Shown here one piece after another: positions 1 through 64,000 of a stretch of DNA of 64,000 bases (within the stretch, counting starts at the first letter, position 1; the number at the start of each line of letters is the position of its first letter). The notes under the pieces are model-generated. The model saw only the letters and a list, made by a program, of their open reading frames with translations. It had not been told where the DNA came from and did not search any database. The position numbers and the translations under genes are program-made. The stretch lies in the NCBI GenBank assembly GCA_963402885.1, contig OY727093.1:20521409-20585408 (forward strand). The letters run 5' to 3'. The stretch is from Antedon bifida. Its lineage: Eukaryota > Echinodermata > Crinoidea > Comatulida > Antedonidae.

Positions 1-2090
1 GTATAAAAAAATACATCCCAAGCAAAATCGTAAAGAAAAAAGAATCTTCCCCATGGATATCTCGGAGTCTAAAAAGAATGATGCGTAGACGGGATAAAGC
101 CTATAAAGCTTGTACAAAACGTGGCCGTACACAGGATGAAGAGAAATTCCGTCTTTTGAAGAGCCAATGTCAAAGAGAAATGAGAAAGCAATATTGGGAA
201 TACATAGAGAATATGATAACCCCTAAAGAAGATGAAAACACCTACCAGCCCATGAAAAAGTTCTGGAAATATATAAAACATAGGAAAAATGACTTCACTG
301 GCGTCAGTGACATTAAAGATGATGGCAGACTAGTAACCGTTGATAAAGCGAAAGCCGAGCTGCTAAATGCAGTTTCAGTCAACATTTATACATGAAAGTC
401 CTTTGACTCACACATTTCCCCCTACCGAACACACGCTCATGCCAGAAGTTAACATCACAGAAGAAGGAGTTTGCAAATTGCTGAAAGAGCTGCATCCAGC
501 AAAAGCCTCGGGACCTGACAACATAAGCCCAAGAGTGCTCCGAGAACTTGCAACAGATATATCCCCGATATTCTGTGGCTTGTTCAAGAAATCTTTAAAT
601 ACTGGGATTGTGCCTAGTGACTGGAAGAATGCAAATATTGTCCCCATCTTCAAGAAAGGCCAGCATAGTGACAAAAGAAATTACCGACCTATTAGCCTGA
701 GCGGAGCTGTGAGACACAGTTGATAGAATTTGTACATGATATCACAGCAAATATGATGGACGGTCTGCAAACTGATGTTTGTATACTTGACTTTGCCAAA
801 GCGTTTGACAAGGTTGGACACCAGCGACTGCTGTCAAAATTGGAATGGTATGGGATCAAGGGAAAAGTGCATAAGTGGTTAAAGAGTTTCCTCTATGACC
901 GACAACAACAAGTCGTCATTAATGGTATCATATCAAGCAGTGTGCCCGTATTATCTGGTGTCCCCCAGGGGTCAGTTATTGGTCCCTGCTTGTTCCTTTT
1001 TTATATCAATGACATAAGCTGTGGTCTCAACTCTACTATCCAATTATTTGCTGATGACACCATGATATATACCACCATTACAAGTAATACTGATAGCGGT
1101 CTCCTGCAGTCTGATCTCCACAAACTTGAAGAATGGGGTAGGACATGGCAAATGCAGTTCCACCCAGAAAAGAGTGAGCTTCTCACAATAACAAGAAAGA
1201 AGAAGAAGAAAGTAAAGCAGAAATACACCCTATGTGGAAGCGAAATAAAGAGTGTTGATGTTGCTAAATATCTTGGCGTCAACATCTCCCAAGATATGAA
1301 GTGGAACTCCCATGTGGATGCCATAACTTCCAAGGCAGATAATGCACTCAACTTTTTGCGAAGAAACGTGTGTGTCGGGAACAAACGGATAAAAGGCCTT
1401 GCAAATAAAAGTTGTGTACGCCCTCTATTAGAGTATTCTAACATCGTCTGGGACCCATATAATTCCAATTTAATTGGTAAACTTGAAATGGTACAAAGAA
1501 GAGCGGCTAGATTTGCCTGCAACAACTATAAGCGCACGTCAAGTGTAACCGAAATGATGAAGGTCCTTGGTTGGGAAACCTTGGAAGAGAGGAGGAGGAT
1601 AGCTCGACTGTTAATGTTCCATAAAATACACTACTGCAATGTAGCAGCTGATATGAAACTGGTCATGAAAAACACCTGTAGACCCAGTCGGAGAGAGAAC
1701 AGTCAATCATACCATATTCCTCACTCAACAGTTGATTACTTTAGGTATTTATTCTTTCCACGCACTGCCATCGACTGGAATCATCTACCAGATAAGGTTG
1801 TAAATTGTACTTCTATTCTGGAATTCAAAACCCATGTTGGTCCAAACTTAATTAAATAGGGTACCCCTTGTCACAACTTACTCTCTGGGGGCTCTCTGTC
1901 TTGGTGACAGCTCGCTGGGCACCTGGATGGCTGAGGCGGGGTAAATGGTTATCCAGCTACTTTATTCTGCCTCCTAGGTAGCGGCCCAGGAAAGTGATAG
2001 CGGTTGGCACGGACGGTAGACTTCCATAGTGTTTGATGTTGGGTACAGTTTACTCTATTTTACTCTTTACAAGGTGTCTGAATACAATAC
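1..2090 (+). mobile_element. CR1/L2-type LINE, 3' part, decayed
   Basis: A non-LTR retrotransposon enters from the left edge and runs to the end of its 3' UTR. Its ORF2 gives the order expected for a LINE: linker (about 78-395), RT fingers ([14 protein letters not shown]), RT palm, thumb, and a C-terminal block ending YFRYLFFPRTAIDWNHLP. A GC-richer 3' UTR with several short inverted words follows (1860-2090), then A-rich simple repeats. The endonuclease part lies outside the window. The clade is judged from motif style only; CR1, L2 or a related group are all possible. It is not a host gene. Confidence 0.85.
78..1859 (+). pseudogene. LINE reverse transcriptase, frame broken
   Basis: Three overlapping or adjacent open stretches (78-395, 367-718, 720-1859) together encode the RT region. 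The first break, near 375-390, is a small frame change where LLNA... passes to MQFQSTF. The second, near 700, is an internal deletion: the text runs from NYRPISL straight into [12 protein letters not shown], so the block between RT motif 2 and the helix before motif A is gone. The long right piece keeps motif A (LDFAKAFDKV), motif B (SGVPQGSVIGP) and the catalytic FADD box, so the palm itself is complete. The element cannot make a full-length protein as it stands. Confidence 0.85.
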
Positions 2091-2169
2091 AATTATATAA
2101 TAGATAGAATAGATCAAATAATTATATATATATTCATAATAACATGTATATATTTTTATATAAGTAAAA

Positions 2170-2330
2170 TTTAAAAAAAGAGATAAGCGAAAGGGAAGAA
2201 AAGAAGAAGAAAAGAGAGAAAGAAAAGTGAAAGGAGAAGTAAGGGGAAAAAAAAAAATAAATAAATAAATAAAAAATAATAATAATAATAATGATAATAA
2301 TAATAATAATAATTATAAATAAATAAGGGA
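2170..2330. repeat. Purine-rich and AAT/AAAT simple repeat
   Basis: A purine-only run (A/G, about 2172-2250) passes into AAAT and AAT microsatellites. It sits 80 bp past the end of the LINE 3' UTR and may be the expanded tail of that element. From 2331 to 2811 I see no gene; only AT-rich sequence and the polypyrimidine tract of the next exon. Confidence 0.7.
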
Positions 2331-2811
2331 GTCAGTTTCTCTCTGTAAAAGAATAACTAAATAGAATAATAATACACAACCAAATACAGTAGAGCTAGCA
2401 AAACAGAGTTGGAGGAGCATAGTCTTCACATATGAAGTTGGCTCCAAATACGAAGAAGAAGAAGAAGTTTTGACAACCTTAAAAAGAGGAAATAACATTG
2501 AAGAATTAAGCTCCTCAACTACGGCAATATTATGTCTGTCCACGATGGTGGGTGAGCTAGTACACCGGGAGTGAATATCAAAAAGAAATTTCAAATTTGC
2601 GTTACAATTATAGTCTCTATGCATAAAATACTGATTTTTTGTTTAAAACTACTACTACTACGCTAATGTTCTATTGAACTATTATTTACTTCTTGTTATA
2701 TTGCATAGAAAACAATTGAAATACCTAAGGAGTTGCTTAATCACTCAATACTGTACTCCACATATATTCTTTAGTTTGCTTTATCCTTTACTAGAATGTT
2801 TTTTCTTATAG

Positions 2812-2987
2812 AAAAACATTCCTGCAGTTGTTTATGTGTGGTTCCAGTTAAAAACAAAGTTCAAGATCTAAAAGACGAGAATCCTCTTAGATGGCCACAG
2901 ATTGTTGGTTGGCAGAGAGAGCTTTCTGGTAAACGAGGAAGTGGTAGGAAAACTGTCTTTTATCGAACTCCTTGTGGAAAACGTTTG
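2812..2987 (+). CDS. SETDB1: SETDB1 exon: N-terminal part of the MBD
   Basis: Acceptor TTTTTCTTATAG, donor GTATGT. The exon starts in phase 1 and ends on a codon boundary. It reads KHSCSCLCVVPVKNKVQDLK, DENPLRWPQIVGWQREL and KTVFYRTPCGKRL. The HxCxxxC start and the (V/I)xYxTPCG signature are the methyl-CpG-binding-like domain of SETDB proteins, which sits just before pre-SET. The ORF open from 2796 is wider than the exon; the splice sites decide the limits given here. Confidence 0.9.
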
Positions 2988-3655
2988 GTATGTATTTCTT
3001 TTTCAGTGTTTGGAAGAACTATTTAGTATCAAATGAACGGCCATAAGAATATGCTATCCTTTGCTTCCTAACTTGTATTGAAAATATAAGCTACTGAATC
3101 TAGCATATGAGCTGGAAAAAATTGTAGGCAAAGATTTTTCAGTTTTAAATAAATGTATATGTTGTCCTGATCACGTACAACTAATCAACCCTCCGCCTTC
3201 ATATTCAAATGAGCATAAATATGCAAATTAGCTATAAAACCCATATTTTCACGATATCTCCTAAACTAATAATCCATTTATTAACATTTTTGTGAAAAAC
3301 CCTACATGTTTTCATACCCAATGAACACATTGAAAGCATTTTCATTGATCAAATACCATGTATACCAGTTGAAAACGCAATTTAAGTTAAGTAGTTTAAG
3401 ATTTTTCGATTCTATATAATCGACTACCCTTTCTTTTGTTTATTATGAACCACGAACAATATTAACAGATCACTATAATGACCTTGTGTATGTGATTTCA
3501 TTTGAAAATTACATAATATTGACTGTAATACAGAGATACAGACTCAGTGTTAGTGGCGATGATTCGCTGTTGGATAGGAATGAAATAAATAAATATATAA
3601 TAATACAGTATACTATGCATACCGTAAAACCCTGTTAAGAAGCCCATCTCGAAAA
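2988..3655. other. Intron 1, first part: no gene seen
   Basis: AT-rich intron. Around 3195-3360 it contains ATGCAAATTAGC words and short spaced motifs like those at 11140-11230, so it probably holds an old copy of the same dispersed repeat. No coding signal was seen on either strand. Confidence 0.5.
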
Positions 3656-3659
3656 CGAA

Positions 3660-5385
3660 CACATCCCTCAAATATCCGCAGCGCAAACGCCACATGCATG
3701 TCATACGTTAGAATATTGCGCACAGAAAAACGATTATACCTTTGTGACCTGAAGAAAATAAAATGTTAGTGTTCCATATATTTTGTGTCTGAGTATGTAC
3801 AGTACACTATTAACTGTATACATACTACATACAGTGCAGAATAGGTAAAAATAACAGGACCAGCCTTTTATTCTAATTTTTACTTGGGGGTACCCGAGTC
3901 TAGTACTCACTCATTTTCTCCTCCTTCTCCATCTGGACACTATTGAGTAAAAAGTGCGATTTATAAAGTACTACTCCTCCCTTATTCGTTGTAGTATTGA
4001 GCTGGGATTTGGCATGAATACTACAGGGACATGTCCTCAAAGCTATAGAGCCGGATTTTAAAATTTCAAACCGGATGCAGCCATATCACGTCTCGAAGAT
4101 GGTACCGTATAGCCGTATTTGGTAGCGACGTTATTGATATGTATGTGACGTTACATCCAATCTTATGACGTCATTACAGCTTCTTTTGCTGTACCCCGAG
4201 TATCGCACATTCATGCTTGATAACATGATGACATCATCAAAATGAAACATGTAGATAGCAATTTTGGAAGGGAATTATCTGAGCAACAATATATCAACAT
4301 GTTGATGAAATTTGGATACGTAGAATATAGATGCGCGCTCTTTTAAATGTCATGAACTATGATGCAAAATATGAAAATACAACTTTTATAATTCAACTGG
4401 CCATATGATGACGTCACAACATCCGATGCGCAAAATGTGTACATGAATTCGTATCTACAATTCAACAGCTTCCAGAAAATGAATGAAAAGTGCTACTCAT
4501 GATTAAGAGTATCACTTTTCATTCTAAGAAGCTATAACATTGAAATTTACTGTAATGATCAAAATAAGTGACAAGTTATTCACGCTTTTGAACATGATGA
4601 CGTCATCAAAATTTAAAAATTTAAAGAATTGTCCAATTCGACGTGCTCATATGACGTGATTTAAATTGCTAGAAAAGGCTGGAGAAACATAAATCACGCG
4701 AAAAAAAGATGTTTTTAACGTACGTTCGCGTAAAAAATTGGGTATGCATAGACATTTTTACATGCTTAAAATGACATGAAACATGTAGAAAGTTGATAGG
4801 AAATTGATTTTTCGCATTATTATATTTTAAACTTTCTGTGAAACAGGCTATTTTTTTCACAGATATTCACTGAAAATAAATTTCACGGTTTACTTTAGAA
4901 ACTATGACTGACATAAAGACATGCTTTTGACGATTTTGTTAGCTTTTTCATCAAAAAGGTGCACGAATTGTCTATAGTTCAACGTTTTTGTATGACGTTA
5001 TTTAAAGTGGAAAAGGTCTAAATTTTTTTCAAAATGACTAGGAAAGGCTTGAAAAATATAATTCAAGACTCCGTGCGCATCTTACGCGTAATTTATTTCG
5101 CACGCGTGGGAATTTTTGACATGTTCAAAATGTCATCAAATGAGTAAATAGTTGATTAGAAATTAATTTTGCGGATTTTGAAATATTAAATGCGCATGTG
5201 CGCGTAACTTCTTGTGGAACATGCCATTTTTAATCCATAGAAAGTTTCCAGCCTTTTTCAAATGAAACGGACACATGGATGCTTCATGTCAATCTTCCTG
5301 TATCATCAGCAAAATTTTGAACCTTGGTATTTTCTCGCTTTGAAAGTTAACAATGTTCAAAATCAATTTCTGGGATAAGTTCCTT
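3660..5385 (-). mobile_element. Helitron2-like element, 3' end missing
   Basis: From ATCCGCAGCGCAAACGCC at about 3667 it follows the GGTTATCC-type copies at 38684 and 39819: the TACAGT...ACTGTA palindromic stretch near 3795-3840, repeated TGACGTCA units (4166, 4410, 4600), GCGCTCTTTTAAATG, and the CGCGTG-rich part near 5085-5220. The CTAG/hairpin end is lost at the left, and the 5' end has merged into another Helitron at the right. It is non-coding; the short ORFs in it are AT-rich noise. Confidence 0.7.
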
Positions 5386-5387
5386 TC

Positions 5388-5877
5388 ATTTTTGATGAAT
5401 TATGAATGTTAAATAATGACAAACGTGCACATCAAACTTTAAAAATCGTGCCCTTGAAATTATAATTATATGCAAATTTGTATAAAAATATGCCTATTTT
5501 CAATCACAGTTCGTCACATTCAATAGAGCGCATATCGCATAAACGTTATCAGTTTTCTTCCAATTTTCAATAATGTTATTACTCAAAACATTCTCCTTTA
5601 GACATATAAACTTTATTTTTAATTTGAAAAGGTCATCATATTCAAACAATTAAATAAAAGTGAGTGATATAAAATAACAACTAACTGTCAACTAAACCGT
5701 TTACAATGCCAATACTGTCAACTGTTGACGCTTGTTGAACGGTTTTGATCGATGCTAAGCTGTTTGTACAATTGTTGTTGTGCAGCCCACTATAGACTAA
5801 GCCTAATAAATAGCATGTGCCTGTTACAATGCGTTGCGCGATAGCCTAACTTGTCACCGTGACGAGTTCAAATCTAG
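5388..5877 (+). mobile_element. Helitron-like 3' part ending in CTAG
   Basis: The right end has a hairpin (ACTTGTCA-CCG-TGACGAGTT, 5848-5869), then CAAAT and CTAG at 5874-5877, then T, which is the layout of a Helitron 3' end. It matches 29105-29752 over its whole length, including GTCAACTGTTGACGCTTG near 5715 and CCTAATAAATAGCAT near 5800. The left limit is where that match fades. Confidence 0.75.
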
Positions 5878-5998
5878 TGAAATGTTATGTTACGGTAACG
5901 TACGAACATTGTACACTAGCTATAGGCCTAGCCTGATGTTGTCGCGTTGCTGAATTTATTGTCTTTCCTTTTTTGGGAGAATACAAATTGGGCAAGAC

Positions 5999-6826
5999 CA
6001 GGGGCCGAATTTATCAACTTGCTTAGCAAAAAAATCGTCTTAACTTTGCCTTAAATCCTTGATTTTGCTTAAGTCAGATTTATCAATATATCTAAGCAAA
6101 AAAATTTGCTTAATTTTGTCTTAAATCTAAGACGAACAACACCCTGCCTTAAGATGAACAATTTTGTCTTATCTCATTTCTGCAACAGAAACATTCTTTT
6201 TTGAAAAAAAGGCCGGAACATTGACCATTCGGAAAGGCTACGCTAGTGCGTTTTCCGCTGTACTACGGACGCTAAAATAATGATATCGATCTTCGTAAAG
6301 ATGGCCTAGAAATTGGACAAGCAAAACTAATATTTTCGGGATAGGTACGACCCATTTGACTAACTTTTAGAAAACTGTATTGACTGCCAAGGGTCGCTGT
6401 CATTGATAAAAATAAATAAATGTTGATTTGATTTAAGTTTAGAGCGAATGATTTTCGTATGTATTTCCGACTGTTGTGCTCCTTCTCTATTTCAAGTAAT
6501 AAAAGCAATAGTAGCCAGAATGCGCCCTCTCTTGTTGGGAGTGAAAATACGGGGATAAAGTGTTATGGTGCCGCCATCGCTAAGAGAAAAAAGCTAATGC
6601 GCACGCGTAAGCAAGGATTTTTCATCTTAAGACATAATCTGCTGCCCTCTAGAGTTTAATTTTGCGCATGTGCAAAGTAAAATTTACCTAAGACAATTTT
6701 TCTGCTAAGACATTGCTAAGACGGTTCGATAAATAAGATTAAATTATTTGCTTAAGCACTTCTTAAATATTTCAGCTTAAGCAAAAATATAAGCAAATAT
6801 TGATAAATGCCAACCCTGGCATTTTA
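5999..6826. mobile_element. TIR DNA transposon, non-autonomous
   Basis: The left end (CCAGGGGCCGAATTTATCAA) and the inverted right end (CCAGGGTTGGCATTTATCAA) match at most positions. The similarity extends into inner words TTGCTTA and CTTAAG repeated on both sides. The CAGGG start resembles hAT ends, but no clear 8-bp target duplication is present, so the superfamily is open. Two short ORFs inside (6272-6508 and 6459-6659) overlap and match no protein I know. Confidence 0.65.
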
Positions 6827-6829
6827 GTT

Positions 6830-7790
6830 CAAAAGTTACGGTTCTTTTATTTGTTTACCCTTTCACAAGATTGGTCGAATCGACGAAAACAATTATCGCA
6901 ATAGGTCCATGTGGTATTTATTTTTACATAAAATGTAGTGTGTGACCTTAAATTAGGTAAAAAAAACGTAGGTCTAGTGTCTTTAAGTTAAGAATTATTA
7001 TAGATTTTTCTTCAAAAAATCCATCCAGTACAGTAGTTCAAAAGTTAGGATATCCTTGTGTAAATTACACACACCTCACTGTTCAAATGTATGTTGTCTA
7101 TTCCAAACTTGCTGGCTAGTCAAAAGATAAGTACAGTTGGTAGGTATTCTCAATATGTAAACATACATAATTGAATAACTTGCTGTTTTAAGTTTATGGT
7201 TTATTTTTAATTGTCATTTAATAATAAATAATAATATTAAACATTTATAAAGCGCTCTTTACCGGAGTCTCATAGCGTAACATGAAAAGAATAAATATTG
7301 AAAAAGGTGAGTTTTCGGGGGAGATTTGAATTTAAAAGTGGATGAAATTGTCGACAAGTTTTAGAGATGTATGAGACAAGAAAATGACTGAAGGAAAGAA
7401 GAATACTAAAGAAGAGATACAATTATTCATCTGCCATTTGCAGATAACTAATAAAAACCTTAGTAGTTATTTCATGGTTTAAAACATTTATTCCATCTAT
7501 TTAATTTCTCTACTCTGCAAATGAGTAACTCCGGATAGGTACTGTTTTTGTTTGCTTTTCTAAATTAATTGGCCATCCCCACTCACAAGCATTAGTAATA
7601 GTAGTACACACTGATAAGCACAAACCTGTATTACACTTCACTTTCTCTGTTTATATTATTTTATAATTTAATTTAATTTTTTTTAAAGAGAAATCTTGAG
7701 GAAGTTGATTTATACTGTAAGTTTCACTTATATTTGTTTATTATAGAGTATTTAGAAAAGTAGCATTACCAATTGTATTATTTTTATTCA
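6830..7790. repeat. AT-rich intron with short repeat fragments
   Basis: Bases 6915-6990 resemble 56275-56352 (TTTATTTTTACATAAA ... AGTGTCTTTAA), probably the end of a miniature DNA element. Near 7240, ATTTATAAAGCGCTCTT is a word shared by dispersed invertebrate repeats. No gene was seen. Confidence 0.4.
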
Positions 7791-7795
7791 TACAC

Positions 7796-8690
7796 AGTCA
7801 ACTCCTCTTAAGTCGACTTTGCGTAAGTATTGTATAAGTCACATTAAATAAATAAACACACTAAAAGCCACACGAAACATACGCAATTCGATAAACAATA
7901 GAAGTGATTATGTGGGATCATTTTGGTTCTCTTAAGCAAATTGTATAGAATAGACTTTGGTTTTTGGTACTCATTTGTGCTAGAAGGCAATATAAATAAT
8001 GGATACCGATTGATGATGAGATGAGATATTAATAGCAGTTTTTGCCACAGCTATGATGACTATTTTAGATAATTTTAATTTTAAAAAAATTACACAAAAA
8101 AAAACCAAATCAAACAAAAATAAATGTTACATATATGTTTTAAAATGTGCCTATTTTATGATTTAAAAAATTTAACCCTTTGTAACAACTGTGAACAGCA
8201 TTATTTAAAAAAAAAAAGTCATGTCGCCGCCGTTTTTATATGCACAGCAGAGCCATGGTTCTTGCTGTATCATTATGTCTAAAATCACCCTCTATAATTT
8301 CAAAATAAAAGCAAAAAATGCAACATACATTGACTTCTGGAAATTTTCTGATTCTAAAATGGCCCTAGTTCGATTTAAATATTCAAGGAAAAGGTGCTGT
8401 TTTAAAAGGCTTTTTTTTTTAAATGAAAAAGGTACTTTAAGGGTGTAAACATGTTACATAATTACCCAACATGGTATGTTGTGAGTGCGAGAAAAAAATT
8501 GGGCAAGAAATCGAATTTATAACAGTGCGATTCGAAACAGCAGTAGCGCCTCGGCATACATGCCACGATTGTGATGTATTGTTGTCAGACAGGCTAGCCG
8601 TAGCGAGGCTAGTGAGTTGGCTTAGCATTTTTTTAAAAACAATCCATATAATTCATAGTAGATTCGACGTAGGCGGAGTTGACTTTATAT
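7796..8690. mobile_element. TIR DNA transposon, pogo/Tc1-like, non-autonomous
   Basis: The left end reads CAGTCAACTCCTCTTAAGTC and the right end, inverted, AGTCAACTCCGCCTACGTC (near 8660-8688). Such ends are typical of IS630/Tc1/pogo elements. No transposase is present. Small ORFs at 8221-8448 and 8471-8770 are not recognisable. A TA target duplication is not clear, so the edges are approximate. Confidence 0.55.
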
Positions 8691-8819
8691 TATTTTTATA
8701 TATATCCAGTTGGGGTTACTTTTTCTCATTCTTACAGATTTCCTCTTCTTTATCGTTTCAAATTAAGTAATTGTCTGTATATCACCGGATGGTTTAGAAT
8801 TAATGTTCTGTGCCAGTAG

Positions 8820-8990
8820 TGTTTATATATTTTATTCACTTGCACTGATGAAAGGCTAGTGTTGCCCGAAAGCTCTGCTAACTTTTCTGTTTTACTTTAT
8901 TGTTTTGATTTAGCTTTTTGCTTTTTTGTTTGTATCTCCATTGAGATCCAGCCACTGATACCCACAGAATTGTCATTTTTTCAGTTATTT
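8820..8990 (+). mobile_element. Penelope-type terminal repeat fragment
   Basis: Contains CTGATGA (8845-8851), a GGC...GCC stem and GAAA (8868-8871), the arrangement of a hammerhead ribozyme core. It is followed by a T-rich stretch and GAGATCCAGCCACTGATACC. From memory of the family, Penelope-like retroelements carry hammerhead motifs in their terminal repeats, and this stretch resembles such a repeat. No RT fragment adjoins it. Just to the right are the 3' splice site and next SETDB1 exon. Confidence 0.45.
8845..8885 (+). ncRNA. Hammerhead-like ribozyme motif (candidate)
   Basis: CTGATGA, a short stem GGC/GCC with loop TAGTGTT, then CGAAAGC and a GC-TCT-GC mini-stem III. Very short helix III is reported for Penelope-type hammerheads. 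I could not find a convincing helix I partner, so activity is unproven. Confidence 0.35.
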
Positions 8991-9060
8991 GCCTTTGGAT
9001 TTATATTTTATTTATATATATTTGTATTTTTTAAATTTTACTTGTGGTAAACCTTATAAG

Positions 9061-9399
9061 CAATTGGGGTACCTAATAAATTCAAAATATCCTTTTAATT
9101 CTTCAGTAACGCAGACTGACATGAAATATCTTGCTATTGATAATTTCACTTTTGATCCATTCATCTATACAATTCCAAGAAGTGCAGGACGCTCAACTCT
9201 ATGGGGAAAAGAAGCGAAAGTTATAATCAAGGATTTATCCCATGGTGCAGAAATGGTTCCGGTAATGCTTGTGAACGAAATAGACTATGGACGACCTGAT
9301 GAAAGTTACCATTACATTACATATAGAAAATGCAAGAAAGCAGTCATAAATACAGACACTAACTTTTTAATATGTTGTGACTGTACAGACAACTGTAAG
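9061..9399 (+). CDS. SETDB1: SETDB1 exon: end of MBD and pre-SET start
   Basis: Reads QLGYLINSKYPFNSSV ... MKYLAIDNFTFDPF ... VPVMLVNEIDYGRP ... LICCDCTDNCK. VPxxxVNEID and CDCxDxC are hallmark SETDB1 pre-SET segments; these cysteines bind the three-zinc cluster. Donor AAG|GTATTA. The start is the weak point: CAA at 9061 after ...CTTATAAG keeps phase 0 with the previous exon, but the pyrimidine tract is poor and about five residues usual after TPCGxxL are missing. The reading frame stays open to the left (KPYK before QLGYL fits the family), so a non-standard or shifted acceptor is possible. Confidence 0.85.
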
Positions 9400-9409
9400 G
9401 TATTAGTAA

Positions 9410-11003
9410 TTAGGTGATCATTTAGAATAAAATGATCACCTATTGTTATTGTACAAAATCTTTATTATTGTTATTATTATTATTCTTCTTCTTCTTCTTC
9501 TTTCTGTACACTTTTTGTTTAACAATTATCTCAAAAAGTTGAATAACAATGATCACAAAAATTTCACAATGTCTTTCAAATACTTTAACTTAGCCATAAT
9601 AAGCTTTTCAGCGTGATCACTCATCCGTGACGTCACGTATACGCCATTTTGTGAAATCAAATTATCAATCATATGTCCATAATTCATTATCACATATTTA
9701 TGAAATCCACTACACGTAAATTTCAGGTTAAGGTAAAAAATATTAGCAAATAAAAACTTGCGCGTCTCAAGGTCATGCACGTGAAATCGCGCGCAAAGAT
9801 TTTAAAAAGCTTAAAATTAAGTTTTGATCAATTTAGAGCATGAATTAGGCCATTTGCGTGTTTAAAAAAATTACTGCGCAAAAACACGTTTTTGCGTACG
9901 CGATTCTTAGAAGGCGTAAAAAATGAAATTTGATGTATAAATCACATTCTACTCACAATTCTTAGTACATTCACCGATCTTGAGTCCATTCCGACTTAAA
10001 ATAACGGTATACGAGCACGTTAAAAAAGACGAAATGCGCACATTAATTTCACAAAAGTTCTGAAAATGGTGAAAAATATGTCTTTTTTAAAATGAAAATA
10101 ACTCTTCAGAATGCACGATGACCCCTAAGTTTTTTAACTTATTCGGGAAGCCATTGAGTTGTAGATATAAATTTATATACACATTAGACGTACAAAATGG
10201 TATTACGTCATCAAATGGCCACTTGAATTTAAAAATTTGGATTTTTTTCCGTTTTGTGTAGGTTATCACATTCAATAGACCGCATCTCCGCTATTTGAGC
10301 TCGATTTTCGCACAAATGTCAGTGTGTGCTTGCTTAATTATTTATCTCTCTCATAAGTTGTCAGTGTTTTCATTTTGATGACGTCATCACGCGTAAAAAC
10401 TTGAATAACGTAGGTCGTGTAATTTCACCTTCGCCGTAAATTTGAATATCTTACATCTCTTCAGAATTGAAGGTTACCTTAATTATTATAATTTTTTATG
10501 AAAGCTGATGAAATGTAGATATGAATTCATATAAAAATCAAGCCTATCGGATGTTGTGATGTTAACATATGGCCAGATGAAGTTAAAAAGTAGTTTTTTC
10601 ATCTTTTTCGTCAAAGTTATACAAATTTCAAAGAGTGCGCACAGCGCTTCTACGTGCCAGATTCTCTTCCAATTCTCATATTTATTTGCTCAATTCATAA
10701 TCTTTCGAAATTGCCATCTTCGAATTTATTTTGATAATTCCATCATACCAAAAAATTAGAACATGATATGTGTCCCGTGATTTCAACTATGCTACACTGT
10801 ATATAGATATACAGTATATACTGTACATATTGTATATGGCATATAATAGGCACAACTCAGCACTATAAGCGTATAATAGGATGGTATACATCAACATTTT
10901 CTGATCGTATGTTAACGTACGTGCATGTTTAAAAAAAATTAATTTCAGTAAAATGATAAAAATGATCACCTATAATTCGTCAAAGTGACGAATTAAATTC
11001 TAG
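9410..11003 (+). mobile_element. Complete Helitron2-like element, TAGGTGATC type
   Basis: The 5' end TAGGTGATCATTT lies at 9411. Its inverted copy AAATGATCACCTA (about 10960-10972) lies just before the 3' hairpin AATTCGTCA-AAG-TGACGAATT, then AAATT and CTAG at 11000-11003, then T. The first 32 bases are themselves a hairpin (AGGTGATCATTT/AAATGATCACCT). Inside are a GTT/ATT/CTT microsatellite (9465-9500), TGACGTCA at 9628 and 10379, and the palindromic TATACAGTATATACTGTA stretch near 10800. At about 1.59 kb it has no Rep-helicase gene, so it must depend on another element. It begins 10 bp after the splice donor of the SETDB1 pre-SET exon. Confidence 0.85.
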
Positions 11004-11139
11004 TTCAATTTATATATTTTCTGTCTGAACTACTTCTTATTTCTTCATTATTAGCCTAGGAAATCTAAGGAGAGATTTTTCTTTAAGTGGTGACATATGA
11101 TAAGGAGATCAAAATTTGAGCATCACACCTCTATCACTC

Positions 11140-11970
11140 ATCCTGATGATATGCAAATTAGCTAAAATATGCAAATTAGGGTGAAATTACATGGTTACCA
11201 TATCTCAAAAACTACTAGTCCCATATCTCGAAAATCACTAATGCTAAAGAGTTGATATTTTACAGACTTATACAGAATGTACATATTTTATATTTGCTTT
11301 AATGTAACATTTTACAGAAAAATGACCGGAAGTATGACATTTGACCCTTGACCCATTTCTCAATATCGCTTACATAATAACTGACATTTTTTATTCAAAT
11401 GAATATATAGACCTAGACTAATTTAGAAAAATAGGTCTAGAAACCAAAAATACGAATCCTAGGCTGGTTACTCTGGTTAATTCTATTTAGCCTAGACTGG
11501 GGCTATCTACAAGTAAGCATAACACTCGCACATACAAAATCGTCAGCAGAACCAAGGTACTGAATAGTTAATGGAACTTTTAAGGGACCTCTGAGGTTCT
11601 TAAAAGTTAAGGGGGAAAATAGACCAAGTTAAGGATTTCACTTAACCTTAACCTGCCTACAAGTAGCACTTGCACATACAAATTTGCAAATTTAACAAAT
11701 TATATGTTCAAATTTGTTCAAATGTGTAACAAAATAAAGTCTTTAAACGCCAAACAACTGCAATGTAAATATATATATATTTTCTAGTTTAGAAGAAAAT
11801 TTTCTATTAAGACAAATATAAAAATGCACATTATGAACACTTTGAGACCAAAATGAATCGAGATATGATCAAGGTCAAGGTTAAAAGGTCAAAAGGTCAG
11901 AAGTGGTACTTCTGGTAATTATTTGATGAAACTTGTCATTAAGATAAATATAAATATGTATATTACGAAC
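11140..11970. repeat. Old foldback-type inverted repeat
   Basis: The stretch 11262-11360 (ATGTACATATTTTATATTTG ... TGACCGGAAG ... TTTGACCC) recurs inverted at about 11870-11965 (CAAGGTTAAAAGGTCAAAAG ... TTCTGGTAATT). The same words build the arms of the large foldback element at 49401-55788, so this is probably an older relative. The outer limits are unclear. No coding sequence. Confidence 0.5.
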
Positions 11971-12318
11971 AATTTGAGATCATAATTGAGTTTCTAGAGT
12001 AAGCGGTTGTCAAAATATATGATATAGGCGACCATTTTGAAAAAGCGCCCCCACACAGTGAAAAAGCATATAAAAGTTGGACACCAAGTTGAAATTTGTT
12101 TCTTATGATGTTATTGACTACATGAAAGTGAAAAATCAAACTAGGCCAAATCGCATAAAGTAAATTAATGCAAATGCTGCCTGACTATATTAAATTCTAG
12201 GAGAAAATGGGGAACACATTGGCTCGATGCGCTCTATTAAATGGGATTAACTAGTACAAAAGAGGAAAAAAATCTGTAATTTGCGGTAGGAACATCGCGT
12301 TTGGCGATAAACAAAAGT

Positions 12319-12400
12319 CATCTACTGGGACTTGAACTTGCGAAGATTAGTCCACATCATCACAAGACTACGTTTTACACGCCGCGCCACGTAACTTGCT
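12319..12400 (-). repeat. tRNA-derived sequence (SINE head or tRNA pseudogene)
   Basis: On the minus strand an A-box-like TGGCGCGGCGTG (near 12391) and a B-box-like GTTCAAGTCCC (near 12332) are spaced as in a tRNA gene, with no CCA. The arms pair poorly, so this is not called a functional tRNA. It may be the head of a SINE with a lost tail. Confidence 0.45.
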
Positions 12401-12419
12401 TGAAGAAATAAATCAACTA

Positions 12420-13367
12420 ACTATGCATACATGGCCTCTTATTCACCCTCTATAGACGCGACAAAAGACTGTTTGTGATTGGTCAATACTCATGGTAGTA
12501 ACCTGGTACGCGCGGTGCGCTGGACATCCAGTGATTCGGCTATGTTATAATAACTAATAAAAAATAAATAATTGCGAAATATTCCCTCTATGTTTCATTT
12601 TCCAACGAATTCAGTTTGGCTTTCCTGTACTACCTCAACCATAAAATACAAATAAACATAGGAATAGGCTAATTATGTGCAAATTAATTAAATAACATGT
12701 ATAGTCCTAGGGTATTTTCAAAATAATGTTTTTCTGAATATTTTATATGGATGCGTGATAAATAGCCACGTATGTGTGAGGCATAAAAATTGGTCCAATA
12801 ACATTGAGGTAAATGTTTACTGTAAGGGTATGAACTATACTATACAAGAAAAAAACAAAAAACAATAATTTTCTCAACTTCAATAGAACAAAGAATATCT
12901 GTAACTCTTGTTACAAAAAAGTAACGTGACCAAAATTTGAATAACCGATTCTAATTGACGTCTTCTAACTTTAGATAGGAGTTAATTAGCAAATAATACA
13001 TTGTTTGTGTGCATTGTCCATGCTTCTAAAGGCAATGACAAGCCTACGGTCGACGCGTATATAATTATCATAACAATACATCGTTCATAGGTTACGAACA
13101 ATACTTCGTAGGCTACGTTCAGACAGGGATCTCCCTGGTTCAGAGAACAATGACGTAATTACGATCTGGAAGAGTGGACATTTATTGCTGATAGACAAGC
13201 TCTTAGGCTTCATGGACAACGTAATCCTGTCTATTATAAAGACAGAAAAACTGAAAAAACCATTTGATGACATTGATTGAAAATAGATTTATTATTGCAA
13301 CAAAAACCAAAATAAAGGAATGGAAATCAACTATGTTTTTTTTTTAAATATGTCTACTTTCCTTTAG
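12420..13367. other. Intron 2, last part: no gene seen
   Basis: AT-rich sequence with no recognised element. An ORF at 13085-13273 on the minus strand resembles nothing I know. The polypyrimidine tract and acceptor of the next SETDB1 exon close it (TTTCCTTTAG). Confidence 0.5.
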
Positions 13368-13489
13368 AATAAATCAAAATGTGCATGTCAGCAGTTAACT
13401 ATTGATGCTACACATGCTTCATGGGATGGAAAAGTTGACCTAAATGCAGGATACAAATACAGGCGTCTTGAAGAGCAACTCACTACTGG
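13368..13489 (+). CDS. SETDB1: SETDB1 exon: pre-SET zinc cluster
   Basis: Acceptor CCTTTAG, donor GTAAGA. It starts on a codon and ends in phase 2. Reads NKSKCACQQLTIDATHASW and GYKYRRLEEQLTTG. The human counterpart is DKSKCACHQLTIQAT...GYQYKRLEECLPTG, so the exon is well conserved. The CAC cysteines are zinc ligands of pre-SET. Confidence 0.95.
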
Positions 13490-13848
13490 GTAAGAATTTT
13501 TGACAATTTTATTGTACTACATAGTACAAGGCACACCTGATTGTTGGACAGTAATCTATATACAGTAAATTGTGGGTAATATCTATAATCCTTGTTCAGG
13601 ATTTTTTTGGTAACCAATAAGTGTAAGTAAACTATTTTGGTGTCAAAATATTTATATTCACTCTAATGAAAAGGTTGAACTAACCGAACTAGAAATGCCC
13701 TTTTGACCTAAATTTAGCTCATTGTTTGTTTGCCTCTAGACAATCAGCCTATTGTCCAAACCATAGTGTGGAATCTCTTAGTCTCATTAGTTACAATCCT
13801 ATTGGTGCAGTACCCGCTGCTTACTTGGGCTTGAATCTAACCCCTAGC

Positions 13849-14070
13849 CGTCAGCGCAAGCTCGGTGGTCTACAGGTATGAATGCCAGGCTAGTGATCGT
13901 GGGTTTGAGTCCTACTCGAGAAGTACTTGCATATTTTTTTTGCAAGTATTCTCAATGTACTTAGTATGAAGTACAAATTATGCCAGAGTAAGGCAAAACA
14001 TCTGACCACTTAACACCCTGATGCAAAGCTACTCTACTGTTGGATTACAGTCGATCAGGCCTAGCCCAGT
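13849..14070 (+). mobile_element. tRNA-derived SINE
   Basis: The head holds an A-box-like AGCTCGGTGGTCTACAGG (13859-13876) and a B-box GGGTTTGAGTCCT (13910-13922), spaced as in a tRNA. A tRNA-unrelated body follows, and an ATT-rich tail lies near 14075. The flanks show no clear target duplication by eye. Direction is set by the A and B boxes. Confidence 0.65.
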
Positions 14071-14224
14071 ATTATTATTATTATATTACTGCCTAGACTT
14101 AATATGGAAAAAATGAATATAAAATAAACTTCTAATTGTGTATTCTTTGAAACATTTATGATCCCCGATTATTTATATTGTTTTTTCAGATGTAATTAAA
14201 ACATTAAAATAAATTGCAACTGAC

Positions 14225-14545
14225 TGAAAATGTTAGGCCCTACACAGCCTGTACCTACGAATATATCACACCTGTGCTAAGAAACCTTCATTGGCTCCTT
14301 GTTACACAGAGAATCAATTTGTTATTTATCTTCAAATCCACCTGCTTTTATTTCAATTTTGATTCATATTCCCATGAGGTCTCTGCGATCTAGTTTAGAG
14401 TCTCTACTCACTCATTCCATCCATCCGTCAACAAGTTTCCTTTTCTTGGGCCTCTGTCTTCATTTGGAATGGTTTATGGCCTTTGCTCATTTTGCTCTTA
14501 GTTTTCCGCTTTTTATTTCTCTTGTTAATATACGCCCCATTTATT
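14225..14545 (+). mobile_element. LINE C-terminal fragment
   Basis: Translation near 14255-14310 gives YITPVLRNLHWLLVTQRIN, the conserved C-terminal block of L2/Rex/CR1-like LINE ORF2 (TPVLxxLHWLPVxxRI). Shifted frames downstream still show an RSLRSS-like stretch. Frameshifts are frequent and no RT is left. From 14546 to 15429 I see no gene, only AT-rich intron. Confidence 0.55.
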
Positions 14546-15737
14546 ATTATTATTTAAATTACTGTATCTCAACATCTCAACGACTGGCCATAGAGACTTC
14601 AAATTGTCCCAAATTATTCAGACCATGGGAAACTGAGATCATGGAGGAAGTAATTAAGCTAATTGATTGCATAATGTTATGATAATCTCTTAGATAAACA
14701 AATCTGGCTATACATAATTAATTTTACATAAACATTATTGGAACAGGATTGCATCGTTAAAAACCTTTTTTTTTTTAGCAAGAAGCCCATTAATTTAGTT
14801 TTTGAATGGATAAAATTGATGCAGTATTTACATAGTTACGATTTTAGCCCATTGTTTTGTACTCATTTATTGGGCTGTTGAATGTTTTGTTGGCACCCCT
14901 AACTCTGCAACGATGATATGATATGCATCTTATTCACGTACTGTTTTTCCATTCGACTGTATACTACTAGGCCGGCATATTGTGTTTGATCTAGACTAGG
15001 CTATGCCTAGCTAGCTAAAAGCCGAGAGCTCATTCTTCGCGAGCTACTTGGGTAGTGCATTGTTTCTCACTTTTTATCATAATTTACCATAAAACGAATG
15101 ACCTGGTTTAATGTTTTTAAAGTAATATATATGTTACAAATTGTAAGGAAGGGGTCTTTAAATAATAATATTTAACATAGGTCGAAAACCAAATAACATT
15201 TTAACCCATTGACATTTCCTGCTTGCCAGCTTATTTTTATAAATGCGAGAATAAACAAACTTTTTAACAGGGTAGTATTATTTTGCAAATAACTTATAAA
15301 CTATTGATAATTTGAAAAAATAAATAATAAAACATGTTCATCAGATATTTCTACATGCAAATGTATTTTTATTATAAGGTTTTTAGCAATATTTGTACAG
15401 CTAGCTAGGTTTAGACCAAGCTAGCTAATATAGTAGTAGTAGTAAAACAAAACAAAATCGCTAAACTTAGTAATCTAATCCAACTAATCAAAGATTTCAC
15501 CAGATTGACCAACTCAAGTAAAACCATAATAGATTTATTATTTGTTTCCAACCAAAATATTTCAACTACTGGATTAAGTGACCATTGATTAATTTACCTA
15601 ATCCGGAAAAATAAAAAAGTTAAGGTTCCAACTAAAGTTATAAAAAAAACATTCATTAAAAAATTAAAAAAATGTATTAATACCATTAAAAACACAGATT
15701 GCAAATGTTGGAAAAATTTCATCTGGTTGTGGAATAA

Positions 15738-15852
15738 GTATTAAATAAAATTTCTTTTTGAACAACCAAAAAATATATAAGCGAACTTACAGTACGTTTC
15801 GAAACCTATCAGGTTTCATTCTCAACTGGCGTTTCATCGTCTAGCATTAATT
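15738..15852. repeat. Left inverted repeat of the Penelope element
   Basis: Pairs with 18024-18138. It includes a small self-complementary hairpin (GAAACC/GGTTTC). The end of the RT gene overlaps this repeat. The opposite strand of the hairpin region reads CCTGATAG...CGAAACGTAC, which may be a decayed hammerhead core. Confidence 0.9.
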
Positions 15853-17951
15853 CCATGACAACGATGAGTTGGTATAGCGCCACCAATAGGTCCAAAAGGA
15901 CGTGCCCCCTTCTCCTTCTTCAATAGTTGATCATAAATGTGTGATAATTCGTGGGCTCCTTCATCTCTGTTCATGATTTTTCCATGTTTTCTGATGTTGA
16001 TCGACTCTTTTATTTGCCTTTTTTGAGTGTTGCATTCTTTCTCAAGGATAGCAGCGTTCCAATCAATGAGGTGATTGTGTTGTAGTGCATGATCTGTTAT
16101 TGCAGATTTATGTATGATTGAAGATGTAGACGATCTTTGAGCCCTAGTTAAAATCCCTTCCGTGTTGTTTTCTGTGTCTGTGCGATGTTCTTTTATGCGT
16201 GTTTTTAAAGCCCTCCCTGTTTCCCCTATGTAAGCTTGTGGACAGTTCAAACATTGTAGTTTGTAGATGCAACCGCATACTTGGTCTTTTTCGATGCGGT
16301 CTTTCGGATGAACGAGGTTTTGCCTGATCTTATTAGATGGGATGAAAAAGGTGTCAATTTGATGTTGGTTGAATACTCTTTTTATGCGTTCAGACAGACC
16401 TTTTGTGTATGGGATCCCGATGTTGCAACGTGATTTTTCTTTAGTAGATGTTGTCCCTTTGCTGCGATTTTGATCAAGCTGTCGTTGCTGTTTTTGGAGT
16501 CGTTGTTTTTCTACCTTCTTGAATGTCCAATCTGGGTAGTCGCATTTCTTCAAAGCCTGTCTGATGTGGTCCATTTCCTGTTTCTGTCCTTCAGGTGTTG
16601 AAACTATGTTTTCACATCTATCCACAAGCGTATTAATGACACTGAGTTTGTGTTGTAAAGGGTGATTTGACTTGAAATTTAAATACTGATCTGTGTGTGT
16701 CGGTTTTCTGTAGACTGAAGTAGTTAATGATCCGTTGCTTTGTAGTGTTATGAGAATGTCCAAAAAAGGAATGGTGTTGTTGGACATGCATTCGGTGGTG
16801 AATTTGATATTTTGGGTAGTGTCAATGTTGTTTAAGTGAGTATTAAGATCCGTAGCTGCATGCAAGGGAATGCTGGCAAGAATGTCATCGACATAGCGAT
16901 ACCATATGGTGGGTTTAAATTCCATTGGTGCTGTAGCAATCGCCTCCGTCTCTAACCATTCCATAAACAAATTTGCTATGATGGGGCTGATGGGACTACC
17001 CATCGCTAAACCTTCCTTTTGTTTGTATATTTTGCCTTGGAAACTGAAATAAGTGGCGTTGAGAGTCAGTGATAGCAACTCAATGATGTCAACCACTTCT
17101 AATTTTGTTCTTGTGTAGAGTTGCTTGTCCTGTTTTAGGCAATGTTCTACGGTCTTTATTGCTTCTTTTACTGGTGTTTTTGTGTACAAAGAAACAACAT
17201 CAAATGATATTAGTGTTTCATTAGGAGGGATGTTTAAGTTCCTCATTTCCTTCGCTAGCTGTTTGGAGTTCTCAACATGATGTTTTGAGTTGCCTACTAG
17301 GGGTTTGAGGATTTCCTTAATGTAGCGTGACACTCCGTAGAAAATGGTGTTAATACTGTCAACAATTGGTCGGATGGGCCAATTTGGTTTGTGTACTTTG
17401 GGTAAGCAATAGAGGCGTGGTACATTTTCAGCTGTGGGAAACATGTCATTCTTTTCTTTTCTTGATATTTTCTTATCATTGAAATGCCTGTTCAAGATGT
17501 TGACAAGTTTTCTTTTGTGGTTTGCCGTTGGATCTTTCTTCAGCTGTTCATAGGTGTTACTATCGCTAAGCATGTCATTAACTTTGCTTACATAATCAAT
17601 TGTGTCTAGAATAACAGTAGCTCGACCTTTGTCGGCTGGCAAGATTGTTATGTCGCTGTTTTTCTTTAAATTGAGTAAAGCTTTTCTTTCTTCGGATGAT
17701 ATGTTGGAAGGTGGAATTTTAGCAGTGTTGATGGTGTTAAAGATTTTGGCACGAATGATGTCTTTTTCAGCGTACGGTACGTTGATCGATTTACATGCTA
17801 GCTCTGTCGCTACAACAATGTCCTCAATAGGTGCTGTGCGTGGGGACACTGCATAGTTTAGGCCTAGCTCTAATACCTTAATTTCTGTACTGCTAAGGTC
17901 TTTTTTGGATAGATTAATCACCCACCTGTTTTTCAACTGCCTCCCGCTCAA
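15834..17951 (-). CDS. Penelope reverse transcriptase / GIY-YIG endonuclease, 705 aa
   Basis: Copies element RNA into DNA at a target cut by its own nuclease. N-terminal ITILPADKGRATVILD (about residue 100) is the Penelope DKG motif. RT blocks follow: RLYCLPKVHKP and IRPIVDS (about 180-200), motif A SFDVVSLYTKTPV (about 250), motif B AMGSPISPIIANLF (about 320), catalytic YVDD (about 350), and IPFLDILIT. The C-terminal GIY-YIG nuclease (CIYKLQCLNC and AYIGETGRALKTRIKEH, about 570-600) carries the usual cysteines. No stop breaks it. The start at 17951 is a TTG chosen only by the ORF limit used here. The same frame stays open leftwards of it (EWWIKKGKHLQNELYQE) into the inverted repeat without an ATG, so a spliced or non-ATG start is likely. 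Confidence 0.9.
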   Translation of the reverse strand: MSGRQLKNRWVINLSKKDLSSTEIKVLELGLNYAVSPRTAPIEDIVVATELACKSINVPYAEKDIIRAKIFNTINTAKIPPSNISSEERKALLNLKKNSDITILPADKGRATVILDTIDYVSKVNDMLSDSNTYEQLKKDPTANHKRKLVNILNRHFNDKKISRKEKNDMFPTAENVPRLYCLPKVHKPNWPIRPIVDSINTIFYGVSRYIKEILKPLVGNSKHHVENSKQLAKEMRNLNIPPNETLISFDVVSLYTKTPVKEAIKTVEHCLKQDKQLYTRTKLEVVDIIELLSLTLNATYFSFQGKIYKQKEGLAMGSPISPIIANLFMEWLETEAIATAPMEFKPTIWYRYVDDILASIPLHAATDLNTHLNNIDTTQNIKFTTECMSNNTIPFLDILITLQSNGSLTTSVYRKPTHTDQYLNFKSNHPLQHKLSVINTLVDRCENIVSTPEGQKQEMDHIRQALKKCDYPDWTFKKVEKQRLQKQQRQLDQNRSKGTTSTKEKSRCNIGIPYTKGLSERIKRVFNQHQIDTFFIPSNKIRQNLVHPKDRIEKDQVCGCIYKLQCLNCPQAYIGETGRALKTRIKEHRTDTENNTEGILTRAQRSSTSSIIHKSAITDHALQHNHLIDWNAAILEKECNTQKRQIKESINIRKHGKIMNRDEGAHELSHIYDQLLKKEKGARPFGPIGGAIPTHRCHGINARR

Positions 17952-18023
17952 ATCTGGTTCTTGATATAATTCATTCTGTAGATGTTTTCCTTTTTTAATC
18001 CACCATTCAAGTTTCTTCTTTTG

Positions 18024-18138
18024 AATTAATGCTAGACGATGAAACGCCAGTTGAGAATGAAACCTGATAGGTTTCGAAACGTACTGTAAGTTCGCTTATA
18101 TATTTTTTGGTTGTTCAAAAAGAAATTTTATTTAATAC
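18024..18138. repeat. Right inverted repeat of the Penelope element
   Basis: The inverse of 15738-15852 over 115 bp. The RT frame remains open through this repeat, which would place any leader sequence or promoter here. It ends in TTTAATAC next to the target repeat. Confidence 0.9.
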
Positions 18139-18334
18139 AGATTGCAAGTTATGCAAAGCTTTGATGCAGATACTGCATGGTCATTATGGAAAAAGCTATT
18201 TTATGACATTGCATGTAATAAACATGCTCCTGTAGGAACAAACAAAATAAAAGGTTCACTTCCTAGGTGGATCACAAGTGATTATATAACCTTAACAAAA
18301 GACAGAGACTACTACTATAATATAATAATAATTT

Positions 18335-18818
18335 ATTGGAAAATTTCAATTTTTTTCAATTCAACAGTGGCACACTTTGATGATAAAGGTGCATCCAAAT
18401 AATAACTTAAAATGAGTGACAAAATAAATGTTGTGTGAAATACAGCATACAATTTACAAGAATTAAAAAAAAAAACAAACTTAAAAATAAATGCAAAAAT
18501 AACAGAATGTAGTGTGAAATACAAAACATAAGGCATACACTAATAAAAATTAAAAATATATCCCTTATTGAATTTGCTATTTTTTGATACATATTATGTT
18601 AAAAAACAATTGTTTATGAGAAAATTGTAAATGAAAGTACTAAAAAAGTTTGTTTTTTGCTAGGCTAGGCTTAGCAAACTTGTATTCCAAATAAAATCAC
18701 TAATAAACACGAAATATAAATATTTGGTAATAAATTTTCATTTATAAATACATATACATGTATTTATCTAAGCAAATATGATTGTGAAAACCATATTCTT
18801 ATGTGAACTTATAAACTA
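18335..18818. other. Gene-free AT-rich intron
   Basis: Poly-A/T runs and no repeat or reading frame I can name. The overlapping minus-strand ORFs at 18333-18592 are low-complexity (Phe/Leu/Ile) and not believed. Confidence 0.5.
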
Positions 18819-19880
18819 CTAGAAGTAACCCGTGCTCTACACGTTCTTTTCTGCCTTAATATGTTATATACTTTGCATGTATAATAAAAGAGCACTTTGA
18901 TAAAAGTACTTTGACAAATTATTTAAATAAAAACAAATTGTATCATGAATAAAATTCTGAACTATCTTATGGCTATTGATTTTGTTATACACTATCCCTT
19001 CACTTAAGCTAAAAAATGAAAACAATACTTTAGACTTTACTTTTTACTGTTCAGACTTTACGAAAATAAAAGACGCTAAACAAAAATTGTGCTGTGTGAA
19101 TTAGTTAGGTGATGCGCGCAAACACTAACGAAAGTATAAAGTACCAAACTATATTATTTCGGGTGTTTTTCGTGTTGTATAAAAAAGTGGACATAAATCG
19201 AATGAAAACACATTGCTGTGGAACCACAAAGTGGTTTTCATGTTCAACAATGTATCAAACCATTTGGAATCATTTTGTTTGTGTGTTTTTGTTTTTCATT
19301 TACATTTTTTTAAATATTTTGCAATTTGCTTGGTTTGGGAGATTTGTTACCTATTTCTACTTTTGTAATAAGCGTGGTCTAGCAATAGCCTGTGCTCCGC
19401 ATGGTCTTTGTCTGCCTTAATAATAAATAATAATGGGATGATTAAGTATTATAAAAGTGCAATACTGGATATAGGACTTTGTGCTGTGTGAATATTATCT
19501 ACAGTGACATCTGTTTAATGATAAAATATAAATATGAATTAAGTTATAGAATTAAGATGTGAGTATTGGAATAATAAAACAGACTTTAAAATCAACACAA
19601 AAAGTGCACTCACTACTCTAAATTAGATGATGCGCTCGGACACAAACTTTTATATCTGATATTTTGTGGAAACACGACATCGGAATCATTTTATTTGTGT
19701 GTGGGTGTGTGCTTTTTTGTTTGTTTTTTTTTCATTTACATTTTTAAAAATTGTAATGGTTTTTTATATTTCGCAATTTTTTGTGTGAGGTTTGGCATCT
19801 TTTTAGCTACTTTTGTAATTACATTGTGGTTTAGATTTTTTGCTTTAAGCGGAGATACTGTACTTATTATTTACACATAT
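18819..19880 (-). mobile_element. Two tandem Helitron-like units with CTAG ends
   Basis: CTAG at 18819 followed by AAGTAACCCGTGCTCTACACG, and CTAG at 19379 followed by CAATAGCCTGTGCTCCGCATG, each begin an inverse-oriented copy with a GC-rich hairpin next to CTAG. Each copy then shows the same downstream words (AATTAGATGATGCGC-like, GGAATCATTTTGTTTGTGTG, TTTGCAATTTG). The unit spacing is about 550 bp. No Rep/helicase is present, and the right limit is approximate. Confidence 0.5.
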
Positions 19881-20688
19881 CGCAGATTCGAACTCTAACT
19901 CTAATATGCATTAATTTCAACGACCACGGCGTTTTAATACATTCTGTTCCAAAGATAGGTGTAATTAATTAAAACTTCAACGACGCGATCAGTCGATACA
20001 GTTGGGCGACTGTCTAGACTAAACACCGTTTTAAACATGGTGTTTGTAGATCAGGCCATTGCGGTACACAACGGAGAAGGTTGTGTAGTTGAAACGTGGT
20101 CAAATTACTGCTATTTTTTGCCCTTTTTTAGTGTTTATCCTTAAAATTCAGGAAAGTGACATAGCCTATCATGTGCGACCCATCATTAAACATCAGTGTT
20201 CCAAATGTTAGCATGTATCGTTCAGTGGTTTTGGAGGAGATACGTAAAATATGTGAACAATTTAGTAGCATTAATATATAGATTCTTACTCTGCCGTCCG
20301 GTTTGTCTAGGCCTATATGTCAATCCATTCTTCAAGGCTAAGAACGTTTCCTTTTTAAAAATTGAACTGTTTTCAAATGATATGAAGTTTTTTCAAATAG
20401 CAAAAATCGTGTGGTTTCCATATTTCACAAACAAATTTATAGTTGGGGAGCCAGAAAGGGTTTGCCTGCACCCTCTAGCAAACTATGTTAACAATGTTTT
20501 TTTGCTTCCTTATATCAATACAAATCAAATTTTTGCTGTTGGCCGAAAAAAAATGGGGATGTTTGGTCAGTACAGGGGCCAAAAGGTCAATATGGTCAAA
20601 ATTAAGTCTTGGCGTAACTAGGTAACTACATTATATATATAAAATTTTTTGTGACAAACTACTCAGAAGACCCATATTTCTATTCACT
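19880..20688. other. Intron stretch, no recognised gene
   Basis: Low-complexity ORF at 20196-20621 (Phe/Tyr/Leu/Val-rich) resembles no protein I know and is probably chance. GGTCAATATGGTCAAAATTAAG words near 20590 resemble parts of the foldback repeats. Confidence 0.4.
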
Positions 20689-21069
20689 CTAAGGCGGATT
20701 CGTAGAGATAGGCCTACCCTCGTGTCTTATTTTTTGTTCCGAATCAAGAATACTTTGCGAAATTGATATAGATTGAGCCTCCTCTAGATCACTAATACGA
20801 GATTGCTTGAACTTGTTTAATTTGTTATGGACAGCTAAAGCATGATTCGTAATTTCTGTTTTATCGAAATAAGACGGGTCAGGCAAGATAGTAGATATTA
20901 ATTCACAGATCTGGCTGACATCAATTATGTTTGTAGAATTAAGCTCAGAGAGCCGTAACTGTTTCAGCAAATGCATGTTTGAAGAGAATACAGATTGTGC
21001 CGCTTGGATAATTGAAAGTCCAACAGCATCAGTAGAAGGGGGCAGGCATTGAGATTTTGATGAATTCAT
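20689..21069 (-). CDS. Hypothetical 126-aa ORF inside intron 3
   Basis: Not recognised. Unlike other small ORFs here it has a balanced composition, starts at an ATG and reads like a real soluble protein: a Ser-rich start (MNSSKSQCLPPSTDAVG), two helical segments (FSSNMHLLKQLRLSELN, and ITNHALAVHNKLNKFKQ running into DLEEAQSISISQ), then a polar tail. It lies antisense to SETDB1. It could be a retrocopy, an exon of a nested gene, or chance. No splice signals or partner exons were found. Confidence 0.3.
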   Translation of the reverse strand: MNSSKSQCLPPSTDAVGLSIIQAAQSVFSSNMHLLKQLRLSELNSTNIIDVSQICELISTILPDPSYFDKTEITNHALAVHNKLNKFKQSRISDLEEAQSISISQSILDSEQKIRHEGRPISTNPP

Positions 21070-21097
21070 TGTGTCTCGTCTAAATTAATACTCTCAG

Positions 21098-21592
21098 ATG
21101 GGAGCAAGCCAATACGTTTCAATTGTTCACAGTCCACACACAGTTGAGGGTTTTCAAAAGGCAATTGTAATATTAACTTTTCTTTTCTTACAAGCATCAC
21201 AGCTCTACATTATCAGCTCAATAGAACTCAACAAAGAAGCCTTTGTTTCAATGCAAATTAGGTACAGGAAGCTCAATAAACAGTCCAAAGTTTGTGATGT
21301 CATTTCAATAGCATTTTTGCTTGGGCTTGGGGTTGTAGGCTATCTAATTGTAAAATTATACTACAAAAGTTTTACAGTATTTCAATTATCCTCAGGAATG
21401 CGTTTGGGGAAATATCGATATAGATATACATATATTTCTGGCAACCAAGAACCGGCACAAGAAAAAGGTGAAGGCAGAAACGGCGATAGAGGGACGACAT
21501 TACAAAGTATGCAGGCATCACGTGGGCGAGGATATCACAGAACAGATGGTATTGGCAGAAGCATGAGGAGGGCTACATCCGACAGGGGATGA
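21098..21592 (+). other. Unrecognised 164-aa ORF, low support
   Basis: The N-terminal part has two hydrophobic stretches (AIVILTFLFLQASQLYIIS and ISIAFLLGLGVVGYLIV). The C-terminal part is polar and Arg/Gly-rich and differs in base composition. In another frame, 21435-21570 reads KAETAIEGRHYKVCRHHVGE, which looks at least as protein-like, so the frame itself is doubtful. It may be a mobile-element remnant. Confidence 0.2.
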
Positions 21593-21884
21593 TACAGCTA
21601 AACTGAACTGATACATATTTTAATCATTAACCAATATGACACCTATTCATTTACACATTTAGCAAAGTACTATGTATTGGTCTCTTGGATTGTCTCATTA
21701 CAGACATCCATTCCTGTGTGAACATATACACGTTCTTTACTGTTACTGTGTTCTACTACCATATCACATCATCCGCCATCTAGGACCCAAGTTAAGGGCC
21801 AAAATGGCCCACTTTCGATGTTTGTTTGTTATACAAATTTCTGTTTCTGCATGTAGCCATACATATGGGGTATCAAAATGATCG

Positions 21885-22639
21885 CAATTGTACCGGGAAG
21901 GTTTTAAACTACATTTCAAAAAGTCCGGGATTTGGTGGGAGAGGGGGTTGGGAGATAGGGTGTGGGAGTTGGGGTTCAGAAGATAGTGAGGATTTCGCTT
22001 AGGCTAGGGGTAGTAGGCTATTAAATTGACCAGAATTGTGGTTGGAAAATGTTTTTAATTATCCCTGAGAAGGGGCTGGGAGTTTGGGGTGGGGATGTAG
22101 GCCTATCACCAAACCAAATTAAACTACTTTTGAAAACTGACACTGAGGGATTATGGGTTGGGAGTGATGGCTAACATATTTTGTACTGGAACCGTCTTAA
22201 ACGCATCACCCAGTATCTGGGTGTGTTTGGAGGGGGAGGAGGAGGACCGAAAATACTGGCGTAATGAAGTAGCCTATATGATTGGAATTGTAATAGGAAA
22301 AGTTACTACATTTGAACTGTCCAGGGGAGGAGTTAAGGTTTGTTGATTGTGGCTGGGATATCAAAATTAGATATTTTAATTATGAGCCAATATTTATTTA
22401 CACAGTTTACAATGTACTTAAACCATAGGCCTATCATAGGTATGTATACCCCTCTCAATTTGAAGCTGAAGTTGAATTGAATTTGTCCTGTGAAGAATTT
22501 GTTTTAAAAAAAGAGTGTGGGGTGTTATTGAAGAGGATGGGGGTTGGTGAGTATAGGGAAGTACTGGCGTCGGGTGTTATGTACTGAGAAGGCTTTAAAC
22601 TAATTTTAAAACCCGCCCTGGAGCGGGTATAATTGCTAG
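21885..22639 (+). mobile_element. Helitron-like element, CCCGC-hairpin type
   Basis: Ends in hairpin CCCGC-CCTGGA-GCGGG (22612-22627), TATAATTG and CTAG at 22636-22639. The phrase AAGGTTTTAAACTACATTTC at 21899 recurs as GGCTTTAAACTAATTTTAAA at 22591 and, inverted, at 27561. G-rich runs (GGGAGAGGGGGTTGGGAG) are unusual for this AT-rich intron. The left limit is a guess. The base after CTAG is G, not the usual T. Confidence 0.5.
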
Positions 22640-23633
22640 GATTATATAAAATGTACATAGAGCAAAAAATAAATGTTTTTAATCAATTAATTTCTTAAAT
22701 TTTATGCAATTATTTTATCAAAAAAATGGTGTAGTAAAAATGATTATTTTTGGCGATGTTAAATATGTATTATAAAAGCCTTGTTTTAGTTGGACAATGA
22801 ATGAACACTGTTATTAAACAGAATCTATAGCCATATGTCAAACAGAGTATCTGCAGTCAATATTATCTACCGTATTGTGTCTAATAAAAGCCCCGGGGCC
22901 CTTTTTTTCAAAAGGGGGCGTTTATTGGAGGTGAATTTTAACACTCAAAATTACCTAAACAAGCTGTTTTAAAACAGTTAATTAGTTTGTTATTTGTTGA
23001 AAAACAAGTTAATGCACAAGCTATCTCTAGGCCTGATCCATTTTGCTAGTTATTTGAACAGCAATATCAAGTACATTGTGCTTGGAAATGAAGTGAAATA
23101 ACTTCAAGTTCTTGGGGAAAATTTCTGATCAAACATCGTGGCTTGTAAAAAAAAATATGGAATTTACCTAAAAAAATATCTCAGTGTAGACCATTTTCTG
23201 TCGGGGGAAATAAATTATCCGATATTATCGCAATGGTCCGTGCACATGTTTATCGCAATTGCTCTACTGTAATATATTAGTGGAATTTATCCCCGCAACA
23301 GACTATACCATTTTCGGAAAACATTGCACCTTTTGTATGACGTACGCGATGGATAGTGGTCATCAACTAGGAGGTGTAACTGTCGGACAATTTAATTTGT
23401 AGTTGGTTTAATTTAAAAGTCAATTTAGCAACTTTGCCGGGGAATTAAATTTGTGGAGGGTTTATAATACAAGTATACAATGTAACTGTAAGATTTTCTA
23501 GCTGTACGGGGTGTTTTTTTTAATTTATTTATTTTTTTTTGACCATATTTAATGAGGGTGATCCATCCAGCAATTGCTGATCATTAGAGTGGTAGCCAAT
23601 CATCATAACCACCAAGCCACAACTCCACTCCAC
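22640..23633. other. Gene-free intron with a possible DNA-element fragment
   Basis: AATAAAAGCCCCGGGGCCC near 22883 contains a strong palindrome and resembles a TIR-element edge, but no partner end was found. T-rich run at 23512-23540. No gene. Confidence 0.4.
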
Positions 23634-23975
23634 TCGAATGGCTGAGCGGTTAAGGCAGGGGCGCCGTTTACCGTACCTAAAGGCAAGGGTTCGAGGCCGA
23701 CTCGCTCCTAGTTCTGATGGTAGAACAAATCTTCTCGGATAAGGACTATATACCATAGGTCCAGTGTACACAGTTATAACCTAACCTGTGCACTTTAAAG
23801 AACCCAGTTCATTATTCGAGAAGAGGAGGGGGTTACTCCGGTGTACTGGTTCACAAAATAGCCCCTGTTTTAGGAGGATTACCACCTATCTGATAGGACA
23901 GTAATTAGTTTACTATTGGTAATCCTTGGCCACATTGCCTAAAGACATAAAATAAAAAAAAAGAAATAAAAAATC
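23634..23975 (+). mobile_element. tRNA-Ser/Leu-like SINE
   Basis: The head ATGGCTGAGCGGTTAAGGC (A box, from 23638) and GGGTTCGAGGCC (B box, from 23687) are typical of class II tRNAs. The body CTCGGATAAGGACTATA...GTCCAGTGTACAC and TTTAAAGAACCCAG resembles a core found in widespread invertebrate SINEs. The tail is ATAAAATAAAAAAAAAG. Orientation matches SETDB1. Confidence 0.8.
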
Positions 23976-24266
23976 AAAATATTGATTATTGTTATCATTT
24001 TTCAATTACTCTATTAAATAATTGTGCCCCTAAGAGACGATTTGTTTAATCCTTCTCTTAATCTGTATGATTTGAAAAAGATAAATGACTTTCAGAAACT
24101 ATGAATACCTACACTAAATCTGTACAGTATCTGGAAGGACCTAATGATTTAATGTATTAAAGATCACTGGGGCTTCGTTATGATTTTCTTACTTGATATT
24201 TAAAAATTCTACAGTGATGTAGTATTAGAAACAATACAATGAAATTCTTGCATCCTACTTTTTCAG

Positions 24267-24371
24267 AATTTTTGAGTGCAATTCAAAGTGCAAGTGTTCT
24301 AAGAGTTGTTACAATCGTGTGGCACAAAATGGTGTTAGAGTACGCTTGCAGGTTTTCAAAACTGAAAAAAG
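24267..24371 (+). CDS. SETDB1: SETDB1 exon: end of pre-SET
   Basis: Acceptor TACTTTTTCAG, donor GTAAGG. Reads IFECNSKCKCSKSCYNRVAQ and NGVRVRLQVFKTEK. Human: [34 protein letters not shown]. It holds four zinc-binding cysteines. It starts in phase 2 (with GG from the previous exon) and ends in phase 2. Confidence 0.95.
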
Positions 24372-26006
24372 GTAAGGTTATTTATTATTGAAATGACTTT
24401 AAATAGTTTATACCGTATTTATTTGAATAAATTGTTTATTGTTCAAGATTGATTTTTGATCTACGTTCATAAATCAACCGAATAGTGGCATGACAACTTT
24501 ACTTTATGTCCAAAGTTGAGCACTGTCTTTTCGAATAATATATGATGGATAAATAAAATATGACCGCATACATACATGATTTTTTTTCTAATCTTAGTCC
24601 AAATTTAAAAAGCTTGTTTCCGGTTGAGCGCCCAGGTGGATTTTTTTCAGAAAAAAAAAATTCTACCCGCAAACCTTTTTTGGGAGATCAGATAGCGTAG
24701 TAGAAGGAGGACTGTATCTCATTTCTTACACGTATTACGATTCATATAAATAATAAGGCACGATGTTTAATGTTTACAGTTTACCGTTCTTTGTTGAATG
24801 TTTAGTTTAAAACAATGTGAACCAAAAGCATGTGATAAACAGAAAGCTACTTAGCTAGCAGACGGACAGAGAAAACATGATACAAAAACAATTTGTTTGT
24901 AGGCCTTACCTAACTATCATACACACAGTTTTAGCCATGATAAAAATCAAGCAAATGGCATATGATGTAGTAGAATATAAATTATATTTAGTTTCCGAGT
25001 TTCGATTTCTGAGGTTTTTTTTTTGGTAGTATAATCCATATTTATAATAAATAATCCATGGTGGCACCGACTTTTCTCACCCACACACTACGCTGCCTAG
25101 CATGCATTCTGCACATTTATTGTGGACTATACCATTTCCTTGAGTTCGGTAAAAATGTGTTTGTTAAATTAGTGTTGATGTTCTGTAGGCTGGATTGTTG
25201 AGGTGGGTGCGATAAAATACTTATACTTTCACTGACCTTCGGGTTAAGTCGCATGTTTAACTTTGGTACTAAAAGCGGACACCCTTTTTACACGTATAAA
25301 GGACTACACTATTCATGAACGCACATTTGTTTTCTTATCAGAGGGTGATACGTACATCAAAAGGAATTTTTTCCCAAAGATCCTCCGGCCGGTTGGCTCA
25401 CCTCGCGAACTAGACTTGCTCGAAGTCTGTATTTATTGTCTTTTTTATGTTAGTCCACCAGTCGAAGTTTTGATTTTTGTCTGAAAATACTTGTGAAGCA
25501 CATAGAAAACGATTTGCGGAAAGCAACAAAGAAACGTGTTGGAGTCGAGTTCGAGTACCCAAAAGTACACACGTGTATGTCTCTACATCATCTAAATGTA
25601 ACATCATCTTAGTTGTTGAATATTTGAAATTTCCAAAAATGCATATTAATATATTTTAGAGTGAGTAACATGTGGTTGAAACTAGTCAACCGGATAATCG
25701 TATGCACCAAGAATTCTTGGTATTAAACCACATGACTAGTAGTACACGTTTGATCTCTATCAAAGATCTTTATCAACTGACTAGTTGTTGGCAAGCAGCC
25801 TGGTCATGACGTCATGTCCTAGTTGTAGAATCATCTAATTGCATCCTCACCTGGCTTTGGCCAAAACATGTAGTTTTAATACATTTAAAGGCAGTTTTAA
25901 CCTATTTGATTTTGATTTATACTAGTATTGTATTTCTGTTTGTGAAATGAGGAAAATATGATATATAAATAATATTTTGTCTTTTCTTTATTTTTGTTTT
26001 ATACAG
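24372..26006. other. Intron 4: no gene; one strong palindrome
   Basis: Contains the palindrome ACCAAGAATTCTTGGT (about 25709-25724) flanked by inverted ACATGTGGTT/AACCACATG (25668, 25733), probably a small foldback or MITE remnant. TGACGTCA occurs at 25807. ORFs at 25263-25484, 25410-25607 and 25477-25659 overlap each other and are not supported. Confidence 0.45.
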
Positions 26007-26149
26007 AGGTTGGGGTTTACGTTGCATTGATGATATTCAAGCTGGTATGTTTATTTGCACATATGCTGGAAACTTATGGAATGAGGAAGAAGCAAATGAT
26101 GTTGGCCAGAAATATGGAGATGAATATTTTGCTGAATTAGATTACATTG
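26007..26149 (+). CDS. SETDB1: SETDB1 exon: start of the SET domain
   Basis: Acceptor TTTTATACAG, donor GTAATT. With the previous AG it reads RGWGLRCIDDIQAGMFICTY, AGNLWNEEEANDVG and YGDEYFAELDYI. GWGxRCxDDIxxGxFxCxYAG is the first SET motif, forming part of the S-adenosylmethionine pocket. It ends in phase 1. Confidence 0.95.
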
Positions 26150-26255
26150 GTAATTGTTAAAATCACCACAGTGCAATGTAGAATTACCTGCACTATAATA
26201 TTTCCACCCAACAGTTCAGTTGTACCCTGTAGTCCTAATTTAACCAAGTGTTTAA

Positions 26256-26600
26256 TTAAAGATATATTGTTTCCCCAAAAACATGAAAAATGAAGATTAA
26301 TTAAATCAGACTTTGAATATGTTATTTTGTAGTTTTAATAAAGTTAATCACTTCCATAGAAAAAAAAACCGAAAAAAAATAATGTTTTCACTTGTAAAAT
26401 GACAAAATAAATGGTTAAATTCAACCAAACATCCATTGGCTGGCAGCCAATTTGACCATTTTTTTGCTTTAAATTACGTTTTTTCAGGTAAATACATTTT
26501 TTTTCAATCCAGTTTTTGGTCAAAGTTATTATGTTACATTAAAATGGAATATTCAACAAAAATTTTTTTAATAATTATTTTTTCAGGGGGACATCTTTAA
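26256..26600. mobile_element. Degenerate MITE with TTAA ends
   Basis: Left TTAAAGATATATTGTTTCCC, right GGGGGACATCTTTAA. Both ends resemble the cleaner copy at 56772-57324, so this is an older member of the same family. It fills much of intron 5. Confidence 0.6.
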
Positions 26601-27311
26601 AGAGAACTTGCATTTTCATTTTCCACACAAAATGATCACTGGTTTATTAGGTACATCTATGCTTGCAATCATATAGGCCTCGAAAAACAATTCTGTCTAA
26701 ACAGAACCTCTGCATTCCTAGAAATTTCTTCAGCTATATGTGCAGAGAGCCTGGGGATTCCTCTGATAAAATCATGCACATTTTGAAAGGCAGGACAATT
26801 CACCTTTCAGAGGGAGAGATAATAAAAACGTCTGAACTCTTCTCTCTTTTTGCATACAGAAGCTTGCTTGAATGTAATAGATTTAAAACTAGTAGTTCTG
26901 ATTAAATGATGATATAATAACTAATAAATTAAACTCAACAAAAAAATAAAATTTAGATAGTGCCCATGAAATTGCACAAAGTGTAATTTGCGCAATGAAT
27001 GAATCAAGTAAGGATAAATGATAGATAATGGAAAATATAATAATAATAATAGTTCATTCTTATATAGCGCATATAAGCAAGCTCTCAATGCGCTGAACAT
27101 TATGGTGGAATGCTAGAATGGTGGTTTTACCTTTATCCTTAATTATGGACAAAATGTGTTGATCCCCTTATAAACAAGATTTGTGATATATGCCAAAGTT
27201 GTGTTCCGCTGCACTTTTATTATTATATTTTTCATTAATAACCTCCTGATGAAGAACATTTAAATTTAATAACAAAAAAAAACCATATTTTTATTCATAC
27301 TTTCACTTTAG
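26601..27311. other. Rest of intron 5: no gene
   Basis: ORF 26663-26905 looks non-coding. AATAATAATAATAG and TTCTTATATAGCGCATATAAG near 27040-27075 belong to a common type of dispersed short repeat. Confidence 0.45.
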
Positions 27312-27393
27312 AGGTTGTAGAAAAAAACAAAGAAGGTTATGAAAGTGATGTTCAGAGTTCAGAAGGATATGAAACTGAGAGCACCAATTCTAG
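27312..27393 (+). CDS. SETDB1: SETDB1 exon: start of the SET insert
   Basis: Acceptor TCACTTTAG, donor GTTAGT. Reads EVVEKNKEGYESDVQSSEGY and ETESTNS. EGYESD is conserved in SETDB1 where the long insert begins to split SET. It ends in phase 2. Confidence 0.92.
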
Positions 27394-27519
27394 GTTAGTG
27401 TACAAACAGGAACAAAGATGCTGATTTGTAACTTTTTATGTGCATTTTGTTTTGTAAGTGTTCAACATTTATTTTATGTCACTTATGAATGCTTATTTTA
27501 TTCATTCATTAGTTATTTA

Positions 27520-27620
27520 CTAGCAGGTATAACCACCCTAGAGTGGGTTTCAAATGTAGTTTAAAACCTAAATTCTGATCATTTTGATATATCATTTTCA
27601 GACACCAGTATTTTGTTTCA
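27520..27620 (-). mobile_element. Helitron-like 3' end, CTAG at 27520
   Basis: Read on the minus strand: ACCCACT-CTA-GGGTGGT hairpin, then TATACCTG, then CTAG, then T. The inner sequence (AAACTACATTTGAAACCC) matches the 22591-22639 end. It begins 126 bp after the exon. Only the terminal part is recognisable. Confidence 0.55.
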
Positions 27621-27624
27621 ATGA

Positions 27625-29100
27625 GATCGTTTGTGGTTTTGCATGTTTTTTAGTCTGTATATAATAATATTGTTAAATTTTATATATCAATGTTTCTCTC
27701 CTTGAAATTTTATATTAATGTTTATATGTTTGTAATCAATCAACTCGATTTTTTCCAAAGAGTATGAAAATAAAAGGGCATAATAATAAATATAGTCGGG
27801 TTATATTCATACAGTACTGACGACAAATCATGTACCATAACCTGCGTTTGTCGTGCGTTAATCAATCAATCAGCCCATGTTTAAGAGAACAGATTTCCCC
27901 TGGACAGGAAATGGTAACAACTTTATTTATTCGACCTCACTTCTCCTCGGTGTGTGCAGAGGAACTCTACAATGTGGTTTTGTGGAGCGATTAATGGTCC
28001 AGTTTGTAACAGGGATGTACATTAGTTACTGCGCTAAATACATGCATGAATACTGACGTTGTAATACTAGAGAACTGTGTTTGGGAAATGGTAAAAGCTT
28101 TATGTTTATATTCAGCCTAGCAGGTGTGTGTACAATGGAGGAACGACGATCATGTTTTGTGAATTTTGAGTGTTTGCGAAACATATTGTTGGGTCATTTC
28201 TACCTTGTTTTTTAATGAGTTTTCACAAATACTTAATAAATATGACTTAAAAATATATATAAACAAACTCTGAAATAAAACAAGGTCATATGAGCACAAA
28301 CAAGCAAACAACTAGTTGTAGTATTTTCAATTACAGACATAATTGCACTTTATGATAAATCAATTTTTTACAAAGTTGATTTAAAATAGGCCTATATTGT
28401 GTTATATAAAATGTCTGTTTGATAATAATATATGAACAAAACATCAACAAATTAAAAATGCAATTAGCTATATAGTTGAATTACTTGAACATGAGGAATT
28501 ACACACAGCAAAAACTTTTTTTTTAAATAATAAAACCCATACTTATTGTTTCGTAATAATGACAGGCCCTGCCCCTTTTGGCTTGTTGATAATACGTCCT
28601 TCCAGAGTTTCAAAATAATAAAAGCCCAATAGACAGTTCACTAGAAAACTGAATTACTGAATGCTGTAACGGTTGAGTGAATGTTGGCTGTCCTTTCATT
28701 ACCTAATTAACCGCGTTTGTCAAGTTTCCAAAAAGAGTCCTTTTTTGTCTAAATCTTGTAGACTATAAATGAAATGATGTATGTATGAGGTATATGCATG
28801 GTTGTCCTAATACATACAGAATATAGCAGGAAAATAAGTCATTACACTAATTGAAAAGGTAGAGGGCAGCAGTCATGGTGTAAAGACATGTTTCCAAATT
28901 TTCTTAGAAGCAGTTGAAAAATTCAAATGTTTTCGTAAATACGAATGAATCAAGCGGTGGGTTAGTCCGAAAATTCAAATGTTAAGCATTTCACATTTTC
29001 CCAAAAAATTGTGTTGCGCGCACGCTTTTGCGCATTTAGCCCGTATGCAGCCTAGAAAGCCTGTTTTTGCGCTTGATTATTGTTCTACATATTTTTGTGA
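27625..29100. other. Gene-free intron stretch
   Basis: Several low-complexity blocks. 28980-29075 has CGCGCACGCTTTTGCGCAT, like the GCGC-rich zone of the Helitrons. No exon or gene was seen. Confidence 0.45.
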
Positions 29101-29104
29101 TACA

Positions 29105-29752
29105 TTTCTTTCATATTTGATGAATTATGAATGTAAAATAATGACACATGTGCACGTCAAACTTAAAAAATCGTGCGCCTGAATATGGTTAACTTTATGC
29201 AAATTTGTGTAAAAATATGCCTATTTTGAATCGATTATAGCTCTTCAGGATGGCTGGTGACCCACTATGTTTTTAACTTATTATAAAGCGCAATGAGTTG
29301 TAGATATGAATTTATTTGAAATTTAGATCATAAGTATGTTATAACGTCATCATATGGCCATCTGAATTTAAAAAATTGGATTTTTATCTCTTTCAAAACA
29401 GTTCGTCACATTCAATAGAGTGCATATCGCGTAAACGTTATCAATTTTCAATAATTGTAGTACTTAAAACATTCTCCTTCAGACACATGAACTTTATTTT
29501 TAATTTGAAAATGTCATCATATTCAAACAATTAAATAAACTTGAGTGGTGTAAAATCAAAACTAACCGTCAACCAATTACAATGCCAATACAGTCAACTG
29601 TTGACGCTTGTTGAACGATTTTGATCGATGCATGCTGTTTGTACAATAGTTGTGGTTCAGCTTACTGTAGGCTAAGCCTAATAAATAGCATCTGTATGTT
29701 ACGATGCGTTGCGCGATAGCCTAACTCGTCGCTGTGACGAGTTCAAATCTAG
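29105..29752 (+). mobile_element. Helitron-like 3' part ending in CTAG
   Basis: Second copy of the 5388-5877 sequence. Ends in hairpin AACTCGTC-GCT-GTGACGAGTT, CAAAT, CTAG (29749-29752), T. It abuts a truncated Helitron of opposite orientation, so it probably inserted into or replaced that element's end. Confidence 0.75.
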
Positions 29753-29756
29753 TTGA

Positions 29757-31051
29757 CATTAATATTTTTTAAACATGCACGTATGTTAACATACAATCGG
29801 AAAATGTTGATGTATGCCATCTTATTATACGCTTATAGTGCTGAGTTGTTCCTATTATACGCCATATACATTATGTACAGTATATACTGTATATATATAC
29901 AGTGTAGCATTGGTGAAATTACGGACTCATTTTCTAAGTTCTAATTTTTTGGTATGATGAAATTATAAAAATAAACTTGTGGATAACAATATCAAAGGAT
30001 AATGAATTGAGCAATAAAATATAACAATTGGAAGAAAATTTGGCACGTAGAAGGGCATTGCTTAATTTTTATATGAATTCATATTTACATTTCATCAGCC
30101 TTCATAATAAATTATAATCATCAAGGTCACCTTTAATTCTGAAGAGCAAAAATATGGTGTAGGTGAAATTACACGACCTACGTTATTCAAGTTTTTACGC
30201 GTGATGACGTCATCAAAATGAAAATGTTGACAACTCATGAGAAAGATAATTAATTGAGCAATCATATATACTAAATTTGAGCGAAAATCGGGCACAAAAT
30301 AACCGAGATGCGCTCTGTTGAATGTGATAATCTATGACAACAAAGAAAAAAACCTAATTTTTAAATTTAAGTGGCCATTTGGTGATATCACAACATTTTG
30401 TACGTGAAATGTGTACATGAATTCATATCTATAACTCAATGGCTTCCCGAATAAGTTAAAAAAATTAGGGGTCATCTTGCATTCTGAAGAGTTATTTTCA
30501 TTTTAAAAAAGACTTACTTTTGACCATTTTCAGAACTTTTGTGAAATTAATGTGCACATTTTGTCATTTTTAACATGCTCGTATAGCGTTATTTTAAGAC
30601 GGAATAGACTCAAAATCGGTGAATGTACTAAGGATTGTGAGTAGAATGTGATTTATACATCAAATTTTATTTTTTACGCATTTTAAGAATTGCGCGCGCA
30701 AAAACGCATTTTTGCGGAGTAATCTCTTGAAACAAGCAAATGGTTTAATTCATGCTTTAAATTGACCTTGAAACCTTGAAATGCGCAAGATTTTATTTGC
30801 TAATATTTTTACCTTTGACCTGAAGCTTATGTGTAGTGAATTTTATTCACATGTGATAATGAATTATGGACATATGATTGATAATGTGATTTCACAAAAT
30901 GGCGTATAAATGACGTCACGGATGAGTGATCACGCTGAAAACCTAACTATGACTAATCTAAATTATTTTTAATATATTTTGAAATTTTGGTGATTATTGA
31001 CATTTAACTTTTTGAGATAATTGCTGACACACAAAATCTGTACAGAAAGAA
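29757..31051 (-). mobile_element. Helitron2-like element, TAGGTGATC type, both ends lost
   Basis: Matches 9410-11003 in inverse orientation from AAACATGCACGT at 29770: TACAGTATATACTGTA near 29877, TGACGTCA at 30205, a further TGACGTCA near 30913, and CTTTTTGAGATAATTG near 31010. The 3' hairpin is missing at the left, and the 5' end is replaced at 31052 by the next Helitron. Confidence 0.75.
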
Positions 31052-33009
31052 CTAGAATTTAATTCGTCACTTTGACGAATTATAGGTGATCATTTTTATC
31101 ATTTTACCGAAATTAATTTTTGTTTAACATGCACGCACGTTAACATACGATCGGAAAATGTTGATGTATGCCATCCTATTATACGTTTATAGTGCTAGGT
31201 TGTGCCTATTATATGCCATATACAATATGCACAGTATATACTGTATATCTATATACAGTGTAGCATAGGTGAAATTACAGGCCACACATCATGTTCTAAT
31301 TTTTTGGTATGATGGAGTTATCAAAATAAACTCGAAATTGACAATTTCGAAAGATAATGAATTGAGCAAATAAATATAAGAAATGGAAGAGAATTTGGCA
31401 CGTAGAAGCGCAATGCGCGCTCTTTTAAATTTGTATAACTTTGACGAAAAAGATGAAAAAACTACTTTTTAACTTCATCTGGCCATATCTTAACGTCACA
31501 ACATCCGATAGGCTTGATTTTTATATGAATTCATATCTACATTTCATCAGCTTTCATAATAAATTATAATAATCAAGGTAACGTTCAATTCTGAAGAGCT
31601 GTAAGATATTTAAATTTACGGCAAAGTTGAAATTACACGACCTACGTTATTCAAGGTTTTACGCGTGATGACGTCATCAAAATGAAAATACTGGCAAGTC
31701 CTGAGAAAGCCAATTAATTGAGAAATCACATACTAAAATTTTAGCGAAAATCGGGCACAAAATAACAGAGATACGTTCTATTGAATGTGATAATTATATG
31801 ACGAAAGAGAAAAAAACTTTTTAATTCAAGTGGCCATTTGATGACGTCACAACATTTTGTACGTCAAATATGTACATGAATTCATATCTACAACTCAATG
31901 GCTTCCCGAATAAGTTAAAAAAATTGGGGGTCATCTTGCATTCTGAAGAGTTATTTTCATTTTAAAAAAGACCTATTTTTCACCATTTTCAGAACTTTTG
32001 TGAAATTAATGTGCGCAGTTTGTCATTTTTAACGTGCTCGTATAGCGTTATTTTAAGTCGGAATGGTCTCAAAATCGGTGAATGTACCAAGGATTGTGAT
32101 TAGAATGTGATTTATACATCAAATTTTATTTTTTTACGCTTTTTAAAATTCGCGTGCGCAAAAATGTGTTTTTGCGCAGTAATTTTTTGAAACATGCAAA
32201 TGGCCTAATTCATGCTCTAAATTGATCAAAACTTAATTTTGAGCTTTTTAAATTTTTAATGCGCGATTTCACGCGCATGACCTTGAAACACGCAAGTTTT
32301 TTTTTGTCTTACGTGGGTTCATCCCACTTTTATTTCCATAAATACATACTGTATATATATACATTAATACATTAACATGTATATTTCGTCTATTAACATT
32401 TGTTTTAATCATGCATATTTGCTTTCTTTTTTAGTTCATCTTTTTCATTATTATCTCTTAAAACTTAACTTTTTTTGTTTACAGTTAAACTAATGCTATT
32501 CTATTTACATATATTTTTATAGCATAAACATACTTATATTAAATATATTTTTTTTAAATTTTTAAAAATCTTTCATCATCATCATACACATATTTTTCTG
32601 CTTGTATTATTTTTACTTTTATGTTAACTCATAACATAATTTATCAACATGTCTTATTTTAAAAACTTTCTGTATTATCTATATCTAAATCTATCTCTAA
32701 TCTATTCTCCTATTACATGCTTTTTTTTTTTCTAGTTATCCATTAACATACATATTTTGTATTTGTTAACATCCATTTTTTTTGCATTTACATATATTTT
32801 ATAGCATAAACATATTTTCACTACATTACATTTCGTATTGTTTTCCCTTTCATGTTAACGCATAACATAATTTATCAACATTTCCATACATACTAATATT
32901 TTGTTTTCTTTTCTTTTTATTTGTTTGTTTTTTTTTTGGTTTTTTTTTTTTTAACACATGTTATTCTATTATATATATTCCTTATAATTTAACACATATC
33001 TACTAATTA

Positions 33010-33150
33010 CTAGTATTAATTTCTTTATATATATATATACACATACATACACACACATATACATGCATATATATACATATATATATACACATACACATGT
33101 ACACATACACGCATACATATACACATTCATATATATATACATATATATAT
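33010..33150. repeat. TA/CA microsatellite in LINE 3' UTR
   Basis: Alternating TATATA and CACATA runs, about 140 bp, inside the 3' UTR of the Tx1-like LINE. Confidence 0.85.
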
Positions 33151-33442
33151 TTTCTCATACACTTTATAGTTGTTTGTACCCCTATAGTTATTATACAATC
33201 CCTTTTGTTCTCATTTAATTTACATAGCCTTGATATCCTTTGATAACTTTGATATACTCATACTTACATAACACATAAATAATATTGTATCTTGTAGCTA
33301 CTGATTGATATCACAACTTTGACTCTTAAACATATATATATAAATATATATACACACCCGTATATGCATTATGCCTACATCTTTTATGTCATTCTCCTAG
33401 CACACCTTATTTTCAATCATTTCATAACTTTACATTTGATTG

Positions 33443-36400
33443 TCATCTATTTAGACAATATTCTAGACGGTTATGATCTAATTTTTCCCATTTCTTTCTA
33501 GCCGCAAGATTATCAATTGCGTATTCAATTTTTCTTAACATTTTAATTTCTTTAGTGAATAACAACCATGTATTTACAATTTTATTTTCTGTTCGAAAAA
33601 GAACACTTGCCTTGTAAATACAAAAAGTAAAAATTGATAACAACTCATTAACAATATTATTGGCTAAGCCAAGAATAATATATTCAAAACAAGAATAATC
33701 AACAAACGCCTGATTTTCTTTGTTACAAGAGTTTAGCATGTTGTTAAAATTATACCAAAAGGGCGCATTTTTTCCACAGTATGTGCCTTTCGTCTTCTAT
33801 TTCTATGTTACATCTGTCACACATATCTGAATCATATATCTTCCATAACTTAAGTTTCTTTTTACAACATAAAATTCTATGCAACAATTTAAAATTAAAT
33901 TGTGCAATTTTACTTATGTGTTTCATACAGTATACTTTTCTATGCCATATTGTATTCCAATCTAAAGAATCTAAATTAAGATCTCTTTCCCATTTCGTTT
34001 GAACATTTGGTTCACTGGATTTATTCACCAAAAATCCCTTGTAAAATGTTTTAACTGTAGCGTTTTTGTCATATAAATCATATTTTTTCACTTCTACTAC
34101 CTGAATATTATCTTTAACATTAAAAAGTTTGTTTTTCCAATGTCTGGGAATTGCCTGTTTTAAACAAAAATATTCAACAATCCAGTTTTTTGATGTCTTA
34201 AGTTTATCAACAATTTCTTGTGACGACTTAAAAGAGTTATCATTAACAATATCACTAATTTGTGTTATTCCAGAATCAATCCAATTTTGGTTATATAAAG
34301 ATTTATTGTTTAGTACAATATATTTGTTGCCCCACAAAATCTGTTTATTAATTTCATCTATACCTTGTGGTTCAGTGTAAAAATAATTATTATACTGTGT
34401 ACAAATTGATAAAATTTCTTTATAGAAAGTTGGAATGTCAGATAAAAACTTGTTTTTTTTATCTATTTGCGACATTTCCGATAAGTATTTAACAGGATGT
34501 AAAAAATATAGCGGAATACACTTCCACTATCCTGGATCTGGGCTAAGTAACCGTTTTATCCAGTTTAATTTTAATGATTTTACAACTAAATTAAAATCAT
34601 TTAGTTTTATACCTCCATGTTTAATTTCTTGAAACATAATATCTCTTTTTATTTTTTCTCCTTTTCCATTCCAAATGAACTTAAAAATAATACTGTTAAC
34701 CTCATTTACAATATTTGTGGGTACCTCTATTATACTAGCATTATATATTATTTTGGAGAGTGCTAGTGTTTTTATCACCATTACTTTACCAAAAATACTT
34801 AAATTTCTTTTTTCCCAGGTTTTTAATACATTTTTAAAATTTTCAATCTTTTCAACCCAGTTTTTTTTGTGGCATTTTGTTTTATCATAACCAACAAAAA
34901 CACCTAAGAATTTGACAGGTTCATCAACCCATTGTATTGAAAAAGGTTTATGAACGTTGTTTTTTGAAGAACCTATCCACATACCTTTTGTTTTCATTTT
35001 GTTAAGTGACATTCCTGCAACCTTACAAAACAAGTCTACTGTATTTATACAAGCTTCAATACTCATTTCATCCCTAACAATAATTATAGTATCGTCTGCT
35101 AACTGAGCAATTTTGACTTCTTGTTCATCATTATACCCTTTTGAAGGCAGTATAATACCTTTACAATGAATATTGCTTCTTATATTGATAGCCATTGGCT
35201 CTACAGCTATTAAAAAAAAGTAATGCCGAAAGAGGGCATCCTTGTCTAATACCATTACTCACCTTAAAACTTTCTGATACCCATCCATTGTTTGTAGTAA
35301 CTGACTCAGTATTGAAATAAAATGTCTTGACCCATTGTATTAGGTCCTGACCAAAACCAAATCTTTTCAATGATTGGATTAAAAATACTCTATCTATTTT
35401 GTCAAATGCTTTAGCAAAATCTAGAAATATTATAGCACCTTCTTTATTAAAATTATTGGTGTATTCTAATACATCTTTAACAAGCCTTATATTTTCACCA
35501 GCAAACCTTCCTTTAATATAACCTTTTTGATCAGTATCTATTATGTCACCAATTACTAATTTTAGTCTATTTGCAATAACATTTGCCATAATCTTGTAAT
35601 CTATATTAAGAAGAGTTATTGGTCTCCAATTTTTTAAGTCTTCTCTTTTACCATTTTTGTACAGTAAGGAGACTACTCCTCTCCTTTGAGAATTTGACAA
35701 TTGTCCATTATTAAAAGAAAAATTAAAAGCATCACAAACTAAAGAGTCAAAAGAATTCCAAAATTTTTGGTAAAATTCTACTGACAAGCCATCACTGCCT
35801 GGTGCCTTATTAAGTCTCATTTTATATAAGGCATTTTTAAATTCTTCTATTTTTATAGTCCCTTCACATTTCTTTTTTTGTTCTTCAGATAATACTTTGA
35901 CATTAGTTTTATCAAGATAATTTAGAATATCTGAAGTTAAAGTTTCAGATGATTCATTTGAATTTTTCTTTTTGTATAAATTTTTTAAATAATGTACTTG
36001 TTCACGAAGAATTTCATCAGTATTGGTAGTGTATTTACCATTACTTTTTAGGACTGCTGTGATACATTTTCTTTTAGCTTTACTTTTTTCTAGACCTATA
36101 ACAAATTTTGTATTTTTTTCACCCTTTTCAAACCATTCTATTCTTGACCTTATTTGAGCACCCTTTGCTTCTAATGTATATATGCCTTCCAGGTCTTTTG
36201 CTTTATTAATTAAAATTCTCTCTGTTTTCTCATCATAATCAGTTTCTAGTTTGTTCGTCAGGTCTGAAATTTCTTTTAACAATTTTTCTTTATCACTATT
36301 TCTTGAATGCTTTGTTTTTGCTCCATATCTGATTGAGAACTCTTTTATTTTTACTTTCAAGTGCTCCCAAAGTAATTCTGGATTTAAATCATAATAATCA

Positions 36401-37206
36401 TTTAATAAGCTATTATTAAGTTTCCATATTCCAGGACCCTTTCTTTCTTGATTTGTCTGAATTTTGAGTGATATTGCTAGATGGTCAGAACAAATAGCAG
36501 GTCTGATATCAGTACTAATTATTTCACCATTTTTGCACATAGAGTTTGAAATGCACCAAAAATCTAGCCTTCTATAAACATTTTTCCGTCTCCATGTATA
36601 TTGAGATTTACCAATATTATTATTTCTCCATATATCTATGAGGTTGTGTTTATACATACAATTTTTTAATACAATTGGTGAATTGTCAAAATTGTTTGCA
36701 CTGTTTTTTTGGTCAATACTACGTTCTAATATGCTGTTCATATCTCCTCCAATTACTATATACTGATTTTTTATGTTACATAAAGAATTAATTTTCTTCT
36801 CAAGCTTTGTAAAAAATAAAGCTCTTTCTTTATAATTGTTTGGTGCATAAACATTAATTAAATTTAAAACGGTACTTTTGTGTTTAAAGCTTACAATAAG
36901 TATTCTGCCTTCTGCGTCAACATATTTTATGTTCAAATCTTCTAAATCTAAGCCTGGCTTAAATAGAATGGATACACCCCTGCTATTTGTTTTTCCAAAA
37001 CTATTGCAAGATTCTCCTTTCCATATCTTATTATAAACATTAATATTTGCTTTGTCAAAATGGGTTTCTTGTAACAAAATTATATCAGTTTTTTGCTCTT
37101 CAAACCACTTATATACTTTTCTTTTTCTTTTCTTAAAACTATCTCTTAAACCATTAACATTCAAAGAGATTAGTTGTAGAGGCCTTTTATGATGTTTTCC
37201 ATCCAT
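33443..37206 (-). pseudogene. LINE ORF2: endonuclease-reverse transcriptase, few breaks
   Basis: Starts at ATG 37206. The N-terminal AP-endonuclease shows SLNVNGLRDSFKKRK, LLQETHFD, VIGGDMN and CSDHLAISL. RT follows: APGSDGLSVEFYQKFW, NWRPITLLNIDYKIMANVIA, motif A IFLDFAKAFDKID, motif B GIRQGCPLSALLF, then LADD. The C-terminal region has CDRCNIEIEDERHILW. Three defects were seen: a frame change at an eight-A run (35211-35218), an in-frame TAG at 34527-34529, and a frame change at a T run near 33770. The last part (33443-33739) carries the family's C-terminus. The small number of defects suggests a fairly young insertion. Confidence 0.88.
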
Positions 37207-37327
37207 TATTATTTTTTTTTTCTTTGTTTTATAATTTTTTTTAATTTATTTTTTTTTAAATAAATAAATTGACTGTACTTTATAATACATGTAAAAAAAA
37301 AGTGTCATTATAACATAACACCGTCTT

Positions 37328-38623
37328 TTAACTTACAGAGTCTGATTTCTTCTCTTTCTTTTCTAGATTATTTTCACCACTGTTTGTATTTTTCTTTCTT
37401 TTGCTTGCAGCAAAACTTTGTCTAGCCGCTGCAGCACCTTCCGATGTATCTTGTTCGGGTACAATATTTGTGGCAAAGTCTGTAATCGGTCGCATTCCTT
37501 TCGTACTTTTCGCTGTTTTTTCTGATGTTTTGGTTTCTTGATCCTCATTTTTCTTCCCACTCTTTTTTGTTTTCTTTTTCTCTTTTTTTGATGCTTGAGT
37601 TGAATGCTGTCCTGGCTGTGTGTCGTCATCGCTGTTAATTGTTCTTACCCTTTCGATAGCTTCTCTCATTATCTGTTGCACTTTCTCATCCAGTTCCAAA
37701 GAATCTGGAGCGTTTCTTGGATTTGTAGGTTTAATTAGTAGATCTTCTAATACCTCGATTACGCTTCTCTCTTTTTCTGTAGGTCTTATTTCTTCTGCCT
37801 CTTCTGTATGAACATGGTCATTGCTTTCTACTATCTTTATCTGGACATTCTCATCTTCAGCGTTGGCATTCTCCATTTCCGTAAGTGGAATTATGTCAGA
37901 GTCGTTGGTATTTGCTTTTTCATTTAAAAACTCCTGACACTTATTTGAGACATGTCCAAGCTTGTTACATGTGTAACATCTTATTTCTTTTAACTTTGTT
38001 GGACATTCATATACTTTATGACCCGGCAAACCGCATTTAAAGCATTTCATGTCATCTTTCTGGTCCTTATGAAAGAGCCTTGCATTGAAGGAATTAACTT
38101 TAAAGAACCTTGGGAGGCTGTCTTTAAAGGGTTCAACGAACACTGCATGATCTCCATTTAGAAACCGAGATAGCTTTCCATTTATTCGGAATTTTATGTA
38201 TTGCACTTCGCTAATTCCCTTGCATCCAAATTTTTTCAGCGCGTCTGTGATCTCCTCGTCTCTTACAGACAGAGGTATGTCTTTGATCAACAAGCGGGTT
38301 TTTATGTTTTCTCTTAAAAATGGATTTCTATCATGTACATTAATGAGTTTACCTTTGATGTTCAGCCCTGATGTTATAACTTTCACTCTTTCAGCATGGT
38401 CATTAACATATATCCTCCATAAATTCCTCACCTTTTGGGCTCCGACTAGAAAGTCACAATTTATAACTTGATTCAACGCAAAGAAAATATCTTCTTCCTT
38501 TAGGTACTCATCTTCCTTAGATATAATATCTTCATCTTTTACAAAGATCGGTTTAACATTATTAATATTAGGATTAGCACCGTGTTCTGAAGTCGCCATG
38601 TCAACTTGCGTTTGACAAAACAA
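37328..38623 (-). CDS. LINE ORF1 RNA-binding protein with two CCHC knuckles, 431 aa
   Basis: Unbroken ORF upstream of ORF2 in the same element. The middle holds two zinc knuckles, CFKCGLPGHKVYEC and CYTCNKLGHVSNKC (about residues 190-230). Before them an RRM-like region has TRLLIKDIPLSVRDEEITDA. The C-terminal third is acidic then Lys-rich (KKEKKKTKKSGKK), as in nucleic-acid-binding ORF1 proteins. It probably packages LINE RNA. The gap to ORF2 is 121 bp, so ORF2 would need re-initiation or its own start. Confidence 0.88.
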   Translation of the reverse strand: MFCQTQVDMATSEHGANPNINNVKPIFVKDEDIISKEDEYLKEEDIFFALNQVINCDFLVGAQKVRNLWRIYVNDHAERVKVITSGLNIKGKLINVHDRNPFLRENIKTRLLIKDIPLSVRDEEITDALKKFGCKGISEVQYIKFRINGKLSRFLNGDHAVFVEPFKDSLPRFFKVNSFNARLFHKDQKDDMKCFKCGLPGHKVYECPTKLKEIRCYTCNKLGHVSNKCQEFLNEKANTNDSDIIPLTEMENANAEDENVQIKIVESNDHVHTEEAEEIRPTEKERSVIEVLEDLLIKPTNPRNAPDSLELDEKVQQIMREAIERVRTINSDDDTQPGQHSTQASKKEKKKTKKSGKKNEDQETKTSEKTAKSTKGMRPITDFATNIVPEQDTSEGAAAARQSFAASKRKKNTNSGENNLEKKEKKSDSVS

Positions 38624-38683
38624 TAGGCTTTACTCCTTGCTTATTGAAGTGTGACCGTTGCGTTTGACACGAAGAAAGGAAAA

Positions 38684-41480
38684 CTAGATTTGAACTCGTC
38701 ACTACGGACGAGTTAGGTTATCCGCAGCGCAAAGGCCACGTCATACGTTAGAATATTGCAAACAGAAAAACGATTATGCCATTAAAACAATTTCAGTGTG
38801 CTCTCTATTTTGTGTCACGTCTAAGTATATACAGTATACATACTGTATACATACTACATACTGTGCCGTATAGGTAAAAATAAGTGATCAAAGTTATTTA
38901 CGCTTTTGAACATGATGACGTCATCACAATTTTAAAAATGGTGAATCATGCGAATGGTAATTGATTGACCTAGACAATATAAAAAAAATGGGGAAATGGA
39001 ATACGGATAAGTGGAGATGCGCTCTATTAAATGTGATAAGCTATGACGAAAGATACAAAAATCATATATTTTATATTCAAGTGGCCATACGATGACGTCA
39101 CAATGTCTGGTTAGCCATATTGATTCATGATTTGATATCTACAACTCATCAACTTCCAGAATCTGTAATTTTAAAAAATGTCACCACGTAGTTTGAAATC
39201 TATGACATTTTAAAAAAAGGCATAATTTGACAAATTTTTGAACTTTTTCATCAAAAACGCGCGAAAAATTGTTCAATTTAACGTGCTCGTATGACGTGAT
39301 TTTAAGTCAAAATTGTTTGAAAGTTGGTAAAATTACTAGAAAAGGTTGAAAAAACAAAAATCAAGCAAAAAAAAAATGATGTTGCGCTACGTGCGCACGC
39401 GCGCATAAAAAATTGCGCACGCGTCTGAATTTTTGAAATGCTCAAAATGACATGAAACGCGTAGAAAGTTGATTAGAAATTGATTTTTCGCATTTTGAAA
39501 TTTTAAACGCGCGTGCGCGCGTAACTTTCTGTGAAACATGCCATTTTTAATCCATAGAAAGTTTGCGCATGGTATGACTTAAATTTTCACAAAGTTTCAA
39601 TACAAAATGACTTTTGGTTTTTAATCTATGATCAATCATTGAAATTCATAAAATCGCGCGTAACTTGCGCTGCGCGACTCGAAATTCATAAAACAAAGTT
39701 TCTTGCACATTTACAGCTACAGGTCAATCTTATGACAAAGTTATACAATCTAATGTTGGCCAGAATTAGAGATATGCGTGCAACAAAATTCGTGGAAAGA
39801 AAGAAGAATATAGAAAAACTAGATTTGAACTCGTCACATTGACGAGTTCGGGTTATCCGCGCAAACGCAACATGCACATACTTAACTATATGTCCCTCGA
39901 CAATTATTATGCCATCCTATGACATGAAATAAATATGTTTACAGTGCTGAATTGTACCTATTATGTAGCATACACCATATTACAGTATTTTACAGAATAA
40001 ACTGTATATGTTATATACAGTGTAGCATAGACGAAATTACGAGACCCATCTTTTAAATCTAATTTTTAACACGATGACGTCATCAAATTGACATATAAAG
40101 ATAACAATTTTAGAAGATAATTATCTAAAAATTTACATTAAAACAAATTTGAAGAATTTTGGGCACGTAAAAGTGAGATGCGCTCTCGTTTAAACGCAAT
40201 GAACTTTTACGCAAGAGATGAAAATATGACTTTTTGAATTCAACTGGCCATATGATGACGTCACAACATCTGATTGGCAAAATATTCACATCAATTCGTA
40301 TCTACAATCCAATAGCTTCCAGTAAACGTTTTAATCATGATTATCACTTTTTATTCTGACGAGCTATAACAGATTGAAATTTACTGTAAAGATGAAAATA
40401 AGTGACCCACGTTATTTACGTTTTTAGACATGATGACGTCATAAAAATTAAAATATTTTTAATTCATGCGAAAGATAGTTGATTAACGTAGACAATATTA
40501 AAATTTCGGGGGAAATGGAATACGTATAACCGAGAAGCGCTTTGTTGAATTTGATGAGCAATAACGAAAGAGTAAAAAATCCTATATTTTACATTCGTGT
40601 GGCCATACGATGACGTCATAACATCCGAGTGGTAAAGGTTCTGCATGAATTCATATCTACAACATGTCTGCTTACATATTAAATTAAAAAAATTGGGGGT
40701 CGTGGATGATCCTGAGGAGCTATAATAGAATAAAAATAGGCTTAATTTTGACAATATGTTGTCACTTTTGCAACTAAAACGCGCGCAAATGGTCTAAATC
40801 AACGTGTTCGTATGACGTCATTTTAATTTGAAATGATGTAAATCTTTTTTAAAATGACTAGGAAAGGCTGGAAAATCATAATTCAAGTGAAAAAACATGA
40901 TTTTTATGCTCCGTGCGCACCATACGCGTAAACTTTTTCGCGCGCGCGGGAATTTTTGACATGCTCAAAGTATCATGATCAGCGTAGAAAGTTGATTAGA
41001 AATTAATTTTGCGCATTTTGAAACTTTAAATGCGCGTGCGCGCGTAACTTCTTGTTAAACATGCCATTTTTAATCCATAGAAAGTTTGCCCTTGATATGA
41101 CTTAAATTTTCACCAAGTGTCAATACAAAATGACTTTTGGTTTATAATCTATGACCAAACATTGAAATTCATAAAATCGCGCGTGACTTACGCTACGCGA
41201 CTCTAACGTCATATAACGAAGTTTCCTGCACATCTACAGCTACAGATCAATCTTATGACAAAGTTATACAATCTTATGTTGACAAGGGTGAGAGATATGC
41301 GTGCAACAAAATTCCGGGAAAGAAAGAAGAACAAAGATGATGAAAAAAAAGATATTTACAATCACATGGGTTATCCTGCAACTAAGTTGCGGATAACCAA
41401 AAAAAAAAAAAAGAAAAAAAAAAAAAAAAAAAAAGATCCTGACAATAACAAGGGGTTATCCGCCAAGTGCGGATAACCAA
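38684..41480 (-). mobile_element. Helitron2-like element, GGTTATCC type, split by another copy
   Basis: The 3' end is A|CTAG (38684-38687), ATTTGAACTCGTC hairpin, GGTTATCCGC. The 5' end is GGGGTTATCCGCCAAGTGC then GGATAACCAA at 41480. The outer text stops at GAAGAATATAGAAAA (39818) and resumes after 41400 with an A-run and GATCCTGACAATAACAAGGG, as in another copy near 55980. Net length is about 1.2 kb, roughly one ~355-bp internal dimer shorter than its relatives. TGACGTCA occurs at 38917 and 39093. Confidence 0.82.
39819..41400 (-). mobile_element. Complete Helitron2-like element, GGTTATCC type (innermost of nest 1)
   Basis: 3' end CTAG (39819-39822), ATTTG, hairpin AACTCGTCA-CAT-TGACGAGTT, then GGGTTATCCGCG. 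5' end GGGTTATCC...GCGGATAACC at 41391-41398. TGACGTCA at 40075, 40256, 40434, 40611 and 40813 marks tandem units of about 177-181 bp (then 202). Length 1582 bp, non-coding. Confidence 0.85.
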
Positions 41481-42132
41481 ACAAAAAAAAAAGCTAGCCC
41501 GTTGTTAGGGTAAACAAAAACGGGTTTCTATGATCGTTTTCCACTGATCGAAAATCGGCGGTAACAGGGACAATAGATCGTATCTTGGCCTATATAAATT
41601 ATGTTGCAATATGAGGCCTAAACCATCCAAATGTGAAAAATAAAGCACAACTATCATTCACCTGTACTATTAAAAGCAATCTATGAATCACAAATGATCG
41701 TATTCCTTTTAAATTATTTACAATTTAAAGATTCTAGTTAAAGGTAGCCTAAGTGTACTTGTACTCTTAAAGCGCCCTCCGAAAGCCCAAGTTTTTATTT
41801 GCTTATATTTTTACCCTTGACCTGTAGTTTACATGTAGTGAATTTCATTGATATGTGATAATGAATTATGGAGATATGATTAATAGTGTGATTTCACAAA
41901 ATCGCGTATTATTGACGTCACGGTTGAGTGATCACACTGGAAAGCTTATTATGGTTAAGTTAAAGTATTTGAAAGACATTGTACAATTTTTGTGATCATT
42001 GCTATTCAACTTTTTGAGATAATTGTTACACAAAAAGTGTACAGAAAGAAGAATAATAACAATAACAAAAACAACAATAAAGATTTTGTACAATAACAAT
42101 AGGTGATCATTTTATTCTAAATGATCACCTAA

Positions 42133-43460
42133 CTAGACATGAAACTCGTCACAAGTGGTGCAACATGGACGTTTAACGACGTACCTTTTAACATTAAGGG
42201 GATAGGCTGAGGACAAAAGGAAGTGTTCACGTTGGCATTATGACCTTGAACTGAAGAATATGTTGTTATTGCTGAATTCTATTATTTTGATTCATGTATA
42301 GTATACACAGTATAATCTGTATCCATATCACATACAGTGTAGAATAGGTGAAATTACGGGACCCGCTATTTATTGCAATTTTTAACATGTTGACGGTTTT
42401 AAAATGAAACCCGAAGGTAGCAATTTCGGAAAGAAATTATCTCACCAACAACATATTAATGTGTAGAAGAAATTTGAATACGTGAAATATTGATGCGCGC
42501 TCTTTTAAATGTAATGAATTATGACGCAAAAGATGAAAATACAACTTTTTTTTATTTAACTGGCCATATGATGACGTCACAACATCCGATTGGCAAAATT
42601 TTTACATGATTTCGTATCTACAATCCAATAGCTTCCAGAAAACGTTTTAATCGTGATTATCACATTTTATTCTTACGAGCTATAACAGATTAAAATTTAC
42701 TGTAAAGATGAAATTAATGCAACACGTAATTTAAATTTTTAGGCATGATGACGTCATAAAAATTGAAATATTTTTAACTCATGCGAAAGATAGTTGATTG
42801 ACCTAGACAATATCAAAATCGGGGTGAAAATGGAAACCGGATAAGTGGAGATGCACTCTATTAAATGTGATGAGCTATGACGAAAGATACAAAAATCCTA
42901 AATTTTATATTCGCATGGCCATACGATGACGTTACAATGTCCGGTTAGCCATATTAATACATGATCCGATATCTACAACTCATCAACTTCCAGAATATGT
43001 CATCCACAAAAAGTTGACCGTGCAGTTTAGAAATTACGACTGTTTAAAAAAAGGCATAATTTTGATGAATTTTTGAACTTTTTCATCAAAAACGCGCGCA
43101 AATTGTCCAATTCGACGTGCTCGTATGACATAACTTTAAGTCGAAATTGTTTAAAGTTGGTAAAATTACTAGAAAAGGCTGGAGAAACATAAATCACACA
43201 AAAAATATGTTTTTAATGCTACGTGCACACCGCACACGAAAGAATTTGCGCACGCGTGGGAATTTTTTAGATGCTTAAAACGACATGAAGCGCGTAGAAA
43301 GTTGATTAGAAATTAATTTTGCGCATTTTGAAATTTTAAATGCGCGTGTATGCGTAACTTTGTGTAAAACACGCAATTTTTTTTCTACAGAAAGTTAGCG
43401 CATGATATAAATTAAACTTTTGCAAAGTTTCAATTTGAAATGTTATTTGGTTTTAATAAA
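42133..43460 (-). mobile_element. Helitron2-like element, CTAGACATG type, 5' end missing
   Basis: CTAG (42133-42136) follows the 5' end of the previous Helitron after only AA, then ACATGAAACTCGTC, a palindromic TACAGT block near 42350, and TGACGTCA units (42572, 42748). It fades near 43460 within the family's 5' third. Part of the hairpin is damaged (CACAAGTGGTG). Confidence 0.75.
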
Positions 43461-44249
43461 CAACGGCTCATTTTAAAGCTTATTAAATATATCTTACGAA
43501 TATATAAAAATCTAAAAAATTATTATTTCCGACACTACGCCTATTTTGTGATGCCATGCCTCATATATTAATCATAATTATAATCACTGTTGGTTAAAAT
43601 TTAATATATATAAGATTTAACCTATGTTTAGCCAAAATTCTACTGACAGTCCTCTGCAGGCAGTCCCAAGTTAGCTTGATTGAGAATCGAAAAACATGTG
43701 CCTACTATTTTCTTTTTCCGTTTATCAATTCTCAACCAATCATTTTAATATTTAAACAATAGGTACTTCAACATTATATTTTCATATTATTTGTGTCTTT
43801 GATTTAAAATATTGCATCAACCTTACCTACCAAAAAAATGAAGACAATTTTTTAATGTTCACCAATTCTGTTCTAGACATCGTAATGCTTTGTTGTTGTT
43901 GACAAGCTACAGCCCTTGCATTTCACTTGGGCAGCCAATCTAATTGTCAATCACCTCAGGTTGTCATGGAAACTCCAATCAAAAAGCATCATACTTTTAG
44001 ATCTCCAAAAATGGGCGGTGATAAACTGCAAACAAGCAATCAAAGGGCGAGAATCTAAAATCGTTCAACTGTGAGCCCTCATAGACTCTCTTTTCCCAGA
44101 CATTTTTTATAGTCGAGTTTACAAAGTCGCAAAACTGTCAGCCTTAGATACTATAGCTACCGCGATGAAAAAGCTTCTTAATGAGTATATCCTCCTGGGA
44201 CATAGCTGGCTAGAGCCACGGCGCGAAAAAGTAGTATGAAAACATTTTC
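43461..44249. other. Gene-free intron stretch between elements
   Basis: No known repeat or coding match. 43890-44240 is more GC-rich than its surroundings and may be the edge of an unnamed element. Confidence 0.4.
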
Positions 44250-46130
44250 TCAAAAATAAAAGGAGGAAATTGAGGGGCCATTAACAACTGATGAAATATT
44301 ACAAGTTCTAAAAAATATGAAAAACAATAAAAGTCCCGGAAAAGATGGTTTCTCCGCCGAATTCTTTAAATTTTTCTGGATTGATATTAGTGGCTACTTA
44401 GTTAGAATGCTCGATTGGGTGTATAATAACGGAAAACTATCTCAATCTCAACAAATTGGAATCATAACGCTCATACCTAAACCGAATAAACCAAGGGACC
44501 TTCTAAAAAATTGGCAACCTATATCACTATTAAGCATCACCTATAAGTTAGTGTCTGGGTGTATAGCTAATCGAATAAAGAATGTATTAACTCATATTAT
44601 AAGTAGAGAGCAAAATGGTTTTATGCCAGATAGATTTATTGCCGAAAATATTAGACTAATGAATGACATTATATGTATTGGTGAACAGTTAAAGATTCCT
44701 GGTATGCTATTATTAATTGACTTTGAAAAAGCCTTCGACTCTGTTTCACATATATTCATTGATAGAGCCATGGAAATGTTTAACTTTGGTGAGTCTATTA
44801 GAAGGTGGATTACAATCTTTTATTCAGAAATGTATTCCTCAGTTAATGCTAACTGTGCTATGTCGAATCGTTTTAAAATTAAAAGAGGCTGTAGAAAAGG
44901 GGACCCTTTTCTCCATATATTTTTCTAATTTGTGCAGAAATATTGAATAATTTAATAAAGCAAAACAACCTAATTAAGGGAGTTAAAATTAGAGATGAGA
45001 AATACACAATATCTCAATATGCAGACGACACTACCATTATACTTGATGGGTCTGAAGCATAAAATTCTCTTCTGGAGAGAGGTAATAGATGCATGGAGTA
45101 ATTTTATTTCTATTCATTATCCAAAATCTGTTGATGAGCTATTACAAATGCAAGTTTGGAATAATGAAGTAATAAGAATAGGCAACAAATTTATAAATTT
45201 GGAAAAAAGCAGGTATTTTGTTTGTTAATGATTTAATGAATGAATTTAATAAACAGCAATGAGCAATTTATGAATAAAAAAGAAATATAAAGTTAATAGG
45301 ATTAAAAGGGCTTCTTATGGAAAAATGTAAAAATTTAATGACATGTGAAATTAAAAAAACAGTTTTGCCAGATATTCCATTTCATATAAAAGTACTCTTT
45401 CAACAAAGAAAGGGTTGTCGCATTTTTTATGATGTTCTAAACAACTCATTGTTTAAATCATGGAAAGCACAAAAGAAATGGGCAGAGAATACGACCAATG
45501 GAAAACAATCTAACCATAGCTCCACATACGTGTACAATGAATATTGTTTTAATATATTTTCAATATAAAATTTTAAATACAATAATTGCAACAAATGAAC
45601 AATTATTTAAAATGAATATAAAAGAAACTTCAATGTGCTCATTTGGAGATGGTCAAATTGAAACCATTAAGCATTTGTTCTGTAATTGTCCAATTGTAAA
45701 AAAAAAATGGAACCTCCTCCAGGAAAACATTTTTGAAAAAACTGCAAATTATTTTTAGTAAAGAGAGCATAATTTTCGTATACCAAGAATTTTAATTTAA
45801 AAGCCATTAATGCAATTATTCTAATAGTAAAATCATGTATTTATAAATGTAAACTAGTTAAATGTAAGCCAACTATAAAAATTTATTTATCATCAACATT
45901 TTAAGGACAGTATTTTTAATACAAAATGGATACAATTCGAAACATTTATAAATCAAATATGAAATTGTTAGAGGTTAGAATAATTTTTATGAACCTTTAT
46001 TTAATTTAGGGCCTATAAGGAGATGGATATCTATGTTGTTTTTATTAGCTTTTATTTTAAATTTAATTTGATTATGTTTTTCCTTTGTAATGTATAATAT
46101 GATGAAATAAAAAAAAATGAAAAAAAAAAA
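44250..46130 (+). mobile_element. 5'-truncated Tx1/L1-group LINE
   Basis: Begins just before the RT domain, with no ORF1 or endonuclease, and ends in a 3' UTR with an A-rich tail (about 46105-46130), 37 bp before the next SETDB1 exon. Protein words are clearly related to, but different from, the 32302-41787 LINE, so this is a separate family of the same group. It lies in sense with SETDB1. Confidence 0.82.
44317..45758 (+). pseudogene. LINE RT and C-terminus, broken
   Basis: 44317-44928 reads NNKSPGKDGFSAEFFKFFW, NWQPISLLSITYKLVSGCIA, motif A LLIDFEKAFDSVS, motif B-like KRGCRKGDPF. A frame change near 44905 passes to SPYIFLICAEILNNLIKQ and the catalytic YADDTTIIL (about 45020). A deletion of the thumb follows: after ILDGSEA the text jumps to FWREVIDAWSNFISIHYP. 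The last part (45498-45758) has CSFGDGQIETIKHLFCNC, the LINE C-terminal zinc-like block. Confidence 0.82.
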
Positions 46131-46166
46131 TTACACTAATTGCCAGTTTTCATCTTTCAATTATAG

Positions 46167-46271
46167 TTGCAATTCTGATGCAGATTATCACACAGATAGT
46201 AGCAGTTCATCCCCACATCATATACCTAGTACAGATGAGAACAGTTTTGATGATGGATATGCAGCAACACA
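46167..46271 (+). CDS. SETDB1: SETDB1 exon: Ser/Asp-rich SET insert
   Basis: Acceptor TTCAATTATAG, donor GTAAGT. Joined in phase 2 it reads CNSDADYHTDSSSSSPHHIP and STDENSFDDGYAATQ. The low-complexity acidic/serine composition matches the linker that splits SET in this family. Weakly conserved, but the frame, phase and splice sites agree with both neighbours. Confidence 0.85.
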
Positions 46272-46279
46272 GTAAGTTT

Positions 46280-46600
46280 TACCACCCGAAAGGGGACAAA
46301 TTGCCATCAAACTTTCACGAATCTGGAAGGTAATCAATCAGGATAGGAAACGTTTTCGAGATATAAGGGGTCAAAGTTCAAAATTCAAAATATAATATGT
46401 ATAATAACCAAGTTATTAAAGCACATGTTGGTCTTAGGTATCTATTCAATCACTTGAATCTGTGATTAAGAGTCAAATGTCAATGTTGACCAATCATAGA
46501 ACTTACCTAAAAAACAAAATAGTTGACATAAGGTCAAAGTTCAACATTTTAATATGCATATTAGTTGTCCAAACTATGAGACCGATGGTTTTACAAGTAA
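46280..46600. repeat. Foldback-like repeat remnant
   Basis: GGGGTCAAAGTTCAAAATTC (46368) and AAGGTCAAAGTTCAAC (46531) recall the GGTCA-rich arms of the foldback element at 49401-55788. They lie 163 bp apart in direct order. No coding sequence. Confidence 0.4.
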
Positions 46601-46609
46601 TCAAATTAT

Positions 46610-46715
46610 TTGATCAGTAAAGTTATTTTATTTCAGTGTTCTCCCCAGGATTCACATCAAGCATCACGCTTCAAAGGCCTGGGGAGAACACTGTATTTGA
46701 TATAACTTTGATTAA
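46610..46715. mobile_element. Tiny hairpin element with CAGTG...CACTG ends
   Basis: CAGTGTTCTCCCCAGG (from 46634) is repeated inverted (CCTGGGGAGAACACTG, to 46693) around 28 bp. The pairing extends weakly outwards (TAAAGTTATTTTATTT). The ends look like hAT TIRs; no exact 8-bp duplication was found. Confidence 0.55.
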
Positions 46716-47440
46716 TATAATTATAATACTGTAATTAATCAAATCAGACTGTTAAAATGTTATGCTCACCTTAAATAAAATAAATGGTTAAAGCAAAATA
46801 AAACTTCTAACTAAAAATTCATTTTTCAAAGATTGGTCAGAACATAGTGGCAGGCCTGCAATATACATTTTGAGGCTGTCCAATAAACTGATTTGATCTG
46901 CTTCTTTATGTTGGCAATATATCTTTTTTTTTATTTTTCTAGGCACTCAGATAACTGAGAATAGGGACTTTATGAATAATTTATGCATGAGCTTTAAACT
47001 AATTTTCGTCTTATTTTTTTGAGGACAAGAAAGTTAACATTTTATCGTTTATGAAGAACAACTAGAAATAATTGCATATAACCTTAAATATACAGTTCAA
47101 ATTAAACTTAAAAGTGGAATTTTCGAAAATAACAATTGAACTTCTAATTTAATTGTTTAACGAAATAACATTTTTATTGGATTAAAATGGCTGTGTTAAA
47201 AGCAATAAAAAAACATGGCGTTTTAATGCGTGGCCCCTCGCTAGGAAGACTAGGCCTATGCTGTATCACCAGAGAGAAGCTATTCAGAAGGGTGCAGCGA
47301 GACAGGGGAGGGAGAGAGATACTGCCGATCGTCTTCGCGCAAGGGTGCGTAACTAATAAATGGCTATGTCGGCTGTTTATGATTTTACGCTCTAGAAAAA
47401 AGGATATCCGTCGTCCTTTGTTGAAAAAGTTATAAAATGT
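46716..47440. other. Gene-free intron stretch
   Basis: AT-rich; ORF at 47187-47435 (82 aa, Arg/Leu-rich) matches nothing known and lacks support. Confidence 0.4.
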
Positions 47441-48532
47441 TATGTTAACACATTTAGAGATACGCGAGACACAAAAATTGGAGAAGGAAATTTAGATGCG
47501 TAGAATCAAGATGCACTCTCTTTTAAATGTGGTGAACTATGACAAAAAAAAAGATAGGCACAATTTTAACATAAATTCATATCTACAAGTTAACAGCTTC
47601 CAGAAACATGGTATTACTTTTCATTCTCAGAAGCTATAACAGATTGAAATTTACTGTATAGATGAAATTAAGTGACCCACATTATGTAAATTGTTAGACA
47701 TGATGATAAAATTTAAAATATTTTTTAATGATACGAAAGATAATTGATTGACATAACATCCGAGAGGTAACAATTTTGCATGAATTCATTTTTACAACTT
47801 ACCTGCTTGCATAATAATTTTTTTAAATGGGGATCACCTTTGATCCTGAGGAGCTATAATAGATTCAAAATAGGTATAGTTTTGTCAACTTTTTCAACTA
47901 AAAGGCGTGCAAATTGTCTAATTCAACATGTTCGTATAGCGTAATTTAAAGTGGACATGGTTTTTTTTTAAAAGGACTTAGAAAGGCTGGAAAAAGTAGT
48001 TCAAGTGAACCGTACGCATAAAAAAGTACATGTTCGTGGGAATTTTTGACATAAAATATCATGATTCGCGTAAAAATTGATTAGAAATTAATTTATAAAT
48101 TAAAGTTTTACCAAGTGTCAATAAAAAATAACTTTTAGTTTTTATTCTATGATCAAACATAAAATTTCATAAATCGCACGTAATTGATGATGTGCAACTT
48201 TTCATACTCTGTGAGCACAGTACGCTTAAAATATTTCGTGCGCGTGGGAATTTTTGACATGCGCAAAATGTCATGATTCGCGTAGAAGTTGATTAGAAAT
48301 TAATTTTTCACATTTTAACATTTTAAATGCGCACAAAGTGTCAATAAAAAATAATGTTTGGTTTTTAATATATGGAGAATCATTGAAATTAATAAAATCT
48401 GGTGTAAGTCACGTTGTGCAACTTTGACATCTTTAAAAAATAAATGCTGCCCAACTTCATATAAATGTCCATATGTTGACAAAGTTATGAAATGTTATGT
48501 TAACACATTTTAGAGATATGCGAGCCACAAAA
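47440..48532 (-). mobile_element. Helitron2-like element, ends lost, strongly diverged
   Basis: Carries family words in order: GATGCACTCTCTTTTAAATG (47510), CAGCTTCCAGAAAC (47593), TCCTGAGGAGCTATAA (47848) and GTGGGAATTTTTGAC (48035 and 48246). The second half repeats near 48200-48500, which suggests an internal duplication. It is followed directly by the next copy. Confidence 0.6.
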
Positions 48533-50402
48533 AATGACATGAACTCGTCACTTTGACGAGTTAGTTATCCACACGACAAATGCCACATGCATGTTGGAGT
48601 ATTGCACACAGAAAAGGATTAAAAGGACCATTATGACCTGAACTGAAGAATATGATATGTTGTTAGTTCCTGAATTCTGTCTATTTTGTGTCATATACTA
48701 TATACAGTGTAGAATAGGTGAAATTACACAACCCGCCATTTATTCCAATTTTTAACATGGTGACGGTATAAAAATGAAACACTAAGATAGCAATTTCGGA
48801 AGGAAATTATCTCAGCAACAACATATTAACTTAAAAGTGAGATGCGCTCTCTTTTAAACACGACAAACATTTACGAAAGAGATGAAAATCCGACTTTTTG
48901 AATTCAGCTGGCCATATGATGACGGCATGACATCAGATTTGTGAATGAATTCATATCTACAATTCAACAACTTTCATAATAAGTTTTTTAACTTTTCATT
49001 CCGAGGAGCTATAAAAGATTGAAAAATACTGTATATGAAATTAAGTAACTCATGTTATTCTAATTTTTTGATAAGAAAACGTAATAAAAATTAATATTGC
49101 ATTTGAAAAAAAATTTATTGAGAAAGAACATATTTAGTTTGAATAATTTTGGGCACGTAAAAGCGCTCTCTTTTGAACGAGAGATAGATGAAAAATTAAA
49201 GTTTAACATGCATGTGTGTCGTTATTTTGCAATTAAAGTTGATCAAAATGAATGAAATCTACTAAAGAAGGTATGAAAAACAAAAATCAAATGCAAAAAC
49301 CATTTTTTCTACGCTTTGTACAAGCTGCGCACAAGTGCGTGCTGAAAGTGCAAACAATTTTGAAATGCTCAAAATTGATTTTGATTTAAATTTTTCCTAT
49401 TTACTCTAGTAGCTAGATCAACTTTCGTATGCACTTTGAGGTATACAGAGAATTTGACTTCAGAAATTGGTTTAGGATGGTCAAACAATCAATTTTGGCT
49501 TGGTTGCACATTTTGAAAATGTGCCGAAAGGTCAAAAGGTCAGGGTGAAAGGTTATAATACCAAACACCAACATGTCCTTAAAATAAAATTGATCTGAAG
49601 GTATACATTTATATTCAGTCTAATGGGACATTTTAGTCAAAAATGACCGGAAATGCCATTTCTGACCTTTGACCCACAACCCAGGGCATGTATGTATCTC
49701 CGTAACTACTGGTCGTAGACACTTGAATTTGGTCTTAAATTGTTCAAAATATACATTTTGTTATTGGTTACACATTTTGAAAAATGTCAAAGGGTCAGGG
49801 TCAAGACAAATATAAATAGGTACTTGTATCTCGGCAATCACTGGTCGCAGCAAGTCAATGTTGGTCTCAAAATGTTCAGAAGGCATGCATTCATATTCAG
49901 TCTAATGGGGCATTTTAGTCAAAAATGATCAGAAATGCCCTTTCTGAACTTTGACCCACATACAAGGGCATCTTCATATCTCTGTAAGTACTGGTTTTAG
50001 AAACTTAAATTTGGTATCAAATTGTTCGAAATATACAGACATTCATTCTAAAAGAACATTTGGTTAAAAGATGACCAGAAATACTATTACTTACTAATGT
50101 TATGTTAAAAACATATCTCTACACAACTTATCCTTGGACAGTAATGTTATGCAATAACTTATGCTTTAAATTGTTTCATTATAGGATTTAAAACAAATCC
50201 TTTACTGTTTGTAATTGTATTTTGCTTATAATAATGCTAGAAGGTATTGTTGACCCCCGAGGACGATCAAACATTTTGATAGAAACGTCGTTTTTTGGGG
50301 AACATTTATTTTTTGTTTTGTTGGTGTAATATGGTAACATGTATAATCAAATAAATACTACCTACAGCAAATATAAAAAAAAATACAGCACAATTAATAT
50401 GA

Positions 50403-51537
50403 ACAAGTCCAACAGCCATAAGTTGCGTGCTCTCAGAAAAAAATGAACTTTCAAAAAGTAATGTACTTTAAAACAGTTCAAAAAGTACAGAAAAGCGATA
50501 AAACTCATAGTGATACCGGACCGACAGACAGACCGACCGACCGACATAGTGAACTATTGAGTCACGTCCACACGACTAAAAAGTGATACAAAATGTTTGG
50601 TAAATTGTAGATTATGGTAGGCATTGAAATTTGTTGTGATACAATTATTAGTCGTGTGCAACGCAACTCTACAGCTCACTATGTTGGTCGGTTGGTCGGT
50701 AAACACTAACTCCAATTTGAGCACGCGACTGCAGCCATTTATATGGCCTTGTTGTGTATATGCATGTGGCGGGCCGTTTAAATCGAAGGAAGGGGTGAGA
50801 GTAGGAGGATTATATTCAAAGCGGGTGTTTATTTTAATAAATACTCTAATTTTAATAATAATAGGTAATTCGTTTCTCACTGATAGAAGGTACTTTACAT
50901 GATGCATTTTCCTCTTTATGCTTTTGTAACAAAGTGTTTCTGTCTTTTAGATTAAAACGAATAATAAGAATAACGAATCCTCTCCAGGTGCCAGTATAAT
51001 GATATAAAACAATGACACATCATTATCCTGAGACACTATATGAGACATAATTACACAATTGTTATGAATCTTCATTCTATCATCTGTTTGTTTGTAAATA
51101 CAATTTGTCAACAATCAACACTGTCTTTTCCATATACAGTATATGCCAATACATATAGTTTCATTACTATTGTACAATATGTCCAGCTTTCCTAAAAAGA
51201 CCCTTGTGTACTGTAGTGTGTTGTAGTATGATTTTATCATGATCTATAACATTTTAAAATACACTTCTGATGCTTTTATTGTCAATGCACTTAGTACTTA
51301 AGTAAAGTTTCTAGTGGATATTGATAATAAATCTCCAGAAATATATGTTGTTTTATTATGTACACTGAGAACATACGTGTAAATGTATAATTTGTCGGTG
51401 ACATTCAAAAATATTATACAACAGTGTCATACAGAATGATGAGAATGAATTGGTCTATATAGTTGTCTCCGATACCTTTTCAATATCATGATTGTACTTG
51501 CACCCGGATGAAGGAGGTTTAATCCAGTTATTCTTAT
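50403..51537. other. Loop region of the foldback element
   Basis: Contains a CCGA/CAGA tandem (50519-50545), two mirror ORFs at 50554-50907 (minus) and 50624-50902 (plus) that cannot both be real, and AT-rich sequence. No transposase motif was recognised. The plus-strand ORF has a hydrophobic start (MKFVVIQLLVVCNATL) but resembles nothing I know. Confidence 0.4.
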
Positions 51538-51584
51538 TACGATATTAATTGTGTTGTATTTTTTTCATATTATTTATTTGATTA

Positions 51585-53149
51585 CCGTAGTTCCTCGGGT
51601 ATAATCCCACCTCGAGTATAATCCCACCCCCGACTTTACGATTACCTTCGCACGCAAGCATATCCCCGGGCAAAGTCCCAGTGTATAATTTATCATTAGG
51701 ACAGAGGTAGGCCTAGCTAGCTAGGCCGACGTCGATTTTTTTAAAAGAAATTCTCACCAAAAAATGGAGTAATTTCTCTGAATTCGGCTGACTTAAAACT
51801 CATCAAACATTGGCCATCGTAAAGTTGAATACAACCTTAATATCATCGCCCCGATGGGCCGATCATCGCGTTCTGCACATCATGCATTCGCCGTGTACAT
51901 TCTGCCTTGTTTACACTACTGCATGCTTGATTACCATAAACAGAGCCATATATATAAAGAGTTACGACATTGGATTATAGTCACGTGATATGCAGATCAA
52001 TTTGTGTCAAACTTGTCTTCGTTAATGCATGTAAAGTATAGGAGCAAGAAAATACTTTAAACTTTTTCTTATATTTAAAAAAATGTAATTGCACATCTAA
52101 CGGTGAAATATTGATGTGCACAGCGTACAGAAGTACTTGCGGCAAAGAATATTGCGCGCGCGTGCGCTAGTACATTATAAAGTTCGATTGATTGATTTTG
52201 GAACGAAACATCCCATAACTACGTCCTATTAATAACAATTATGTAATATTTTCAATTCATAATGCATGCTTTGATGACTAAATAAAATAATAAAGTGTCG
52301 TGGATATATTTGTTAATATATTGAATAGGGTATGAACAATATTAAAATAATAAAGGCAAATTATTACAAATGAAATGATGAACGAGTCTCTGAAAGTTTG
52401 TGTCAAAAACACACAGAGATCCATATACTGTATAAAAAGAGGGGTGAATTTGTGTGTTTTTTGTATTGGTTCATGCTTTGATGTATCCTGACTTGCATGT
52501 AGGCCCTAGCATTTATTCTTTTGTTATTATAGACACAATATATATATGTTACCAAATTAATACCATTAATAAAATTAATTACTAAAATAAAAACGGAATA
52601 CAAGCGTTATTCATAGACAAAAAAATCTAAAAATAATGCATGAACTATAGGAAAACGCTAAACAAAAGAGACACGCGCGCCCTCAGCGTGCGAATTCTTT
52701 GACACAAAAATGGCTTCTAATTTGTAACTCTTTATATAATATGGCTCTGACCATAAAAGAAACACACCGCCCTCTAGACCGACCGGAGCAGTACTGTAGC
52801 TCGTGTCACATGCAACAACATGCGATTTGCACAGAGCTCGAGCGTGGGGAATCGGGAGAGACGGAGAACTCGTATGATTTCATGTCGATATTATTTAGGA
52901 AGCCAGGCCTAAATCACATTTTAAGTAGAAATCTGGGAGAAAATCTATACAGTAGGCATAGACCAATTAGGCCGCCTAGGCCTAGATGACCTGGCAGTCT
53001 ATATAGCTTTAGATAGCCTAAATCGTAGCCAGAAGAAATATTGTCATTTTCAGTTCATGCACCGGGAAATCCTCGGGTATAGTCCCATCTCCCAAATTCG
53101 GGCAAATTTCACGTACAAGGGGGGTGGGATTATACCCGGGGAACTACGG
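51585..53149. mobile_element. TIR DNA element with TA target, Tc1/mariner-like size class
   Basis: Ends CCGTAGTTCCTCGGGTATAA and its inverse TTATACCCGGGGAACTACGG. TA lies on both sides (51583-51584 and 53150-53151). The other arm of the foldback gives the empty site: inverted, it reads ATTTGATTATACATG without the element, where this arm has ATTTGAT-TA-element-TA-TACATG. It contains another transposon; net length is about 0.75 kb. No transposase. Confidence 0.85.
51941..52749. mobile_element. hAT-like non-autonomous element with 8-bp target duplication
   Basis: Starts CAGAGCCATATATATAAAG and ends CTTTATATAATATGGCTCTG. The identical 8-mer ACCATAAA flanks both sides (51933-51940 and 52750-52757). 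CAGAG ends plus an 8-bp duplication fit the hAT superfamily. 809 bp, with no transposase; ORFs inside (52403-52603 and 52699-52989) are unrecognised. Confidence 0.8.
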
Positions 53150-53523
53150 TATACATGTTACCATATTACACCAACAAAACAAAAAATAAATGTTCCCCTA
53201 AATTGAGTTGAAAATCTACCAATGAAATCAGAAATTGTGTTGTAAAACTCTTTATAATATCTTCCTAAGATAGAAATATGGAACAATATCGTAATAGTGA
53301 AAACTATGTTATCAAATTTACATTTTGCGGTACATCTGAGATAGATCAGGTAGGTATCCAAGGCAGAGATTTGTCCTGAAGTTTTTCCATTGTGCTCGCC
53401 TATGTCAGAATTAACCATAATTTATATATAGATGAAACCATTTAAAGCATCAGTTATTGCATAACATTTATATAAGAATAAGTTGTGTAGTAGGTATGTT
53501 TTTTGTTTGAAACATTAGTATAA

Positions 53524-55112
53524 TTAGTTATCCGCTTGGTAGAGCGGATAACTCCTTGTTATTGTATGGGATCAATATTTTTTTTTGTATTATTCTTGTT
53601 TCCTTCCTTCCTTTTTGTGAGTCACGTTTCTCTAAAATGTGTAAACATAACATTTCATAACTTTGACAACATATGGGATTTACGTGAAGTTGTGCACCTC
53701 CTATTTTTGAATGACGTCATAGTTGCGCAACGTGACTTACGCGCAATTTTATGAATTTCAATGATTGATTATAGATTAAAAACCAAAAGTCATTTAGTAT
53801 TGACACTTTGACAAAATTTAAGTCATATCAGGGGCAAACTTTCTACGGATTAAAAATGGCATGTTTCACAAGAAGTTACGCGCGCACGCGCATTTAAAAT
53901 TTCAAAATGCGCAAAATTAATTTCTAATCAACTTTTTATGCGTTTCTTGTCATTTTGAGCATGTCAAAAATTCCCACGTACGCGCAATTTTTTACGCACG
54001 CGGTGCGCACGTAGCGTTAAAAACATATTTTTTTCTCTTGAATTATATTTTTCACGTCTTCCCTAGTAATTTTGAAAACAATTTAGACCTTTTCCAGTTT
54101 AAATAACGCCATACGAACACGTTGAATTAGACAATTCGTGCACGTTTTTTATGAAAAAGCTTAAAAAATCGTCAAAATTATGTATTTTTTTAAACAGTCA
54201 TAGTTTCTAAAGTAAACCGTGAACCGTTTATTTTTATTACAAAATCTAGAAGTTGATGAGTTGTAGATATCGGATCATGCATCGATAAGGCTAAAAAAAC
54301 ATTGTGACGTCATCGTATGGCCACAGGAATGTAAAATATAGGATTTTTGTCTCTTTCGTTATTGCTCATCACATTCAATGGAGCGCATCACACTTAACAG
54401 TATTCCTTTTTCTCCTACATTTATATATTGTGTAGGTCAATCAACTTTCTTTAGCATGAGATGAAAATATTTTAATTTTTATGATGTCATCATGCCTAAA
54501 AATTTGTATTACGTGGGTCATTAATTTCATCTTTACAGTAAATTTTAATCTGTAATAGCTCGTAAGAATAAAATGTGATCACGATTAAAACGTTTTCTGG
54601 AAGCTATTGGATTGTAGATACGAATTCATGTAAACATTTTGCCAATCGGATGTTGTGACGTCATCATATGGCCAGTTGAATAAAAAAAAGTCGTATTTTC
54701 ATATTTTGCGTAATAGTTCATCACATTTAAAAGGGTGCGCATCTATATTTTACGTATTCAAATTTCTTCTACGCGTTAATATGTTGTTCCTGAGATAATT
54801 TCCTTCAGAAATTGCTATTTAAGTGTTTCATTTTGATACCGTCGCCATGTTAAAAATTGGAATAAATGGCGGGTCCCGTAATTTCACCTATTCTACACTG
54901 TATGTAATATGTATACAGATTATACTGTTTGCATGTATATACTATATGACACAAATTGACAGAATTCAGCACTAACAGCATATCATATTCTTCAGTTCTT
55001 GTCATAATGCCATAATCTTTATCTGTGTGCAATATTCCAACGTATGACGTGCACGTGGCGTTTGTCGTTGTGCGGATAACTAACTCGTCAAAGTGACGAG
55101 TTTCATGTCTAG
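53524..55112 (+). mobile_element. Complete Helitron2-like element, AGTTATCC type
   Basis: 5' end TTAGTTATCCGCTTGG, forming hairpin AGTTATCCGC/GCGGATAACT (53526-53552). 3' side: GCGGATAACT just before hairpin AACTCGTCA-AAG-TGACGAGTT, then TCATGT, CTAG (55109-55112), T. Length 1589 bp. TGACGTCA at 53712, 54305 and 54656, with a one-base variant near 54482, again shows a ~176-bp step. It sits in the right arm of the foldback; the left arm shows the uninterrupted target (ACTATTACTTACTAATG, inverted). Confidence 0.87.
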
Positions 55113-56012
55113 TTAATAGTATTTCTGATCATCTTTTCACCAAATTTTCTGTTAAAATGAATGTAAATATGTATATTTCCAACAATTTGATACCAAAGGT
55201 CAAAGGTCAGAAATTGCATTTCTTATCATTTTTCACTAAAATATCCCATTAGACTGAATATGAATGCATGCCTTCTCAACATTTTGAGACTAAAATTGAC
55301 TTGCTGCGACCAGTGGTTGCCGAGATACAAGTGCCTATTTATATTTGTTCATATAATCCTTGACCCTGACCCTTTGACCTTTTATAACATTTTTCAAAAT
55401 CGGCAACAAATAACAAAATGTATATTGCGAACAATAACAAAACAAGACCTAATTTAAGTGTCTACGAGATACATGTCTTGGGTAGTAGGTCAAAGGTCAT
55501 AAATGGCATTTTCGGTCATTTTTTACTATAATGTCCCATTAGACTGAATATAAATGTATACCTTCTGATCAATTTGTGATCAAAATTACCTTTCTGTGAC
55601 CAGTGGTTGTCGAGATTTAAGGACATTGGTGTTTGATATTATAACCTTTCACCCTGACCTGTTGACCTTTCCCCACATTTTCAAAATATGTAACCAAACC
55701 AAAAATGATTGACCATCCTAACCCAATCTGAAGTCAAATTCTCTGGACCTCAAAGTGCATACGAAAGTTGATCTAGCTACTAGAGTAATTTTGAAACTTT
55801 AAATTCGCGTAATTTTTTGCATATCACGCTATTTTTATTATGTTTAAATTATGAACAACCATAAAATTTCATATAATCATGTGTAGCTTACGCTGTGCAA
55901 CTGTCAAATAATGAAGTTTCCTGCACATCTATAGATACAAGTGAAACAAATTTCATGGAAGGAAAGAAGATTAAGATAGAAAAAAAAAATCCTGACAATC
56001 ACAAGGGGTTAA

Positions 56013-56408
56013 CCATACTTTAAATAGGATATCATCTTCAATTATTAATTCATTAGTTTCTTGGTCCATGTTGTCGACCACATGTTTTGCAGTTGAATGT
56101 TTGTTTACGCTGCTTGTTCTGTTGCCTTCACAAGCAATCAAAAGTGGGTGAATAACAGAAGCAAAATGTATATAATATCAATCTGCACCCAATGCACTGG
56201 TATTTATAGTGGGCCACCTAAATTATTGGAATCAATTATTTTTTACCATTTTAAAGATTATCTTAATAGGCCCATATTTATTTTTACATAAATTAAAATG
56301 CATTTTTTGCCCTTAAATCAGATAAAAAAACTTAGGGAAAGTGTCTTTAAACTACTAACACTAAATACAATTTTGATTTAATACTACTTTTTGTGTTGTC
56401 TCTTTAAG
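56013..56408. other. Last part of intron 7: no gene
   Basis: 56275-56352 matches 6915-6990 (miniature-element end, AGTGTCTTTAA). The acceptor TCTCTTTAAG follows. Confidence 0.45.
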
Positions 56409-56483
56409 AACTGAAAGTGAAACTAGAATTGTATTGAGGCGCAAATCAGCAACTAATGGAATTTGTTCAACAAAAGACTCATG
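56409..56483 (+). CDS. SETDB1: SETDB1 exon: Arg-rich part of the SET insert
   Basis: Acceptor TCTCTTTAAG, donor GTATGA. With CA from the previous exon it reads QTESETRIVLRRKSATNGIC and STKDSW. It fits the frame and phase of the gene (phase 2 to phase 2) and resembles the short basic segment (VWRSYATRRQTR in human) at this point. Similarity is weak, so it rests mostly on splice sites and frame. The remaining exons are not in the window. Confidence 0.72.
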
Positions 56484-56639
56484 GTATGATTCCATTTTAT
56501 TATACACTCACACTTGCCTAACTAAATCAACAAATTAGAATCTATGTTATTTTCTTATGACCATTTGTATATCTAAAAAATGTATATGAAAACACTAGGA
56601 TATGGTTTAATTATTCCATTATCTAATTATTGCTGTATA

Positions 56640-56760
56640 TTATTTGCTACTTACTAAAAATAATGAGAGGGAATTAAGCCATGATTCAATGTTTCGATCT
56701 TTGTTTGATCATCATCAGGAATATTTCCAAAGGCAGACAATTATAACTACTTGTGTTACA
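56640..56760 (-). mobile_element. Penelope-type terminal repeat fragment with hammerhead core
   Basis: On the minus strand: GGAAATATTC, CTGATGA, T, stem GATC-AAACAAA-GATC, GAAAC, then GGCTTAATTCC. GGAA/TTCC can form helix I. No Penelope gene lies beside it. It sits 185 bp after a SETDB1 exon, antisense to the gene. Confidence 0.5.
56669..56728 (-). ncRNA. Hammerhead-like ribozyme motif (candidate)
   Basis: CTGATGA = complement of 56712-56718; GAAA = complement of 56692-56695; four-pair stem II GATC/GATC; CAT/ATG possible stem III; six of seven pairs in GGAAATA/TAATTCC as helix I. One unpaired base follows CTGATGA, so activity may be weak or lost. Confidence 0.42.
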
Positions 56761-56771
56761 ACGAAAGCAGA

Positions 56772-57324
56772 TTAAAGATGTATTGTCCCTTGAAACACAA
56801 AAAAATGAAGGTCAAAATATTCTAAATTTAAATTGGCCATATCAAAGTAATATTAAAGTTATTCACTTTAAGTCGAAAATTCGAGCCAAAAACAACAAGT
56901 TTACGTAATTAACAGGTAAATTGATTTGACTACATTTCGTCTGGAAAATCGTCGCGAGCGAAAGTAAACAAAGATTTCAAACCACGAGTACGCATTATGC
57001 ATATGCTAATTGGGATTGTTTACAACTTGTCACGGTTGAGAAGGTATTTTCACACAGATCGCGAGGAAGTTTTATGATTATGCATACAGAGTAGCCAAAC
57101 AAGCGCGTTTCATTATGGGATATGTTTTGATCGAAAACTTTGACTGGAAGTCAAAGTAATTTTTTTAACAAAAAAACGTCTGTATTTCAGTTAAATGATT
57201 TTTTTTTAAACAAATTTTTGGTGATAGTTAATAACTATTATGATACTTCAAAATGACCCACCTTTTTTCGAAATCTGTTATTTTTCATTTTAGTCAATTA
57301 GTCAAAGGGACAATACATCTTTAA
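56772..57324. mobile_element. MITE with TTAA target, piggyBac-like
   Basis: Ends AGATGTATTGTCCCTTGA and TCAAAGGGACAATACATCT between TTAA (56772-56775) and TTAA (57321-57324). TTAA duplication is the mark of piggyBac-type transposition. 553 bp, non-coding. An older relative lies at 26256-26600. Confidence 0.85.
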
Positions 57325-57787
57325 GGTTATGTTCACACATAGGCACTCACTTACACTAACAATAATTACATTTTATCGGAAGACATTTATTAGTAGTACA
57401 TTAAATAATGTACAAATCTGCGCTCACGCTAGCCATTTGCAAACGGCGATTGGCATTGTCAAAACTTGCAAAAATAAATTTCCCTTAATAAAACAAAGTT
57501 TCGTCTGCCTATGCCTGGCAATCTGAAAAATTAACACACATTGGCCTTTTTCTCCACATGTGAAAATTTAACCCTGATTTGACACTGAGGAATAAATAAT
57601 AGAAGCTGATTGGCTATTAACGAAATCAAGGTAAAATCTCTAACCGTTAGCGTTCATGATCTGGATAGCCTATCTTGATCAGCCAAGCCATATCGAATCG
57701 GGCGTTCTCACGCAAGCTGCAAATAGGTAGGCTAATAACATATCTCAGGATCTGGATTACAGTCCGCTAGTGTGAACCAGGCCTAAA
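57325..57787. mobile_element. MITE with GTTCACAC ends
   Basis: The left end GGTTATGTTCACACATAG and the inverted right end GGCCTGGTTCACACTAG are similar. Such ends are common in Harbinger/ISL2EU-type miniature elements. It directly adjoins the TTAA MITE. The ORF at 57329-57526 is chance. Confidence 0.65.
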
Positions 57788-57789
57788 AG

Positions 57790-58840
57790 TCAAATACTTT
57801 TTTTTAATTTTCTTTTTAACACTCTGTATGGCCATGGATTAAGAAATAGAAGGATATGAAATGAAATGATTTTCCAATCCGCTTGCCTATACTAAAGCAC
57901 TGCTGCCAATCAAACAAACATGCTCATTGAACTCTTTGTCTCTAACTGCGGCCGTCTATAGAACATGAACAAACGAATCATAAAGTACCTTGTCTATGAC
58001 TGTATTATTAATCCCATAAGAAATAGACAACGATGAGTATATATATCATGATTACACGTTGTAGCTACTACACTTAAGATTAGCCTACCAATAGCCCTAC
58101 TATACCTAAGCCTATGTCAATGTCGGCAAATCATAGGGTTTTCTAGTAAGGCTAGAAGGCCTGGGCCTAGTATCCTTGCTGTAATTTTACATGTAGGCTG
58201 AGACAACTAGTTGTCTCGGATGTAGGGCTACTACAGGTCATAAAATGCTACTTTAAGGTCATAAAAACATTAGCGTAGATCAATTGCGGCAGATTTCGAA
58301 TTAGTGTTTTTTAAACCCAAAGTGTACTAAAATTTACAAACAATTTGTATTTATCTTGTAATTACATTTATTAATAATCTTTTAATACTTCTGGGAGATC
58401 GTTTAATTAGAATTCAGAAAAGTTATAATTAAATTTGTTGCATAAAGTTTTGTTCGTCTCCATAGCAGCTAGCGTTAAAAATATAAAATATTAATGCCAC
58501 CAAGATTAGAGCGCGCGAAAGCATAGCCAACAAGGTTAAAGGTTGCAGTAAACAATATATTAGGCACGCGACTGTTTTGTTGTTAACTGTTTGTTTTGTA
58601 TCATTGTGGTCCACGCTCTGTCATGGAAGCTTTGATCTCAAACTGATGCATATCCGTCTATTCCTTAATCCATGGTATGGCTAACTGTTTATATATTTCG
58701 TTTACATATTTATACTTACACAGTAGTAGTTATAATTGCTTTAGGAACTAGAAAGCCACTCCGAGAGTGCATACAGTACCTCCGCCTACTGTAAAATTCT
58801 CGTACCGGTACATAAGATTTCTCCAGGAAAAACTATATAT
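57790..58840. other. Gene-free stretch of the last visible intron
   Basis: No exon that keeps the SETDB1 phase was found. CTAGTTGTCTC and other short palindromes occur near 58205. ORF 58429-58614 on the minus strand is unsupported. Confidence 0.45.
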
Positions 58841-58844
58841 ATTT

Positions 58845-59544
58845 GTGTGTGTTTAGACAATATATCACTACAAGCATGTGTATGCGAATTGTGTGTAATG
58901 GTTATGTAACCAACCTTTCAACTAACAATAGATTCTGTTGACTAACAATAGAACAGCAACGCCAAAAACAAACGGGTGAATTTGTAAAGAAATAGGTTTT
59001 TTTAAAACTACTCATATCAAAAAACCTGTAAATTAATCAATTTATGTTTTACAATTACAGATCACAAGTTATAACTCTTGCCAAAAATGTCTATCTTTTA
59101 ACACTAGCAGGTCTGAAAAGTATACTAAAAAGTGGTCCAGAATTGGGGCCATTTAATGGAATGGAATGGTCCTTGACCACATATCTATCTGTATATTCAT
59201 CTTGGTAAAGATCTTGTAATTACTTTTTGAGTAATCCTGCTAACAAACAAACAGACAAACTAGCCTTCGCGCATAGCGCGATACTTGGCCAAATCAAATT
59301 TGGCCTCCTGACCTTGACCCGATTTTCACCAAAAGTGTGTGTCTTAATGCTGTGTGATTTAGGCTAATTTCACTACAATCATGTGTATGCGAGTTTGGTG
59401 TAAAGGTTATGTAACCAGCCTTTCAACTAACAATAGCTTCAGTCGACTAACAATAGAACAGCAACACGAAAAACACACGGGTTAATTTGAAAAGAAATAG
59501 GTTTTTTAAACTACTCGCATCAAAAACCTGTATATTAAATCTAA
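58845..59544. repeat. Tandem ~510-bp repeat, second unit interrupted
   Basis: Unit 1 (58850-59180) and unit 2 (59365-59544, continuing at 62219-62410) share ATGTGTATGCGA, GGTTATGTAACCA, CTTTCAACTAACAATAG, AGAACAGCAACAC-like words, AAGAAATAGGTTTTTT, TAACTCTTGCC and AACACTAGCAGGTCTGAAAA in order. Unit 1 provides the empty site for the Helitron at 59545-62218. Confidence 0.7.
59260..59345 (-). mobile_element. Helitron-like 3' end, CGCGC hairpin
   Basis: A|CTAG (59260-59263), CC, then hairpin TTCGCGC-AT-AGCGCGA: on the minus strand a hairpin, three bases, CTAG, T. The inner part (CTTGACCCGATTTTCACC) is not matched elsewhere in the window. It lies between the two units of the tandem repeat. Confidence 0.5.
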
Positions 59545-60308
59545 CTAGATTTGAACTCGTCACTTTGACTAGTTCGGGTTATCCGCGCAAAAGCAACATG
59601 CACATACGTTTAAAATATATGAACGCCGACAATTATTATGCCATCCTATGACATGAATTAAATATGTTTACAGTGCTGAATTGTACCTATTTTGTAGCAT
59701 ACAGCATATTACAGTATTTACAGAATACTCTGTATTATGTTATATACAGTGTAGCATAGACGAAATTACGAGACCCATCTTTTAAATCCAATTATCAACA
59801 TGATGACGTCATCAAATTGACATATAAAGATAACTATTTAGAAGATAATTATCTAAATAATTACATTATTACAAATTTGAAGAATTTTGGGCACGTAAAA
59901 GTGAGATGCGCTCTCGTTTAAACGCAATGAACTTTTACGCAAGAGATGAAAATATGACTTTTTGAATTCAACTGGCCATATGATGACGTCACAACATCTG
60001 ATTGGCAAAATATTCACATAAATTCGTATCTACAATCCAATAGCTTTCAGAAAACGTTTTAATCATGATTATCACTTTTTATTCTAATGAGCTATAACAG
60101 ATTGAAATTTACTGTAAAGATGAAAATAGGGATCCCACGTTATTTACATTTTTATACATGATGACGTCATAAAAATTAAAATATTTTTAACTCATGCGAA
60201 AGATAGTTGATTGACCTAGAGAGTATTAAAATATCTGTGGAAATGGAATACGTATAAGCGAGATGCGCTCTATTTAATGTGATGAGCAATAACGAAAGAG
60301 TAAAAAAA

Positions 60309-61390
60309 GTTATCTTGGCGGTAGGATGCAGAGAGTAGTAATTGATGGTGCCACATCCAATTCTCTCCCAGTCATCTCAGGCGTGCCTCAAGGTTCCATT
60401 CTTGCCCCCCTGGTGTTCAATATATTTGTTAATGAAATACCAAATCTCTTTCAAAATTCCAACTGTCTTATGTTCGCTGACGACCTCAAGATTTACAAAA
60501 TTATTACCACCACTGAGGACTCCGTTGCACTTCAGGCAGATCTGGAAAGACTCGGTACGTGGGTTTCCGACTGGAAAATGTCACTGAAGTCCGAGAAATG
60601 CAAAGTCCTGTCTTGCTCTCTTAAGAAAAAACCTATTATTTTCGCTTACTCTGTTCAAGAAGAAGTCCTTGAAAGTGTAAACTCTTACCGGGACCTCGGC
60701 ATTTTCATCGACCGTAAACTGACATTTATTTCACACGTTGATCATGTTGTCAGAAAGGCCAATAGGCTGCTTGGGCTGATGTGGCGCAATTGCAAACATT
60801 TTTCTCCATACACCAAACGTGCGCTTTATCTTTCCCTCGTCCAACCATCTTTCAATTTCTGTTCAATTATTTACAACTCACTCTCTGCTTCTCAAGCCTC
60901 CAGAATTGATCGGACCCATAACAAGTTCTTGCGCTTTGTCGGCCCAGCAGCCAACCTGCCTCCTATTGTTTCCCCGACATCTAGGAGAGCAAGACAGGAC
61001 TTGCACTTCCTGTATCAATGTCTTACTTCTAAGTTTGATTGTAATATTGTTTCGTTGTTTTATTTTAATGTTCCTGTTCGTAATCTTCGTAGTAAACCCT
61101 TTCTTCATGTTAAATTTTCTCGTGTTAATGTTTGTAAAAATGGTATTTTCTGTAGACTCTCGTCTTTGTACAATTCATGTCTTTTAAAAAATAATTCTTT
61201 AGATATTTTTAACTGTAATTTTTCTCAATTTAAATGTATTATTAATGAAATTATTTAAATAATCTTTTTTTCATTTTGTATATATTTATATTGGCTCATA
61301 TTTTATAGTTTAGTTATTTTATTTTCAACCTGTTATTGGTGTTTTACACTGTTGGTTTGAAATAAAGAATAAATGGAATAAATGGATATA
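60309..61390 (+). mobile_element. 5'-truncated LINE (Jockey/CR1 group) inside a Helitron
   Basis: The Helitron text breaks after CGAAAGAGTAAAAA and resumes at TAAAAATTCTATATTTTAC, where intact copies read GAGTAAAAAATCCTATATTTTAC. The LINE ends with a TAAATGGA-like tail (61365-61388). It begins in the RT between motifs A and B. Orientation is opposite to its host element. Confidence 0.85.
60326..61258 (+). CDS. LINE RT C-terminal half, 310 aa, unbroken
   Basis: Reads QRVVIDGATSNSLP, motif B SGVPQGSILAPLVFNIFVNE, catalytic FADDLKIYK (about residue 52), SWVSDWKMS-like thumb (GTWVSDWKMSLKSEKCKVLS), YRDLGIFIDRKLTFISHVDH, and the C-terminal RRARQDLHFLYQCL. Motif A and everything upstream are absent through 5' truncation, so no active enzyme is made. 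The frame is intact for the part present, which points to a young insertion. Confidence 0.85.
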   Translation: MQRVVIDGATSNSLPVISGVPQGSILAPLVFNIFVNEIPNLFQNSNCLMFADDLKIYKIITTTEDSVALQADLERLGTWVSDWKMSLKSEKCKVLSCSLKKKPIIFAYSVQEEVLESVNSYRDLGIFIDRKLTFISHVDHVVRKANRLLGLMWRNCKHFSPYTKRALYLSLVQPSFNFCSIIYNSLSASQASRIDRTHNKFLRFVGPAANLPPIVSPTSRRARQDLHFLYQCLTSKFDCNIVSLFYFNVPVRNLRSKPFLHVKFSRVNVCKNGIFCRLSSLYNSCLLKNNSLDIFNCNFSQFKCIINEII

Positions 61391-62409
61391 AAAATTCTAT
61401 ATTTTACATTTGTGTGGCCATGATGACGTCATAACATCCGAGGGGTAAAGATTCTGCATGAATTCATATCTACAACATATCTGCTTACATATTAAATTAA
61501 AAAAATTGGGGGTCATAGATGATCCTGAGAAGCTATAATAGATTAAAAATAGGCATAATTTTGACAATATATTGTCACTTTTGCAACTAAAACGCGCGCA
61601 AATGGTCTAAATCAACGTGTTCGTATGACATCATTTTAATTTGAAATGATGTCAATCTTTTTTAAAATAACTAGGAAAGACTGTAAAATCATAATTCAAG
61701 AGAAAAACACATGATTTTCATGCTCCGTGCGCACCTTACGCGTAATTTTTTTTGTGCGCGTGGGAATTTTTGACATGCTCAAAATGGCATGATCAGCGTA
61801 GAAATTTGATTAGAAATTAATTTTGCGTATTTTGAAATTTTAAATACGCGTGCGCGCGTAACTTCTTTTGAAACATGCCATTTTTAATCCATAGAAAGTT
61901 TGCCCATGATATGACTTAAATTTTCACCAAGTGTCAATACAAAATAACTTTTGGTTTATAATCTATGATCAATCATTGAAATTCATATAATCGCGCATAA
62001 CTTGCGCTGTGCGACTCAAACGTCATATAACGAAGTTTCTTGCACATCTACAGCTACAGGTCAATCTTTTGACAAAGTTATAAAATCTTATGTTCACAAG
62101 TAATAGGGGATATGCTGGTCACAAAAATCCGGGAAAGAAAGAAGAATAACAAAGAAGATGAAAAAGATATTTACAATCACAAGGGTTATCCGCAACTTTA
62201 CAAGTTACGGATAACCAATTAGGTTTTAAAATTTACAAATCACAAATAATAACTCTTGCCTCTTGTACAAAAATGAAGTTTTTTGGACAAGTAGTTCTTG
62301 AGAAAATGCAATTTTAGTTGGCTTGTGAAAATTCTGTCCTATTCTCTTAACACTAGCAGGTCTGAAAAAATTTCTAAAAAGTGGTCCAGAATTGGGACCA
62401 TGGTCCGGA

Positions 62410-62747
62410 TTTTCATCAAAATTGGGCAGTGTCGTCCTTGCACCAGCCGACATGTATTGCAGTAATTTGGAGTTATTCGAATCAAAGTTGTGAGCCCTAG
62501 AGTGATGACGCGTTCATGAGCACTCATGCGAATCGCTAAAAGCTCAGCAGGCACACACGCAATGAACATGATTGATGCAGCTATTCGCTCTTTTCTAGTG
62601 GAAAGGGTAGTGCTATTTTTTTTTCTCTGGCGAAACGTTCACTTGAACAAATTCGGTGGAAAATCTGTAGTTTGATGTGGTGGATATAGCGTTGTGTTAA
62701 AGGGAGGGATAAACTTTGTTTGGTATATTGATGAAATAACTAATAAA
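62410..62747. other. Gene-free stretch after the tandem repeat
   Basis: Somewhat richer in GC near 62430-62560; ORFs at 62226-62569 on the minus strand overlap the tandem repeat and are unsupported. Confidence 0.4.
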
Positions 62748-62830
62748 CTAGATTTAATTTATCAGTACGACGAATTATAAGTTATATGCATTGATTTAAA
62801 TAAAAATAATTTATTTTTAATGGATTTATT
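62748..62830 (-). mobile_element. Helitron-like 3' end, diverged
   Basis: A|CTAG (62748-62751), ATTTAATTTATC-AGTAC-GACGAATTATAAG, resembling the TAGGTGATC-type ends at 31052 and 11003 with a mutated arm. Nothing of the body is clear beyond about 80 bp. Confidence 0.5.
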
Positions 62831-64000
62831 GATTTATTTTGTCAGATGGGATGCCCACAGACGGTTTTCGAATACACAGTAATTTCAGAGTAAAAAAACT
62901 GGCGATTTCAAATGTACGTACCACAAGACTATAATATAATACATTGTCATTTACAGAAACGAATAAATAGTCACAATGATTTATGTAGTCAACTAAAATT
63001 AGCACCCTGGAAATTACTTCCGAAAAAGAAACTTGTCACAGAATGAGTCCAAATTTTTTATTTAAACAAACCCAATTTGTGTTTTGTATGTAACTTTATG
63101 GTTAAGATATGGGGAAGAGGATGGGAACAAAGAGGAACAATTTTTAAATATATTCTTTATCCACTCTGTAACAAAATATTTTGTTCATGTTTTATAGGCC
63201 TGTAAATAATAATTATACCACTAAATGCAGTAAAACACTTGCGATTTAATACTTTGTTAAAATAAGTACGTATTAACAGTATTACAATACTATATCTAAG
63301 GTTTTAAGTTTAAAGCTGATCAATTTACCTACTTGTGTTAAACCAAATAATACTGGGAGACTTCAGATTGAAATGTTCCATTCATCACAAATCAATACAT
63401 TTGTATAAACGTATATTAAATCTATAAAAATAGTATTTTTTAAAGAAAATCTTCAACATTGTGATGCTGTACTCGAGCTGTTCAACCAGTTTTCAGCTAT
63501 TAAAAACAATTATCGTAGAAGGAGATAGGTAAATGTGAAGAATCCTCGTATTATTGTGTGCTGGTATTTTTCAAGACATTAGACAGTGTATACCACGATC
63601 AGAAAACATGTTGAACCTAAATTCGTTTTAACCTAATTATCTAACTCAATTTAATTAGTAAACAGGGTTACATCAGGTGGTTAAAATCAGTACAGAAAGT
63701 ATGAACCAACTTTATATACCATCAAGTGAACATTCTAGAAGTGACGCGCAATTTACCGAATTTTGCCCTTACGTAAATTTATATATAGATATATGAAGTT
63801 AGGATCTTGCAACGCAAATACAATAGTCGGTATCACAATCCGATCAAAGATCCCTCTTACAGTAGTAGGCATGTTAAGGGAACCAATCTTTCAAATTATG
63901 ATAACATTCTGAAACTTGACAAAGTTGTTCGTTAGGGTATCAAAAACATAGAATGGAAGGGTTGCACAAAATTTGGCGAGGGGAAAGCGGTCATTTTTTA
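62831..64000. other. Right end of window: no gene seen
   Basis: AT-rich, without recognisable repeat or exon. An acceptor-like TTTTGTCAG at 62845 would give an immediate stop in the SETDB1 frame and was not used. Confidence 0.45.

Follow-up and report, generated by a model that had tools for sequence, protein, structure and literature searches.

We analysed a window of 64,000 nucleotides of the Antedon bifida genome (the whole stretch examined; contig OY727093.1, 20,521,409 to 20,585,408 of the forward strand, with positions below counted from its first letter). A preliminary description had reported that a Helitron here contains a Tx1 LINE, which contains a second Helitron, which in turn contains a third. 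This four-level nest is real, and the boundaries of the outer Helitron (O), the LINE, the middle Helitron (A) and the inner Helitron (B), all on the minus strand, were confirmed. The 3' half of O lies at 31052-32301, with its CTAG 3' end at 31052, and its 5' part, which has the palindrome AGGTGATCATTT..AAATGATCACCT, lies at 41797-42131. As had been proposed, the two parts rejoin to about 1.58 kb, forming one 1,585-bp element that aligns continuously with the reverse complement of 9401-11010 at 90.2% (140 mismatches and 16 gap positions). The joined halves also match another copy of O, L002, at 98.2% over 1,510 bp with 22 mismatches (98.1% for the 3' half); this match is shorter because the far end of L002 is occupied by another Helitron.

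Related Helitrons, missed in the preliminary description, flank O on both sides. Helitron U (29755-31051, minus strand) is a relative of O without its 5' terminal part (BLAST to 31109-32225 and 41782-42050 at 83-88%), and its interrupted end adjoins O at TGTACAGAAAGAA|CTAG. The partial Helitron V (42133-43457, minus strand; CTAG start at 42133, BLAST matches 42283-43457) adjoins the 5' terminus of O. The missing tail of U was sought beyond O, as a possible fifth level of the nest, and was not found there, so that U and O do not follow the rule of a nest.

The LINE extends from its 3' end at 32302 to its 5' end at 41787 (minus strand), excluding the Helitrons at 38684-41480. Its 3' end, a hairpin (GTGGG..CCCAC) with an A-tail, is the same in L010, L015 and L017. 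The LINE had been said to be flanked by the same sequence on both sides, and indeed CAAGTTTTT stands at its 3' edge (32293-32301) and at its 5' edge (41788-41796) as the two copies of a target-site duplication; elsewhere in the window this sequence has one plus-strand occurrence (30188) and three minus-strand occurrences. All seven other copies of O that were examined (L002-L008) read straight through the site, with a single CAAGTTTTT in five and a one-base variant in L005 and L007, and these empty copies establish both the insertion of the LINE and the duplication. ORF1 (37328-38623, minus strand; 431 aa as listed from TTG) has a CCHC zinc knuckle, while ORF2 (33750-37206, minus strand), with endonuclease and reverse transcriptase, is broken into three frames (37206-35161, 35255-34527 and 34475-33750). 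With an endonuclease (PF03372) before the reverse transcriptase (PF00078), an upstream ORF1 and a target duplication, the element has the features of an L1-type LINE and, by its predicted domains, is of the APE-endonuclease, L1-like type; the name Tx1 is that of the preliminary description. A target-specific Tx1 element is ruled out: 17 related copies have 13 different 3' flanks, which argues that the family has no specific target.

The body of A, a GGTTATCC-type Helitron, lies in the 5' UTR of the LINE at 38684-39818 (minus strand), with its CTAG 3' end at 38684. In L040, the only sibling LINE found there, the 5' UTR and ORF1 are 17 bp apart with no Helitron between them. The rest of the poly(T) tract of A and its 5' terminal palindrome follow at 41401-41480 (minus strand) and match the uninterrupted copies L063, L064 and L074, in which the A-run and GATCCTGACAATAACAAGGGGTTATCC with which A was said to resume are the same. 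Between these two parts, at 39819-41400 (minus strand), B is complete from its CTAG 3' end (39819) to its TGGTTATCC 5' end (about 41399), and its best other full copies are about 98% identical. The A bodies of the 20 best places, the window included, are 93-100% identical; that of the window has two private differences among 17 aligned copies and lies 0.18% from L062 and L065, both of which carry other neighbours. The copy at 59545-62218, offered in the preliminary description for comparison, is not intact either: DNA with a reverse-transcriptase-like ORF breaks it at about 60308-61389.

Judging from their termini, the anatomy of A, B and O fits that of non-autonomous Helentrons (HINEs). The true 5' ends of these Helitrons are at the right in the orientation of the preliminary description. 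The inverted repeats that define Helentrons and HINEs, one near the 5' end and the other roughly 38-60 bp before the 3' end, are present in all three. A and B carry (T)TGGTTATCCGC at the 5' end, with GGTTATCCGC lying about 33-43 nt inward of CTAG, and O carries TAGGTGATCATTT together with AGGTGATCATTTT, which lies about 32-45 nt inward of CTAG. By eye, a 3' palindrome starts about 9 nt from the end, AACTCGTC..GACGAGTT in A (B is alike) and AATTCGTC..GACGAATT in O. In all examined A and O loci showing a CTAG end it is preceded by an A (a T when read on the strand of the element), and no target-site duplication longer than that base was seen by eye at the Helitron ends in the examined A and O loci. 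T-rich or TT targets without duplication were found for A, B and O, as read from the occupied junctions. Canonical Helitrons also end in CTAG, and this is the only feature of canonical Helitron1 (which has 5' TC and 3' CTRR and inserts between A and T) that was found, the 5' end being (T)TGG or TAGG and the target T|T-like; the elements do not fit this class. The Rep domain (PF14214) was matched 39 times in the genome, 21 times within open frames of at least 2,000 aa. A search for an autonomous partner by its ends, around the Rep domains of 20 of these loci (about 1.5 kb on either side), found none of the termini of A, B or O and gave three short matches of 20-42 bases.

The break in A recurs elsewhere in the genome. 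Six of 19 other A copies are uninterrupted and 13 are interrupted in the same A/T tract, nine of these no more than one base from the break in the window (eight without L068, which duplicates L067), 4-5 A after ATAG, and the remaining four at other positions in the tract. The insertion of B leaves 5 + 13 A (14 after the palindrome, one being counted to B), compared to 17 in most intact copies. The A|B junction of the window is spanned at at least 40 other places (best 40 of 4,789 candidates scored). Similar breaks occur in the B family, at AAAGATGAA|CTAG (L066, L071 and L086), and in the O family, at GAAGAATAA|CTAG (L004 and, as one junction, L002/L008). Ten interrupted A loci were traced across B to its distal end, which covers part of the arrays of these Helitrons. 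In three (L069, L073 and L076) an A-type tail resumes after B and is followed by other sequence, in six (L062, L066, L067, L068, L075 and L080) further Helitron units follow B, and in L079 the last unit is another A-type body, complete with tail; a like A-type tail after B is also present in L084, L085 and L087. The same break in so many copies, the number of places spanned and the differing relatives of A and B make the A/T tract of A look like a recurrent landing site for Helitrons. The recurrence of the inner junction at other loci was invisible to the preliminary description.

The A and B halves of these composites are partly decoupled. They have different nearest relatives, which rules out simple co-descent of all A+B composites as the whole story. 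A differs by 0.2% and B by 5.6% between L061 and L062, by 0.2% and 5.8% between L067 and L069, and by 1.5% and 9.4% between L079 and L080. B differs from its start in two of these pairs (5/145 and 7/145 sites); in L067/L069 it is alike in the first 150 columns (2/145 sites differ), a pattern that a crossover shortly inside B would produce. The distances of A correlate weakly with those of B (Mantel r 0.47, p 0.026; first 400 columns, r 0.30, p 0.098). On these alignments the B copies look like mosaics, and conversion or recombination could therefore decouple A and B. In the window, B is farther from its nearest relative (about 7 mismatches over the first 1,032 bp, ~0.7%, inferred from bit score) than A is, though B should be the younger; the counts are small and both distances are upper bounds.

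We consider it likely that the locus is a true insertion stack built by two mechanisms, one bringing the LINE into O and the other bringing Helitron A into the LINE and Helitron B into the poly(T) tract of A. O, a non-autonomous Helentron/HINE-type Helitron, would already have been in place when the L1-like LINE entered it at CAAGTTTTT/AT by target-primed reverse transcription, the mechanism known for L1-type LINEs, leaving the 9-bp duplication. A, of a second Helitron family, would then have inserted in the A/T-rich 5' UTR, where its boundaries are seen and the one sibling LINE lacks it. B, the third copy, would have entered the poly(T) tract of A about 80 bp from the 5' end of A, beside a TTCTTCTTTC-like motif, probably at this locus and after the LINE, although it may have done so at a donor locus. 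Related Helitrons recur in this tract in the same orientation, probably because the transposases target T-rich sequence, which the elements have as a tract near their 5' end. The insertion order that had been proposed, O, LINE, A and B, is supported for its first three steps by the target duplication, the seven empty copies and the sibling LINE without a Helitron; a position of B after the LINE is favoured by, and compatible with, the data rather than proven. Similarly, where at least two Helitron insertions had been placed after the LINE, one is secure and a second is likely, because no matching A+B donor was present among the candidates scored. Since the A|B junction is recurrent genome-wide, an A+B composite could have arrived whole. 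The stack is orderly rather than rare, its innermost step being at a repeatedly used spot.

Such a composite would have formed when B entered A at a donor locus, and the 5' tail, B and the A body would have moved as one Helitron through read-through of the 3' terminator of B, leaving a single insertion after the LINE. The full 2,797 bp is matched collinearly at six other places (five over 1-2797 and one over 2-2796; best 10 of 3,714 candidates scored), L069 and L076 have the same arrangement, and one variant, AAGAATAATACAGAAAAACTAG, is shared by 48 of the 100 places listed for the 5-A junction, suggesting that whole composites can be mobile; Helraiser is a documented case of read-through past the 3' end (PMC4778049). 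However, the best of the six, L073, reaches only 97%, and among the best 10 of 3,714 and the best 40 of 4,789 candidates scored there was none closer than 97-98% to the composite of the window and none close to it in both halves. The sisters of the window's A, L062 and L065, also have different partners. A donor could be missed in such a search, and we regard arrival as a composite as rather unlikely.

Much less probable is that A and B are head-to-tail neighbours in a tandem array made by rolling-circle read-through. Long same-strand arrays of these units do exist in the genome (e.g., C8:24966525-24974892), and tandem Helitrons elsewhere have been ascribed to bypassed termination (PMC4067079). 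Yet A and B are no more than 78.5% alike across 959 bp, B has both of its ends, and beyond B there is an A-type tail, both in the window and in all three followed loci without a further unit. The same reappearing tail speaks against young, 5'-shortened A bodies having joined, at their 3' ends, B copies that were older and already resident, so that A would lie beside B rather than B in A. The distances could be read in this way, the closest A bodies being 0.2-0.5% apart compared to 2-7.5% for their B partners, but a body cut at this point runs directly into unique DNA in 0 of 20 A loci, and we consider this history highly improbable.

Returning to B having inserted into A, a broader reading is quite possible, although we hold it tentatively: these Helitrons may carry their own landing pad, a T-tract beside a TTCTTCTTTC-like motif and close to their 5' end, into which several families insert repeatedly, in the same orientation and often at the same base, so that the arrays would reflect targeted self-nesting and not rolling-circle read-through. 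If this is true, arrays would extend from one fixed position within the resident, with the newest copy beside the body, and tandem Helitron arrays would have, besides termination bypass, a second possible origin that can be tested. Nested insertions serve as clocks without dates, and the locus illustrates a limit of this use: where an element has a recurrent insertion site, a family nest mimics a series of unique events, yet occurs at many loci.

L1-type and Tx1-like non-LTR retrotransposons have an APE endonuclease and reverse transcriptase, a CCHC ORF1 and a TTTTT/A-type insertion site. The LINE of the window likewise has these features together with its 9-bp duplication; unlike them, its relatives are without a specific target. 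For HINE/DINE-1 elements, PMC4067079 describes subterminal inverted repeats that are palindromic and lie near the 5' end and about 40 nt before the 3' end, a palindrome at 8-35 nt from the 3' terminus, and insertion at T-rich targets with no target duplication. A, B and O are alike in the subterminal inverted repeats, the 3' palindrome, the T-rich targets and the lack of duplication, but differ in their CTAG 3' end, which is that of the proto-Helentron in the same source. The partial texts available on Helitron self-insertion, nests and tandem arrays contained no fixed break point within a resident element, which is not proof of its absence from print. Nested maize Helitrons with multiple termini are similar in that one Helitron lies in another, and composites were proposed to arise from such nests, but no fixed break point, unlike here, was found in the excerpts of PMC3288121. 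FoHeli, the Helitron2 of Fusarium oxysporum, is similar in its self-insertion, composite elements and duplicated or multiple 5' termini; the accessible sections of PMC5148889 give single examples of insertion into another copy, whereas in the present genome many copies are broken at one and the same place.

Every boundary of the nest was checked against further copies of the elements concerned in the 315.6-Mb genome, in which the window lies at C1:20521409-20585408. The two halves of the outer Helitron, O (31052-32301 and 41797-42131), rejoined in alignments as one element of 1,585 bp, as the preliminary description had claimed, with 90.2% identity to the reverse complement of 9401-11010 and 98.2% identity (22 mismatches, 1,510 bp covered) to L002, an O copy on contig C7. 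The claim that the LINE (32302-41787) has the same sequence on both sides was also borne out: CAAGTTTTT was present at both LINE edges, and all seven other O copies compared (L002-L008) were unbroken where the window holds 9.5 kb of extra DNA, each carrying the target once (with one base changed in two of them).

The LINE lies on the minus strand, with an ORF1 containing a zinc knuckle followed by an ORF2 with endonuclease and reverse transcriptase; ORF2 is spread over three frames and is therefore broken. Its 3' end, a GTGGG..CCCAC hairpin with an A-tail, was common to the relatives L010, L015, and L017, and its closest match among the copies compared was L014 (97.3% over 1,281 bp). A similar 3' end was found in three related subfamilies; among the 17 copies listed for these, 13 distinct 3' flanks were counted, indicating that these LINEs have no fixed target choice. 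Past the partial Helitron V (42133-43457), a 203-aa reverse-transcriptase-like fragment (44317-44928, plus strand) was judged by eye to be a piece of another L1-type LINE. A 705-aa open frame at 15834-17951 (minus strand) looks by eye like a reverse transcriptase whose C-terminal part is GIY-YIG-like, a layout found in Penelope-like elements. Judging from sequence, the genome probably retains intact rolling-circle transposase genes (39 matches to the Rep domain, Helitron_like_N, 21 of them in open frames of 2,000 to 3,182 aa; loci L041-L060).

The middle Helitron, A (38684-39818 and 41401-41480), interrupts the LINE. At L040, the only other place in the genome matching the LINE 5' UTR, a gap of 17 bp that holds no Helitron separated the UTR match from ORF1, supporting a continuous LINE across the A site. 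The insertion point is not fixed to the base, because the L040 UTR is diverged and shorter than that of the window LINE.

Many close copies of A (38684-39818) were found in the genome. Six of 19 other A loci (L063, L064, L071, L072, L074, and L077) were uninterrupted, running on into a poly(A) tract and terminal palindrome as at 41401-41480, and in 13 another Helitron broke A with its CTAG end. In the window, where the inner Helitron B occupies 39819-41400, the break follows 5 A. It fell after 4 or 5 A in nine of the 13, representing eight separate loci since L067 and L068 are duplicates of each other (99.6% over 4,139 bp); the other four breaks came 1, 10, 13, and about 33 bases into the A tract. 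Genome scans allowing up to 2 mismatches detected the A/B junction at 160 places (13 exact, including the window), the reversed-junction control at none, and tracts of at least about 15 A at the break point at 402, some of which, e.g., L065, were broken further along. One variant was common to 48 of 100 listed junction places, so that 160 is not the number of independent events; these 48 may be one amplified composite of A interrupted by B. A 1,001-bp query across the junction returned 46 rows, i.e., the window, 40 other junction-spanning places, not all base-exact as the search permits gaps, and 5 non-spanning fragments. The comparison Helitron of the preliminary description (59543-62218) was itself broken at about 60308-61389 by DNA with a 310-aa ORF (60326-61258, plus strand), named by eye as reverse-transcriptase-like.

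One of the composite variants may have been propagated in one piece. Counting substitutions only, A and B differed by 0.2% and 5.6% between the window (L061) and L062, by 0.2% and 5.8% between L067 and L069, and by 1.5% and 9.4% between L079 and L080; the histories of the A and B halves differ. A single crossover inside B could explain L067/L069, where just 2 of the first 145 B sites compared differ, but not L061/L062 (5 sites) or L079/L080 (7 sites), in which B is unlike from the start. B copies were mosaic in appearance, and a weak correlation between A and B distances remained. Probably, more than one joining of B-type to A-type copies took place at this one position, and some composites may have moved whole as well.

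At least one Helitron insertion is securely later than the LINE; two or more had been proposed, with B inserted after the LINE. The best composite elsewhere, among those scored, was 97 to 98% alike to that of the window. The window A alone was 0.18% from L062 and L065, both with other neighbours. B alone was about 0.7% from a place on contig C12, an estimate of 7 mismatches over 1,032 bp derived from the difference in bit score (4.5 bits per mismatch); none of the composites among the junction-spanning matches listed has its B half there. No donor close in both halves was found among the best 10 of 3,714 and best 40 of 4,789 candidates. Together, these results favour the proposed second insertion, which is unproven but which we consider fairly likely.

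In A, B, and O, a T-rich tract (an A-run in the direction of the preliminary description) adjoins a shared purine stretch, GAAAGAAGAA in that direction, and further Helitrons break all three families just past this stretch. B was broken where AAAGATGAA meets CTAG (L066, L071, and L086), and O where GAAGAATAA meets CTAG (two junctions, L002/L008 and L004); in L003, L006, and L008, the next Helitron was instead joined at the very terminus of O. A, B, and O seem to contain a landing site for their own kind, which the T-rich tract would provide. Helitron U (29755-31051) adjoins O in the manner of these breaks; its missing tail was looked for beyond O and not found, so U is at most a candidate fifth nest level. 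Long same-strand arrays of A-type units were seen at C8:24966525-24974892 and C8:18281679-18290437, in which some units adjoin directly and others have a short gap the size of a tail between them.

A, B, and O terminate in CTAG, a few bases inward of which lies a palindrome; the repeat at their start recurs inverted about 33 to 43 nt from the CTAG end. This layout is the one described for Helentrons/HINEs in passages of PMC4067079, where repeats lie 2 to 4 nt from the 5' end and 38 to 60 bp from the 3' end and insertion is into T-rich targets that are not duplicated. Accordingly, all three elements have their 5' ends on the right and their 3' ends on the left in this region of the window, and on their own strand the A-run is a T-run close to the 5' end. 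Passages of PMC4067079 and PMC5148889 describe T-rich targets as favoured by Helitron2 and Helentron elements, and those of PMC4778049 report a preference for AT-rich surroundings in bat Helraiser. The GATCCTGACAATAACAAGGGGTTATCC-type 5' end had 789 genome matches with up to 3 mismatches. In L063 and L084, GATCCTGACAATAACAAGGGGTTATCC occurs twice, about 50 to 60 bp apart, and these doubled 5' terminal palindromes resemble what has been described in Fusarium as multiple 5' termini.
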